DNA of 64,000 bases, taken from Macrocystis pyrifera (lineage: Eukaryota > Sar > Phaeophyceae > Laminariales > Laminariaceae). Positions 1 through 64,000 of the stretch are shown here, in pieces. The notes beneath the pieces were generated by a model. It saw nothing but the letters and a program-made list of their open reading frames with translations. It ran no database searches and had not been told where the DNA came from. The DNA lies in assembly GCA_031763025.1 (NCBI GenBank), contig JASSKH010000006.1, positions 12,087,979-12,151,978 of the forward strand. The letters are read 5' to 3'. A program made the translations under genes and the position numbers. The first letter of the stretch is position 1, and each line of letters opens with the position of its first letter.

Positions 1-39
1 CCCCCGCGCACCCCGTTCAAGCCGTGGTTACCACACTGC

Positions 40-545
40 CAATTGCTGTTTACAGTTAGAGATACCGATATCGTTGCTGTTACCTGCGGTGTCACCGTTG
101 CTGTTGCCGCTGCCTTTATTTTGTTATCATCGTTACCGTTGCCGTTACCGCCAATGTTGCCGCTGATGTCAGGGTTACCGCGACTGTCGCCGCTAATGCT
201 GCTACGGTTACCGCCACCTTTGTTGGGATTGCCGTCATGTTTCGCTGCTATTGTTGCGGTTACCGCAGATGTCTGGGGGCTATTGCGGGGGTACATAGTT
301 AGTAGGACCTATGGTATACATAAAAACCTATATATTTACCTATTTTTACTAACAAAATTTGGTCCCGTTAACTATGGACCCCCGTGATAGTATTGTTACG
401 TTTACCGCTACTGTTCCTGCCAGTGTTTGCTGAGGCTACCGTTACTGTGCCCTTTACCTTTGTGTTCGTTAATGGCGCTGTTACCGCTAACGTCGTTATC
501 ATTACCGCTGATACTGTTGCGGTTACCGCCGCTGGTACCGTTCAT
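40..545. repeat. GTTACC/GCCGCT low-complexity tract
   Basis: A degenerate hexanucleotide-like array of GTTACCG, GTTGCTG and GCCGCTA words runs across the segment and is interrupted by a MITE at 281-390. It keeps several frames open by composition alone, so the long overlapping open frames here are not evidence of coding. Confidence 0.6.
281..390. mobile_element. MITE family M1, copy 1
   Basis: About 110 bp. The left end (GCGGGGGTACATAGTTAGTA) and right end (ACTATGGACCCCCGTGATAG) are imperfect inverted repeats, each followed inward by GGACC or its complement. The centre reads AAAAACCTATATATTTACC. This copy sits inside the GTTACC tract. Confidence 0.75.
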
Positions 546-636
546 ATTACCCACCGTCCAAGTGACCACTACGGAACCTTTCCCCCCTCTTCCTCTTGCC
601 CCACGGACCCACCCTCTTCCCTGGAACCGAAACCAG

Positions 637-699
637 ATCGTGGCCGACAGGTTGGGGGCCGCGTCAGACTGCTCCAACACCCTCTGCTTCCGGGCACAG
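637..699 (+). CDS. Possible isolated internal exon, unknown gene
   Basis: A 63-nt segment is bounded by AACCAG before it and GTACAC after it. It encodes 21 residues reading IVADRLGAASDCSNTLC and a few more. The frame is protein-like, unlike the surrounding low-complexity DNA. No neighbouring exon could be joined with confidence and I recognise no family, so it may be chance. Confidence 0.15.
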
Positions 700-979
700 G
701 TACACCTCCCCCTCTCCGCAGCGCAAGGAACACGGTGCATCGGGGTAACCGTGTCCCTCAGGAGCCGCTCCAAGCAGGATAGGGACAGGGATGGCGGCGG
801 GGGCGGCGGCGGCGGTGGCGGCTGCGGTGAAGGTGGCACCGGTTTTACAGCCCTAGGGGCGTGCGGGGGGAGGGGGGGGGGGGGGGGGGGGGTGGAGGGG
901 GCGGTGGGTTCGGGACAGCGGAGGGGGAGGTGTGGATGATCGAGTCCGTTTCGGTGCCTCTTCCGTCTTCCTCGGCCCT

Positions 980-1520
980 TGCGTGGTAGAAATAATATTC
1001 TACTCGAGAGTAGGTTTTTGGTGGAAATACTACGTACCAGTAGTACGTGTACACGGGAATCTGAATTTTGGGAAGAAATGGAATCTGTTTTCGTACCGGA
1101 TTTTGCTCGATTAATAGTAGAACTACCGAACTATGTCCTCGTGGAAATGCCGCAATGTGTTTGGGTGTTTGGGGGGGGGAAATCCGGAATCTATATCTGT
1201 AGGTGTTTTTTTCGGTAGGATTACTGTTTTTTTTTTAATGGTTTGGCTGGAAGTTGTTTTGGTGGAAATAATGGAATCTTATTTGATCTTATTCGGTGGA
1301 ATTTCTGGAATCTATTCTTGGTAGAAAATTCTGAAATCTGTTTGGGTGGAAAATGTTAGGTGCTGGAATGTTTTTTGGTAGAAATATTGCCATCTGATTT
1401 AGTGGAAATATGAGAACATGTTTTCGTGGTAGAAACAATGGGGCCGTTTCGGGGGGGCTGTTGGAACTTGTGTGGCAGAAATATTGGAACCTCTTACATG
1501 TGGTAGAAATACTGAAACCT
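980..1520. repeat. Degenerate minisatellite (GGTAGAAATA-type)
   Basis: Words of the form GGTAGAAATANTG followed by GAATCTG and a T/G-rich spacer recur at roughly 30-50 bp spacing. At least ten units are recognisable between the poly-G tract near 872-892 and position 1520. The copies differ strongly, so the array is old or was never homogenised. Confidence 0.5.
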
Positions 1521-2072
1521 GATTCGTAGGTTTAGTGATGTACTGATGCCTCCACCGCTGACCGGCCCGACACGTGGTGCGATTGAATAGGTTTCGCTCG
1601 AGGTCGGTTGGATTGTTGCTGTTCGCTGATAGTGACAGTTTTTAATGGCAAACCCGCTAGCGCCCACCGCCAGGATACCCGGACACGCACTGCGGTGGAG
1701 TGGGGTTGCGTGCGGGCTCGGTTGTATTGTTTGGTTTTCGCTGACAGGGACGGTAAAAGCCGCCGCCCACTGCCAGCGGACCGGAAACACGATGCGGTGG
1801 AATAGATCAGTACGTTACATATGCGGGGAAAGTGAAAAAAGTGTGTGATATGATACTCGTGTTTAGTATGGGTTTGACGGACAAAACGTTCTGCTGAAAC
1901 CACCCAAAAAAGTTCGCCCTCTCTCTGCTGCTTTGTTTTTTTTTTATGTTTTTTTACGATGGTACATGCGATAATTTTGACTATTAATGAGAGGTACGGT
2001 CGTACACATCCGCAAACACTGCAAGACTCCAACACCCAAAAGCCGATCTCGCAAGAAAATCGCACAGATAGT

Positions 2073-2179
2073 CACATTTGCCCGCAATTATAATCACCTC
2101 TTTAGTTTTCATGTGAACTAAAAAACACATTTGCCCGCAATTATAATCACCTCTTTAGTTTTCATGTGAACTAAAAAAC
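2073..2179. repeat. 53-bp perfect tandem duplication
   Basis: Two adjacent copies start at 2073 and 2126, each beginning CACATTTGCCCGCAATTATA and ending ATGTGAACTAAAAAA. I see no differences between them, which suggests a recent slippage duplication or an assembly artefact. Confidence 0.85.
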
Positions 2180-2235
2180 AGCGAAACAAATGATGTATGT
2201 ACGAACAGAAAAAGAGCACTACCGGCTACAACGGC

Positions 2236-2267
<32 letters not shown>

Positions 2268-2490
2268 AACGAGTCCCCGCTTTCGACCCCCTGCTTGGAC
2301 ACTCTTGGGGACCACGCAACGTCAAGGCGCTCAAACGACTGACCCGCCCACTCCCCGCCAGCGCGCCAGCACCCGCGGCGGCGTCGCGGTAGCCGGCGCT
2401 GACTGCGCGAGGCCGGGCTCTCTCTAGCGGCACGGCGGAACCCGGACCCATCCACTTCCAAGTCAACTGCTATCAATAGTAGATCACGGT

Positions 2491-2754
2491 TTGTGCCTAC
2501 CGTATGTGCCCGTATGCTACGGTGTATATCCCAATTCGACCACCCACGTTATCACCGGCTGTGTATCACATCCCCAGAGGATATTTACTACACCGACCGG
2601 GAGAGATGAGTTTTTCGGAGAGCCAACCATTTTCACCGGGGGGGGCCAGTGTGGGGTATACAACGTCGTAGACGGAAGTCCCGACGAGACGAGCACCATT
2701 TTGTCCGGAGCAGAGGCGTTCTTCCCGAGTGTTGCTGCGAGCTGCTGGTCGTGA
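2491..2754 (+). CDS. Hypothetical open frame or terminal exon
   Basis: An 87-codon frame ends in TGA. From about 2574, after CCCCAG, it reads as ordinary mixed-composition protein with GRDEFFGEPTIFTGGGQCG and a Trp-Ser end. Cysteines are spread along it. It could be the last exon of an unseen gene or a small secreted protein, but there is no hydrophobic start and no recognisable family. Confidence 0.2.
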   Translation: MCLPYVPVCYGVYPNSTTHVITGCVSHPQRIFTTPTGRDEFFGEPTIFTGGGQCGVYNVVDGSPDETSTILSGAEAFFPSVAASCWS

Positions 2755-2959
2755 GTGGTTGCGTGCTGTGATGGTGCCTGGTGTATGAGGCAGCAGCTGC
2801 CGCTGCTTGGTCGGTCGGTATGTCGTTGCCTTATGTGCGTTGCCTTGTGTGACTCGGTGGTGTTTGGTTCATGATGCAAAATCTCGAACAAATATCTTGA
2901 ATTGCCTGCTGCTGTTGCTGGCTGCAACTTGATGCAGCTCTAGCCAGTTTAGCCTACAG

Positions 2960-3069
2960 TATCACGGGGGATCATAGTAAATAGGACCAACTATTGTTAG
3001 TAAACATAGAGAAATATATAGGTTTTTGTATGTACCGTAGGTCCTGTTTACTATGGCCCTCCGTAACAG
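2960..3069. mobile_element. MITE family M1, copy 2
   Basis: Inverted ends ATCACGGGGGATCATAGTAA and TTTACTATGGCCCTCCGTAA. It is in the opposite orientation to copy 1, with ATATATAGGTTTTTGTATG in the right half. Confidence 0.8.
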
Positions 3070-5019
3070 TGAAAACTGGAAGCCTCGGAGCTTTTAAACA
3101 GATGACGGTATACCGTGAAAGAAAACGTTTCATCTCCCTTTTTTGCCTGTTGGGGCTCGAGTTGAATTTCTACCGTCGACTGAATCGTGACGTAAAATTC
3201 ACAGGTACACTGTTCTGAGGCAACTTTGGCGGGTGATGGACACGTTTGGACTTTGAGCTTGAAAACACTTGATGCTTTTTTTTCCTGTTTCTTTTGCGAA
3301 ACGCTTACGCGCGCCTACTCGACGACAGATTAAAAATTCCCGAGAGATGACCGGTGGCCTAGAGCTTTTTCGACACCCATCCGCTGGAGGACAAAAAACA
3401 GTAGGGGGGAAAAAAAAAATTGCAGAATCGATCCGCCTTACACCAGAAGGTTGGCTTGCGAGGGTTTGATGATTTCCAGGTCGTTGTCCCATGCACAGCG
3501 ATGTATGACATGCCTTCCTGGTACATGGATGATTGGATGCTGCGCGTTCACATATATTATTGACAACGGACGATAACGCACTGACTGTGCTTCATTCGTA
3601 TGTCACGTGGGTCTCAACAATCTAAATTTTCCTTAGGAATGTGGGGTTTGCGGAGGCGCATTGCAAATTCGAACAAAAGCCGAGAGTAGTGCTATATAGG
3701 ACGGTTGGCAACGAGAGACAATATACTACAGCCGCTGCAGTCAAAGCGTCGAGCTGTATATGTACGAGAATTGCCGTGCTGGCCATCAACGGCCGGTGTG
3801 GTAGTGGCGCCGGCGGCGAGAACCTCGTATGTAGCATCGCGGCTTCGAAAGGACGCGATAGATGTGTGCCCATCACAAGTGATCCACAGTTAGCCGTAAA
3901 GACGCTGCACCGCTCGTTGATAAATAATCGTGTGTTTTACATACCCGAGTCCCAGAAAGGATCATGTGATCATGTGATCATGAGGTGTCGTCAATGTTTC
4001 AGTGCCCAAAGTATACCTGAAAAGCGAGAGTTTGCAATATCCGCCCCCCCCCCCCCCCCTCCCGACAATCTCGAGATTATTGTTGTTCTACTCGAGATTG
4101 TTCTTCTAACGGAATTTAATAGCCACAACGAGGGCAGACGGACTAGCGTTTTACCCCCCCCGGCTGCCTTTAGGGAGGGGGGGGGGGAGGCACTGTCAGT
4201 CCACTCATCTACCCCGCCCACACACCCCCCCCACCACCACCATGTGCTCCCAATAGAGGAGGCTGGCATCATCATCATCATCACTGTGGCCACTCATCTC
4301 TCTAACGGTGAGCGAACACGCCAGAAGAACAGGACTGTAGCCTGTATACACTACTTGCTGTCCGGCTCTCTGCGAGAGATTAAAATTGAATATGAAGTTA
4401 AACCCGAACCATGACCCGAGACTGAATCTCTGACCCTGAATCCCATTTCGAACCTAGACCTGAACCAAAAATCTGATTTTGAATTTGAATCCGAACCGAA
4501 CCTGAACCGTAATTTGAGCTTGAAAAACTGAAATCGAATTCGGACTATAAATAAACAAAGTTCGTGAACGCACTACTGCTCCAATATACGGTTACGCACC
4601 CCCATTTTAGGGTTTGCTCGTGGGCAGGACGGCGTCTGGGCGAGCACAGCACGTCCACCCTGTGGTGATAGTGGCGGTGAAGGCCGTGGTGGCCAATTTC
4701 CGACCTCACCTCGCACACAACCCAGAAGACACCAGCCCAGCCCGCTTAGCTTCAATGGTTCGGTAAAAAAAAAAACGTTCGACCTGACCCGACCCAACCC
4801 AGTCGCTGCCCAACGCCCAACCAGGCCATCCGTCCCAGTCTCGATCGTTGGAGCGAAAAGGGATTCGATTGAAATGGATTGGTTGGCTGCTCGAGGAAGT
4901 TCAACGCGGCAGTGGTTCTACTTGAGCTATATCCGAGGCTCCAACGGTGCAGTCTTGCCGATCTGACCAAGGCCTTGCCGACCCCTCTCCGCTGTCCAAA
5001 GACGCCAGGAGCTCGCGAC

Positions 5020-5165
5020 TGCGCAGCCCCCCCCCCCCCCCCCGCCCCCTTGCTCGTCAAAAGCGTAACTCAGTTTGAGCCCGGCATGTCCTTTCCCTTT
5101 GCAGGGGTGAAGACGTTGAGGCCCACGAATGCCTGCTCCAGCTTCCTTCTACTCCAATAGCTCCT
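5020..5165 (-). pseudogene. Decayed tandem copy of lumen-protein last exon
   Basis: Read on the minus strand, this segment repeats the last exon at 5286-5354 and its 3' flank. The stretch KLEQAFVNLN of the true exon appears here as KLEQAFVGLN. The following GGCTCAAAC...GAGTTA flank is shared, and both copies are followed by C-rich DNA (plus strand). The copy carries an in-frame TAG at the position of the exon's Glu-Lys-Lys and has lost a few bases, so it cannot replace the exon. The period between copies is about 180 bp. Confidence 0.75.
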
Positions 5166-5285
5166 TGTCCGAGAGCATTCGGACGGCATAGCCCTTCTCC
5201 TCTCCCCTCACCTCCTCCCCCGCCCGCCCCAACCTCCCCTAACCAGAAAGATAACTCATGTTTGAGCACGGCATACCCTCTCTCT

Positions 5286-8200
5286 TCAGAGGAAGGCGTT
5301 GAGGTTCACGAACGCCTGCTCCAGCTTCATCAACTTCTTCTCTAAAATCTCGACCTGCACAGACACAAGCAAACAAACGAAAACCAAAAACAAACGATAC
5401 TTCAGGCATGCTACAACAAGACATGGCCTTCATCCGGGAGGGCGGGGGGGGGGGGTACTTGTTGAGGCGGGGGTGCCTACTGTCCTCACGTTTGCACACC
5501 CCAGGCAGATCATCAGCTTCCACTAAATGATCTAGCTCTTTTAGGGCACATGATCTGTATGATTTAGCTCATCATGTTGCCGGGTGGGAGCCTTATCATC
5601 TGCAGGATTTCGGACAATAATTCATGGGTTGGATCCGTACTGCATAGATCTTGCACAGCGCTCAGAACGGTAGGTTGGGATCTAGATGATTTATCTGTAG
5701 ATCATGATCAATCTGTAGGTCATATATCTGCACATGATCTAGATGCTTCATCCAGATATTTCAGAGCAGATAGATCCCTGATATGTACAATCTAGCGAAC
5801 AATCTAGCGAACGTTGCCGGGAGGGAGTCATATCATCTGCAGGATCCACACAGGACATTTTTCCTGGGGGTATGTCCGTAATACAGTATACAGATCTTGC
5901 TTGGAGCACCTCATAACGGCAGATTAGGATCTGCTGTAGATGGTCTACCTAACGGCAGGTTGAAGGATCTAGATGACCTATCAGATTTAACTGTACATGA
6001 TCCATCTGTCTGACGTGTGAAACGTTTCACCTCAACCTGAAGAGCTCTACCCCCCACCCCAAAGATGATTTTGACCGCGCTTGTACACTCAAACACATGA
6101 ACGATTTCAGGGCTGAGGCATACGACGAGTAATATTGCACACCGCGGACAGACAATTTCATCAATTCTTATCATTTGTTCTTCTTCAGCACATCGTTTCA
6201 GGGCAGATCTCTTTCAGATCTTGCATCATCTCTATGATCTGTATGATGTAGCTCATGTTACCGAGTGGGACCCGTATAATCTGCATCATCTGCGTACTGT
6301 AGTACAAGTTTCTTGGATTGGACTTGCAGTGTGCAGATCCTGCACAACCTCTCGCAAGGGCACGTGAAGAACTAGATCATCGACAGTAGATATATAGATT
6401 GATAGATAGATAGATAGATAGATATAAGATAGATAGGTCATGATCTGTATGATCTGTCCGAGATGTGTAATATTACACACAAACGGGATTATCAAGTATA
6501 CAGAGGGGGCTACGATTCAAGAGAGGGGTGGGCGTGTCAGGCCTTCGAAATACCCTAAACCGGCACCTCTCTGTCCCTGAATACAATGACCTTTAATTTT
6601 AATATTATACCACAAATGATCCCTATATTCCGGGACAGAGTGCTATTTTTCTTAGACCAGAATAGGTACTATAGTTGGGGACAGAGTGCTATTTCTCTCA
6701 AACCAGAACAAGTGATACATAGCTTTTAGTATGCCCGCACCAAGCCATTTGATGTGTCTACAATCGACACCAGGTATTTCTCAGCACTTGAGAGGCCTAC
6801 CAAAATACCTGGTATCCTAAACCGGCATTACCTCAAAACCAGCGCGGGCATCACACACCTCGGGATATTTCATCATGCCCGCGTCAAGCGCTATTTGACC
6901 CCCCTCTCTAAAACCCTTACTTTTCCCCACCCTTTCTTTAGGAGTGCAGTCCCGTTTCTGAGACGAACCACTCAGAATTTGAGTGTTTTTTACTCAAAAC
7001 GGGAGTCGCAAGCAAGTCTTACACGGGTTAAATCGACACCTCTCAAAACGTAACCCCCCCCTGTGAAGGGTACTTCCTCACATGAGTCCTTACACGAGTG
7101 AGTCCCGTCAACCAGGCGTGTTCTCGGCCCAAACGTACAACCCCCCCGTACCGTACTACCAATCTGTCCGTCAATATGATCATCAGCAGCTGTACATTAA
7201 TATTCCATCAAATTGTTGCTTATATTCATGTACAGAGTGGTACCAAGAGAGCGCGCGCAAAGGGGGGTTGAAGTAATCAGGACCAAATATGCTTTGAAAA
7301 AATACTTGGAATATGTACGTTTTTTGTGTGCATGATGGGTCCTGATCACTATGGCCCACCTTGACAGCAGTAACTGCCGATATTACTACTATTACTACTA
7401 CTGCTACTACTGCTACTACTACTACTACCACCGCTAACACTACTAATATTACGGGGGGGGGGCGTATTACAAAGGACCTACGGTACACACAAAAACCTAC
7501 CAGGTATATATTTCGCTATTCTTTCTACTAAACTGGAACAACATTCGGTCCTATGTACTATGCCTCCCCCCAATACCATTAACGCTTCTTTTACTCACCT
7601 TGCGCTCTGAGCGAGGGACGTCGGGCTTCATCTTAGAGGCGTTCGCTAGCTCTAGGGCGTCCTGGAGCATGTTTCTGTCGACAACAAGCAGCAGCAGCAG
7701 CAGCAGAAGATACAGGGCACATGAAACAGGGCATGGTACACGTAATGCTGCACGGCCATTTAGCATGGAAATTTCAAAAAAAAAAAAAAAAATTACCTAT
7801 CAGCACCAGGTACGAGTGATAATTTCAAAATATTGTTTTTTTAGCACGATAGGCCTGTTCGAGGAAAACGTTCATACGGGTCGGCCAAGGGTTGAGGTTA
7901 TAGGCTAAGGCTAAGGTATATCAGGTGCCACAGGTTTCATGGCGATCTATCTAACGACCCTTCTCTATATTCTGGAAATAACAACGGAATCACACGCGGG
8001 CCACACGAAATAGTCGTTTTTAATACTTGATCCTATAGTATGTGTTTTTGTACATGCCTTACATGAGCGAGGCGGGAGCGGACGGGGGAAAAGGGGACGC
8101 GTTGACGTCATCCCTTCGGCCCCACTCCACATTCGGGTTATAGCGCTTAGAAAGGGTAAACCTACCGCACAAGCCTACTCAGTCAGGGTTTAGAGGGGAT

Positions 8201-11200
8201 AACCTACTACAGTCACCTACTCAGTCCACGTTTAGCGGGGATAGCTGGTACTGCAGCAGCCTACTCAAGTCAGTGTTTTAAAAGGAAAACCTACAGGATC
8301 AGTAGTAGCCTGCTCACTGAGCGCTTAGACGGGAAAACCTACGGCGTTAGCCCAATCAGTCGGCGCTTCGAAGGAATAACCTATTATACTACAGTAGCCT
8401 ACTCAGTCCGCACTTTGAAGGGAGAACCAATCACGGGGGGGACCGTAGTAAATAGGACCTACGGTACACACAAAAACCTATATATTTCCCTATTTTTACT
8501 GACAAAATTCGGCCCTGTTAACTATGCCCCCCCCCCCGTAATATCATACGGTAGGCTACTAAGTCAGCGTTTAGAGGGGAGAAAATACCACGGAAGACTA
8601 CTTCTTAAGGGGGGCCATGATAAATAGGACCAAATATTGTCGGAAAAACTGGGTAAATATATAGGTTTTTGTGTGTACCGTAGGTCCTATTTACTATGGT
8701 CCCCCATAATAGCAAACACTTAGGAAGGGACAACGTACTATAGTAGCCTGTTCAGTCAGCACTTAGGGGGCGAAACCTACTGCAGTAACAGCTGGGAATG
8801 GATTCGTTTTAGTACGTGCAAAAAAAAAAAAACGATGTCGCATGGTCGAGATCTGGGGGAAAAGATCTTTACGAAATCAATCAATCCGTGATGGGGAAAA
8901 AAACTCTGTGTCTGTGCCATAAAAAAAAAACTGTTCTCGATGATGTTGCCTCTCCAAAGTGTAAGCATCAAGCCGTGCGGGGGTCGACGTCGCGGGCGTT
9001 GAGCTACGGGCTGCAAAAAAGTCAGCCTTGCTTTACTGCACAACACGTGCTGCTGGACAGCGCACCACCAAGCCCAGGGCGTAGAGAAGTAGCGTAGACA
9101 CAGAGGCGCAAGCGCGAGCGAATCGCACGTTTCTGGTGGCCCCTTGGGATCGGCGGCCGGCAGCACAAGAATGCTGCCCTTCCCTGTGAAACAAATCTCA
9201 ATATTGTACAGATCAAGTCGCAGGCTATGTGGTCCTGCTGTACTGCCGCTGGGCACGACGTGTAAACAACAACAACAAGAATGAGATACCAAGGCACAGC
9301 CAGCGACAGTCGGCTGTGTGTTGCTATATTGCACATCGCCGAGACCGGGATTCAGACGGCGCTGCCCGCATCTCGGTGCGCGTCTCTGTGAAAGCGCGCC
9401 CCACCTCTAGCTCACAGACCAGCAGATGCTGTGCATGCAGCTGGGCTTGAGCCTTGCAGCCAAGGCTGCATTCTCTACCTGTACGCGCCTGAAGTTCTGC
9501 ACGGTGCTTGCTGTATGTACTCGTACGTACCTCCCATTCTGTCCGAATGTAAGGAGCCTTTATTTTCATATATATACTCGAACCGTCCTTATATTTCCGG
9601 TCAGAGTAGTGCGGTGGAAAATATTTTTACTCGATGGTGTTCTCACGGGAGACATCATATTTGCTGCAACCGTGAATGTGTTCTCAAACCAGGAAATTAG
9701 GGTCGTGGGCAGACTATTTTCAAATTCGTGTAGTTCCGATGTTTTTCAACGGTTTCTTAAACCAATCCATTCCCATCCCTAGCCTCGACATTTTTTTCAA
9801 TGTCTTAAACCAATCCATTCCCATCCCTAGCAGTAGCTTACTCAGTCAGAACTCAGAGAAAAAACTACCTGCCACTCAACAGTAGCCTACTCAGTGAGAA
9901 CTCAAAAAGAGATAACCTGCTACAGCACCAGCCTACTCACCGGACGATCAGGTCGGTCCCCCTCTGTGTGTCCTCGTCGAAGACGTCGTTGACGCCGTTC
10001 AACGTAGAGCGGAACTCGGCCATGTTAAACGTGGACTTCACCTTCGGCAGCACGTCCGCCTGGGGTTGCTCGCCTGCAGCATTTCATTGGGTTCAACAAT
10101 TTATCACCGGCTAAGGATGAGCGTGAGCACTTCGACGCGAGCAGACGATGGAACACAGGGCTCAACCCTACGGAAGATAGAAATGCAAGGTAGCGTACCG
10201 TTGGGGGAGGGGGAGAACAGCCTGCTATACTGCGGTATATATGACCCCAGACCTCGCGTTGCGACCAGAAGGGGGGAGGAGAAAGGAAAGGGAAAGAGCA
10301 GAGAAGGATGAGGGAGAGGATAGTGGTCCTAAACATGACATGACGAGAGAGGGAGCGATGGTACTGGACTCGATACACACGCCAACGGGAGAGATACGAT
10401 AGGGAGGATGTTGGCCTGCAGTAGGTCGAGCGATGAAACCCAAGCATCGCGAGAACCCTGCCATCCAATTTACACCTGGCCGACTAACATACAGTAGTGA
10501 AGAGACTTTTGGTCAGCCAACGCGTACGTCGCCCTAGAAATCAGTCAATGTCTGGCGATTGAAGACCGAACTGACCAATGCGGCGGAAATGTCCTTGGTC
10601 GCAGCCTGGTACTTCTTAAGCGCCGCGATGTCTTTTTGCACGGCGTCCGTCGCCAGCTTGTCCGCGTCCTTCACAGAGCTTCGAGGGTCGATCACCTATT
10701 AAAATATAAGGTAAGGTAATGTATGGTAATATACACCAGGTAATATGGAGCAGGTAATATGTTAGAGGAAATAGGCAAGGTAACAGGAAAAGTAAGGTGA
10801 GGAAATAAGCATTCTCACGGAGCTCCAAGGGTCGAACACCTACTAATAGTGTTTAGGCATTAGGCAACAGGCATCGTGTAAGAGGTATCAGGTAACATAT
10901 TTTACCGGTAAAAGGTAGAACGTAATATGCAGCAGATATAACACGAAATAGGTAGATTAACAGGTGCGGTACTGGGCAACAGAAAACGAGCACCCCCGGC
11001 AACGCAAGATGTAACAGGAAACAGATAATAGGCAAGAAAAAATACGGAACATGTTACGGGTATCAGTAGGTAACGTTTAAGACGTAACAGTTAATAAATT
11101 GTAGATAAGAGTTGAAAGGTGAAAGGGACGAGGGAACATGTAACACGCAAGAGGTACTACGCAGCAGGTAATAGGTGAGGGGTACTATGAAAGAGGTACT

Positions 11201-11987
11201 AAGCAACATGCTTGATATGAAAAAGGTAACAGATACCTGGTGAGAAGCAACAGGTACTAGGCAAGAGGTGAAACCCAAGAGATAGTAGATAATAGGAAAT
11301 ATGGAACGCTGAATAAGCAACAGGGAATAGGTGACAGGTAACCGGCAACATGTAAGGTAAGGCAAGACAAGGCAAGGCAAGGCAAGGCAAGTACACCTAC
11401 ACAGGCAAACGCGTTACATGTTGAAAAAACAAAACCTTGCTTTTTTTCAAATTGTACAGCTGTACACAAACTCCATCTACCGAGCCAGCACTCAATTCCT
11501 TGCACCTCAGACACGGCACAATCCTATCCTGCGGGTAAGAGGCGGCGCAACCATCTCCCCCCTTCCACCACACCAAAAAACAAGTCATTTTCTTCGAGGC
11601 TGTCATCCATAAACAAGAAAGTCCGCCTCACGAGCAGCGGTTCTTAGTAGGATGCAGCTCATCCTTCATGCGACTCGCTTAATTCCTCGCGTTCCACTTC
11701 GCGCTTAGTGCGAGCAATCAATATCTGCCTGGTCGGTGAAAACCCGACGTGCTCCATCCCGGCATTGTCTGTACGGATGCGAGGGTCTATGATCGTACGT
11801 ACGACTACGGCCAGGCATGACCGACAATACAACACACACCCCTTCCGAACCTCGAAATGGTTTGGCTGTACGTACCCGTAAACACTGTAAAGAGTCTTGT
11901 ACTCGTGCATTTGCACACGCAACACATAAATGAATACATCGATCGGGGACAGATCAGATCCCCGTTTCATCCTCATCATCATCATCG

Positions 11988-12046
<59 letters not shown>

Positions 12047-15000
12047 GTCACCATCATCGTCAACATCACCACCATCACCATCATTACCATCATCATCATC
12101 ATCATCATGTACACACGGTAAAAAAAAGGTGTTGAAATCGCAAATTGGTGCGATCGTTTTTCAGCGCTGGTTTCTTCTCAACAGCGGTGCAAGGGTGCGC
12201 TCTAAAACCCGAATTATTACACTTTCGGAAAGCTCTCGACCACATCTTTCCGAACTAAAAAACACACACACACACCTCGTTCGGCATAGGAAACCTTCCC
12301 GCTGTGGGAAAAAATCGAGCGCTGCTAAAACGAGCGCACGCCCGAGCGAATTGGACGCTCTCCTACCGTATGTAGTGATCTTGATATCTCCACAGGAAGA
12401 CAGACCCGATTCGAGGGTTCCATCTGCACTGCCTAGATCAATTTTTCCGTGTGGGATGTGTATTGACACAGATCTTGCGCACATGGATGAGATCTGTTAT
12501 GATACGGATCTTGCACAATATCTCATACCGGCAACTGAAAAAAATATCCAAGATGGATTTCAAGAATAGATCGCGGCCTGTCCTGATGTGTGCAATTTTC
12601 ACTTACCCCTGCCCACTTCTTCTCTCCGCCGAAGAGGCCAGCCGACGCGGGCGGTGTGGCTACGGCAAGTCCTGCCAGGACCGCCACACCTGTTCGCAGC
12701 GAGGGGAAGAGGCGTTATGTTAGGAGGGGGCGTACTCATTTGTTGCTTGCCTTAGTATTTTCACCATTCACCACGCGTCCCTTTCGAGACAGAGCGGGGG
12801 GATAGTGGGATGCGCACCAGCATGTCCACTTCACGGCAACAACACGATTGCATAATCTTTTCCATCAACATCCACGTCAACATCGAGACCCATAGCAAAC
12901 ACAATATCTAAATTCGTACCGACACCTGTAACAACATTCAGGTCAGGAAAAAGGTCAACACACACCAGACGGATGGCGCACACAACTGTATCAACCCCCA
13001 TGTTCACTTCCATACTTGGTCTAAGCATCCATATCAAAATGCAAGAATCCAGACCGATATAAAAAGACACCATGGCCAAAACAACAACAACGCCCATACG
13101 TACCAACATGGACTTTTGACGTCCACATTTTTTACCCGCAGGTGTTTCCTGTGCAGACAAGTGTCACTGCATTCGCGCGGGACTGTCTGTCCCCAGAGGA
13201 TACGCGAGACACACACTACGATTTTGACAACGATCGCTTGTCGTGCAGAGTCGAGAGGATCAAGAGGATTACGACGCTGCCGGTGGCGTACGATCGGTTT
13301 CACACTGATTTCAAATCGGTTTCAAATCGGTTCCAAAAGGTTCCAAATCGGCTAAACCAGGGGTGGTTTTAAAAAGTTAAGATTGAGGTCTGAAACTAAT
13401 GTTAAAAAACCGTTTTCAAATCCGGATTGGTTTCAAGCGGTGTGGAACCGGTTTCAGATCAGCTTTAACAATCGGTTTCACCCAAACATTTCGAGTCGGT
13501 TTCAATCTGCTTCAAACCGTCTTTGACACCAACACGTTTCGAGCCGCACGCCTCGACGGGAGTCCAATTCGTTTACTTGGAGGACCGGTGCGTGCCGGGC
13601 CGTGGGGAAGGATGGCAAACATAACAAACAACAACAAGCATCAACGACAACCACAACAACCAAACCAACAACAGCAGAACCCGTCCAATATCGAAAACCA
13701 CAAAAACAGAGCCTATCCGGGCGCCCCCGCCCGGTCATCGGAGAGAGGACAAGGGTGCGCTTGTTTTGATTGTTGCCTTTTCCCGCTTATAGAGCTAACG
13801 CTGCTGCTTCCGTTTCTTGGCGTCTTGCAAACGGGGAAATAGCCGCCAAAAGACCCTCCCACCGACCGACCAACCCACCGACCGACCTGCGACGCTGTTT
13901 ACCGATCTACCGACCGACGGCCTGTTTTGCCACTTGGCACAGCTTCGACAAAATGGATGACATGTACTAACCTCGATCGCACTTCTCCATGCGGGGACAA
14001 ACCGCGTGGAGAAGGACAATTTTCTATGTGCGTGTACGCTGCGGTTGTAAAAGGGTTAAATCCGACCGCCTGGGGAAATTGTCGCAGTCAAGACGAAACG
14101 AGCAGTTAAAGTAGTGTTGGTTCAACGCCCCGGAGAGACCATGATCTAGATTATCTAGTAGTACTTCCGCACCTGCCGTTGTGAGTGGTTGTGCATCTGC
14201 CTTATAGGGATGATAGATTCAAACCAACAAATATGTACAAGATTACCTACAGATAGATCATGATCTAGATCATCTACGGTGCCGCACCTGCCGTTATGAG
14301 ATTGTGCAGGATCTGCCTTATAGGGAAGAAGATCCAACCAAGAAACATGTACTAGATCATCTACAGATAGATCATGATCTAGATCATCTACTGTAGTTCC
14401 TCACCTGCCGTTGTGAGAGGTAGTAGTGCAGGATCTGCCCTATAGGGCAGATATATCCAACCCAGGAAACATGTGCTAGGTCATGTAGATTTTACGGGTC
14501 CCACTCGGCAGCATGAGCTAGCCATACGTAGGAGATCGGGCATGGATATGCCTTTGAGAGATCTAGATCATGAAGTGGGAATCGATCATCTGCTCGACGT
14601 GCGGTTGATTCGGTCATCAATCGTTTTGTGGGGTCGGTACTGGCAGCCAGTACTGGAGCTACTGGCCTATTCGTACCGCTGGGCGCATTGCACAGCGCAG
14701 ACGAACAGCAAGCGACGAGTGGTTGGTATGATACTACAATACAGCAGTTTTGACACCCAACACACCAGGTATATAGTTATCTCGTTACCGCGCCGCGCAA
14801 CAACTTCTACGTTTAAATTATTAGCCCCTTTCGAAAAAACCCGAGAGGGAAAAAAATCCAAAACTTTCAAGACTACGTACAACATCGGCCGCCCACAGCA
14901 GCCCGGGCCACTGTACGTACGTACTGGGGCGGTTTACCGTATCAAACTATCACACCTGGGTGATAACATGTCACACCCCCTTGGACGATTTTCAAACCTG

Positions 15001-18000
15001 TTTTTCTCGACAATGAGGAGAGTGCATCCATGGGGAGACCTTGACGAGATTTTCTGTCAAAACCGTCGTTTTTATTTTGTGGGTCCCCCTGGTTTTGGAG
15101 AAAATCGGTCCTCAAAATTCGTCCCAGGGTAGGGGGTTGTTATCACCCGTGTGATATACGGCAGGCGACGTGCCCGAAGTGTAACGTAGGGAGGCGTATA
15201 TACGTCACGCGCGGAGCATGACGCAGCATAATGATCACTTTCGAATAACAATACCCACTCGTGGGGCAGATCGCTGACCCTTACAGCACTACCGCTTGAT
15301 AAACCTACCAGGCTATACGAGTACCAGCTAGAAATAAGTGCAGTATATTGAAGCGCACTTTTCTTTTTCGTGGTCGCTTCCATTGGGTCCCAAATTGTTC
15401 ACACCTCGGACAGATCAGACAGCTCAGACAGATGAGACGGATCAGACACATCAGACAGATCACCGATTCCCGCTTTATGGTTTGTGTGTGGGTCCAGGTC
15501 TTTCAGGACAGATACCGTAGCTTCCTGATCTGTGCGACCTACATACGTGACTCATGTTGCCGGGTGGAAGCCGTACAACCTGCTCATGGTCTAGAGCAAT
15601 TTTCCTGCGCTGGGTCTGTACTACACAATATCCCGCACAACAACTCATGACGGCAGGTTAATAACTAGATGATCTATCTGTAGATGATATATCTGTACAT
15701 TAACCATATGTAGATGATATATCTGTACACGATCTATCAGTCCGACTTGCGCAGAAGTTTGATTTGACGTCTGAGCCAGTTTTTAGCGTTTTCACGTTAC
15801 GCGTGTTATGCGTGTACGAGGCATACCAGGTACATGACACTGCTGTACGCTGTAGGATGAATTTTATACTGGTGTACCCTGCGTACTGCTGCTTCGGCTT
15901 CTGCTGGTACTGCTCAGCTGTGCAACGATAATGCTATTAATAGAACTACTTATAGATATCTCAACCTCTGAGCGTGCTCGGTTGGTACATCCCTGGTCTC
16001 TCAGAGCTCCCACTTGGGAATCGCCTCCGTTTATTACTTGCCGACCGTTCCAGCGAGTCTTTGTTTTCTCCATTTCTCGTCGTACTTTCAGTCCTTCTTT
16101 CCTTTTTTCTTCTTTCGTTTCGTGTGCGTGCGTGTACTCCGAGCACGGTTGCGCGGGCGAACCCGGCACCGTCGCGGGTGTTAGCGGATGCTGGCGAGTA
16201 GAGGGGGAGTTGCAAGGAGCGCGGTCGCCGCTTTCGTGCCTAGGCGTCGCGTGTGCCTCGAGACACGAGGGATGCATCAATAGGCTCTGTCTGGCCTCCA
16301 TTTGTGATTTTGGACAGAGTACGTACGAGTACTTAAGGGTCGTTCGGGATTGTAAGATAATATTCAAGCGGTGCCTATTTTTGCGACCGGGCTGAGAGTC
16401 ACAAGAGGGAGGTACCCCGAATGAGCACCAACATTGTCGAGCTTGCGTCGAGGTCCACGGTGAGCACCGGGTTCCACGCGAGGCGAGCGGCGGGGCTCAC
16501 TGTGGAAGAGAGGGAGGGAAGCTTTACCCGGACTGAATCGGTGGCGAGATGGTCGCGAGAGGGGGCGGGCGGCGTACGAGGCTGAGAGAGAAGCTCTGCT
16601 GTAAGATTTTTTCTTTTTTTTTCCATTTTTTTCTTTTTTTTGACTGGTGCAAGGTGTTCCACTCAAGTAGTAAATTATTACACGAAAGGGGACGGGGATT
16701 TTTCTTCTTTTAGAAATTTTCGGTTTCATTTTCATTGTTTTTGCTGTGTTGCTGTGCCGTTCTGTGCTTTATCTTTCGTACATACGACGAGTACACAGAC
16801 ACAGAGCGTATCGAAAGAAGAAAATAAGTACCCTACCTGGGGTACGTACGTATGTACGACGTGTGAGCGAGCGTAGCGGAAAACCGCCCGCGACGCGAAG
16901 CATATGTGGCGTCCGAGCTGTTTTCTCCTGAAGCATGGCGGCGGGACTCTTGGCATTATCAAGTTGCCAGTTTGCAGCTAACTACAAGGGCCATAAAAAA
17001 AACAATATTCAATCATGGACCTCTGTCCGCTTCGCATAATTTGATGTTTCCTACCTGAGCGAGCGTAGCGGGCGGCGTAGGCTGCCCGCGGAGCGAAGCG
17101 CCTTGTACTTCGTATGATCTGCTGGTACTGCTCAGCTGTGCAACGATAATGTTATTAATACTTGTTTTGATATTGATTTCTTCCCGTGTTGACAGCTGAC
17201 AGATGAAGCACATGTAAGATTGACCGCCGACTCTCTGAGAGAACGCAACCACGTAAAACACAACCACCTATATACCTGTGTAAAACGAACGGTTTCGACC
17301 ATGGCCTCCTGGCCCCCCTGATGCTTGGCTGCAGCTGGCGGGCAGCGGGCGTTGTTCAGCGAAGTTGCTACGTACCACCAGTACCAGCTACAGGTATTTA
17401 GCTGTTGGGACGAAAGCATAATATGATACCATACAAATGATTCGTACCTACGGGAAGAACGCACCTTGCTGGAGGAGGGCCTTCCGCGACGTCGGCTCCG
17501 CGCTCATCGCCACCGAGGCTGCTCACATGTATACCGGAATACCGCACCACGGAGCGGCAGCACAGACAACGGCAGAGCGATAACGGCTGTCACAACGTCA
17601 CAACAGGCATAAAAGGCTTCGTCCATTCGTTGTTGCGCGCAAGCGAGGGGGCAACGCCGGGAGCCTGGCACTATCGCAAGGCTGCACATGGGCCACGTGT
17701 TTAGCATAGTGGCATCATGACTTGTACCTACCTGTCTGGTACTTGGAAGCTCGAGAACAGCAGTGTTTTCTCGTGCGAGACCAAGCAGCAAAACGAGATA
17801 CCAGACAAATCGCACTTCGAGTTATTGGAAAGCTCGTGTACATACGAGTAGCTGCCAGCTGCCAGAACAGCCCCCGTAGCCTGCGATGAGGTGTGCAAAG
17901 TAACATCTCCCGAGTCATCTCGTGCTCCTACAGCAACATCGCACGAGACAAGACCAACTCCTGAGCGACGTCCGCAGGAACGTTCTGCTTCCACACAGCG

Positions 18001-18182
18001 TTCGCAGTTTTTGGGAAGGCAGATGCGTCCTCAATACACTAGCCCGTATGATCGGTCAGCTCACCGATTCCGCATCGCGACCCAGATGTCCGCGCAGGAA
18101 GGCTGGCAGCACCCGGCACGAAAGCATCGGTGGACGCCACCGAGAGGAGAGAGAGCACGGCGGCGAGGAAGGCTGACTGCAT
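5286..18182 (-). CDS. Thylakoid-lumen PSII extrinsic protein, Psb31/PsbQ-like
   Basis: Seven exons in coding order: 18182-18065, 17518-17465, 12689-12607, 10695-10576, 10068-9941, 7674-7599 and 5354-5286. They sum to 648 nt, or 215 residues, with all phases consistent. Residues 1-20 are a signal peptide (start MQSAFLAAVLSLLS, end STDA) followed by Phe21-Val-Pro, the secondary-plastid cleavage context. A Ser/Arg-rich transit region follows. SRKALLQQ at 50-57 and a hydrophobic stretch ending PPASA at 70-74 form a thylakoid signal with a Tat-like Arg-Lys pair. The mature protein is about 141 residues, helical and Lys/Asp-rich, with VFDEDTQRGTD and KLEQAFVNLNAFL near the end. Size, localisation and helical character match diatom-type Psb31 or PsbQ-like proteins, which stabilise the oxygen-evolving complex; the exact orthology is inference. 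The start was chosen from the signal peptide and ACCATG context. The gene is divergent from the Era gene. Introns are 0.45-4.8 kb and repeat-filled. The exon 5 acceptor is an unusual GAG. Confidence 0.8.
5526..5800. mobile_element. Repeat family M2 copy (GATCTAGAT-rich)
   Basis: AT-rich element carrying CATGATCTGTATGATTTAGC, then GTTGCCGGGTGGGAGCC, then a CATAGATCTTGCACAGC segment, and closing with repeated ATCTGTAGATCATGATC palindromes. It lies just outside the lumen-protein last exon, in the final intron. Confidence 0.6.
5812..6010. mobile_element. Repeat family M2, second copy
   Basis: It begins ACGTTGCCGGGAGGGAGTC, aligning to the GCCGGGTGGGAGCC block of the neighbouring copy, and continues through CAGATCTTGCTTGGAGCAC to GATCTAGATGACCTATC. 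It is a near-tandem partner of the copy at 5526-5800. Confidence 0.5.
6195..6485. mobile_element. Repeat family M2, third copy
   Basis: Contains CTCTATGATCTGTATGATG, GTTACCGAGTGGGACCCG and GTGCAGATCCTGCACAACC, followed by a GATA microsatellite (6397-6425) and TGATCTGTATGATCTGTCC. Confidence 0.5.
6932..7020. mobile_element. MITE family M3, degenerate copy
   Basis: GGAGTGCAGTCCCGTTTCTG and, inverted, ACTCAAAACGGGAGTCGC flank the family core CAGAATTTGAGTG. Both ends have drifted from the consensus CAGTCCCGTTTTGGGGAC. Confidence 0.45.
7260..7371. mobile_element. MITE family M1, diverged copy 3
   Basis: The internal AGGACCAAATATGCTT and GGGTCCTGATCACTATGGCCC match the family, but the terminal G-run and CCCCC ends have decayed. 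It lies 170 bp from lumen-protein exon 6 sequence, inside the last intron. Confidence 0.5.
7447..7577. mobile_element. MITE family M1, copy 4
   Basis: It starts ATTACGGGGGGGGGCGTATT and ends GTCCTATGTACTATGCCTCC. The AAACCTACCAGGTATATATT centre carries an 8-bp ACCAGGTA insertion relative to other copies, making this copy about 20 bp longer. Confidence 0.6.
8431..8547. mobile_element. MITE family M1, copy 5
   Basis: Well-preserved copy with CACGGGGGGGACCGTAGT at the left, AACCTATATATTTCCCTATT in the centre and an expanded C-run before GTAATA at the right. It is inserted in the CTACTCAGTCAG minisatellite. Confidence 0.8.
8608..8711. mobile_element. MITE family M1, copy 6
   Basis: Opposite orientation to copy 5: GGGGGGCCATGATAAATAGG at the left and TTTACTATGGTCCCCCATAA at the right. 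It is a second insertion in the same minisatellite, 60 bp from copy 5. Confidence 0.8.
10700..11400. repeat. Degenerate GGTAATAGG/AACAGG array
   Basis: Short words GGTAATA, GGCAACAGG, GGTAACAGG and AAGAGGTA recur through the lumen-protein third intron, ending in a clean AAGGC run near 11355-11390. No fixed period could be set by eye. Nothing coding is visible. Confidence 0.45.
11597..11823 (+). mobile_element. SINE-like family M4, full-length copy
   Basis: It begins GAGGCTGTCATCCAT and runs through CGGTTCTTAGTAGGATGCAG, CTTCATGCGACTCGC and TCGGTGAAAACCCGACGTGC to TATGATCG...ACTACGGCCAGGCATGA. The 3' flank is CA-rich and ends in CACACCCC, not a long C-run. It lies in the lumen-protein third intron, opposite to the gene. 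Confidence 0.65.
11965..12110. repeat. ATC/CAT trinucleotide microsatellite
   Basis: About 145 bp of nearly pure CAT repeats with a few CGT and CACC interruptions. It creates poly-His, poly-Ile and poly-Met open frames that are not genes. Confidence 0.95.
12147..12340. mobile_element. MITE family M6, copy 1
   Basis: Terminal inverted repeats GGTGCGATCGTTTTTCAGCG and its partner CGCTGCTAAAACGAGCGCAC. The interior ACCACATCTTTCCGAA matches the second copy at 49051-49245. Confidence 0.7.
12430..12580. mobile_element. Repeat family M2, partial copy
   Basis: ATCAATTTTTCCGTGTGGG, CAGATCTTGCGCACATGG, ATCTGTTATGATACGGATC and TTGCACAATATCTCATACC follow the family order, but the palindromic ends are missing. 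It ends about 25 bp before the exon 3 donor of the lumen-protein gene. Confidence 0.4.
12724..12806. mobile_element. Short repeat family M10, copy 1
   Basis: It starts GGGGGCGTACTCATTTGTTG and ends TTTCGAGACAGAGCGGGGGG. An inverted copy lies at 39532-39617 and a fragment at 62636-62668. It begins about 35 bp upstream (minus-strand sense) of lumen-protein exon 3. Confidence 0.6.
13300..13530. repeat. TTTCAAATCGG minisatellite
   Basis: TTTCAAATCGGTTTCAAAT words and variants (TTCCAAATCGG, TTTCAGATCAG, TTTCAATCTGC) repeat at 11-25 bp spacing. Confidence 0.6.
14140..14625. mobile_element. M2-type element with three internal 120-bp repeats
   Basis: Three tandem units start at about 14141, 14258 and 14369. 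Each has ATCATGATCTAGATCATCTA, then CACCTGCCGTTGTGAG, then GCAGGATCTGCCNTATAGGG and a CCAACC...ACATGT segment. The block closes with GGTCCCACTCGGCAGCATGA, the family's GCCGGGTGGGAGCC block in reverse. It is in the lumen-protein second intron. Confidence 0.65.
15395..15745. mobile_element. M2 copy with CAGA-rich head
   Basis: A CAGATCAGACAG microsatellite (15415-15465) leads into GTTGCCGGGTGGAAGCCG and ACAATATCCCGCACAACAAC, ending in repeated ATGATATATCTGTACA. Confidence 0.55.
15898..17165. repeat. Direct repeat pair (GCTGGTACTGCTCAGCTG)
   Basis: Nearly identical 45-bp segments beginning TGCTGGTACTGCTCAGCTGT and ending TATTAATA occur at about 15903-15945 and 17122-17160. The intervening DNA also holds two GAGCGAGCGTAGCGG words (16866 and 17059). 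These may be the flanks of a decayed element in the lumen-protein second intron. No coding was recognised between them. Confidence 0.35.
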
Positions 18183-18723
18183 GGTTGGTGTTGTGTGTGT
18201 CTGAGGAAGTGTTGCACTTTGTGGGTGTGCGAGACTTCTCGGGCTTGGGGTGGAAACGTATGTGCTCTTCTGCGTCATCATGTGTCATTCACATGAATAC
18301 ACGCTGCCGGGGATACGAAATCATTTGAATAACGCTTTCTGAACCATTCGAAACCCCTTATTTTTATCGCTTGTGAAAGGCAATGGGAAATCCTAGTCAT
18401 TCCCATTGGTGGAAAAGTTGAAAGTGCTCGTGTAGTATCTCGCTGTGCACGGTAGCACCTGCAGCAGCTGGTACGGGATGAGCTCTTCCTCATCATGTGC
18501 TCCGGTGAGTTTCCTACCTAGATCGAGCCACGGACGCACTTGAGCCCCAATATTGCCTCTCAAGAGACCCCCGACAGTTATCCGTCTGTTGGCCTCTCAC
18601 AGCCGCATGACACATGTAGACGTTGCAATGAATAACTGATGAATAGTAGTACTACCGCTGTACAACCGTACAACATTCCACCGCTCGTCTTTCACAGCAA
18701 CAGCTAAACCAGCCTAACGTACG
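18183..18723. promoter_or_regulatory. Shared divergent promoter region of two plastid-protein genes
   Basis: The 541 bp between the two start codons must hold both 5' UTRs and both promoters. No MITE or minisatellite falls in it, unlike the rest of the window. I see no canonical TATA box at a convincing distance from either ATG. Co-regulation of the photosystem II subunit and the plastid Era GTPase is inference from arrangement. Confidence 0.6.
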
Positions 18724-20374
18724 ATGCACGTGTTGTCTCAGTTGACCAAGGCCCTGGCCCTGTCTTGCCTGCTCTGCGCCTGCCGGGTGCACGGCTTCGC
18801 CTTCTCGCAAGGCCGAGTCTCGCGGAGCTGCCGGCGCGGCCGACCCGCAGTCACCAGCGCAGTTGATGTTGCTGGAGGTGCGCCTCACAGAGCGACTGCT
18901 GCTGCGGCGGCGGCGGCTCCCTACGGGGCAGCCGGGTGGCTTGCTAGCCCTGCCGGGTGAGTGGAGGCACATGGATGGCGTGGGTGGTGTAGGTTGATGC
19001 CTGGGTAGACTGGTTGTCTGTCGTCTCCGCGTGTGAAGTGGGTATCTTGTGAAGTGGGTATTGTGATGGCGTCTTTGGAGAGGAGAGGGGGTGGCGGAAC
19101 ATCCAAACGATGGCACTTACAATGAAAATGACGTCCCAAGAAACAGCGAGCTCGGAGTTGCGTTGCTTGTGGAACCACGCTCACTTTCGCACTGCAACAG
19201 CGGCTGCGGCGACAACAGCAACGGCGGCAGCTGTTAATGTTGCTTGTGGTTGTTGTGGTCTGCAATCTTGATTGACCATGTCGGTTCAACTACTATTGAT
19301 ACTTGGAATGTGCTGAAGGTGTTGTAGCATCAATGCTGTGTTTGTAATCTATGATACCACACTGCACGAACGTACTGCTGTTCTCGTATGGTTACGGCGT
19401 CGAGCGCTGGGATTGGGCGAAGAAGGATCGATGCAGGTCCTTGCGGATTGTACCTCTATTCTGTACAAGTATCGCCCGGGAACACCCGAAATGGAATCTC
19501 CAGTATTGCATTGGAACTCACTATCAGTGTAAGGGAGAAAATCGTGGTCCACAGTTCGGAATACAAAAAACAGTATTAAAATAAAAAAATAAAGCGGCGC
19601 TGAAGCGTTTCTGGCCTGTGTATTGGCCCGTTTGGGGTCCGGTTAGGGTTTTGGGTTTTAGGCCAGAGGAATTGGACAGGGTCTACGCCCGTGCCTTGAT
19701 CCCGTCAGAAACAGACGGTACCTGGTAAATATGCAATTTAATGTTGAGGGACGGGGCAGATACGAGGCTGCTGCTGTCTTCTGCCTGCCGCCGTTGCACG
19801 TACGACTGGTACATGCCACACGTGCCCGTACACACCACGTACGCACCACGGCAGTGATTCCTACGGTATGGGTTCTTATGTTGCAGCACAACCTAAAGCA
19901 CCGTCGGAGAATTTGTGCGCGTATGTTTTCACCACCTGACAACCTGTTCCCGTCTGGTACTTTGACCCCGCACTGGACCCATCCCATTTGACACCCTGCT
20001 CCCAAATAGTGGTGCAGAAATGTAGTCAGCCTTCCGCTGGAGCCGCTGGAGACCCACTTGGCACCGTGATCCCGTTTGGTATCATGTATGCCGTAGTTAT
20101 CTATAACAACTCCTGCTATCCATACAACCGTATTGAATTTACGTGCAAATCTGAACAGCCTTGCACGTACGCGTGATTTTTCCGCGTCTCCACCTGTTAA
20201 TAGCTGTCTGTGGCCTCAACTCTCAATAAATTCACGTGTGCACCAGGTAACGTTGCAGATAGTACGTTCGGCCGCCCGGCCCCGCCCATCCGAAATAAAT
20301 ATGGATTACTACAGAAGTAGCCTACTGACTACCGGGCATTCCATTAGAGTTTTGTAGCCTTGAACACGTTGTGT

Positions 20375-20425
<51 letters not shown>

Positions 20426-23297
20426 AATGCCTGAATGCCTGCTTGTCGGTTTGTCTGTCTGTCTATCTGTCTGGCTGTCTGGCTGTCTGGCGGCCTGTCA
20501 TTATTTCTCCCCCGGCCCTCCCCATCCCCTCCCTCCCACACCCCCCCCTCTCCTATGTCCCTTCGTGAACAGCAACACTCGACGAAAAGGAGGGCAGCGA
20601 ACCCCGTCGCTGCTTTCGTCAGCAAATGCCGAGGACCTAGAAATCAGCTGCAGCGATTCGGCGGACGTAGCGGACATTGACGTAAGAAACGACGCGATTG
20701 TAGAACAGGAGGAGGAGGACGAGGGAGAGGAGGTGGGGCAGAGTGAGGAGGAAGAGGAGGAGGACGAAGAAGAGGAGGGAGAGTACGATGACGACTACGA
20801 GGAGTTGCCAGAAGAGTTCGAGGAGATCAGGGGGGCGTTTTTGGATAGGCCGGGGCAGATGCTTGACCTCGACAAGATTCTGGCGGAGACGGAACACATC
20901 GACCACTCTGACATCCCCGAGGGGTTTAGGACGGGCTACGTGACCATCGTCGGGAGCCCCAACGTCGGGAAGAGCACGCTGATGAACAACATGATCGGAG
21001 ACAGGCTCTCCATCGTCACCCCGAAGGTTAGACCTACGAGAGCCGAACGGCACGCGGCAACCCATGGTCCAAGGAATTGGGGGGGGGGGGGGGGGGTTGT
21101 ACTCATTATCATGCATGGCCGTAGTCGTATGACCATAGACCCTCGCATCCCTACATTGCCGGGACGGGGGGAGGGGGGGAACTCGTGTCATGCATGGCCG
21201 TAGTCGTGTCCGGGAGGGGTTGCGTGTGCTCATGCCGTGCATGGCCGTAGTCGCATGACCATAGATCCTCACATCCCTTCAATGCCGGGACGGAGTGCGT
21301 CGGGTTTTCACCTACCCGGCAGACATTGCTTGCACCAAGCGCGAAGCGCCGTGAGGTATTGCACGGATCTTATGAGGGGGGGAAGGGGGGGCTGGGGTAC
21401 GGGGTGGTCGTTGTGGTGGTGGTAATGCTGGTAGAAGGTAGAATTGCTGGTGTGGGTGTTGGTGTTGTTGTTGCTGGTGTTGCCGTGATCGCTGTTGTTG
21501 TCTGTCGATGCAGTCGTCGTTGCCCAGTGTTGTTGTTGTCGATGCTGCTGCCGCTGCTGCAGTCGTCGTTGTCGGTGCCGCTGCCATTTTCGGGTGGGGG
21601 TTTCTACAAGCAGAGGATGGCATTCACGCGCGCGTGCGTCAACCAGCGGGGTGGCTGTGTTCATGCCTACACCTGTAGGCACCAGCCTGAACGAATGCCA
21701 CCTCTGGTTTACGGTAGTGTCGTAGCTGGAACACGGTGGTTGACACACACCCGCCCAGAGGCCTTTCGATCTCGATTTGAATCCGAGGAACTTAGAATTA
21801 TCCGCTTTTTGTTCTTCGGTTGCCGGGAAGGCTTTCGGAAGGAAGCTAGCCGTGGGCGGCGTGTGCTTGCGCTTGCTGTGGTGTCTAGTGGTGATCAACG
21901 TCCGAGTGCTCGACGAGTTTGTGGGACACGTTGTCAACCTGGTAGTCGCCACAACGTCCGTGCTGGACCTTGGCACGCCGTTCCATTGCCCCGACAACTT
22001 TTTCCTTTGTCATGGGACCGCGCCATATTTTTATTGAGCTGCTGCGCGTCTCCGTAGAACTCCGCTACCCTCGATGCCGCAGCGCGTTGATTGGTCGATT
22101 GGTGCCTCGCAAGTTTTTTTTTCGTGTGTTTCTTGCGTGTCTTGACCGGTTTAGAGCTGCAAACACAACTTTTTGGGAGAAATCACTCGGAATTAGACTG
22201 GGTTGATTTTTGCCGTGGCAAAAGTATTCATCGAGATGTCGTTGATTGATGTCGCAAAAGAGTGATTGATGATAGATTGATGATGCCGTACGTAAAGGTA
22301 GAGTGTGCCGTAGTCCGGCGCGAGTACCGGGTTGTTTTCTGCGCCAGACCGCTGTTTTCTGAGTCGTTATGGTGGTGGGCGCAATTCCTACTCGACAGGA
22401 ACCCTCCGCTCTAGCAGGAAGCCCCCCCCTCACCCCTCTTTTGTTTAACATGCTTAATGCATTTTAACGGTTTTTGGAAGACGCCTACCCCGCGCGCTGA
22501 TTGGTCCTAATTCCTATGTGCTAAATAGGCCATGACAACGCTCCTCGCCCTTCCGTTACCCCGCTGTATGGCCATACAATTACAGCCATGCATGATAACG
22601 GGTACCCCCCCCCCACCCCCTAGCCCCCACCTCGACTTGTCCTCCCCGCCATGCCCCCCCCCCCCCCAAACCCGACTCGACCCCAACCCTCCCGGCCCCC
22701 ACCTCACCCGCCCGCCCACCCAATCTAACGTTTTCAACAACATCTGATGTTTTCGTAACGTGTTTGGCGTTTTTGTCAACGTTGGGCAGGCGGGGACGAC
22801 TCGCCACCGCATCACGGGAATTATGACGGGAGACGACTTCCAGATGATTTACCAGGACACACCCGGGGTGCTCACGCCCGCGTATATGCTGCACGTGAGG
22901 CGTTGCGGGCGGAGCCAGGGGGGGAGGGATGGTTGGGCCGGGGGGGACTGGGGGAGTGGTAGTGTTGCTGTTGTTGATGATAGTGCTGCTGGTGTTGCTA
23001 TTGTTGGTCGCGGTGTTTCGTTGTTGCTGATCGTGTTATCACGGAGGCTCACGGCAAAATATATGCCCCCAGAAAAGGCTCAAGGCATCTACGCTGTTGC
23101 TGATGGTGTTATCACGGTGGCTCATGGCAAAATATATGCCCCCAGAAAAGGCTCAAGGCATCTACTTTGGTGCGTTTTATCTCAGGAACAACTACGTGAA
23201 TCGAAAACGTTGTCTGTTTCAAACACGTGGTTGGTGATAGGCTTGGGCTTTCCATCGATGCTACATTCAACTTCTTCAGAAACAGTTGAGGAAGCCT

Positions 23298-23334
<37 letters not shown>

Positions 23335-26300
23335 TTTTCGACCTATATATTAGGGGGCATCGCGATAGTGGTCGGTGTTGGTGATGTAGCTGTAGCTGTA
23401 GCTGTTGCTGTCAGGTCACTCTAACTACCCGAGTGAATGTGTTAAATACCCGACTGAGAACGTTTTTTTTTTTTTTCCCCCTTCTTTCATTTTTCATTTT
23501 TCTTGTGCGCAGGAGGGCATGATGAGTTTTGTGCAAGAGGCCATGGCGGACGCGGACGCCATCCTGTTCGTCACGGACCTCTTCGAGACAGAGTTCTCCA
23601 CCACGCAGGTACTACTTATACAGACACTGCCAGGTACATGGTAAATATTGGTATCGATATTTAGTTGTCCCTTTCCGGACTCTTCTGGAACTTTCCGGGA
23701 TTTTTCCAGGGAATTTCCCCAGACACTGCTCATGACAGAGTACCTTTTCTGAACCATTCCTACAAAAACGCATGCCATGTGACATGAAAACATAGCACAC
23801 ACGCAGCCATGAGGCACCGTACATATGGACACTATTTTTATTTTTTTTCCCGAGTTTTGCTCTTGCGGCCGGCCAGACCCGTGTATTTAGCTTTTCCATT
23901 GCGGCGTTCCGTCCACCCGAGCAGTATTTTCAGTGACGACTCAGCCCAGTTTCGACGAAATGGTTGGCATTTTACAGGGCTGTTCACGGCTTATGGCCCG
24001 ACCCGTGGGTCGGCTCCGGGGGTCTTCAACATCTCACGGGTCGGGTCGGGTCGGATCGGCACAGGGGGTCTTCAAAATTGCAGGGCTTTTCGCGGGTCAC
24101 GGGGTGTTCAAAATGTTACGGGTCGGGTCGGGTCGGGTCAAGAAGTGTTCAAAATCTCACGGGTCGGGTCGGGGCGGGTCAAGAGATGATGAAAAGCTCA
24201 CGGGTCGGGTCAGGTCATGACCCGCGAGAAACGGGTCACTCGCGGGTCGGGCCAGCTTGACCCGCGAGTTCTTTTTCTGCTGACCCGCGGGTCGGACCCG
24301 CGCATCCGGCCCGCGGATCCGACACTTGAAACACTTCCACACTCTCTTACTCCCAGGATTTTGTCGTACAAATACTCAATAATACTCCTGTGGTATCTTA
24401 TTCAAACATTGAAACACTGCCAAATCCATATACGCATGCCCGCATCCATTTATACCCACTACAGCCAGGCCACATATCGCTTGTGGGCACAAAAATGGAT
24501 ATTAAATTGTTTTTGAAGTGTCGATCCATGGGCCGGATCCGCAGGTCGGACCTGCGGGTCAAGATCAATAGTCTCGCAGGTCAAGGTGACCCGACCCGCA
24601 TGAAACCCGTGTCTCACGGGTCAATCCGAAGGTGGCGGGTCGGTCGGGCCGGGTCAGGAGGTTTTGAAATTTCGCGAGTCGGATCGGGTCGGGTCAGGAT
24701 ACTTTCAAATCTCACGGGTTGGGTCGGGTCGGGTCGGGTCGGGTCAAAAACTTTTAAAATCTCGCGAGTCGGGTCGGATCGAGTCAAGAGGCTTTCAAAA
24801 TCTCGCGGATCGGGTCGGGTCAGCTGACCCGATCCGACCCGACCCGACCCGACCCGTGAGATTTGACCTGACCCGCGAAAAGCCCTGCAAAATTTCACGC
24901 GTCGGGTCGGGGTCGAATTAGGTGACCCGACCCGACCAGATCCGACCCAACCCGCGATTTTGACCTGACTCGTGAAAAGCCCTGGAAATTAACATCAGTC
25001 TAGCCCCTAACCCCAACCCTATTAGCAAACATCCTAACCCTATTAGCAAACCCTATGGCGCGTGCTACGACAGGAGTGGGAATTTTTGGCTAACATATTT
25101 TATCAAATGGCGGGGCTCCTTAACCCAAAATCGTCGGGATATTGCCATTTTGTTTTTGGCGATGTTGGTGTTTGCGCACCTATTAATATTGATAGGCCAT
25201 AAAATTGTTTATCGGCTTGCACCTTCAATTTTTCAAAAAAGTGTTTTTTGGGTGTCATAGTAAAAGTATAGATGAGTTAGCAATAGTATAGATGACTTGG
25301 TAATGGTATAGATGCCCTGGGAATGGTATTGATGACTCGTTGATATTGTTGAGCTCCTCGATCGAGAAACTTCCGAAAAAAAAAAACGGTGCATATCTCT
25401 TCCTTAGCATGTGCCCTATAGTCCACTCTTAACCCACCCATTCTGCAGCTTCAGATTTTGTTTTTCTCGTATACAGACTTTATACCCTGCATGAGGCCAT
25501 GTAAAACGCGTAGTACGCGCGAGCGAAGTGCCACACACAGGTTGCAAAAATGAGTTTCGCCGAAATCCTCGATCTCACAGCTGTTGTTTTTTTCAAAATT
25601 TATAAATAACTTTACAACCCCAACCCTGCACTCCTGACTCCATCCCCAGCTCTTCCCCTAACGTTCACGGTAATAGCAACGCTGTAAAGAAGGAGTTTGC
25701 GTTTGCTATCAGCCATTTTTGTCGAAGCCGGGCAGAGCTGCCAATCGTGAAGCACCTTTTTTGTCCACCCCGTCCCCCTGCGAAACCGGGTGCTATATAC
25801 TTCGAAGTATATAAACGAAAAACGTGTGTGCCGTCTCGCCACCTCTGCCCTATGCTGCTCTATGTGCTGCCGGTAGATGAATGATACATGTATGCTACCG
25901 TACCTATGAAAAAAAAAAAAAAGTGTGATTTGCTGCGCTCATGTGTCGGACACACCATGATTGTTTCTCGCCTGAGCGTATACGTCTAGGACATGCAGTC
26001 GCCTTTATTTGCGGTGTATTTGCGGTGTACTACTACCCCTGTGACCGAGAATATACGATCCATTTTGATAGTATTATCAGATCCCCAACGGAGCTTATAT
26101 TCTTGTCCGGAGCGATACAGCGTACAGCAGTAGGTTTTCCCGTCTAAGGGGGACAGACCCGCGATAAGGGGAAACGGAATAGAAGAGACCTCAGCTATTT
26201 TCCATGCACGTCGTTTTTGCCCTCATGCTGACTGCAAGGGACAGGTGCCAACCCTGACGATGACGTTGGCATGCAGGGGATCGATCTCCCACCCCGAATA

Positions 26301-29300
26301 CTGACGCTAGAGCCCCTTGGAGGGGAGAGCTGCCTACTGCTACTACACCTGTTTTTTTTTGTTTTTCTGCTTGTACGTAGTTTTTATCGGATATATCCTG
26401 CCTCGTCTGAGTGGAGCGCCAGTCGCCTCCAGTCGCAGTACAGTGTATGCCCCTGCGCCGCTTCGCCTTCTGCTTCCTCGATGGTGCTCGACATGACCTT
26501 GCCTGACGCGTTGTGATCTTATCTCGTACGGCTCGCAACGACATGGCCGCGGCAGATTTTTGAGAGCATGCAGGCGACAGGCAAGCCCATGGTGGTGGCC
26601 ATCAACAAGGTGCGTCCGCAACGTCTTGTCGTTTGCACTCGGGCCGTTTTCTTGTTTTTTTTTCGGATTTTCCTTCTGGAGTTTACTCGGTATCGTTTAT
26701 CAATTTATCGTTTGTCGATACCGGGTATCGGATATTGTTAGTTCATGTTTTGGAGTTTACCGGGTGTCGGATTGATATTTTGTATTCTAGAGTTTAAACG
26801 AGTATCGGACTGTCTTTTTAGAGTTTACCTGGAATCGGATTGTTATTTTAGAGTTTACCTGGTATCGGCTATTTTAGAGTATGTTCATGTTTTGGAGTTT
26901 ACTGGGTATCAGATTGATATTTTGTATCCAAGAGTTTACCGAGTATCGGACTGTTTTTTTAGAGCTTACCTGGTATCGTTCATCGTCGGTTCTTTTCCGT
27001 TCCCTTGTTTTATCAGATTGCTAATTTAGAACTTATCGGCTATCGGTTTATCTTTTTATCGGTCATCGATCAATCGTTTCGTTGTGGACTTGATTCTTTC
27101 TGTGTTTTATCGGAATACACTTGAGAGTTTTTCGGTTGTGGTATCGGTTTAGCGGTGTAATTTTTTGTCGTTCGACTTGATTATTCAAGGAAAAATTCGA
27201 ATTCTCGTTTGTAGCATACCGGTTCCGTTCCAACTATATGAAGTCGGCAAGCCCATTTTTCATTACACAGTATGGTACTGTCAATGCGGACCGGTACATG
27301 GGAAACGAATTAAAAAAATGGTCACGGTGGTTTTTTTTTAAAACCGTGTCTTGTCTCGTCTTGCCTTGCCGCTTAGATGCGGCGTTTACTTTCTTTTGAT
27401 TGTTGCGTTAGAATTTAGGAGCAGCCTATCCTTGGTAATTAAATGCTCTTGATATCCACAGCAATTGATGCGGAAACAATTCAATGGTTGGTCACGGGGA
27501 TCACGGTGGGCTTCTGAACGTCTTGCTTTGCCGTTTGGCGCTCGGCGCGGCGTCTTTTAAACGTCGGCTATACTGTAGTGAAGGACGGTTTGTTTTGTGG
27601 TCGACAGAAGAAGACGCGAAAACAACTCGAAAATCGATAACGGGTCACGGTGTGTGCATGTTATTTTTCCGAATGTGACACCTCGGCTGTGAGTCGACCC
27701 ATTAAATAGTCGTTCGCGCCTTTCCGCTTTCCGCTTGGCGCAGCGTCTCGATTTTCTTCTCGTTTGTGTTCTTGCTTTGTTTCTCGTTATTGTTCTTGTC
27801 CTTGATATTGTTCTTGATATTGTTCTTGATATTGTTCTTGGTATCGTTGTTTATATTGTTCTTGATGCTGCAATTGTTTCCGATATTGATATCGATATTT
27901 CTACTTGTGTTTCTTTTGATGGTGACATCGTTCCTGTTCTTGATCTCGTTCTTGCCGGTTCATTTAGGTGGACCTCCTCGCGTCCGACGGCAAACAAGGA
28001 GACGGCCCCGAGCGCTTGGGGACGCTGGCCGACGCCACCCTGAAGGAGGTCGGGTCTCTCAAGGACGTCGTGGCGAAGTGGCAGGAGCGACTACCAGGGG
28101 CGATCATCCTTCCCATTTCGGCACTAGAGGGCATAAACACGTCGCAGGTGAGCTACGAGTACGATACCACTTTTTTCTTTATTTTCAGGGCCGGGTCAGG
28201 TCAAACCTCGCGGTTCAGATTGGGCCGGGTCGGGTAAAGGGCAAAGGGTAACCTGCCCGATCCGTGAGAGTTTGGAAACCTCCTGATCCGACCCGACCCG
28301 ACCCAAACCGTGAGATCTAAAAAAATCCTGACCCGACCCGGTTTCCGTTCTCTCAAGGCACAGCTGCCAGTTTTTTTTAAAACGTATTTTCTGAAGGCAC
28401 GGCTGCCACTTACTTCGTTTATTGAGTTCCATGCTGAAATTTCTTCTGGTCGTTATTTGTTGTTGTTGTTGTTGTTGTTGTTGTTGCTCTTGCTCTTGTT
28501 TTCTATTAACACCTCCCTCGCTGTTTGTTGTTTGTCGTGGTAGTAAATAGGTGTATTTGTTGTTGCTGCCGTTCTTGTTCTTGTTGTTGTTACACCCTCA
28601 ACTCCCTGGCTGTCTGTCGCATTGCTCTTGTTGGTTGCTGTCATTATCGTTCTTGTGTGGCTCCGTAAATGATGAAGCTTGCCGACGAGCTGAAGCAGCA
28701 CATCCCGGAAGGCCCACCCCTGTTCGCCAACGACGTCATGTCCGACAAGCCGCAGCGATTCTTCGCGGCTGAGATCATCCGAGAGCAGATTTTCGGATGC
28801 TTTTCGCAAGAGGTGGGTGGCTGGGTGGATGTTTGTTTCCCCCCCCGATGTTTTCAGGGGGGAGGATGGCGGAGTAGTGTTGGAAATTTTCAGATGGTTG
28901 CTGTTTTTTTGTTCGGGGGGGTGTCCGACAACAGTTAGGCAGATTCGTCGATCCCTCACGAAGCACTCGATTAGCATTTCGTTCGTAGGAAGAAGCCCGA
29001 GCATCAAACAAGGTAACAGCAACGAGTGTCTACACCGATACCGCCAACACCATCAACACCAGCTGTGTACTTCCTTCGTATGACACACGTAGCCGTCTAC
29101 CAGTGCTAATATTTTGGGGAAAACTACCTTGGATCCCTTGTTCGTCTTGCTTCGTACCACAGCACCCGAGATCACCTGGTTCGACGATTCCAAGTGTGGA
29201 CAACACCCAAAGTCTGTTGTCTGAACAATTCCCATTTGTAGACGGCATCCTGAATCTGTTTTGCCCGGACAAATCCAAACAGCAGACGTCATTTTGATAT

Positions 29301-32300
29301 GCAATGGTATGGTATTAGAGACAGCTTCTTGAAAAAACATCGCCCGTTGTTTGGTATGATTGTTCGGGCCGTGATGGCTTTCATCGATTGGTCGTTAATG
29401 ACTGCGGGTGGATGCTGTTGGTTGAACAACTGGTCGGGTTGTAGGATTTTTTATTCGATGTAGGTTGGCTTGGATGTCGAATTGGTTGCTTGCGCCTGAT
29501 CACCAGGTACCACTCTGTCGGTAAATGCAAGGATCGTATGGATCAGTAGTAGTCAAGGATTGACAACGAATCTTCCAAAGGTAGCTTTACGGCCACTCTG
29601 ATTGGCTAAGAGTGTATTTTAGGCGGCTCAATCAACCTAAAGTCTTTCCTGGCCACAGCATCCCGAGCCGGCTGAACCACCCTAGAGTTATTTCCAAGCA
29701 CAACATTCAAGCGGACCGAGTCATCGCAGGGTCTAAACAAGCACAGCATCCAAGCACCGACCTCTGCCATAGGGCAAGGGTTAGGGTCGGAGGGTCGGCT
29801 TTAGGCGCCAGGCACAACACCTCCGTAAGTAGTCACTATCAAGGTGTGACCACATCTCGTATGGATTAAACGTTTACGTGCGAACGGTGCTTGCATTTGT
29901 GGGCCGGATGACACCGCTTGCAATGGAATACCAAGACCCTTGATCACCTGGTGCCGCTATGCACGGACATATTAAGACCGTTGGGGTCTTCCTACGAATA
30001 CCTAAACGATCATTATATTTCCGTCCAGAGTGACGGTGTATGATTGGCGAATGGGTGGGATGGATGGGTTCACCACCTCGGACATATCATGTACAGATCA
30101 TCTGCACATCATTCCCACAGTTCATGATCTAGATCTTTCAAGGCAGACAGATCATCTAGTATCCATCTCGTATGATCTAGTTCATGTTGGCGGGTGGGGC
30201 CCGTATAATCTGCACAATCTAGCACATGTTCCCTGGGTTGCATCTGTATTGTGCAGATCCTGCACAACCTTTCACAAAAGACGGGTGAGGAACTAGATAA
30301 TCTACTGTAGATTGATAGATCATGATCTGTGCGAGGCGTTGATGGGTCGGTCGGTTGTTTGGTCCGTCGGTCGAGAATCGCGTGTTCAATCCTCCAGCGG
30401 AACGTGTCTTCACACAACTACAGCAATGGTCTCTCTATAGTGCCGGCTGCCCGCTATATTTCGGGGGACCATAGTAAACGGGACCAAATATTGTTAGTAA
30501 AAATACCTAAATATGTAGGTTTTCATGTATGCCATAGGTCCTGTTAACTATAGACCCCCGTAATAGTAGTGTGTCTTTTAAATCGCTTGCTGGGCACATG
30601 CTGTATGCATCGGATGAGTAGCCAGTGCGGCAGTGTGCGGAGTAGTTAGTGCCGATTGGCGCTATAGTAGTGCCGGTGTTGTTGGCTGGCTAGCGCATAT
30701 CATACCGGCACCATAAAGGGCTATTGCCGTACCTAAACGTGTCCTGCGCCGCTCTGTCATTGTCATGCGAGATGCAGATGCCGGATTTTTTGCCGGGCTC
30801 ACGTGGATAACTTGACGGAGAGACTGTCGTGGGTGCTGGGTCTTTGACCCGCATACAAACTGCTATGTGTCGTAGGCATTCGTACTACAATATTGTTAGC
30901 ATGTTTTACGCTCTATGTGTCACGCCCGCCGAACATTCCGCCGTTTTTTATTTTGTTTGTATTTTGGTGGATGCAAGCAAACCCCGTATTGTTTCGTGGT
31001 GCACATGGAATGCTTCGAGAAGAGCCAGTCCTAGACGCGGGGTGTTCGGCCCTCATACATCTCCTGTCCCGTATGTACCTGGTGCAGCATGTTCTTCACT
31101 CACCCCCCCCCCCCCCCCCCCCCACTCTGTCATTATTCATTGTTTTGCATTTTTTTTGCTTTGTTTTTTTTGTGGGCCTGGTCAGATCCCGTATTGTTGC
31201 GAGGTGCGCATTGGCAACTTCAAGGAGAACCAGCCTCGGATGTTGGGCGTTTATCCCGCACGCCTCTCCTGTTCCGTGTGTACCTGGCGTGAACCAACTA
31301 TTGTGGGCGTTAAAGATAGCGACCAAAACAATGGTTGGTGCATTTGGTGTTGTCATACTTCGACACCAGTTCGTGTCGTCCCGCAATCACGCAGTAGCCG
31401 ATGCCATATTCGTCACTTCTTGCCGTCATTTTTTCCCCTCTGGAATACCAGGAGGTTTACTGGCGTGTTTCCCCACTCTCCCCCCCCCTCCCCCCGCCCC
31501 CAATGTACAATTCATTCGAAGCATCGAAGCTGCCATCCGTCGCAAGTCCGCCCCACACGCGGTTGTTAGTAGGATCCCTGCAGCTCACTCTTCATGCGAC
31601 GCGCCGAACACCTCTCGTTTTTCGCTTCGCGCTTTTTGCAAGCAATCAATGTCCGCCTGGTCGGTGAACTCCCGACGTGCTCCGGCCCGGCATTGTAAGC
31701 ATGCGGAGGTCTTTGGTTATACGACTACGGTCACATGCATCAACATGAGTGCCCACCCCCCCCCGTGCTGTCACTGTTTTGCGTTCGCTTTTTTTTTTTG
31801 GGGGGGGGGGGCGCCGAGCAGATCCCGTACTCTTGCGAGGTGCGCATGGACAAGTTCAAGGAGAGGGAGTCGGAGACGGTGTTGGATGCTACGATTGTGG
31901 TGTCGCAGGAATCTCAGAAGGGGATGGTCATCGGAAAGGGGGGGGGAAGATCAAGGAGGTCGGCATCAGGGCTAGAATAGTGAGTGTTGTCGAGACAACC
32001 GGCGAGGGAAGGAAAAAAGGACAGGAAGAAATACGAACACAGGACGGGAAGCAAAGACTACCGCATGACGGGGACCGCGCACTAAAACGACACGTTTTTT
32101 GGGAGAGGCAGAAGGGACAGAAAATAAGACGAAAGGCACATAAAACACGACACGAAGGGACATATGGCTAGGATTGTGAGTGTCGATACAATAAGCGGGA
32201 TTCTACATAAGGAGGCGTAAAAGAAATACCTGGACCCAAACCCGGACCGAAGGACAGAAAATGGCACAAAATGGACAGAAAAACACGACCTGAAGGGGCG

Positions 32301-33039
32301 AATTCGTACACTGTAAAAAACTCGAGTCTACAGCAGTGCTTTCCTTTCGTGACACTCTGAGGTTACGTCAGATACAATGGAAGTCGTCAACCTCCCTCCC
32401 TGAAGCCGCACATCCCTTCTGTGACCTTGCTTCAATCGTGTGGAATACATGAAAATGCTTGACCTCCCTGAAGCCTGCCGTATGTTCCTTGTGCTATCCT
32501 CTGCTTCAATGTATTTTGTCGACCATCGTATCTTGACGCAAAACACTGAATTGTGGGGTTGTCGTTCGATGCTTCTTCGAAAGTGTCTGGGGAGGAGAGT
32601 TTGAGCCCTGCGAGTGGGGGGGGGGGGGGGGGGGGGGGGGGGGTAGGACCAGGAGGACAGAGGTATGTATATTTTTTGTGGTTGTTGGCAATATTGTATC
32701 ACACTTTTGCCTCTGGTGGTCTGGGTTTTCTGCTCTTTCATATTGCCAGATGGCAAAGTATCACCAAAGCTCAAACTCCATTAATTCGCTTTTTTCACCT
32801 TCCCCACTTACGTGCAGAATATACGTAAAATGATCTCATGTGTTCCTGAAGTCGAGACAACCAAGCCCCACTTTTCCGGCCGAGGTGACCCCACGTTCTC
32901 ACCCGCGCCGGTGTTTCGTCTGTTCCAGGCGTTGGAGGAGTACCTGGACGTGAGGGTTAACCTACGCCTGAACGTCAAGGTGGACAAGAACTGGCGCAGG
33001 AAGAAAGCCTCCCTCAAGGAGTACGGTTACCTTTCGTGA
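18724..33039 (+). CDS. ERA: Plastid-targeted Era GTPase (30S ribosome assembly)
   Basis: Nine exons: 18724-18956, 20573-21026, 22790-22894, 23513-23608, 26556-26609, 27968-28147, 28678-28812, 31822-31979 and 32929-33039, encoding about 508 residues. Residues 1-24 form a signal peptide ending RVHG, then Phe-Ala-Phe, the secondary-plastid import context. A long Glu/Asp-rich linker precedes the GTPase. Visible motifs are G1 GSPNVGKST (205-213), G2 TTRHR (232-236), G3 DTPG (252-255), G4 NKVD (313-316, across a splice junction) and G5 SAL (365-367). The KH domain follows with its GKGG loop (457-460) and the family C-terminus ending KEYGYLS. Era proteins bind GTP and the 3' end of small-subunit rRNA. 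Exon 8 is one base out of frame in a run of 9 G at the GKGG codons; 10 or 7 G would restore it. Exon 7 uses an ATGAAG acceptor. The seventh intron holds two decayed copies of exon 8. Confidence 0.92.
20373..20424. repeat. TGCC tetranucleotide microsatellite
   Basis: Thirteen TGCC/CCTG units at the end of Era intron 1, followed by degenerate TGTCTGTC words and a C/T-rich tract that leads to the exon 2 acceptor. Confidence 0.95.
21079..21370 (-). mobile_element. SINE-like M4 fragments, stacked
   Basis: On the minus strand the element's 3' end (GGCCATGCATGATAATGAGT) runs into a tract of about 18 C (21079-21096). Shorter repeats of the same 3' end follow at about 21194-21203 and 21236-21260, the last joined to the inner part (TCGCGCTTGGTGCAAGCAAT, GGGTTTTCACC on the plus strand). 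It begins 53 bp after the Era exon 2 donor, antisense to the gene. Confidence 0.6.
22566..22617 (+). mobile_element. SINE-like M4, 3'-end fragment
   Basis: Only the terminal CAGCCATGCATGATAACGGG followed by a C-rich tract is present. The copy is strongly 5'-truncated, yet its 3' end and C tail remain. It lies about 170 bp upstream of Era exon 3. Confidence 0.5.
23013..23165. repeat. 77-bp tandem duplication
   Basis: Two copies of GTTGCTGATNGTGTTATCAC through CCCCCAGAAAAGGCTCAAGG and CATCTAC, differing at a few bases, in Era intron 3. Confidence 0.8.
23299..23333. repeat. 35-base poly(C) tract
   Basis: Uninterrupted C on the plus strand in Era intron 3, 180 bp before exon 4. Confidence 0.95.
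23980..24990. repeat. GGGTC repeat block with inverted half
   Basis: Units of GGGTCGGGTCGGGTCA plus a TTTCAAAATCTCACG spacer (about 45-60 bp) repeat at 24020-24240 and 24620-24820. They then switch to the complement GACCCGACCCGACC at 24825-24860. The switch GGGTCAGCTGACCC is a perfect palindrome, so the block can fold into a long hairpin. It lies in Era intron 4. The open frames across it ([10 protein letters not shown]) are compositional. Confidence 0.75.
26690..27060. repeat. Degenerate GAGTTTACCGGGTATCGG minisatellite
   Basis: Units GAGTTTACCNGGTATCGGAT plus a TTGATATTTTGTAT spacer repeat about eight times in Era intron 5. Confidence 0.55.
27790..27950. repeat. TTGATATTGTTC repeat
   Basis: About ten 12-bp units TTGATATTGTTC, some altered to ATATCGAT, run up to the exon 6 acceptor of the Era gene. 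Confidence 0.7.
28180..28345. repeat. Second, smaller GGGTC block
   Basis: GGGCCGGGTCAGGTCAAACC and a later inverted GATCCGACCCGACCCGACCC flank a short centre. Same family as the block at 23980-24990, but in a different intron of the same gene, starting about 40 bp after the exon 6 donor. Confidence 0.7.
30427..30722. mobile_element. MITE family M9 copy carrying an M1 insertion
   Basis: The left end GGTCTCTCTATAGTGCCGGC and right end ATACCGGCACCATAAAGGGC match the uninterrupted relative at 36968-37132. The internal GTGCGGAGTAGTTAGTGCC is shared too. An M1 element at 30457-30567 breaks it after GCTATA. Confidence 0.65.
30457..30567. mobile_element. MITE family M1, copy 7, nested in M9
   Basis: Ends TTTCGGGGGACCATAGTAAA and TTAACTATAGACCCCCGTAA. 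Flanking TA suggests insertion at a TA dinucleotide. Confidence 0.8.
30981..31090 (+). pseudogene. Decayed copy of Era exon 8 (older)
   Basis: ACCCCGTATTGTTTCGTGGT aligns to ATCCCGTACTCTTGCGAGGT at the start of the true exon. In the matching frame it reads [17 protein letters not shown] and then stop. Its downstream part (CTCCTGTCCCGTATGTACCT) aligns with the second copy, not with the true exon. No coding capacity remains. Confidence 0.65.
31186..31290 (+). pseudogene. Decayed copy of Era exon 8 (closer)
   Basis: About 46 nt after GTCAG match the true exon start with few differences, reading [15 protein letters not shown] against [17 protein letters not shown]-rich tract and a 21-base poly(C) precede it, as T- and C-rich DNA precedes the true exon. 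The frame then diverges and the Val-rich strand and GKGG loop are absent. Splicing it in would remove the KH core. Confidence 0.75.
31525..31765 (+). mobile_element. SINE-like M4 copy before Era exon 8
   Basis: It runs from AGCTGCCATCCGTCGCAAGT through CTTCATGCGACGCGCC and GGTGAACTCCCGACGTGCTC to GTCACATGCATCAACATGAG and a short C-run. It ends about 55 bp upstream of the exon, in the gene's orientation. Confidence 0.65.
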
Positions 33040-34054
33040 TGGGCTGTTGTTACACATGGTTACCGAATGACACGCAAGATAGCGCGTACCCATTGGGATG
33101 AAGTTCCGGACCGATTGTGTAAGCAAGGGGGGCACACACGGCGAGTAGAGCATACCAGTACCACTTATTCGAGATTTGGTCTGATTGGCGTAGGGCCAGG
33201 ATTAGGGTTGCTCTTATTGGCGTAGGGTTACGGTTAGGGTTGGTTCTATCCGTCTCGTGCACAGTGCGTGTCAACCATTTTCTCGAATAGGTGGTAAACA
33301 ACCTCCACAGGACACGCACGCCGGAAACTGTGGCTCTTCGAGATATACCTGGTACTGTCGAAATATTTCTCTGACATGCCTCCCTCGAAAATTTGCGCCT
33401 CCCCCATCTTCGAGAAATCCAGCTTGGAAAATCCGCCCGATTGAGGTGTTCTTGCGATTTTTAACCACGTGACAAATGAGAAAGGGGTCAATCAGATTTT
33501 GCTATTTTCTTCTTGTCTCGAAGATGGTGGGTGCAGGACACGCATTCATTCGCACGCAGATCGTTTCGTTTGGGTTCGACCTGCGGTCAGATAATACATT
33601 TGTGTACTTATTTGTGTTTGCCTGAAAAACGCGACTTCGCGGGAGGAGTAGGGAGAGGGAATCATCATAATCATTCATTCCTCAAATATATAGCCGCCTT
33701 GCCAGTGATGCTGCGTTGCTCTCCCTGCACTTTATATCACCAAACCCGTCGGCGCTGAGTCCTCCCAGCGAACACGAGTAGGCATTACCGTGGACCACGC
33801 ATTACCAGTGATGAGGACCCAAGATATAGACAAACACCTTATATATTTCAGTAATTTTACTACTTTAAACGCGTTTGTTCTTGCTTACTTTTGATATTAA
33901 CATGTCCCCCCCCCGTGATTACTTTTGCTTCTCTAGCTCAAATCGCAGGCGTTTTTTGTACCCAACGAACGACCTCCCGGACAAAGCCGTGGTGTGATAA
34001 CGAGTGCCTTTCCTCTTACCCCCCCTGGACCAGAAAATAAATCATTGTCGACGA

Positions 34055-34256
34055 CGAAAGTCCGCCTCAAACAGCGGTTGCTGGTAGGATGCAGCTCACA
34101 CTTCATGCGATTCGACCAAGACCTTACGGCGCTTCGCCATTGGTTGTGTCGCAATGTCTGCCTGGTCGATTAAAACTCGACGTGCTCCGTCGAGGTATTG
34201 TAGGGATGCGAGGGTCTATGCTCACACGACTACGGCCATGCATGATAAATGAGTAC

Positions 34257-34351
<95 letters not shown>
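34055..34351 (+). mobile_element. SINE-like M4 copy with 94-base poly(C) tail
   Basis: The element body starts near AAGTCCGCCTCAAACAGCGG and ends GGCCATGCATGATAAATGAG, then TACA and 94 uninterrupted C (34258-34351). It is the longest homopolymer in the window and the clearest example of the family's C tail. Confidence 0.75.
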
Positions 34352-34418
34352 TTGCTCTCGGTACATGCCTTCATTTTTATCGCGCGTTGGGGTTGGTTCA
34401 GCATTCTTCCGCTACTGC

Positions 34419-34537
34419 TATCACGGGGGTCCATAGTTAATGGGACCTCATTTTGTTAGAAAAAATAGGTAAATATATAGGTTTTTTTATGTACCAGGTA
34501 TACCATAGGTCCTATTAACTATGGACCCCCGTAATAG
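34419..34537. mobile_element. MITE family M1, copy 8
   Basis: Ends TATCACGGGGGTCCATAGTT and AACTATGGACCCCCGTAATA are near-perfect inverted repeats. An 8-10 bp ACCAGGTATA insertion lengthens the right half. Confidence 0.85.
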
Positions 34538-34795
34538 CTGGTCTTCATTACATGATTTTATCTTTGATTTGATCTGTGTCGCTTTTTTTTTCAATTTCTC
34601 CTTATCAGTAGTCCAGAACGTGTTGAGCCTTTCGCCGCGACCATGGCTTAAGAATTGATATAAAGCAACCGAAACATCAACAGCCACTAAGATTGTAGAA
34701 TTCCGATCTTGACCTACCTGGTACGTCTTTTCCCCCGATCATCCCTTTGCTACTCGTACCTACTCATAGAAAATTCACTGACGAGAGCAATATCG

Positions 34796-35128
34796 GGCGT
34801 TCTCTTGCAACGGAGTGTCCGGGGGCTCTCTTTCAGGGTTCTCGAACGCACCTGCCAATTTTTGGCTATAGGGACACAGAAACCCACTTTTACGACGGCG
34901 CAAGACTCGCCCAAAATTCTCCAAATTGCCGGTATTTGCCATGTGTTTGCCCAACATCCCGAAAAGGTGACTTTTTGTTGTTATACCTACACCATTCTGT
35001 TTTTTTTATCGCCCCTATTAATTTCGAGAAAACAAAGAAGGAAATGGACCCCTGCAGGAATGATGGGCAGCTGCGCTGGAAGTACACGGGAGAGAGCTCG
35101 GACAGTTCCTTTCAAGAGAACGCCCAAT
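34796..35128. mobile_element. Candidate 330-bp inverted-repeat element
   Basis: GGGCGTTCTCTTGCAA at the left and TTCAAGAGAACGCCC at the right are inverted copies. The inside has no coding and no second copy was noticed, so this rests on one 13-15 bp inverted repeat. Confidence 0.3.
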
Positions 35129-35310
35129 TTTGGGATCCACGCGATTGAACTTGCTCTCTGGTTAGGTTACATCAGCAGCAGGGAAAATCGGGGGGGGAAA
35201 CATCCGATCAAGATCAGATTTCTGTATACCAGGTATATCGTTCGGACTACATGGTGGTGTACTCATTTTAAGACCATGCCGTGACAAGCTTATATACGTG
35301 GGCTTGTCTC

Positions 35311-35420
35311 TATTACGGGGGGGCATAGTTAATAGGACCTACGGAACAGACGAAAACCTATATACTTACCTATTTTTACTGACAATATTTGGTCCTATTT
35401 ACTATGGTCCCCCGTAATAG
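35311..35420. mobile_element. MITE family M1, copy 9
   Basis: Ends TATTACGGGGGGGCATAGTT and TTACTATGGTCCCCCGTAAT. The centre AAAACCTATATACTTACC is intact; it is one of the best-preserved copies. Confidence 0.85.
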
Positions 35421-35547
35421 TACTTCGTACCAGGTATGGTGTCAGTTTTTACCACAAATTCTGAAAAAATGGTCCCATGACACTGATTTCAAGTGAGTTG
35501 TTTTCCCGCGACAAGCCGATTTACGTGGTCTCATCTCCGCCATGGCA

Positions 35548-35645
35548 TTAACCCTTTTACGACAGCACTCCCGTTTTGGGGACAAACACCTTAGAATTTG
35601 GCTGCTTTGTCCCCGAAACGGGACTGGGGGTCTAGAAGGGTTAAT
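35548..35645. mobile_element. MITE family M3 copy
   Basis: ATTAACCCTTTTACGACAGC and TCTAGAAGGGTTAATG are the outer inverted ends. CTCCCGTTTTGGGGACAAAC and TTTGTCCCCGAAACGGGACT are the inner ones. The whole copy is about 98 bp and folds as one hairpin. Confidence 0.8.
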
Positions 35646-35891
35646 GTTATGGTATCCCCTCTCCCCTGTTGCGGCGTTATGGTTTGTAGCAATCGTCCTC
35701 TCATCCTACCTGGCAGGCATTGTCGCCTGCTTTTCTGATGAGCGCCTTGCCCCTTCATTTAGAAGACGAGGCAAACAGCAACTAATACAAGAGCTTATAA
35801 CATCGTCAAGCACCTCGTGATAGTGACCAGAACAGAGTCAAAGGCATCAACCTGTTAGCAGTCGTCGGCCCCCGGGTCCGTACTGCCTTAC

Positions 35892-35998
35892 ACTTCAACA
35901 GTCTTTCTACTAAGACTGCAGTCCCGTTTTGGGGACAAACCAGTCAAATTCCAAGTAATTTGTCCACCAAAACGGACCGCAGTCCTAAAAAGATGGTC
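35892..35998. mobile_element. MITE family M3 copy
   Basis: AGACTGCAGTCCCGTTTTGG and the inverted CCAAAACGGACCGCAGTCCT enclose AGTCAAATTCCAAGTAATTT. The outer AACCCTTTTA ends have decayed. Confidence 0.7.
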
Positions 35999-36053
35999 AA
36001 ACCACTGTTGTACAGTAATACTACAACGCTTCTACCGTTGTCATTACTTTAGG

Positions 36054-36164
36054 TATTGCGGGGGACCAAAGTAAATAGGACCTACGGTGCACACAAAAAA
36101 ACTATATATCTACCTATTTTTACTATCAATATTTGGTCCCATTTAGTATGGTCCCTCGTAATAG
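36054..36164. mobile_element. MITE family M1, copy 10
   Basis: Ends TATTGCGGGGGACCAAAGTA and TTAGTATGGTCCCTCGTAAT, with centre AAAACTATATATCTACCTAT. Confidence 0.8.
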
Positions 36165-36967
36165 TATCCTGTCACACCATTGTGGCGTGGAAATCGATCG
36201 CGCGTTCTGTTTTCGTTTTTTTTCAATCCTCCATCGGATTCGTAAAAGTAACGCTTACCAACCCGTTTTAGGACCGAACTCTCGCTTTCGCGACAACTTA
36301 CTTGATGTTAGAGTTACACACTACAGTTAGGTATTGACCCATGCTACGAGTAGGGGAGGGGTGTAAACCTGAAAATTTTTGAGAAATTTCTGAGGCTCCT
36401 CGCTTGTGGAGCTCTGTCCTACGATAGTGACCCCCAACAACGGATTTTAAGAAAAAGTAGATTCTTAGCCCGATGAGCATTTCCGTTGCTGTACACCTAC
36501 CTGTTCAGGTCTCTGTCGAAAAACTTCGTCAATTCAAAACGATGTTGTTGCATAGTTCTGGAGCCGAGAAGGCCCATCCGTCGAATACGTTTTTGGCTGA
36601 AAGGTGCTACGACGTGCACCCTTACAGTAACACGTGTCTCATTTGTTTGTTGACGGCGTATTTTCAAAGGGTTCAGTTGACCCGTTTAGGACTGCGCTCC
36701 CGTTTTAACGAAAGTTCACTCGGACTTAAGAGCGGTCAAACGAGAGGATACTTTTTTGACCCCTCTCCTGCACCGCGCTGTCGTGAACCCCAACAAGGTG
36801 TTTCTGTGCGGTAAGTTCAGCAGTAGCAGAAGGGGTTTACAGCACCTTGGAGCACTTCCACATACCGCATGTGTAGGAAAACGCGCAATAAAAAAGGCAG
36901 GCTAAGATATGCCGGAAAATGATAAAATTCGGGAGTCATTCACGTGTACTGTACGACGGCATTAATA

Positions 36968-37132
36968 GTGATCCCTCTGTAGTGCCGGTTACCCGCTTAT
37001 GGTGCATGGCGTGGAATCGGTTGGCACAGATAGGACCCACCAGAGTGTAGTAATGTGCGGAGTAGTGCTCGCTGTTGCCACACGTAACGTCGGAATAGTT
37101 TGCGGGCGCATACCGGCACTATCGGAGGGTCC
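36968..37132. mobile_element. MITE family M9, intact copy
   Basis: GTGATCCCTCTGTAGTGCCG and CATACCGGCACTATCGGAGG form the inverted ends. It has no insertion and serves as the reference for the interrupted copy at 30427-30722. Confidence 0.7.
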
Positions 37133-37436
37133 ACAATTGTACTCCAAGGTTAGTAGTGTACAACGCACCCCTTCTTAAATAAGAAAAACAGCCTCGCGGA
37201 TTTTTCTTGTTTCTGGCCTCGTGTCTGGTACAGATAGAGGGCTGCCTTTGGTAAATATGTGGTAGTGACCGGGCTGGGCTATCTGCAAGATATGGTATGA
37301 TATGGCAGCGCAACGCCACACTGCAAGTACAGAGATACATGCATATGATGGCCGGCTTTCACAGTGGATATAAACGAGACCGACAGGCTTACCGCTCGAC
37401 CGAGACGCTCGTGCGCAGGACCGCGTTTCTTGCTGG

Positions 37437-37640
37437 CTACAGCACTAGCAGTGTACCGGTACAGCACTACTACCGTAGCAATGTACTGGTGCAGCACTGC
37501 TACTATCACTAGCAGTGTACTGGACTATCACTAGCAGTGTACTGGTACAGCACTTTGGCACTGAACTCGTGCAGCACTATTATAGCACTGCTGTAAAGCA
37601 CTGCAATGGTGCAGCACTACCTGCAACACTGAACTTGACG
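37437..37640. repeat. Minisatellite AGCAGTGTACTGGTACAGCA
   Basis: About eight units combining CTAGCAGTGTACTGG and TACAGCACT(AC) elements with variable spacing; later units drift to TGCAGCACTATT. Confidence 0.7.
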
Positions 37641-37764
37641 GGCAAGAAAAACAACGAGACACCCACAAGGTCAAGGGTTTAAACATGCAATAGAAGCAAA
37701 ACACAACGACACGAGCAAAACTGGCCGTACATATCATCGATTCTTGCTTAATGACCTACACCAG

Positions 37765-38040
37765 GTATTTCTTTGAAAATCTTATCTTGATCTGTATGAT
37801 CTACAGCATAGCTCAGGTTGCCCCGTGCGAGGAGCAAAAATCTCCATGGTTCGTAGCACAAGTTTCCTGTGTTGGATCTGTACTCTGAACAGATCCTGCA
37901 CAACATGTCATAACGGCAGGATAGGATCTAGATGATTCATCTGCAGATTATCCATCTGTAGATGATCTATCTGTAGATGGTATATCTGTAAATGATCTAC
38001 CTGTCCGACTTTCCTACTGCACAGGTCGGGTCAGACCGAC
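37765..38040. mobile_element. Repeat family M2 copy
   Basis: ATCTGTATGATCTACAGC, GTTGCCCCGTGCGAGGAGC and GAACAGATCCTGCACAACAT follow the family order. The right side is a stack of GATGATCTATCTGTAGATG palindromes ending at a GTCCGACTT boundary. Confidence 0.6.
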
Positions 38041-38396
38041 TTGTAGAAAAACGGAACCGTTGTCCGAATCAAAACTCATGCCGGCCAACCCACGACGAAC
38101 GATGAGCATCAGCCACGACAGAGAGAGAAACAGAAATAGGTGTATGTATAGCGAGGGCGCCCCTACGAAGAAAAACAAAACTGGTGCCCTTTCATTAGTG
38201 TCCAGCTTAAAAACCGTCGCGCCCCCGCGCAAGCCACGAACATTTATACGAGTCTCCTTCGATTTCTCCGGGGATGGCAAGCTCCAACCATACCCATCTC
38301 ATCGCACATCATCTCTTCCCACGTAACGCCATGGTCATGTAATATCATGCCTCCCTGCCATCTCATGCCGTCAATGGAGGGCGATCCCCAATTCAG

Positions 38397-41300
38397 CTAG
38401 GCACGCACGCCGCCGCGATTGAAGCCTCTGCCGCCCCCACCCCGACCCGCCATGGGACCCCCCCCCCCCCCCCCCCCCCCCCCGGCCCCGTAAGCTGGGG
38501 AAGATGGACATGAGGTCCGAAGTATCCCGCTGCTCTCGGCGCGGGTACCTTTCCCCCTCCCACGCCCCGCCGCTTTCCCGCTCGCGCCCCCGCGGGGTCT
38601 ACTGGAGGCCTAATCCTCGCCCCCTCCCGCGTCTCCCCCTCTCCAACTCCGACGCCGTCACCGCCACTATCGGCAACAGCGCTCTCTGCGGGTTGGTCGC
38701 GGACTCCAGGCACTGCTGCCGGCGGTGGCGCACCCGCAGGGTCAGCCTCGGTCTTGGCGCCGCCACTTCTGCTACCGCCTGCACCGTCGCCATCACTCAC
38801 ACCGCTACCCCTGCCGCCCCCCCGTCCCCCACCGCCACCATCACCGTCGCTGTCGCCGCCAAACCCTCCCCCAAGTTCCGATCCCCGCCCCCCCTCCCTA
38901 CCTCCTTCTCTTCCTCTGCCTCCTCGTCCGTGAGGCACCCAAGTCGAACCTCGGCCGCCCCTGCCACCCCCACCGCGACCTCCGCCGCTGCCGCTGCCGG
39001 TTCGCTCGCCTCGGGCCTTCTTGGCGGCCTTATCCTTATCCCTGCTGCGCCCCCCCGCCTTGACTTGCTCGTCCTTGAGCCAGTCTCTAGCGCCGGCGTC
39101 TAGGTCTTCTGGGTCGGCGCGGAAGGCCAGCTCGTGCGCGTGGTGCGTGAACCAGGCGGAGGGGTTGTGGAGGTCGAGACGGTCCGGCTTGTCGCAGTAG
39201 TCCTTCACGGCTCTCTCCATCACCTGTGAGTGAGGGGGTCGGAATACCGACGGATGGGCCGATCGATGGACCGACAGACGGACAAGATCGACAGACAGAC
39301 GTACGGAGACAGACGGACGGACAGACGAGCGGGCATACAATAACATACCATTCAGTACCGGCATAAAATGATATATTTAGACAAGAGCGCACGAGAAAAG
39401 GACAAATCGACACCACAACTCCTAAAAAGGAAAAACAAAAAAAAGAGGAAAAAATAAAACAGTGGAGTGGGGATTTCTAGACGACCTTACGAAAAGCGTT
39501 TTATTCAAAGTCTTTTACTTGGTTTTAGTATACCCCCCCTGCCTGGAGCTCCGTCTCGAAAGGGATGCGTGGTCAATGGTCACATGACCAAGGCAAGCAA
39601 CAAATGAGTACGCCTCCCCCCCTGTCTGGATCTCGAAAATGCATAGTGGAGTGTCGGTTTTTTTTTTTTTACGTGCACTCTTGGTATTGCTAATCAGTGC
39701 CGTGGGTGAGGGGGGTGAATCGAGACACGGTAGGGAGCAAAGAGCCACCGAGCCGCTTAGGCGCGTAAATTTGCTATATTGCCTTAGGGATCAAGGTCAC
39801 GGTTACGGATACGGTTCGGTTCCGCCGCAATAGAAAACATCATCGGGAACGTCGTGGCATGACCTACCTGGTACCAGGTACCCGGTATATCGTTGACGTC
39901 GACGTCGAAACACAAAACGATTCAAATAAAAAAAGAGAGGGGGGAAAAGCTGTCTGGAAATAACAAAACAAAAAAACACAGCGCAACGACCCGATCCGCT
40001 GTCAAACCCGCCAAATTCTTCGGGGGGGGGGGGGGGGGGGGGGGGTCGGGTCGACCACACCGCCTATTTTTTACTGCGGTAGCATTGGCCGCGCCATCAT
40101 CGTGCCTTCTGTCCACCCGCCCACCCATCCATCCATCCACCAAACCATGCGTCCACCCATCCACCATCCATCTGTCCATACTAACATAATCTCGACAAAA
40201 CACTGTGCCTCCCCTATTCATCAATTTCCTTCGTGCCATCCCCGCACCTACCATTCATCGATCAATCCATATCATTATATCGTTAATATCGACGAGATTA
40301 TGTCTCTTCCCCTCATTCGCCACCCATCTCCTCCCCTCCTTACCTTGGCTTCCATTTTTTCCAAAAACCTCTTGGGCTGCGGTGTCGAGCTCCGCCTTGC
40401 CGAGCCTTCCGGCGTCTATGAACTCAGCAAGAACGCGCTGTACGACGCTCTTCATGAACTCCTTCTGTTCTCCCCTCTGCTCCTGGAGGCGCCCCACCTT
40501 CTTCTCCTGATCTCGCCAGCGTCAGGGGGAAAACCGCAGAAACGAATTACAAACTACAGGCAAACAAAATATATCACACGAATAAGCAAAATAAAACAAT
40601 ACAACACAAAACAAACTACAGAAAGACTAAAACAAAAAAAACGCAACGCAAAACTGACTGAATAAAACAGAACGAAACACAGCACAAGAAACGCAAAAAA
40701 CAAAAAAACAATACGAAACAAAGGAAGCACGAACCAACCAACCTCCCCCCCCAAAAACTAACAAACAAATAGAAAACAAAAAAAACAAACGACACATTAT
40801 ACGTACTCGTCCGAGCATGCTATGTTTTAGACGCGGCATGTCTCACAGTGCCAACACACCTCTCCCTGCCAAATTCCAAGTTGTTTATCGCGAAAACTTG
40901 AAAAAAATAGGTGCAGACATCGACTAAATGGGTTATGTATATAACATGAAGGGCAGTTTAAGTGACGTGGAAGGCATTTTTTTTGTGATCGTCCGCACCG
41001 GGGCGCGGGGTTCGTCCACGGATGGGAGCGACGCTTCTACGCAGACACAAGCACACAGAACACGAAACACGATACGTAACATGCTGCAGACAAGACGGGC
41101 AATGTTGCCATAAAAACTGCCAGGGTACAGTGTTAATAGTAACAGTCACCGTTAATACGAGGAAAGTAGCCGCGAAGCAGCTCTGATGTACGCGCACAAC
41201 CAGGCCGCGTGCGTGCTACATGCAGCGTTCGTCGGGCGAGCGAGAATTAACGCCGAAGACATCGACGATAGGCACAACAACGGACCAGGCAAAACTAATT

Positions 41301-44227
41301 ACAACATTTTTACCATAAAATAGTGCATTCTCCAGAAACCTGAGCATGAGGCTAATATCGAGTGACTTGTCCGCACAAGGGGAGCGCAGCCCTAAAATGG
41401 GTTATAAAGCCCTTCTCTTGCATTCGCACTAGAGCCGGAGCACCGAAATAGAAAACGCCCCAGCCTAAGCAGGCGGAAAACCCTCAGCGACCGACAGACA
41501 CACTCCGGAGGGGGGAGGGGGCTACAGTAGATGGGGCAACACGCCGATCATACGCGGAGCCAAGCCTATCCCCTCTTAGAAGTTCACCGTCGCTCGGAGG
41601 GAAAACAATTAGGAACCAGGGTTAGGATCGTCTTTTCAGTCGAGCAGTAAAAATCCTTTGAGAGTTGCAAGCACGTTTCGAGGGACACACAAATTTCAAA
41701 TAGACGTGAAGGAGTGTTTTTTGCTGAAGTGAGAATGGGGTTACGTAACTTGGGATTACGGGATTACACTTGGACAATTTCTGCCTTGTACGTGCTACTT
41801 CAACCCTTTTAGGAGTGCAGTCCCGTGTCGGGGATGACTTACTCAGAATTTGAGTGGTTTGTCCCCAAAAAGGGACTACAGTGCAAAAGAGGTAAAATTC
41901 TAGTATAGTATCTACGTATGGTTGTGAGTTGGCTGAGTGTATAAGTCACCGACTATTACGGGGGACCATAGTAAATGGGACTACATTTTGTCAGTAAAAA
42001 TAGGTAAACACATAGGTTGTTGTGTGTACCGTCGGTGCTCTTTACTATGGTCTTCCGTAATACTTCTTAGTTCGCTAGGTATTGTCGTTAGTTGCCCTCG
42101 GTATTTTTGCGGGGGTCTTGTGTGTTTGTATCTGACGTGGCGCGTTCGCGGCTCAAGGTGTTTTCTTGTTGATAGACTAATTCAGGTCGTTGGCTTAAAT
42201 TTCGCTACCCACGTTACGACAACGAGAGTATACGTGAACGCCAGCCAGCCAACACGCAACCCTAATAATACCAAGATGACCGCTAATATAGACCACATTC
42301 GGTCACTGATATGAAAAATAAACGGGGATTATCGTCGCAGCCAGAGTGGCAAAGAGTCATCCTAGAGCATCACAAAAAACTTATCCCACCTCGCATTCAC
42401 AAGGTTGTTTGAAAAGAGACGGCACCCAAAGGTGAAAGGGTCTCAACAGTGTAAATAAGCTTTACCTTCCCGCCACCGCTGGTCCTCTCGACGTTCAGCA
42501 GCCGCCCGTCCAGCCGGCTGTGGTGCAGCGCGAGGCACTGGTACGCGGACTCGGCGTCCTCAACCTTCATACGAACAATGAGCACACGTCACCCGTTTTT
42601 ATGCACATTAGCCACATACATGACAGTAGGTTCATATTCACAGGACGCATGCTACGATGGGGGTGAACCTGGAACTTTCTAAGGAAATTTCCGAGGTTTG
42701 TCACTTATGGAGCCACATACCCCACCCAAAACTGACCTTGACAAAGTGAGAAGCGCAACCCGATGGGACAATGCCATGGCCTCAAAGTAGGTGCCAGATA
42801 TATATTTATATGTCGAAAAATAGGGTACAACGCAACTGATATTCCAGCGACGTTGGGTCATCCTTCAGTTGAGTTGCCGCATCAGTCACAAAAACGTTGA
42901 CGAAAAAAACACTAAACCCCGTAATAGCACGCGTCATAGCCTCCGGATAACATCCAGAGAGCATCCGATAGCAGACAAGACACCAAGATAAGAGGGGAAA
43001 AATCGGGATGAGGAGGGGTTTCGGTAACAAACGCTGGCTTAAGATCAATAGCTCAGGAGTCACCAAGTATTACAACTCTTTTAGCGACTGCAACCAGCAA
43101 CCCACACTGCCTTCGAAGCTAGTTTTGTACCACCACGTACGTGGTACAGCACATAAAACAACAGCAACACCAGTGGCATGTAGGGCAAGGCAATGCGCAC
43201 CGACTCAATGCATATTCATCGCACGCCCAATCCAAAGCAAACACACGCACGCGCATATTCTATCATACCTGCACGAAGGCCATGCCCTTGGAGCGAGGCG
43301 GCTTGGTGCCCTTTCGCGTGAGTAGTCGTACCGATAAGCTCCCCACGATGCCCCCCCTCGTTCTGAAGTGGTCCTCCACTCCCTGCGCCGTCGTCGAGAA
43401 CGCCAGCTGCCCGACGAAAACGATGTGCGGGTTGCCTCTCCCCGCCCCCCCCCCCCCCTACCGCCTCCTCCGCTTCCCCTGCTTCCGGCGGCCTTCGCGC
43501 GCTTTGCCGGGTGAGCACCGGCAGCGCCACCGGCGTCGCTGCCCTCCCTGTCCCGCTTCTTGCGCTCTTCCTCGCGACGAAGCAGCCGCCGCTCTTTGGC
43601 GGTGCTAACCTTGTTAGCAGGGGACGCTGCCTCGCCTGCTGCTCCTCCTCCTCTTCCTCCTCCTGCTGCTGCTGCTGCTGACGCTTCGAGGGGGCTGCCC
43701 CCGGTGGTGGTCGTAGTCGTGGCGCCCGGGACTCGGGCGGCTGCTCTTTTGGCCGCACGGCGCTCTTTCGCGGTCGTCGGTGTTGCCGTCGCGGCGTCCG
43801 AGCCCGCTGAGCCCGCGCCGCTCGCAGGCGACGCTGGCGGTAGCAGTTTGGTGTTGCCGTTACCGTTCCCGTTACGGCCTTTGGTGACTCTGAAGCCTGC
43901 TGCTGCTGTGGTGGTGGTGGAGGCGGAGGCGGCTCTTTCTGCGGCTCGCTTCGCTGCGCGGCGCTCCTTGGCGTTTGTTCCTGTGGCCGGTGTCGATGGT
44001 GGCGGTGACGGCGTCGAAGGGGTGCTGTTCGCCGGTGTCGAGTCACCGCCCTTCGCCTCGGGGTTGCCGTTTTTATCGTTGTCGTTGCTGGTGCTGGTGG
44101 CCTTGCTGCCGCAGCTGCCCGGCGATTGCTGGGCCTTTCGCTTTGCCGCCCGCCTCTCCTTCGCATTCATTCCGCCTGGCGTCGGGACGGCAGCAGCTGC
44201 CTCGGCGCCATCTGTGGTGGGTGCCAT
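38397..44227 (-). CDS. RRM protein with KERRAAKR repeats and RGG tail
   Basis: Four exons in coding order: 44227-43269, 42564-42466, 40506-40344 and 39223-38397, about 682 residues if three homopolymer errors are allowed for. The N-terminal 250 residues carry four NAKERRAAKR-type basic motifs (about 21-30, 85-94, 152-161, 209-218) separated by Ser/Thr/Pro-rich linkers, likely nucleolar or RNA-contacting. The RRM spans 266-353: RNP2 is IVFVGQLAFS, RNP1 is KGMAFVQV (across a splice), and it ends GRLLNVERTSGGGK, as in Nop6/RBM34-like nucleolar proteins. A helical segment and a Gly/Arg-rich tail ending RGGGGRGFNRGGVRA follow. The start has CCACCATGG context. The frame breaks at C14/G14 (43445-43458), at a T5/A6 stretch near the end of exon 3 and at a 26-base C run (38458-38483); each is corrected by one base. 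Exon 2 uses an ATGAAG acceptor. The role in ribosome biogenesis is inference. Confidence 0.8.
39532..39617. mobile_element. Short repeat family M10, inverted copy
   Basis: GGAGCTCCGTCTCGAAAGGG at the left and GCAACAAATGAGTACGCC at the right match the complement of 12724-12806. It lies in intron 3 of the RRM gene. Confidence 0.55.
41803..41897. mobile_element. MITE family M3 copy
   Basis: TTCAACCCTTTTAGGAGTGC at the left, AGGGACTACAGTGCAAAAGA at the right, with CAGAATTTGAGTGG in the middle. It lies 57 bp from an M1 copy. Confidence 0.7.
41954..42063. mobile_element. MITE family M1, copy 11
   Basis: Ends TATTACGGGGGACCATAGTA and TTTACTATGGTCTTCCGTAA; the centre is altered (AAACACATAGGTTGTTG). 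Confidence 0.75.
42660..42890. mobile_element. Repeat family M7, uninterrupted copy
   Basis: GGGTGAACCTGGAACTTTCT, CACCCAAAACTGACCTTGAC, CCGATGGGACAATGCCATGG and CCAGCGACGTTGGGTCATCC occur in the same order as in the copy at 53564-53935, which has an M1 insertion. It starts about 100 bp upstream of RRM gene exon 2. Confidence 0.6.
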
Positions 44228-45890
44228 GGTGGTGATACTCGGCGTAATGGAGACTCGGAACGTATGCGGGGGCAACTCTTGCTTTCACAGATTGCTTACG
44301 TAGCAGCTGGTGATGCCTTTACAGCAGCAAGTAGCAGCCGTATCCCGGTAGTGGCTGTAGCTGCGGCTGCCTGCTCAACCCGCGCCCCCCCTTGCCTGAA
44401 TAAGGCCGCCAACCCGGAGGTTACGGCGCTTTCCTTGAACACCTACGGCTTCCTTCGTGGCGCACCCTTGTTCTGCTGCTTGAGGGGAGCACCCTTTCTT
44501 GAGCGAGAGTGTATGGTGTGGGGAAGCTAACCAACGCCCGCGGGACTGTCGCTTTTCGGAAACTGCGTCCGTGGGTTATATGCCAGCAAGCACCGTCCGC
44601 TCCCTTGTGATGCTGGATATCTTTCCCTGACCTCCACAACCGTCTTCTACTGATGGTGTCTTCCGCTGTTGTGTCTTCGAAACCCCCCCCGACCAAGCCT
44701 GGGCGTGTGCTGGGGCGGACAAGGTGCAGGTGGGCCGAACATCCAAGCTCTGGTATCCCGTTTGTAAAAAGCACTAGTATCTCTATGAAACCCTTCGTAT
44801 TCGATTTTTGATAATTTTTGGCCTCGCGTTTGTTTGGGCAGTGGAGCGTTTTCTTCTCTCTGCCTGTACGCTCTAGGACCATCCGGCGGAAATCCCAAGA
44901 TAAACTAGCGAGAGCCAGACCTGTGGTAAGAGGAATGGAAAAAATCGTCCTTAACGAACCGAGGGTAGAACGCGGGCCTCGGAAACATCGTATATTTTTG
45001 AAAGTAACGGTCGTTTGCTGTTCGCTATGTACGTACAGCAATGGGTCATGGGTCATATGGTATCTGTTCTCGAAGGACGCTCAGTACTGGTAGCACTACT
45101 GGGAGAGAGGGTAGCGAGAGCGAGGGCGGGGGGGGGGTAGGGACTATGGTATATCATGGGAGGTTGGGGGCATATCGGTTTTGTGTGAGGTGCAGGTGGA
45201 AAGCACGCAACGTGTGCGCGCCTGCTAGTGCTGTGTCAACTTATCGTTATCGTGGCCGTTTCCCGACGGCGGGGCGTGTTTGTTTTCGACCCGACCAGAC
45301 GGTGGCAATCGTGACCGCATGGCCATGTGCTGTGTGTTGGTGAGTGATGTGTACTGGTGTCATGTGTGGTGTGTGTAGCATAATAAACAGGCGGCGCATC
45401 AGTCGTACTACTCCTGCAATCGTACTCGTACGAGCTGCTGTTCTCGTTTACTTTACGCATGTACGAGTACACCAGGTGACTACACAGTAGCTACGCGTAG
45501 TTCTTTTGTACCTGTACTTGTACCCGTAAGTTGTTTCGCGTGTTTGATTGCGCCCACAAAGTCGTCCAGTCTTCACGTGCTTGCGAAAGGGAGCTGAATC
45601 GTGCAGTCAACTGCAATCATGCCGGTGCCTAGCATGTACCACAACTATCCGCGTTGTCTGCGTGCGGTACACTAGCGCCTCGACTGCAGTAGTGTGTACG
45701 AGCAGAAATCAGCCCGCATCCGAACGCTCCTTCAAGGGGACCGCACTTGATGGACCCTTACACGATCTTGACGCCTTGCCCACTTCCTCCTGCCTCCCGC
45801 GCGCCTGCGATCGTTCTGGTAGGACCGCATCCCGCAATCCCGCAGCAGACCGACGTACATACCGACAGATAGGCAGACCGACCGTTAACC
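44228..45890. other. Divergent intergenic region, RRM and TBCB genes
   Basis: It holds both promoters and 5' UTRs. No named repeat family was found in it. A 211-codon minus-strand open frame (44421-45056) and a plus-strand frame ending near 45901 cross it, but neither resembles a family nor has a clear initiation or splice context. No obvious TATA box was seen near either start codon. Confidence 0.5.
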
Positions 45891-48800
45891 ATGGCGGCTG
45901 ACATGGCTGCCCTGAAGAACTGGGTGACCGCTGCGGACGGGGAGCAATTCTCGAGGCTTCCCGAGGGGGTCGTGAGCGTGAACATATCGCACTCCAACAT
46001 CACCGCGCGAATGATCGAGCTTAAGTTCGACCTCAGCCAGACGGTAGGAACGAGACCCGACGGACCCCCCCTACCGACCGAACGACCGACCCCCTTGGTT
46101 TGCTCATTTGCTTATGGTGTTGTTTGCTCGTTTGTTTGTTTGCTTGGTGGTTGGTTTTTGTTTTGTTTGCTTGGCGGAAGGTCTGTTTGTTTTCTTATTT
46201 ACTTGTTTGTTTGCTTGCGGGCTTGCTTGTGAGCTGACTTATGTGATATGGTATAGTATCGGCTATAGAAGTGATTATGATACAGCCCGTAGTATCAAAG
46301 CCCTGAATACCCTAGGTACGAGTATTCCCGGGGACTCTGAAGTTTTCTTTGCAGTACAATGGTTAGGATAGCCGATAGGAGAAGAGTAGACATGCGCCCG
46401 AGGAAAGTTCCTCAGACAAGTGTCTTTACCTGTCCAGCGGGTTAATAGAAGGAGAGCAGAGTGGGCTTGATGCCTTGAGTCAAGCCGCTATCGATTCACT
46501 CTCTCAAAAGCTCTCTCTCGTCATATAAGGCGACAACACAAGGAGTCTACTGAACAAGAGAAGCTGCCTTCCTAGCCAGTTCCAGTAGTACCTGCATTCA
46601 ATTCCCATACCACGATAATCGGGTTATACTACACTTACTTTTGGGCTTGCGGGCTTGTTCGCGTTTGGGCCTTGCTTGCTTGTTTGCTTGTGGGCCTTGC
46701 TTGCTTGTTTGCGTGTGGGCCTTGCGTGCTTTTTCGCGTGTGGGCCTTGCTTGCTCGCTTCCATGAGGCACGGCCGGTGTGTGGCATGATACGCTGTGCG
46801 GCGTGATACCCGCCCGTTTTGACGAGTCTGTAGACAGGCCTCCAACCGCTCGCGATAACCTCCACGAGGCACAATTTACCCTCACGGAAAGCAGGGTTCG
46901 AATTTATATTGGATATGTAGCACGGGGCCTACGGCACAGCAGTAGATAGTAAACTAGGCTGATTACGGCGGGTTTCGATCCGCAATTCACTCGCGGTAGA
47001 AGATAACCATAGGTGTAGGCAGATCTCGTGCATTGCCTTCGCGTACGGGCCACGCGCTCGTCGAGTTCATGTTCGAGAGTGATACGTGAAATTGTCCTCG
47101 TTTTACGCAGTGTGAAGAATACCTCTGTGCGTATAACCCCAATTTCAATATTTTATTGTACGCGGAGAATGAAAAATACGTAGTCAGGTATGTACTGTCC
47201 CGTCGCCATCACATACAGCAGTTACGATACTATTACTACAGTAGAAGAACGCTAAAGTAGCGAAAACGTAGCGCGGGTGAAAGGACCGACGACTTCCCCT
47301 CAGGCGTCGCCCCGTGTTGTGGATGTATGTGATCCAACAGTGCCAGTCAACTCGTCTGTCGAGCTCGCTGTATCGCACCGCAACAGTTGTCGTAGAGAGA
47401 TGACTCCCTACGTAAATATCCCAGACCCTCCCCCCCCCCCCCCCCCGGTTGGGTTGGCGTCGGTTGGCAACGACACTGTAAAACATGCCGCTCACTACGT
47501 GAGCTAGACATCCAGGGTACCGTTTTTTTTTTTTTTTTTTTTGGCGGTCGCCCACAGCTGGTTGTCGAGTGAGATCGTTTGTGCGGAGTAAAGAACCTTT
47601 ACTCTGCACAAGGGAATTGATCGTATCACGTCGTGTTCAAGGTAAGGCACCCAAGAGGCAGTTACATAGTACTCCCATTGCTGTCTCTGGAAGTGGCTAC
47701 ACCGGAAATTAAACTAACTCATTGAGGCTGTCATCCATATGCAGGTCCGCCTCACAAGCGGTTCTTAGTAGGATGCAGCTCACCCTTCATGCGACTCGCC
47801 GGACACCTCACGGCGCTTCGCGCTTGGTGCAAGCAATGTCTGCCTGGTCGGTGAAAACCCGACATGCTCCGTCCCGGCATTGTAGGGATGCGAGGGTCTA
47901 TGGTCATACGACTACGGCCATGCATGAGATCGAGTACATCTCTCCTGTCGAGTACACCCCCCCCTCCCCCCCCCCTGCCCCACGGCCATGCATGATATTG
48001 AGTAGACCTCCCCCACCCACCCACCCACTCACCCACCCACCCCGCCCATCCATCCATCCACCCACCCACCCACCCACCCTACGCCCTATGCGTTTGTTTT
48101 TGTTTTTGTTTTTGCGCGGAACAAACTCTGTCGGCTTGCGCAGCTCGGGGACGTGAAGGGGAAGATTTACACGCACTGCGGCACAAACCCAGGCATGCAA
48201 AAGCTAAGCTTGAGGTCTGGTGGGCAAACGGTGAGCCGGCCAAGTCTGTTCTCCTTGTGTTAGGAGGGGAAGGAGGGAGAGAGGGGGGGGGAGAAGGAGA
48301 GAAGGATGGGAGGGCAGGAAGGGAGGGAGAACGGGACGGGGGGGGAGGGAGGGAAGGAGAGATGGAAGGAGGGAGGGAGGGAGGGAAGAAATAAGAGAGG
48401 GGGCGAAGAAATCGAGAGAACGCGGGATCGTCACCAGAGCTACCAACGGAGTGGACGTGCTTTTTTTCATTTCTGTAGCAAGCCCGGTCAAACCATCCGA
48501 GCAACGGGTGTCGTCAAATATCAAGCACTACATATATAAGTAATGCGTGTTGTCTAATATCAAGCACCACGTATATAGGTAGTAGTGTCTCCTGCTCATA
48601 ATATCTGTTTCGAGGACCTGGGCCAACGTTTGTTGCCCTGAGCAGGAATTGCCTGGGAATTTGTTTACTCCCTCCAAATTATTCCCCCCTCTTCCGTATG
48701 CATATATACAGGACTCTAAACTATTTCCCCCTCTTCCGTATGTATATATGCAACGTACGAAGTGGGTGCGCGGATGGTTTTGTGCATGAAAATATATTGA

Positions 48801-51800
48801 AACAGTTGTTGTCCTCATTCTTCCCTCCCTCCCCATCCCGCTTGTGCTGGTGGCTACTTTTTGGACCCAAGTTGTGCTTGCTGGAAGATGACTCCAAGAA
48901 GCTCGGCTTTTACGGGGTTCAATCGGGCATGGAGGTGAGATGAGACCCGCTTGCCTCTTGTGCCCACGCTTGCACCCAAGCCATTCTGCTTTGTAACTGA
49001 AAACTTACCCTCTGCGGAATATGAAGCAAAAGCGCGGAGCACCGCACGAAGGAGTGCAATCGTTTTTTCCGCGACCGTTTTTTTGTCGACAAACGGTGCG
49101 AGGGTGCTATCACAAGAGTCCAACATTCTATTTTCGGAAAAATCTTGACCACATCTTTCCGAAAACACCCTTGATCGGTATTGGCACGGCAACCTTCCTT
49201 CCGTTCTCAGGGGAATCGAGCGCTAAAAAAACGATCGCACCTCGGTGCGAAGTGAACGCTCTTTACTCCTTACGGTGCTTGTTTTCAATATTACGGGGGA
49301 CCATAGTAAATAGGACCGAATACTGTTATTAATAGTAAAAATAGGGAAATATATAGGTTTTTGTGCGTACCGTAAGCCCTATTTACTATGCCCCCCCGTA
49401 ATAGTACGCTCTGACTTTAAGAGCGAAACGAGTTTGCTCATTTAGACGACCGGCGATAAGGAAGGGGGGCCCTTTTGCGCTAGGTAGAGAAACCGTAGAC
49501 CTGGAGCAGGATACATCCGCATGATAACCGAATATATCCGAGAGCAATGATTGTTTTGGTATGCGTTCCACCACCCCACGCAGTCGACGACAGTTACTAC
49601 GACAAATACCCGGCAGCGCGAGTTTCCATCGAGAGCTACGTGCTCTTATCTTATATTGTTAAACCTTTCAAGACTTGAGATCGCAACATTGACGATACAA
49701 ATTGACCATTACATCAACCATTGTAGCAACTGCGTGGTTCGGGGATGATACCAGTCGGCGTCCCGAGTTACAATGGTTGCTATTCGAGGAGTGGTACGGC
49801 ACAGGCGCAGCATGATCCTAACCCTAATGCTGCTGTATAGGCACTCACGCCGCTCCTAGACGATTGATAACACTTTACTTGTAGTTTCCAACCGTTGTGC
49901 TGGTCGCTATCTAACACCTTAGTTACCAACCATTGTGCTGGTCGCTAATCTAACACCTGAGTCACCAACAATTGTGTCGGTCGCTGTGCTATCTCGGGGG
50001 TCCCAAAGTTGTTAATAGTGGAATACTATTAGTAAAATAATGATAATGATACTGATGTGTGCATAAATATCCGTAATATGAGCATGATAACACCCCCCCC
50101 CCCCCCCCCCCCGGAAATTTCTTCCGAGCCGATTTTCTCAACAAGCGGGAGAGTGCAAGGCCACAGCGAGATATTTCCTAAGCCATATTTTTGCTTGTGT
50201 ATGCCCCCCGTTGGTTCGGACAAAAAACACCTCGGAAAGTTCGTCCCTGGGGTGCTTTCTTAACCCTTTCAGTACCGCAGTCCCGATTTGGGGACAAACC
50301 AGTCTAATTCCAAGTGATTTGTCCCCAAAACGGGACTGCAGTACTAAAAGGGTTAATCTGTCATTGCAAACTTTCGGCCGCCTGTCGGTCGATCCGCCGG
50401 CGGAAGTTTCACGGGGACATTTTCGTCGCCGAAGTCCGCGTTTATGCGATCGAACCCAGCGTGCCTCTCGGGTTTAAGAGCATATTCGATAGAAGCCTCG
50501 TTTCATAGCGGGCACAAAAAATTGAGCCTACTGCTGTAAAGCGTACTATTAATACAAGAGTTTCTTATGTGTCGGAAGTTTTCTTATGCGTACGTGTTTA
50601 CCCCGTTCTGCTAAGAGCCCATCTTAACGGGGGACACTAAATTTCGTTTAATCAGATGCAAATTAAATTAGAAAAAAGAGCAAGTCAAATTGACAGAACC
50701 GAAAGTCCTCGATAAGATGGGCCCTAAAATTAAATTAGAAAAAAAAAAATCAAGTCAATTTGAAAGAGCCGAAAGTCCCCGCTAAGATGGGCCCTAATAC
50801 TGCTGCGTAACTTTTTCTTGTTTCTCGTTGTGATTGTTCGCCGGGTGTGCTGTATGCGCTGTATGAAGATTCACGTCAACGACGACGACCCGTTCTCGCT
50901 GACGCGCGGAGGGGCGCTGGAGAACGTATCCCTTGTGAAGAAGTACCGCATGAGCGAAGAGGACTACGACAAGAGAAAGGGGACTTTGAGGTGGGTATGT
51001 GTCCGTTACCGCACTCACCCCCTCCCTCCTCCTCCTTACTGTTTTCCCCCAACAGACGGAGTACCCCGCCTACTGTTTGCCTCCTCCCACGTACCCGCTG
51101 TTTTTTTCAGTAGATGGAGTACCCCGCCTACTGTTTGCCTCCTCCCACGTACCCGCTGTTTTTTTCAGTAGACGGGGTACCCCGCCTACTGTTTGCCTCC
51201 TCCAACGTACCCGCTGTTTTTTTCAGTAGACGGAGTACCCCGCCTACTGTTTGCCTCCTCCCACGTACCCGCTGTTTTTTTCAGTAGACGGGGTACCCCG
51301 CCTACTGTTTGCCTCCTCCCACGTACCCGCTGTTTTTTTCAGTAGACGGGGTACCCCGCCTACTGTTTGCCTCCTCCAACGTAACTGCTGTTTTTTTCAA
51401 TAGGCGGAGCCCCCCGCCTACTGTTTATGTTTGTGTACGTCGTAACATATATTAATAGCACCCCACCTCGATGCGGTTTCGTTTTTATGTATACTGTGCT
51501 GGCACAACGGTGCCCGTCCGGTGCGCTGTTTATGCAGCAGACCCCCGCGTGCTGCTTGAATTATGCTGATACAACTGTACCCCGCGTACTGTTGATTTTA
51601 TGCTGGAAACAGTACTCCCCTACTGTTTAGTCCAGTACCCTGCCTACTGCCGTCTAGTTTATACTAAACTAGCCCTTCTACGGTATGTAGTATTGAGCGT
51701 ATACCGGTTACTGGGTACCGGTATATGGGTACCGGTATATGCAGTACCCTGCCTACTGTCTTATTGATATGCCATCAGTACCCTGGCTACTGCTGACGGC

Positions 51801-51976
51801 AGTAGTACCCTGGCTACTGCCGTGAAATTTGATTTTGATGCCTGGCAATGGCACAATAGCAGTAGGTGGTTGTCGTGTCATATTGCATAAATAGGAAGCA
51901 GTACGCTACGCAGAGGCTGTGATCTGTTTGCGTCTGCCTGAGCGTGGAACTGCTTTCGTTCTGAATAGTTTTTTTG

Positions 51977-52012
<36 letters not shown>

Positions 52013-55000
52013 TCGTTGCTGCCTCTCTCTTGTCATTGTTGTTGCCGAATCTGTTGCTGTTGCCACTAATGCTGTTGCAGTTGTTGTCGCTGCTGCTGCT
52101 GCTGCTGCTAATGCTGTTGCTGTTGTTGATGCTCATGCGGGTGCGGTTTTTTTTTTTTTGACGTGGCGAGCAGGAGCTGGGTGAAGGACCAAAAGGCCAA
52201 GGACTCTAACTGGGTTGAGCCGTGGATCGAGAAGCAGCGGGAAGCCGAGCGGGCCGCCGGCAACTCGCCATCGGTGAGGAAACGCCATCTGAACTTTCTC
52301 AACCCTTTTATTACGGGGGACCATGGTAAATAGGACCAACTATTGTTGGTAAAAATAGGCAAATATATCGGTTTTTTATGTATAACATGGTAGGTCCTAT
52401 TAACTATGGACCCCCGTAATAGAACAAACTGCAGTCCCGTTTTGGGGACGTAGCACTCACATTCTACACCGAGTATTACGGAGGACCATAGTAAATAGCA
52501 CCTACGGTACACACGAAAACCTATATGTTTCCCTATTTTTACACCCAAAATTTGGTCCCATTTACTATGGTCCCCCGTAATAGTTTGTCCCCAAAACGAG
52601 ACTGCAATCTGCCCTAAATGGGTTAAAGCTTAGGCTCTGACTAGCGTATATCACTTAAGACAGCACACCCTCTGGGGCGGATTTGAGAGACGATTTTCTT
52701 GAAACCAGGGGGTACTTAGTATAACACGGGTGACAAGATAACACCCCCCCTGTGGTGGATTGAAGAGACGGTTTTATCAAAACCAGGGGGGCGCACGCAA
52801 CGAAAATGGCGGCCTTGGCAAGAGGTCATCGCGACATTTCCGTAGGCGTTGTATGTAGGCGTTTTTGCACTCTCTCTGTTGTTGTCGAGAAACCCAGCTT
52901 GGGAATTCGTACGGGTGTGTGTGCTATATTGCGTGTTTCCGTGCCAGGCACACAATATGACACATACGGCGGCATAGTGGCGCTCCTCGTCCCCATCCCC
53001 GTTCCTGTCTCGTACATGCCCACGCCTCCCGCGACTCTCGACCTCCCCTCCAAAAGAGGCGTTTGCGTTTGATACGGTTGTTCTCTACTGCTGCAGCTAA
53101 AAAAGGATGCGCAAGGCTTATTTCAAGTAGTGGGTCTTTCTTGAGGCGGGGGTTTCAACAAAGGGTTGCGATTGGGGACTACACCTTTGAGCCCAACCAT
53201 TTCCTGCCGTGACGGAGCTCCTGAAGCACTACACTACAACGCTGTTGCATCCGATGTACCGGGCGTGTTTTATAAACATACTGCTGAAGATGCTTCGCCC
53301 ACGACTATCGTGTATCGGGCTTAGAGTAAGGTACATGAATCACCATAAGACGTTTGTTCGGATGAGAGGCATAATGCTCCTCCACAGGGGAGCCCCGGAA
53401 AGAAAATGGTGCTACGCGTACTGTACGACAAACCCTTTCCCGCAGAACGCGTCTATTAATAGTTTGGCCTCGAAATGTGAGTGCAGCCCTGGAAAGAGGT
53501 TTTGTGATACCTTATGATATAAACACGCAGGAGAACGCAGATAGATATGGATGCACCGCGATCGGGGTGCACCTATGATTTTCTGAGGCCCCTCACTTGA
53601 GGAGCTCTACTCTATTAGTAAGTCATCAGGTAAGTCATTTTTAGTGAATCATGTAGTACTATTACGGGGAGGCATACTAGATAGGACCTACGGTACACAC
53701 CAGAACCTATTTATTTCGCTATTTTTCCCAACAGTTATGAATATTTGGTCCTATTCACTATGGTCCCCCGTCCCCAGTCACCCAAAACCTGACTTTTGAC
53801 AAAATGATTGTGCCGCCCGATGAAGCACTGCCATGCCCTTTTAGTATTAATAGGTGTACGTCAAAAAATAGTATCCCAGTGACGTTGGGTAATTCCGTAA
53901 TTCCTCAGTTGAAGGATCCACAGTCAGAAGCATATTTGCCAAAAAAAGGTACAAGCACCCCAATCGTAAAAACGCCCCCGCACCCTCTACAATATAGGGT
54001 ACTGTACCCCCTGGGATGAATTTCCATGCTGATCTTCTCCACAATGAGTGAGGGAGGGTACAAACGCCGAGCTGCGCGTCTGATCATGTGGGGAATTGCA
54101 TATTTCCGAAGCGAACAGTTTCCGTTGGGCATATGCGCCGCCCTTTGTTTTCGGAGGTACGTCGGCTGGGAAGGTCCATCCTCCCAGCGGACGTGTTAAC
54201 CTTGCGCGCTGCTGGCTGTTACCTGGTAAATTTTGGCCTGGGATATAATACCCGCGTAGTATTCACGTCAGAGTCCCTATGGGGATTATATTTCTGACCA
54301 GATTGGCCGGGAATATAATCCCCGTATACTATTCACGTCAGAGTCCCAATGGGGAGTATGTTTCTGACAGAGTGACCGGGGATATAATCCCCGTTTATAG
54401 TATTCACGTCAGGGTCCCAATGGGGATTATATTTCTGACCAGATTAGCAGGGAATATAATCCCCGTATACTGTTCACTTCAGAGTCCCAATGAGGATTAT
54501 GTTTCTGACAGAGTGGCCGGGGATATAATCCCCTTATAGTATTCACGTCAGAGTCCCAATGGGGATTATATTTCCGACCATATTGGCCGGGAATGTAACC
54601 CCCGTACATTACTCACGTCAAAGTATATTTCTGACCAGAGTGGCCGGGTATATAATCCCCGTATAATAATCACATCAGAGTCCCAGTGGGGATTCTGGCC
54701 GGAAATATAATATCCGTATAGTATTCACATCAAATTCTCAATGGAGATTAGATTTCCGACCGGAGTGGACAGGAATAAAACACCCGTATAGTATTCACGT
54801 CAAATTTCAAATGAGGATTATATTACCGACCAGAGTGACCGAGAATATTATAACCGTATAGCATTCACGTCAGAGTCCCAATGGCAATTATACTTCCGAC
54901 CAGAGTCGTGGGGAATATAATACCGGTATACCGGTATAGTAATCTGGAACAGAAAAGAGGGGACGCCAGCAGGGTGGATCCCTTTTCGGGAAAGCCTCAT

Positions 55001-58000
55001 TGTTGCATGGGGAGACAGTGATTGAGTACCACTCCGTGAGCGATATCGCAGCTCTACAACAGCACGACAAAGTAGAAAGAGGCTAGGAAAAAACAGAGCT
55101 TATGACGAACGCAGCGATCGCTGCGGCGGCCACCCCGCTCCCTTTTCGTCGGGTGCGGAACTGGCTGAAGTGCATGGAAAGAAGGACCTGAAATCCGGAC
55201 CTATCCCATGTAATGCTGACTCTGGAGCACGACAAGAACACCGGCCCGCGCCAGAAGGAGCCGGGCGCCGGCGTCGGACGTCGGAGCCAACTGGGACCAC
55301 GAAGAACTCAGCGCCTCGCGAGACCCCGGTGGAGTCGATATTAGTTTGGTGGCTTCTGAGCGTGTAGTGTGACCACGAACGAGGTTTTACTGCGATGATA
55401 AATCTCTTTAATTCGGTACGAACGGAAAGGTTGTTTACTGCTGTACGAGTACGTAATCCGTTCCCACGTTCTGGTTTCTTCGAGAGGGTGAGAGGCTGGA
55501 AATCTTTCACGTAAGATATCACGTCCACCCGACCGTTTGGTTTTCTCATGATAAGTGAGTGGATACGGCACGACACGAGAAGAAGTACGAAGAACTCCAG
55601 TGCACGTCTCACACGAACCGGACAACACAAGCACGCAAGCACACCCACACAAGCACGACATGAGCGTATGTTAGTTCCGGAAGAACCGCACGGAGACACG
55701 CTACAATACTGCGTGCCGATAACCAGGTAAACGCGTTCCGGGTGCATCACACCGCGATCGCATACCTCAGCGCGTATCACCGTCGGAGGGGTATGGAAAA
55801 TCGTACACGACGTTCCCACGGGACAACCAACGGTAGCAGAACCCCTAATCAACTACCAGGTAGGCTACAAGTTTGGGGACAATAAGGAATAGAAGGCACC
55901 CGCAAAAAGGACACCATGAGTCAAACGAGCGACGACATTGAGTTAAGAGAAGGGTCAACAAGTATGGGTGTGATCTCATGCCGCAGCAGAAGGAGGCCTC
56001 ATTGATCCCAAACTATATACGAATTAACGTACGACACGATGTTACAACAGCAATCTGGAACAGAAAAGAGGGGACGCCAGCAGGGTGGATCCTTTTTCGG
56101 GAAAGCCTCATTGTTGTATGGGGAGACAGTGATTGAGTATCACTCCGTGAGCGATATCGCAGCTCTACAAAAGCACGACAAAGTAGAAAGAGGCTATTAA
56201 TAGGAAGAAACAGACCATCTCGCCCGCCCATCGTTGGTAGCGAGGTGCACCGTCGACAACGACATCAGTTTTGTTAGTGTTTATTTTACCGGGGTACCTA
56301 CTCTCTGCGACGAGGTGCCACGTTGATTGCCAGACAATCAACGCGGGATTAGTAACCCTGGGCGAGAGTCTCCGGCTGGTCGCAGCAGGAGGCCTTTCTG
56401 ATCCCAAACTATGTACGAATTAACGTACGACACGATGTTGCAACAATATTCACATCAAAGTCCTAATGGAGATTATATTTCCGAACGACGTGGCCGGGAA
56501 TATAAATACAACTATAATTACGATTTTTGAGGTCGTTGTCACTTGCTAGCTCTTGGCAGACAGACCGACTGATAGACAGCTCTTCGCAAACAGCCCTTCT
56601 TCTTTGAAACAGCCGAACAGCCAAACAACCTTTCTTCTTTCTTCTTCGCCAAACAGCCAAACAACCTTTTCTTCTTTCTTCTTCCGCAAACTGCCAACCA
56701 ATAATAGACAGCTCTTCGCACGGCGCCTAAAAGAGGCGTCTCGCCTTCGACGAAGGGCATAGATAGGTGCAGCTGTCGGCGGCCAAGCTGCTGCTGTCGG
56801 TGGCGAACCTGCTGGTGCTGCAACCCCCGCCTCTCCCTTCTCCACGCCCCCTAAGCTCACCTCCCCCTCGTCGAGAGGCGTGTGGTCCTCGCCCTCTGGC
56901 AAGAGAGCGGCAACGACAAAGACCGACCTGGTGCCGGCTGTTGTTTGCGACCAGTGCACGGACCAGCACTTGGTCAAGAACTCCGCGCCTGGTGGCAAAA
57001 ACGTGGCCTTCGCCACCTGCAAGGATCTCACGTGCGTGGTGGCGGAATCATCCTGACAGGGCAACCAACTGCGAGTTCTGTGCTCGCCCGATCAAAGAAG
57101 GGACTGTCTCGTACTCCCTCGAGACTGCTGGCAGTGGTGAGTGTCTTACGTCTATTGTGCATGCTGTATGTTGCCAGTACGTTTTTTTGGGGTTTTCAAT
57201 TGCCTTTTTGCATGCAATCCTACGTCAAAGCGTTTATATTTATTTTTTACTCATCCATGCTCGTTCTTTCCCCTTCGTGCGTTGCGTCGGCTCCTCTTAC
57301 ACACAGTGCACGCGAACGCGCACATGCACAACTGTTTGCGGGACGTGCACGAAGGAACGGAGGATTCAGCTGTCACCGTCACCGCTGCACGGAACGACGT
57401 GAGTGCTGCTGCTACTGTGGTGCATTTTCGGTGCATGCACACGATTTCTGTGTGTACATGTTTTGGTGACCCCACGTACTCATTTTTTGCTCGTTTTCGG
57501 CTGCCGCTGCTGCTGCTGCTGCTGTGCACCTGCTTCTCCTGTGCACTCGCTGCTGCTGTAGTACTGCTGCGTTGTTGCCGTGCTGTGCACCTGCTGCTCC
57601 TGTGCAATTGCTGCTGCTGTATGTAGTGCTGCTGCGTTGTTGCCGTGCATCATGCTGGAAGCGTACATATTTTCGGATCGTCAATTCCGTAGGTTTTGCG
57701 ATGGCGGCATACCAGGGTACATGCTTTTTTTCTTCCTTATTTTCATATCGTTGCTATGCTGCTGCTGCTGCTGCTGCTGCCAACGCTGCCAACGCTGCCA
57801 ACGCTGCGGCGATTCGTTGCAGCTTCTGCTGCTGCTAATGCTGTGGCTGCTTCTGCTGCTGCTGCTGCTAATGCTGCCGCAATATCCACTGAATGTTCGT
57901 ATGTACTCGGATTACTGTTTTTCTTGGTCGTTTTTGTACTCAAATGGTTCCTTTTGATACGTGAAAAAATATTTTTTGTCGTTTTGCTCCTGCATTTTGC

Positions 58001-58519
58001 GTACGTACTGCAATTTCTCGTTTTTGGCTTGGTTATTTTCGTATATATCGTTGCTATGCTGCTGCTGTGGTGCTGCTGCGTTGTTGCCGTACATCATGCT
58101 GCACTTTTGTGTGTACATATTTCGGTGTCGTCAATGAAATTCCGTAGGTTTTGCGATTGCGGCATACCAGGGTACATACTTTTTTTTTCTTCCTTATTTT
58201 CATATCGTTGCTATGCTGCTGCTGCCAACGCGGACTATTGTTTTTATTGGCCATTTTTGTACCCAAATGTTTTTTTTTATCAAAGTTGAAAAAATATTTT
58301 GGTCGTTTTGCTCCTGCATTTTGCGTACGTACTACTTTTTCTCGTATTTCGTATTGTTGCTATGCTGCTGCTGCGTTGTTGCCGTACAGCATGCGGAGGT
58401 GGGTCTATAGTGAGGTACCAAAAATACTTTTCGGACGGCCTCGGGGTACATACTTTTTTTCTCCCTTCTTTTCTTATCGTTGCTATGCTGCTGCTGCCAA
58501 CGCTGTGGCGATCCGTTGC

Positions 58520-58558
<39 letters not shown>

Positions 58559-61327
58559 GCTTTTAGTGTTGCCGCAATATTCACTGAATGTTTGTATGTA
58601 CTCGGATAATTGTGTTTCCTGGTCGTTTTGTGGCGCTGCTGCGTTGTTGCCGTACATCATGCTGGACATGATTTGTGTGTCTATTACACTTAAACTTGTG
58701 CGTGTGTATATATTTCTGTATCGTCGATGATTTTTTTTGAGGTGCTGCTGCGTTGTTGCCGTACATCATGCTGGACGTGATTTGTGTGTGTACTGTACTA
58801 CACTTGTGTGTCTACATATTTCTGTGTCGTCAATGAAATTACGTACTTGCTGCTTCTGCTGCTGCTGCTGCTGCCGTCGTATGGCAAGCGATTACGTGCT
58901 GCTGTTGTGCCGCTGTAGAGTAGTACAAATAATGAACTCTGCCCCCCCCCCCTCCCCCGCCATTCCCTGCACGCCACTCCCTCCCCGCGCACCCTATATG
59001 TTTACTTCGACCAGGTCCGTGGCAAGTGCTACAACTGCCGCCTAACGGACTCCACCACCAAAGACGGAGACATCGTCATCAAGCGCAAAAAGACTCCCTT
59101 CCATTTCGCCTGCTCCAGGGCTTCGCGGAATTCCGAAGCAGTACGCCAAGCAGATTGTCGCCATCCAGGACGAACGAAAGGAAACAAATTGTTTCCCACA
59201 TTTCCCAAAATCACGATTATTTCTTCCTACACATATCCAACGGGTTCAACAGCGAACAGATCCACATTCTGGGCCTCCCGCCTCGTTACTACAGCGTCCT
59301 GGAAGACTATTTACATATATATCATGTCTCATCCAAACTCCTATGCTGGCTACATCGAAATCGCGGCCGCCCAGCAACTATACAACACTTCCATAACCGT
59401 TGTCGTTGCCGGCACTGCTGCTTTCTCTCCTGTCCCAAACCTTCCTTTAAACAACAGCCTGTATGTTGTATATCATTCACATGCCAAGCACTACTCCATT
59501 CTCTCCCCACACTGATGAAAGATGTTATTCTTATTATTAGACGAATGTCATTCTTACTCTTGCATCACCCGATCTTATGTTTCACATTACATTTATAAAT
59601 AAACGCGATTATTACATCCTCCACTTACATCCTTCACCGTTTCTTACACAAATACATTTAGTTTGGTTGGCTTTGGGCTATGTCGCCAATTAATTGCAGT
59701 TATATGTACACGAAACGACGGAATACCCACTCCGAAGGAAAGCCTTGTAATACCCGTATATTTTTCACATCAGAGTCCAAATGAGGATTATATTCCCGGC
59801 CACTTTTTGGCCGAAAATATAATCGCCGTATATCGTTCACATGAGAGTCCCAATGGGGATTATATTTCCGACCGGAGTGGATGGGAATATAATAACCGTA
59901 TAGTATTCACATCAACGTCCAAATGTGGATTGTATCTCCGATCAGAGTGGTAGCACTGCTGTATTGCCGTCCTGGGCAACGGCGCGAGCGATTTCCTTCA
60001 TGCTGCCACCGTCGCCGCGTATTAGATCCTCCTGCCCACTGCACACAGAGAGCCCCGACAGGCAAATATGGATGGCTATGCGATCAAACCCTTTGCGTTG
60101 GTTTCCTCGCTTTTTGGCGTCAATACTACTACAGTACCTCGCCACTTGCCACCCGTTTGCTTGGACGTCCTCTTCGATCGTTGCTAAGATTTATTCCATC
60201 GTTTTTTTTTTTTTTTTCCGTCGAGTTATCCTCGACGTTTCCTTTTCGTGACGTTTTCGTGCTCCCCCGTCCATTTTTCATCTACATAAAGCATGTCTCA
60301 TCTACAGTTGTATGTTTCGTCTCTGTTCAATCTGTTTTGATTTACGCATCTATTTTGATCTATTTTCAATCCGTTTTTCTTCGGTTTTTGCTCTTGCGTA
60401 CGGCGTTTCAAGGACGCCCCCCCTCCTGGGAAGGAGACCGTCGAGGGGATGACACAGGGCCAGCGGTGCGAGGTGCAGCCGGGGGGAAGGAGGGGGCAAG
60501 TGGAGTTCGTGGGAGAGGTGGAAGGTCTGCAGGTGAGCTGATTAACGCAAAATTGTGGCTTTATCACTTACAGCTATTATACCAGGTAGGCCCTTGCCTG
60601 CCGGTCGGAGGTGCTGTGCAGGACCTGCATGTTTATGCTATAAGTCCACATCTAGCCCAGGAGACATGTCCTGCTGTATATCGTGCAGATCACGTAGGTT
60701 GTACAACTCCCACCCGGCAACGTGAGCTAGATCACACAGATCATACAGATCATACCGTACGTCAGCTAGTCGATACCTGGTACTGTGCTCAGCCTTGCAA
60801 GCTGCGTGATGGGGATGCGTTGCTGGGCTGTTTTGTATTCATGTGCTCAACGTATATTTTTTTCTCGTCATCTCTACATTATGTCTTGTTGGAGTAGAGT
60901 GACCCACCACCTTAATGCGACTTGCCCAACACCTCGCGCTTCGCTTCGCGCTTGGTGCAAGCTATCAATGTCCGCCTTGGTTGGTCAAACCCCGACGTGC
61001 TCGGTCCCGGCATTGTAGGGATGCGAGGGTCTATGGTCGCACAACTACGGCCATGCATGATATGAGTACCCCCCCCCCCCCCCGCACGGTCAACTTGCTT
61101 GCTGTTTTTGCGCGTGTCATGCTGCCTCGACCAGGCCGGCTACTGGGTGGGCGTGCGGTTCGACGAGCCGGTGGGCCGCGGAGACGGGAGCGTCCGAGGG
61201 AAGCAGCTGTTCGAGTGCGGAAAGGGTTTCGGCGGGTTCGTCCGCGGAAAAAAATGTGACCGTGGGAGACTTCCCTGAGAGGCCGTTCGATGAAGATGAC
61301 GATGAGGAGGATGAAGACGAGATGTGA
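45891..61327 (+). CDS. TBCB: Tubulin-folding cofactor B (UBL + CAP-Gly)
   Basis: Seven exons: 45891-46043, 48144-48230, 48872-48934, 50869-50990, 52174-52273, 60413-60532 and 61135-61327, about 278 residues. The start has ACCATGG context. Residues about 25-107 form the ubiquitin-like domain (VVSVNISHSN early, KLGFYGVQSGMEIHV at its end). A charged linker with SEEDYDKRKGTLR follows, as in TBCB. The CAP-Gly domain begins at GQRCEVQPGG and includes GYWVGVRFDEPVG, GRGDGS (229-234) and FGGFVRGKN. The acidic end DEDEM mimics the tubulin tail. TBCB binds alpha-tubulin after chaperonin folding and, with TBCE, hands it on or dissociates dimers. Exon 7 contains seven A (61248-61254) where six restore the frame through the stop at 61327. 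Exon 4 uses an ATGAAG acceptor and exons 3 and 6 AAG acceptors. The fifth intron is 8.1 kb. A partial copy of exon 7 lies downstream. Confidence 0.9.
46640..46765. repeat. GGGCCTTGCTTGCTTGTTTGC minisatellite
   Basis: Four units of about 30 bp in TBCB intron 1; unit starts at GGGCCTTGC are near 46656, 46690, 46718 and 46743. Confidence 0.75.
47724..48015 (+). mobile_element. SINE-like M4 copy plus 3' fragment
   Basis: A full-length copy begins GAGGCTGTCATCCATATGCA and ends GGCCATGCATGAGATCGAGT, then C-rich DNA. A second 3' end, GGCCATGCATGATATTGAGT, follows at about 47984 with its own C-rich/ACCC tract. It lies about 130-400 bp upstream of TBCB exon 2, in the gene's orientation. Confidence 0.75.
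49051..49245. mobile_element. MITE family M6, copy 2
   Basis: GGAGTGCAATCGTTTTTTCC and GCTAAAAAAACGATCGCACC are the inverted ends; ACCACATCTTTCCGAA is shared with 12147-12340. Confidence 0.7.
49289..49404. mobile_element. MITE family M1, copy 12
   Basis: Ends TATTACGGGGGACCATAGTA and TTTACTATGCCCCCCCGTAA. It carries an ATTAATAG insertion after the TGTT of the left half. Confidence 0.85.
50262..50357. mobile_element. MITE family M3, best-preserved copy
   Basis: TTAACCCTTTCAGTACCGCA to GCAGTACTAAAAGGGTTAAT with inner CAGTCCCGATTTGGGGACAA / TTGTCCCCAAAACGGGACTG. The arms pair over about 42 bp with a 15-bp loop. Confidence 0.85.
50616..50796. mobile_element. MITE-like element M8 with 20-bp inverted ends
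   Basis: AGCCCATCTTAACGGGGGAC at the left is the inverse of GTCCCCGCTAAGATGGGCCC at the right. An internal copy of the right end plus AAATTAGAAAAAA (50690-50735) indicates an internal duplication. It ends about 70 bp upstream of TBCB exon 4. Confidence 0.7.
51052..51425. repeat. 58-bp minisatellite bearing splice-acceptor-like ends
   Basis: Six to seven units GTAGACGGGGTACCCCGCCT, ACTGTTTGCCTCCTCCCACG, TACCCGCTGTTTTTTTCA with very few differences. It starts about 60 bp after the TBCB exon 4 donor. Each unit contains GCTGTTTTTTTCAG, a full polypyrimidine-plus-CAG acceptor. Degenerate CAGTACCCTGCCTACTG words continue to about 51820. Confidence 0.9.
52309..52422. mobile_element. MITE family M1, copy 13, nested in M3
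   Basis: Ends TATTACGGGGGACCATGGTA and TTAACTATGGACCCCCGTAA; it begins about 35 bp after the TBCB exon 5 donor. Confidence 0.85.
52474..52583. mobile_element. MITE family M1, copy 14, nested in M3
   Basis: Opposite orientation to copy 13: TATTACGGAGGACCATAGTA at the left, TTTACTATGGTCCCCCGTAA at the right. Confidence 0.85.
53564..53935. mobile_element. Repeat family M7 copy carrying an M1 insertion
   Basis: GGGTGCACCTATGATTTTCT and TGAGGAGCTCTACTCTATTA lie left of the insert. CACCCAAAACCTGACTTTTG, CCGATGAAGCACTGCCATGC and CCAGTGACGTTGGGTAATTC lie right of it, matching 42660-42890. Confidence 0.65.
53657..53773. mobile_element. MITE family M1, copy 15, nested in M7
   Basis: Ends TATTACGGGGAGGCATACTA and ATTCACTATGGTCCCCCGTC; the right end has lost its TAATAG. 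Confidence 0.75.
54255..54945. repeat. 70-bp satellite array, main block
   Basis: Ten units with starts (ATTCACGTCAGAGTCCCAAT) near 54261, 54331, 54402, 54472, 54541, 54611, 54668, 54723, 54793 and 54863. Each continues GGGGATTATATTTCTGACCA, then GGCCGGGAATATAATCCCCG. Two units are 55-57 bp through internal deletion. It stops where the 54946 duplication begins. Confidence 0.9.
54946..56450. repeat. Large imperfect duplication inserted in the satellite
   Basis: Segment A (TCTGGAACAGAAAAGAGGGG to GTAGAAAGAGGCTA, about 150 bp) occurs at 54948-55083 and 56051-56197. Segment C (GATCCCAAACTATATACGAA to ACGATGTTACAACA) occurs at about 56003-56048 and 56400-56443. The order A-x-C-A-y-C shows two tandem units whose middles differ (900 and 190 bp). 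The block interrupts the 70-bp satellite, which resumes right after it. It may be an element with terminal repeats; no protein of a transposable element was recognised. A minus-strand 250-codon open frame (55100-55852) lies in the first middle and has no resemblance I can name. Confidence 0.7.
56446..56515. repeat. 70-bp satellite, single unit
   Basis: AATATTCACATCAAAGTCCT, GATTATATTTCCGAACGACG and GGCCGGGAATATAA continue the array of 54255-54945 after the inserted block. Confidence 0.8.
56773..59515 (+). CDS. ePHD-like zinc-finger gene or gene fragment in TBCB intron
   Basis: Segments with coherent frame: 56773-57031, 57060-57136, 57307-57398 and 59015 onward (open to 59515). They encode a Gly/Ala/Pro/Ser-rich lead, CDQCTDQH, then CEFCARPIKEG, then HMHNC, then GKCYNCR and FHFACS. 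The order CxxC, HxxC, CxxC, HxxC resembles the extended PHD (zf-HC5HC2H) of chromatin proteins such as BRPF or PHF6, but the middle Cys pair is missing. The first two segments are separated by only 28 nt with GT-AG ends, so a frameshift is likelier than an intron there. Beyond FHFACS another frame reads PKQYAKQIVAIQDERKE, suggesting a second frame break. No start exon was found and the phase does not fit splicing with TBCB exon 5. It may be a nested gene on the same strand or a pseudogene. Confidence 0.4.
57628..58900. repeat. CTG-rich large tandem repeats
   Basis: Blocks starting GCTGCTGCGTTGTTGCCGTNC, then ATCATGCTGG, then a TGTGTGTACATATTTC region occur near 57628, 58073, 58368, 58637 and 58744. 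The first two share GGCATACCAGGGTACATNCT and TTCATATCGTTGCTATGCTG over about 180 bp. They fill the last intron of the zinc-finger-like segment and generate many Leu/Cys/Ala-rich open frames. Confidence 0.75.
59745..59950. repeat. 70-bp satellite, distal block
   Basis: Three units (CACATCAGAGTCCAAATGAG, CACATGAGAGTCCCAATGGG, CACATCAACGTCCAAATGTG) of the 54255-54945 family. With the unit at 56446-56515 they bracket the zinc-finger-like segment. Confidence 0.8.
60585..60780. mobile_element. Repeat family M2 copy in reverse
   Basis: GTGCTGTGCAGGACCTGCAT, then GTTGTACAACTCCCACCCGG, CAACGTGAGCTAGATC and CAGATCATACAGATCATAC. It lies 50 bp after the TBCB exon 6 donor. Confidence 0.6.
60905..61083 (+). 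mobile_element. SINE-like M4, 5'-truncated copy
   Basis: It starts only at CCACCTTAATGCGACTTGCC, lacking the GAGGCTGTCATCCAT head, and ends GGCCATGCATGATATGAGTA plus about 15 C. It stops about 50 bp upstream of TBCB exon 7, in the gene's orientation. Confidence 0.75.
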
Positions 61328-61377
61328 TCGGGGAGAAAAAAAAAAAGTGTGTAACGGAAAAAAAAAAACGCGCACAC

Positions 61378-61670
61378 GTCGGACAGATCACGATCTACCT
61401 GTAGATCGTATAGATCCACGATCTTGACCATTTAGATCCTAACCTGCCGTTGGGATACGTCGTGCGGATCTGTGTACTGTATGTAGTACAGATCCAACTC
61501 AGGAGATATGCCTAAAAGGTCGTGCGGGTTATACGGCTCCCACCCGGCAACATGATGAGCTAGCTCATACAGATCATACAGATCAGGAATAGATGATCTA
61601 TCTGCCCTGAAATATTTAGACCATGAAGGGGAGATCGATGACCTGTCCGACGCGCGAAAAATTGTAGCGC
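61378..61670. mobile_element. Repeat family M2 copy between exon copies
   Basis: GTCGGACAGATCACGATCTA opens it. TCCTAACCTGCCGTTGGG, GTTATACGGCTCCCACCCGG and ATCATACAGATCAGG follow, and ACCTGTCCGACGCGCG closes it. The ends GTCGGACAG and CTGTCCGAC are inverted repeats, giving the family's boundaries. Confidence 0.7.
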
Positions 61671-61686
61671 AAAAAAATATGTTCCT

Positions 61687-61815
61687 GTTCGAATACGGGA
61701 GGGGTTTCGGCGGTTTCGTCCGCGGCAAAAATGTCGCCGTCGGAGATTTCCCGGACAGGCCATTCGATTTAGACAATGGTGACGACGAGGAGGAGGAGAA
61801 CGAAGATGATATTTG
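61687..61815 (+). pseudogene. Partial duplicate of TBCB last exon
   Basis: It encodes FGGFVRGKNVAVGDFPDRPF and then an acidic run, against FGGFVRGKNVTVGDFPERPF in the true exon. Here the A-run has five bases and the frame is open through the homologous acidic tail. The first part of the exon (GYWVGV through GDGSVRG) is absent and the acidic tail ends DDIC instead of the DEM-stop. The homology extends into the A-rich 3' flank. Differences are mostly at third codon positions, so the duplicate stayed under constraint for a time or copied recently. Confidence 0.75.
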
Positions 61816-62635
61816 TCGGGGGGAAAAAACGAAAAAAAAAAAAAAACGTGACGCGGAAAAAAGCGGAACCGAAACAATTGTATCAAGGGGAAAAAAACGT
61901 GTAGCGGCTGCTGTACGTACGTGGCCTTTAGGTCGCTGCCGACCGATTTGGTGCCCCGTCACAACAAGAAGTGAAGGAACCGCTTCTGCTGTGTGTGAAG
62001 GTGCGAGGGGGCGTCGGGGGGGGGGGGGGGGGGGGGGGGGGTGTAGGGGGTGTAGGAGTGGAAGGGGGAGGGGTCGAGCGGTACAAGCTTCCCCGTAATG
62101 CAAGGGTTGTATTTCTTCCGTCGTGGGCGAATCGAACCGGTGTGGCCCGCCCGCCAATGGTATGTCAAATGGCGTTTTTTACCGGGGAAAAGGGGACAAG
62201 ATGGAATTGATTGATGGTACTGATCTTGGGCCCAACGGGCGGATTCGTCTCTACTACTATTTCGGCCTTCGAAAAAAACTTGAAAATACAGCTTCCCGGG
62301 ACTTGGCCTGGTAGTACGGTACCGGTACGTTTCATACACACCTGCTGAATTGCGTCTTGGAGGCATCTCTCATGTACGAGTATTGGTCTCCACGCAAGTC
62401 GCGTGTGTCCGTGACAATTTCATGGTTGAGGTGTGTTGTTCCGGAGATGCTTGTGGCTCTGTGGTTGCAAGAGTGTCTCCTGGTGATCTCATGTATGATG
62501 TTACTTGTAGTCGTACCGCCGTCATCGGGCATAAGAGCGTTGGTCTTCTTGCTGCATGGTTTGCCGGAGGAGGATGCTTTCTGATGCCCCTCAACTGCTG
62601 CACTACTCTACTAGTGTCGCCGGGGTGTGTGTGTG

Positions 62636-62668
62636 GGGACGTACTCATTTGTTGCTTGCCTTAGTCAT
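62636..62668. mobile_element. Short repeat family M10, fragment
   Basis: GGGGACGTACTCATTTGTTG and CTTGCCTTAGTC match the head of 12724-12806; the rest is lost. Confidence 0.45.
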
Positions 62669-64000
62669 TTGATGTGATATGAGTAGAGTATTCATGGGCT
62701 ATAGATATAGATATTACGTTGCAGTGTTGTAGTTCCACGAATACGAGAATAATCCAAAGAATGGATTAACCCGGCGGATATTCCGTTAGTCGAGAGTATC
62801 GTTATTTTAGGAATGTTCCGTGATGCAGATAGGACTACGAAGTGAGAAGTTCTTATATTAGCAGAAGAACGATCGGTAGCCATTAGGAAAGTTCTGTTGG
62901 AGTACATCAGATAAGAGGAATTTAGGAGAGGTTGTGGCGTGGGGTGGGACGAGTATATCTGGGCGTCGAGTCCCGCCCCCCTACCTCTCACTTCTCTACC
63001 AGAGCACCTCCTCAGCTCTCGCCATCAACAAGAAGATCTAAATCAGAAGAAGCGAAGCACTGCTTTCCAGCTGCCAGAACAACCTGCGTCCCTTGCCACT
63101 ACCCTTACCACTACCCTAGAGCCTTCCCCGCATCACATCTGACGTCGTCGCATTCAACGAACGTTCTGGCCAAGCTTGGGACTGCAGCGCTTCTTCTAGA
63201 TCTTCTCACGATCATGTGAGCCATCCCTATCCGGGAGGCATCTGGTTTTGAAGTCAACTTTTTATTTATTTGTTTTTGTTTATGTTCCCTGTTTCTCGTC
63301 TCTTTCGTTCTTCTTGCTCTCTCTTTTCTTTCGTTTTTTCTTCTTTTTTTTTACGAACCTGCGTTACTGAGTGCGTTTATAGTGTAGAGCGTGACAAGCT
63401 GCCTAGTGGCATAAGTAGGCGCTTCTCCCCTCCCAGTATAGGAGAGTTGACGCTTCTCCCCTCCTAGCAGGCACCGTCAAATCGCACGTGCAAGTACGTA
63501 CGTACAACAAGCTCTGTTGTTCTTTCTTAGTAAGTACTTGATACATAAGTACTGGTGCTAATAGCAGTATGATGATCGAGGTTTGTTTTTTCCGCTCCCT
63601 ATACCGCGTCTCCGCCGTGGAATGACGAGGTCGATGACCTCCACGATACGTGATTCCACGTGGTTGAATGCACCTGGAGACCCCCCAAAATGACCTCGTG
63701 TTCATCGCACAAACCAAGCAGCGTTTTCCTTTGTACCCCTCCGCCTCGATATGCCCGCCCTTTCACAGGGAATGCACGTAGTAAGTACTACTGTAGGTGG
63801 AACTACTGGCACATTCTTGCCCGCAGCCATTTTGTCCGCATCTTCCGGTTTATACTCGTGTTGTATGGGATTTGACCCTTACCACAACTACAAAAGAAGC
63901 TGCTATCGTACTGATAGGACAAACACGCAGCAGTACCGACACCTTATTCTTTGATACGTGATATGTATGCCGGTGGTGTGACTTACTACGCCATCGTTAG

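Follow-up and report, generated by a model that had tools for sequence, protein, structure and literature searches.

The stretch of giant kelp DNA analyzed here (64,000 nt, hereafter the window; GC 0.48–0.55 in 4-kb steps) carries copies of one repeat family, designated c1 to c8. We searched for the same family in the whole assembly (537,376,219 bases, 223 contigs), and loci read from the assembly carry L numbers (L001 is c5 itself); the genome report, in the parts covered here, gives 537 Mb, 223 contigs, and 50.37% GC (PMC10498591). The window copies, re-measured against a genome-derived profile of 523 positions, and their candidate target-site duplications (TSDs) are located as follows.

11559–11566, plus strand: c1, candidate 5' TSD copy CCCCTTCC, inside the C6 run at 11557–11562; 8 bp, weak alone (null 95% point 7, maximum 9)
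11568–11828, plus strand: c1, body, 5'-truncated, profile about 278–512
21226–21379, minus strand: c2, first unit, 5'-truncated, profile 368–522
21183–21209, minus strand: c2, second unit, 3' end only, profile 491–518, then a C-rich stretch
21079–21167, minus strand: c2, third unit, 3' end at 21167–21098 (profile 454–523), then C18 (21096–21079)
22567–22614, plus strand: c3, 3' end only, profile 484–522, with C10 at 22605–22614
31509–31764, plus strand: c4, 5'-truncated, profile 288–520, with C9 at 31756–31764
34019–34028, plus strand: c5, candidate 5' TSD copy CCCCCCCTGG (3' side CCCCCCCTTG, 9/10, weak)
34029–34257, plus strand: c5, body of the copy first noted, 5'-truncated, profile 282–523
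34258–34351, plus strand: c5, C94 run that follows the 3' end and is an outlier for its length
39533–39547, plus strand: c8, 5' copy of a 15-bp duplication, CCCCCCCTGCCTGGA
39548–39615, plus strand: c8, body, 5'-truncated 3' end of the family (E 0.0002; E 0.00011 with the genome-derived profile)
39616–39630, plus strand: c8, 3' copy of the duplication, CCCCCCCTGTCTGGA
47430–47446, plus strand: c6, C17 run immediately ahead of the body
47447–47938, plus strand: c6, body, nearly full length, profile 25–523 (E 1.7e-159)
47957–48004, plus strand: c6, C8 (47957) and C10 (47966) runs, then a second short 3' end at 47981–48004
60908–61083, plus strand: c7, 5'-truncated, profile 367–522, with C15 at 61069–61083

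The initial annotation had described copies with a common 3' end followed by C. Family sequence was indeed present at all the places it listed, but it had missed the copy at 39548–39615, and its 5' ends and anatomy required correction. The copies at 11.6, 31.5, and 34.0 kb, which it took as whole, are all 5'-truncated by the genome-derived profile. The copy assigned to 47724 actually begins at 47447, with the C17 run immediately ahead of it, and lacks little of the full length; the one at 47984, entered as a separate copy, is a second, short 3' end that follows the C-rich tail of this 47.4-kb copy. Similarly, what had been taken as a single minus-strand copy at 21.1–21.4 kb comprises three successive 3' ends. 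These minus-strand copies overlap the end of a GTPase open frame (an exon matching Pfam MMR_HSR1, E 7e-8, at 20427–21200), and an intron of this gene is hence their probable location. The window also contains a MITE-like short element at 34422–34535 with inverted ends around GGGGGTCCATAGTTAAT / ATTAACTATGGACCCCC, with relatives among repeat groups D5 and D6 (e.g., 2960–3070, 8603–8713, and 35311–35421), and a tandem array with a 58-bp unit at 50996–51459.

Genome-wide counts confirmed that the repeats form a real family. The exact 29-base sequence of the 3' end occurred 1861 times in the assembly and a 35-mer consisting of this end plus ACCCCC occurred 786 times, with zero occurrences of the reversed control in each case; both counts are lower bounds for the family because most window copies differ from the exact 29-mer. 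With well over a thousand copies in the giant kelp genome, this short mobile element seems to spread by way of RNA into C-runs, doubling the run on each occasion. The exact 3' patterns gave no matches in viral_contigs and genome_contigs, from which records of the window's own genome were possibly excluded.

When the best 30 matches to c5 were compared (41 matches listed; 40 of 5541 candidates scored), the common sequence extended further 5' than the unit described at first, which therefore represents only the 3' part of the element. The consensus, computed from 22 of these 30 matches, indicates a full-length body of about 520 bp running from 5' TATATTATATACC to CATGCATGATAATGAGTACA 3' and ending in GAGTACA. 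This body contains a T-run of about 20 near positions 100–120 and has no coding capacity, with a stop-free stretch of at most 72 codons. Compared with 100 shuffled sequences, one full-length copy had a better fold than 97 (z −2.3). In one subfamily, represented by L009, L016, L018, and L039 and by window positions 47926–47956, the 3' end ahead of the C-run is doubled (CGAGTACATCTCTCCTATCGAGTACA type).

The annotation's proposal of target-primed retroposition makes predictions for the 5' ends and flanks of the copies, and we examined both. For the 5' ends, we used copies not selected by their 5' end, namely the 30 entries at the head of the 35-mer list (chosen by ACCCCC) and 20 entries from the 29-mer list that were, by eye, absent from the 35-mer list. 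Two of the latter 20, L067 and L068, seem to duplicate L065 and were set aside, leaving 48 copies, some of which are neighbors in one cluster (L059 and L060; L032 and L066). With the 3' end fixed, 12 of the 48 began at body positions 1–11 and the other 36 were scattered over positions 41–491. For the flanks, 81 copies were analyzed (59 of the first 60 loci, with L001 omitted as identical to c5, 20 further loci, c7, and c8), aligning the flanks after C-runs had been cut to three C and taking shuffled pairings as the null. A duplication score of 10 or more was reached by 19 of the 81 copies versus 2.9 expected, and a score of 13 or more by nine versus 0.7, and the remaining 62 scored below 10. 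The 19 scoring copies include L065 together with its duplicates L067 and L068, as well as three cases other than plain duplications (L045, L060, and L003). Clear duplications were found at L081, L002, L055, L023, L077, L007, L024, L029, L019, and L059, and by eye at c8, whose direct repeat CCCCCCCTGCCTGGA / CCCCCCCTGTCTGGA is identical at 14 of 15 positions. Within the window alone, duplication scores were near the null (best 8, 8, 7, and 7; null 95% point 7, maximum 9), and a scan for direct repeats led by a C-run mainly recovered tandem arrays.

A fixed 3' end, scattered 5' starts, and direct repeats around the body plus its C-run are thus found together, and retroposition by target-primed reverse transcription is well supported by these sequence features. 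The element is short, numerous, and non-coding, as a DNA transposon or MITE with conserved ends would also be; nevertheless, we give this explanation virtually no credence given that the 3' end is fixed and 5' truncation points are scattered, that the direct repeats vary in length, and that no inverted repeat was seen by eye between the two consensus ends. Fixed 5' ends combined with terminal inverted repeats had been named as a sign that would speak against retroposition, and we saw no trace of this combination.

The C tract reported behind nearly all copies was confirmed in the window, where a C-run of at least 8 started no more than 25 nt past the 3' end in six of seven copies, compared with 1.4% (plus strand) and 0.8% (minus strand) of random positions. 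The exception was c1, which has only CCCC behind its 3' end, and this CCCC together with TTCC at 11839–11846 repeats the 5' flank. C-runs are common in the window, which has 43 C or G runs of at least 8, yet their association with the copies is far above chance. The runs are not confined to the 3' side, a point that the initial annotation did not make: C-runs of at least 6 were present within 30 nt upstream of four of the seven copies versus about 2% of positions, and c4 has an additional C9 run upstream, at 31480.

The same held for the genome-wide loci. Of 77 copies, 67 had a C-run of at least 6 in the 40 nt upstream, against a background of 3.2% measured in 40-nt windows in the distal flanks of long loci; upstream runs of the other letters were found at 0 (G), 1 (A), and 2 (T) of the 77. 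Among 18 copies without ACCCCC behind the end, 16 also had at least six C upstream. The direct repeats begin with the C-run and continue into unique sequence, so that the same simple repeat stands on both sides, within the duplication, a feature of non-LTR elements that target simple repeats. This arrangement differs from that of a poly(C)-tailed retroposon, in which the C-run would be at the 3' end only.

These observations bear on two other accounts of the C-runs. If the family were a true poly(C)-tailed retroposon, the long C tail of its RNA would be copied in, and a few target C would serve for annealing only. C does follow the 3' end in nearly all copies (a run of at least 4 within 7 nt in 17 of the 18 copies lacking ACCCCC, with none in L074), and the 3' run is much longer than the 5' run in c5 (94 versus 7), L059 (24 versus 6), and L023 (16 versus 5); such runs in c5 and L059 fit either a tail or strong expansion. 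We nevertheless regard a tail as improbable, considering the upstream runs described above and the lengths on the two sides. In 16 copies with an eye-picked duplication, the 5' and 3' C-runs had medians of 8 and 10 (paired p = 0.85), with the 3' run longer in only six, equal in two, and shorter in eight, and in c8, L077, and L081 the 3' duplication copy exceeds the 5' copy by at most one C. The suggestion that poly(C) is the tail of the element was, accordingly, mostly not supported. Alternatively, the C-runs could be microsatellites with no role in insertion, having expanded later out of a short C-rich 3' terminus. Instability is typical of homopolymer runs, and those seen here range in length from 3 to 94, but the upstream C-runs belong to direct repeats and no other letter shows an enrichment of runs, making this account very unlikely. 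On the sequences compared, the poly(C) behind the element appears to be mainly duplicated target, expanded in some copies. We read the C94 of c5 in the same way, as an expanded target run; its candidate duplication matches at nine of 10 bases, seven of them C, and a target run of about seven C would have expanded later.

A simple model of this kind leaves the 5' C-run of full-length copies unexplained. A C-run of at least 4 ended no more than 3 nt from the body in 17 of 26 full-length copies versus 19 of 46 truncated copies (distance test, p = 0.027; five copies with intermediate starts were excluded). No C-run of at least 4 was present within 60 nt upstream of four of the 46 truncated copies, L047, L049, L056, and L077 (the last has CCC), and the sole upstream C-run of a further truncated copy, L038, is 53 nt away. 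The duplication and the body are separated by a C-run at L002, L023, and L029 and by two C at L019, and L040 has a partial repeat of the 5' end in place of the C-run. The 5' C-run of full-length copies may reflect an RNA that starts in C, or template jumping.

Family copies are also clustered in one orientation. We counted other family hits around 60 central copies (L059 and L060 overlap, so some hits are counted twice) and found 27 neighbors on the same strand and none on the opposite strand within 60 bp, 11 and none at 61–400 bp, and 22 and 10 beyond 400 bp; hence, all 38 neighbors within 400 bp were on the same strand. A strand-specific target predicts this, with new insertions landing in the C-runs of older copies. 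The tandem satellite at L045:780–1760 has a C-run in each unit, and one unit is interrupted by a full-length family copy lying inside its C-run, whereas the other units keep the run without an insertion. For the clusters only, a single event in which the reverse transcriptase jumps from RNA to RNA is an alternative to nested insertion. We listed 41 head-to-tail junctions joined by C-runs, seven of them with a full-length following unit, and C-runs at both element ends would assist such jumping. However, the duplication at L037 surrounds a unit sited behind an older copy, and therefore at least some cluster units were inserted separately, as in nesting; fixed orientation is expected under either model. 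We consider template jumping a possible but less than even explanation of the clusters.

Taken with the truncation and the duplications, the placement of the C-runs makes it quite likely, in our judgment, that the family is a non-autonomous retroposon of about 520 bp inserted into C-runs by target-primed reverse transcription. We infer that insertion would be G-primed and carried out by a putative partner enzyme. If the G strand were nicked at the left boundary of a C-run, the resulting primer would end in G; it could pair with the 3'-terminal C of the element RNA, which ends in about GAGUAC(A)C, and be extended, and a cut of the C strand further right would yield the duplication. Each insertion would then leave two C-runs, both potential new targets in fixed orientation, and the head-to-tail clusters are proposed to arise for this reason. 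A more far-reaching version, which we put forward only tentatively, holds that the element RNA both starts and ends in C, that cDNA ending in G anneals to C-runs of the target at both junctions, and that each insertion adds a C-run in the same orientation; the element would thus make its own targets and have built much of the poly(C) landscape of kelp, served by a putative retroelement enzyme specific for C homopolymers.

The family had been called SINE-like, and in the strict sense this name does not apply because no pol III promoter was detected beyond chance. The best A box match in the element has one mismatch and the best B box match two; of 300 shuffles, 295 equaled or beat the former and 198 the latter. 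ARAGORN and Rfam likewise returned no match indicating a tRNA, 5S, or 7SL origin in the window and the full-length loci tried, a search that very diverged relatives would escape. Were pol III used, the internal run of about 20 T would terminate its transcription.

Retroelements aiming at simple repeats are already known, and microsatellite-targeting non-LTR retrotransposons include Kibi, Koshi, Waldo, and Mino. The kelp element resembles these in that target-primed insertion into a simple repeat leaves the repeat on either side, but its repeat is the single base C, and it is itself short and non-coding. In L1 and Alu, the duplication starts with an A-run that pairs with the RNA end, and copies are 5'-truncated. 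The kelp family shares the truncation and a duplication that starts with a run pairing with the RNA end; conversely, its base is C, a long copied tail is not needed, and no pol III promoter was found in it. The passages covered here of PMC4640811 attribute target specificity to several non-LTR clades that encode an RLE, with microsatellites as the target of some, including some HERO families. Lepidopteran RTE elements, as described in the sections covered, spread microsatellites, and many of their copies are truncated at the 5' end and carry simple repeats at the other (PMC2887409); unlike their repeat units, which belong to their own 3' UTR (PMC2887409), the kelp C-run is mostly duplicated target.

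Among brown algae, Ectocarpus has abundant LINE-dependent short elements, with CRE, RTE, and RTE-X families in thousands of copies, and one of the elements described, RTEX-N1_Ec32, is about 600 bp long with a 5' origin not determined there (passages covered of PMC12477816). Compared by description only, the kelp family is similar to RTEX-N1_Ec32 in being a non-autonomous brown-algal element of similar length, with thousands of copies and no assigned pol III origin; C-runs are not mentioned in the passages of that description covered (PMC12477816). Overall, the kelp element fits best as a passenger of a simple-repeat-targeting non-LTR system and not, by the features tested, as a SINE. We found no report, in mainly open-access literature, of a single-C run as the target of an abundant short element. 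If the proposed mode of insertion is true, each insertion would double its own landing site, a mechanism that would spread C homopolymers and one-orientation head-to-tail clusters, and the putative enzyme would be a target-primed reverse transcriptase with a homopolymer preference.

The initial annotation had suggested a search for an autonomous LINE with the same last 30–50 bp as the element. We searched with the RVT_1 profile (7470 candidates, 150 scored and listed) and, aiming at other clades, with a group II RT profile (3328 candidates, 101 scored), and inspected the DNA downstream of the reverse transcriptase at 19 loci (L061, L062, and L083–L099), all belonging to one abundant LINE group with two or three subfamilies. 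At none of these 19 loci was the element's 3' end found in sense orientation at the LINE's own end, and these searches yielded no candidate protein with a preference for C-runs. Two family fragments lie beyond the LINE at L098, on the opposite strand, and a non-significant family match (E 0.26) was obtained at L086. The C-runs closest to the LINE ends begin about 60–80 nt beyond them (L098 and L084), and the LINE ends at L061 and L062, read by eye, have a CAA-type tail. L061 encodes a 1237-aa frame with endonuclease and reverse transcriptase matches; a tblastn search of this frame against the window and the loci collected hit L030 only, where the LINE remnant is an oppositely oriented neighbor. 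The LINE copies at L061:397–5164 and L062 (reverse strand) are 99.3% identical over 4768 bp, which suggests that this abundant LINE was recently active. The LINE end at L061 adjoins a long CATA array.
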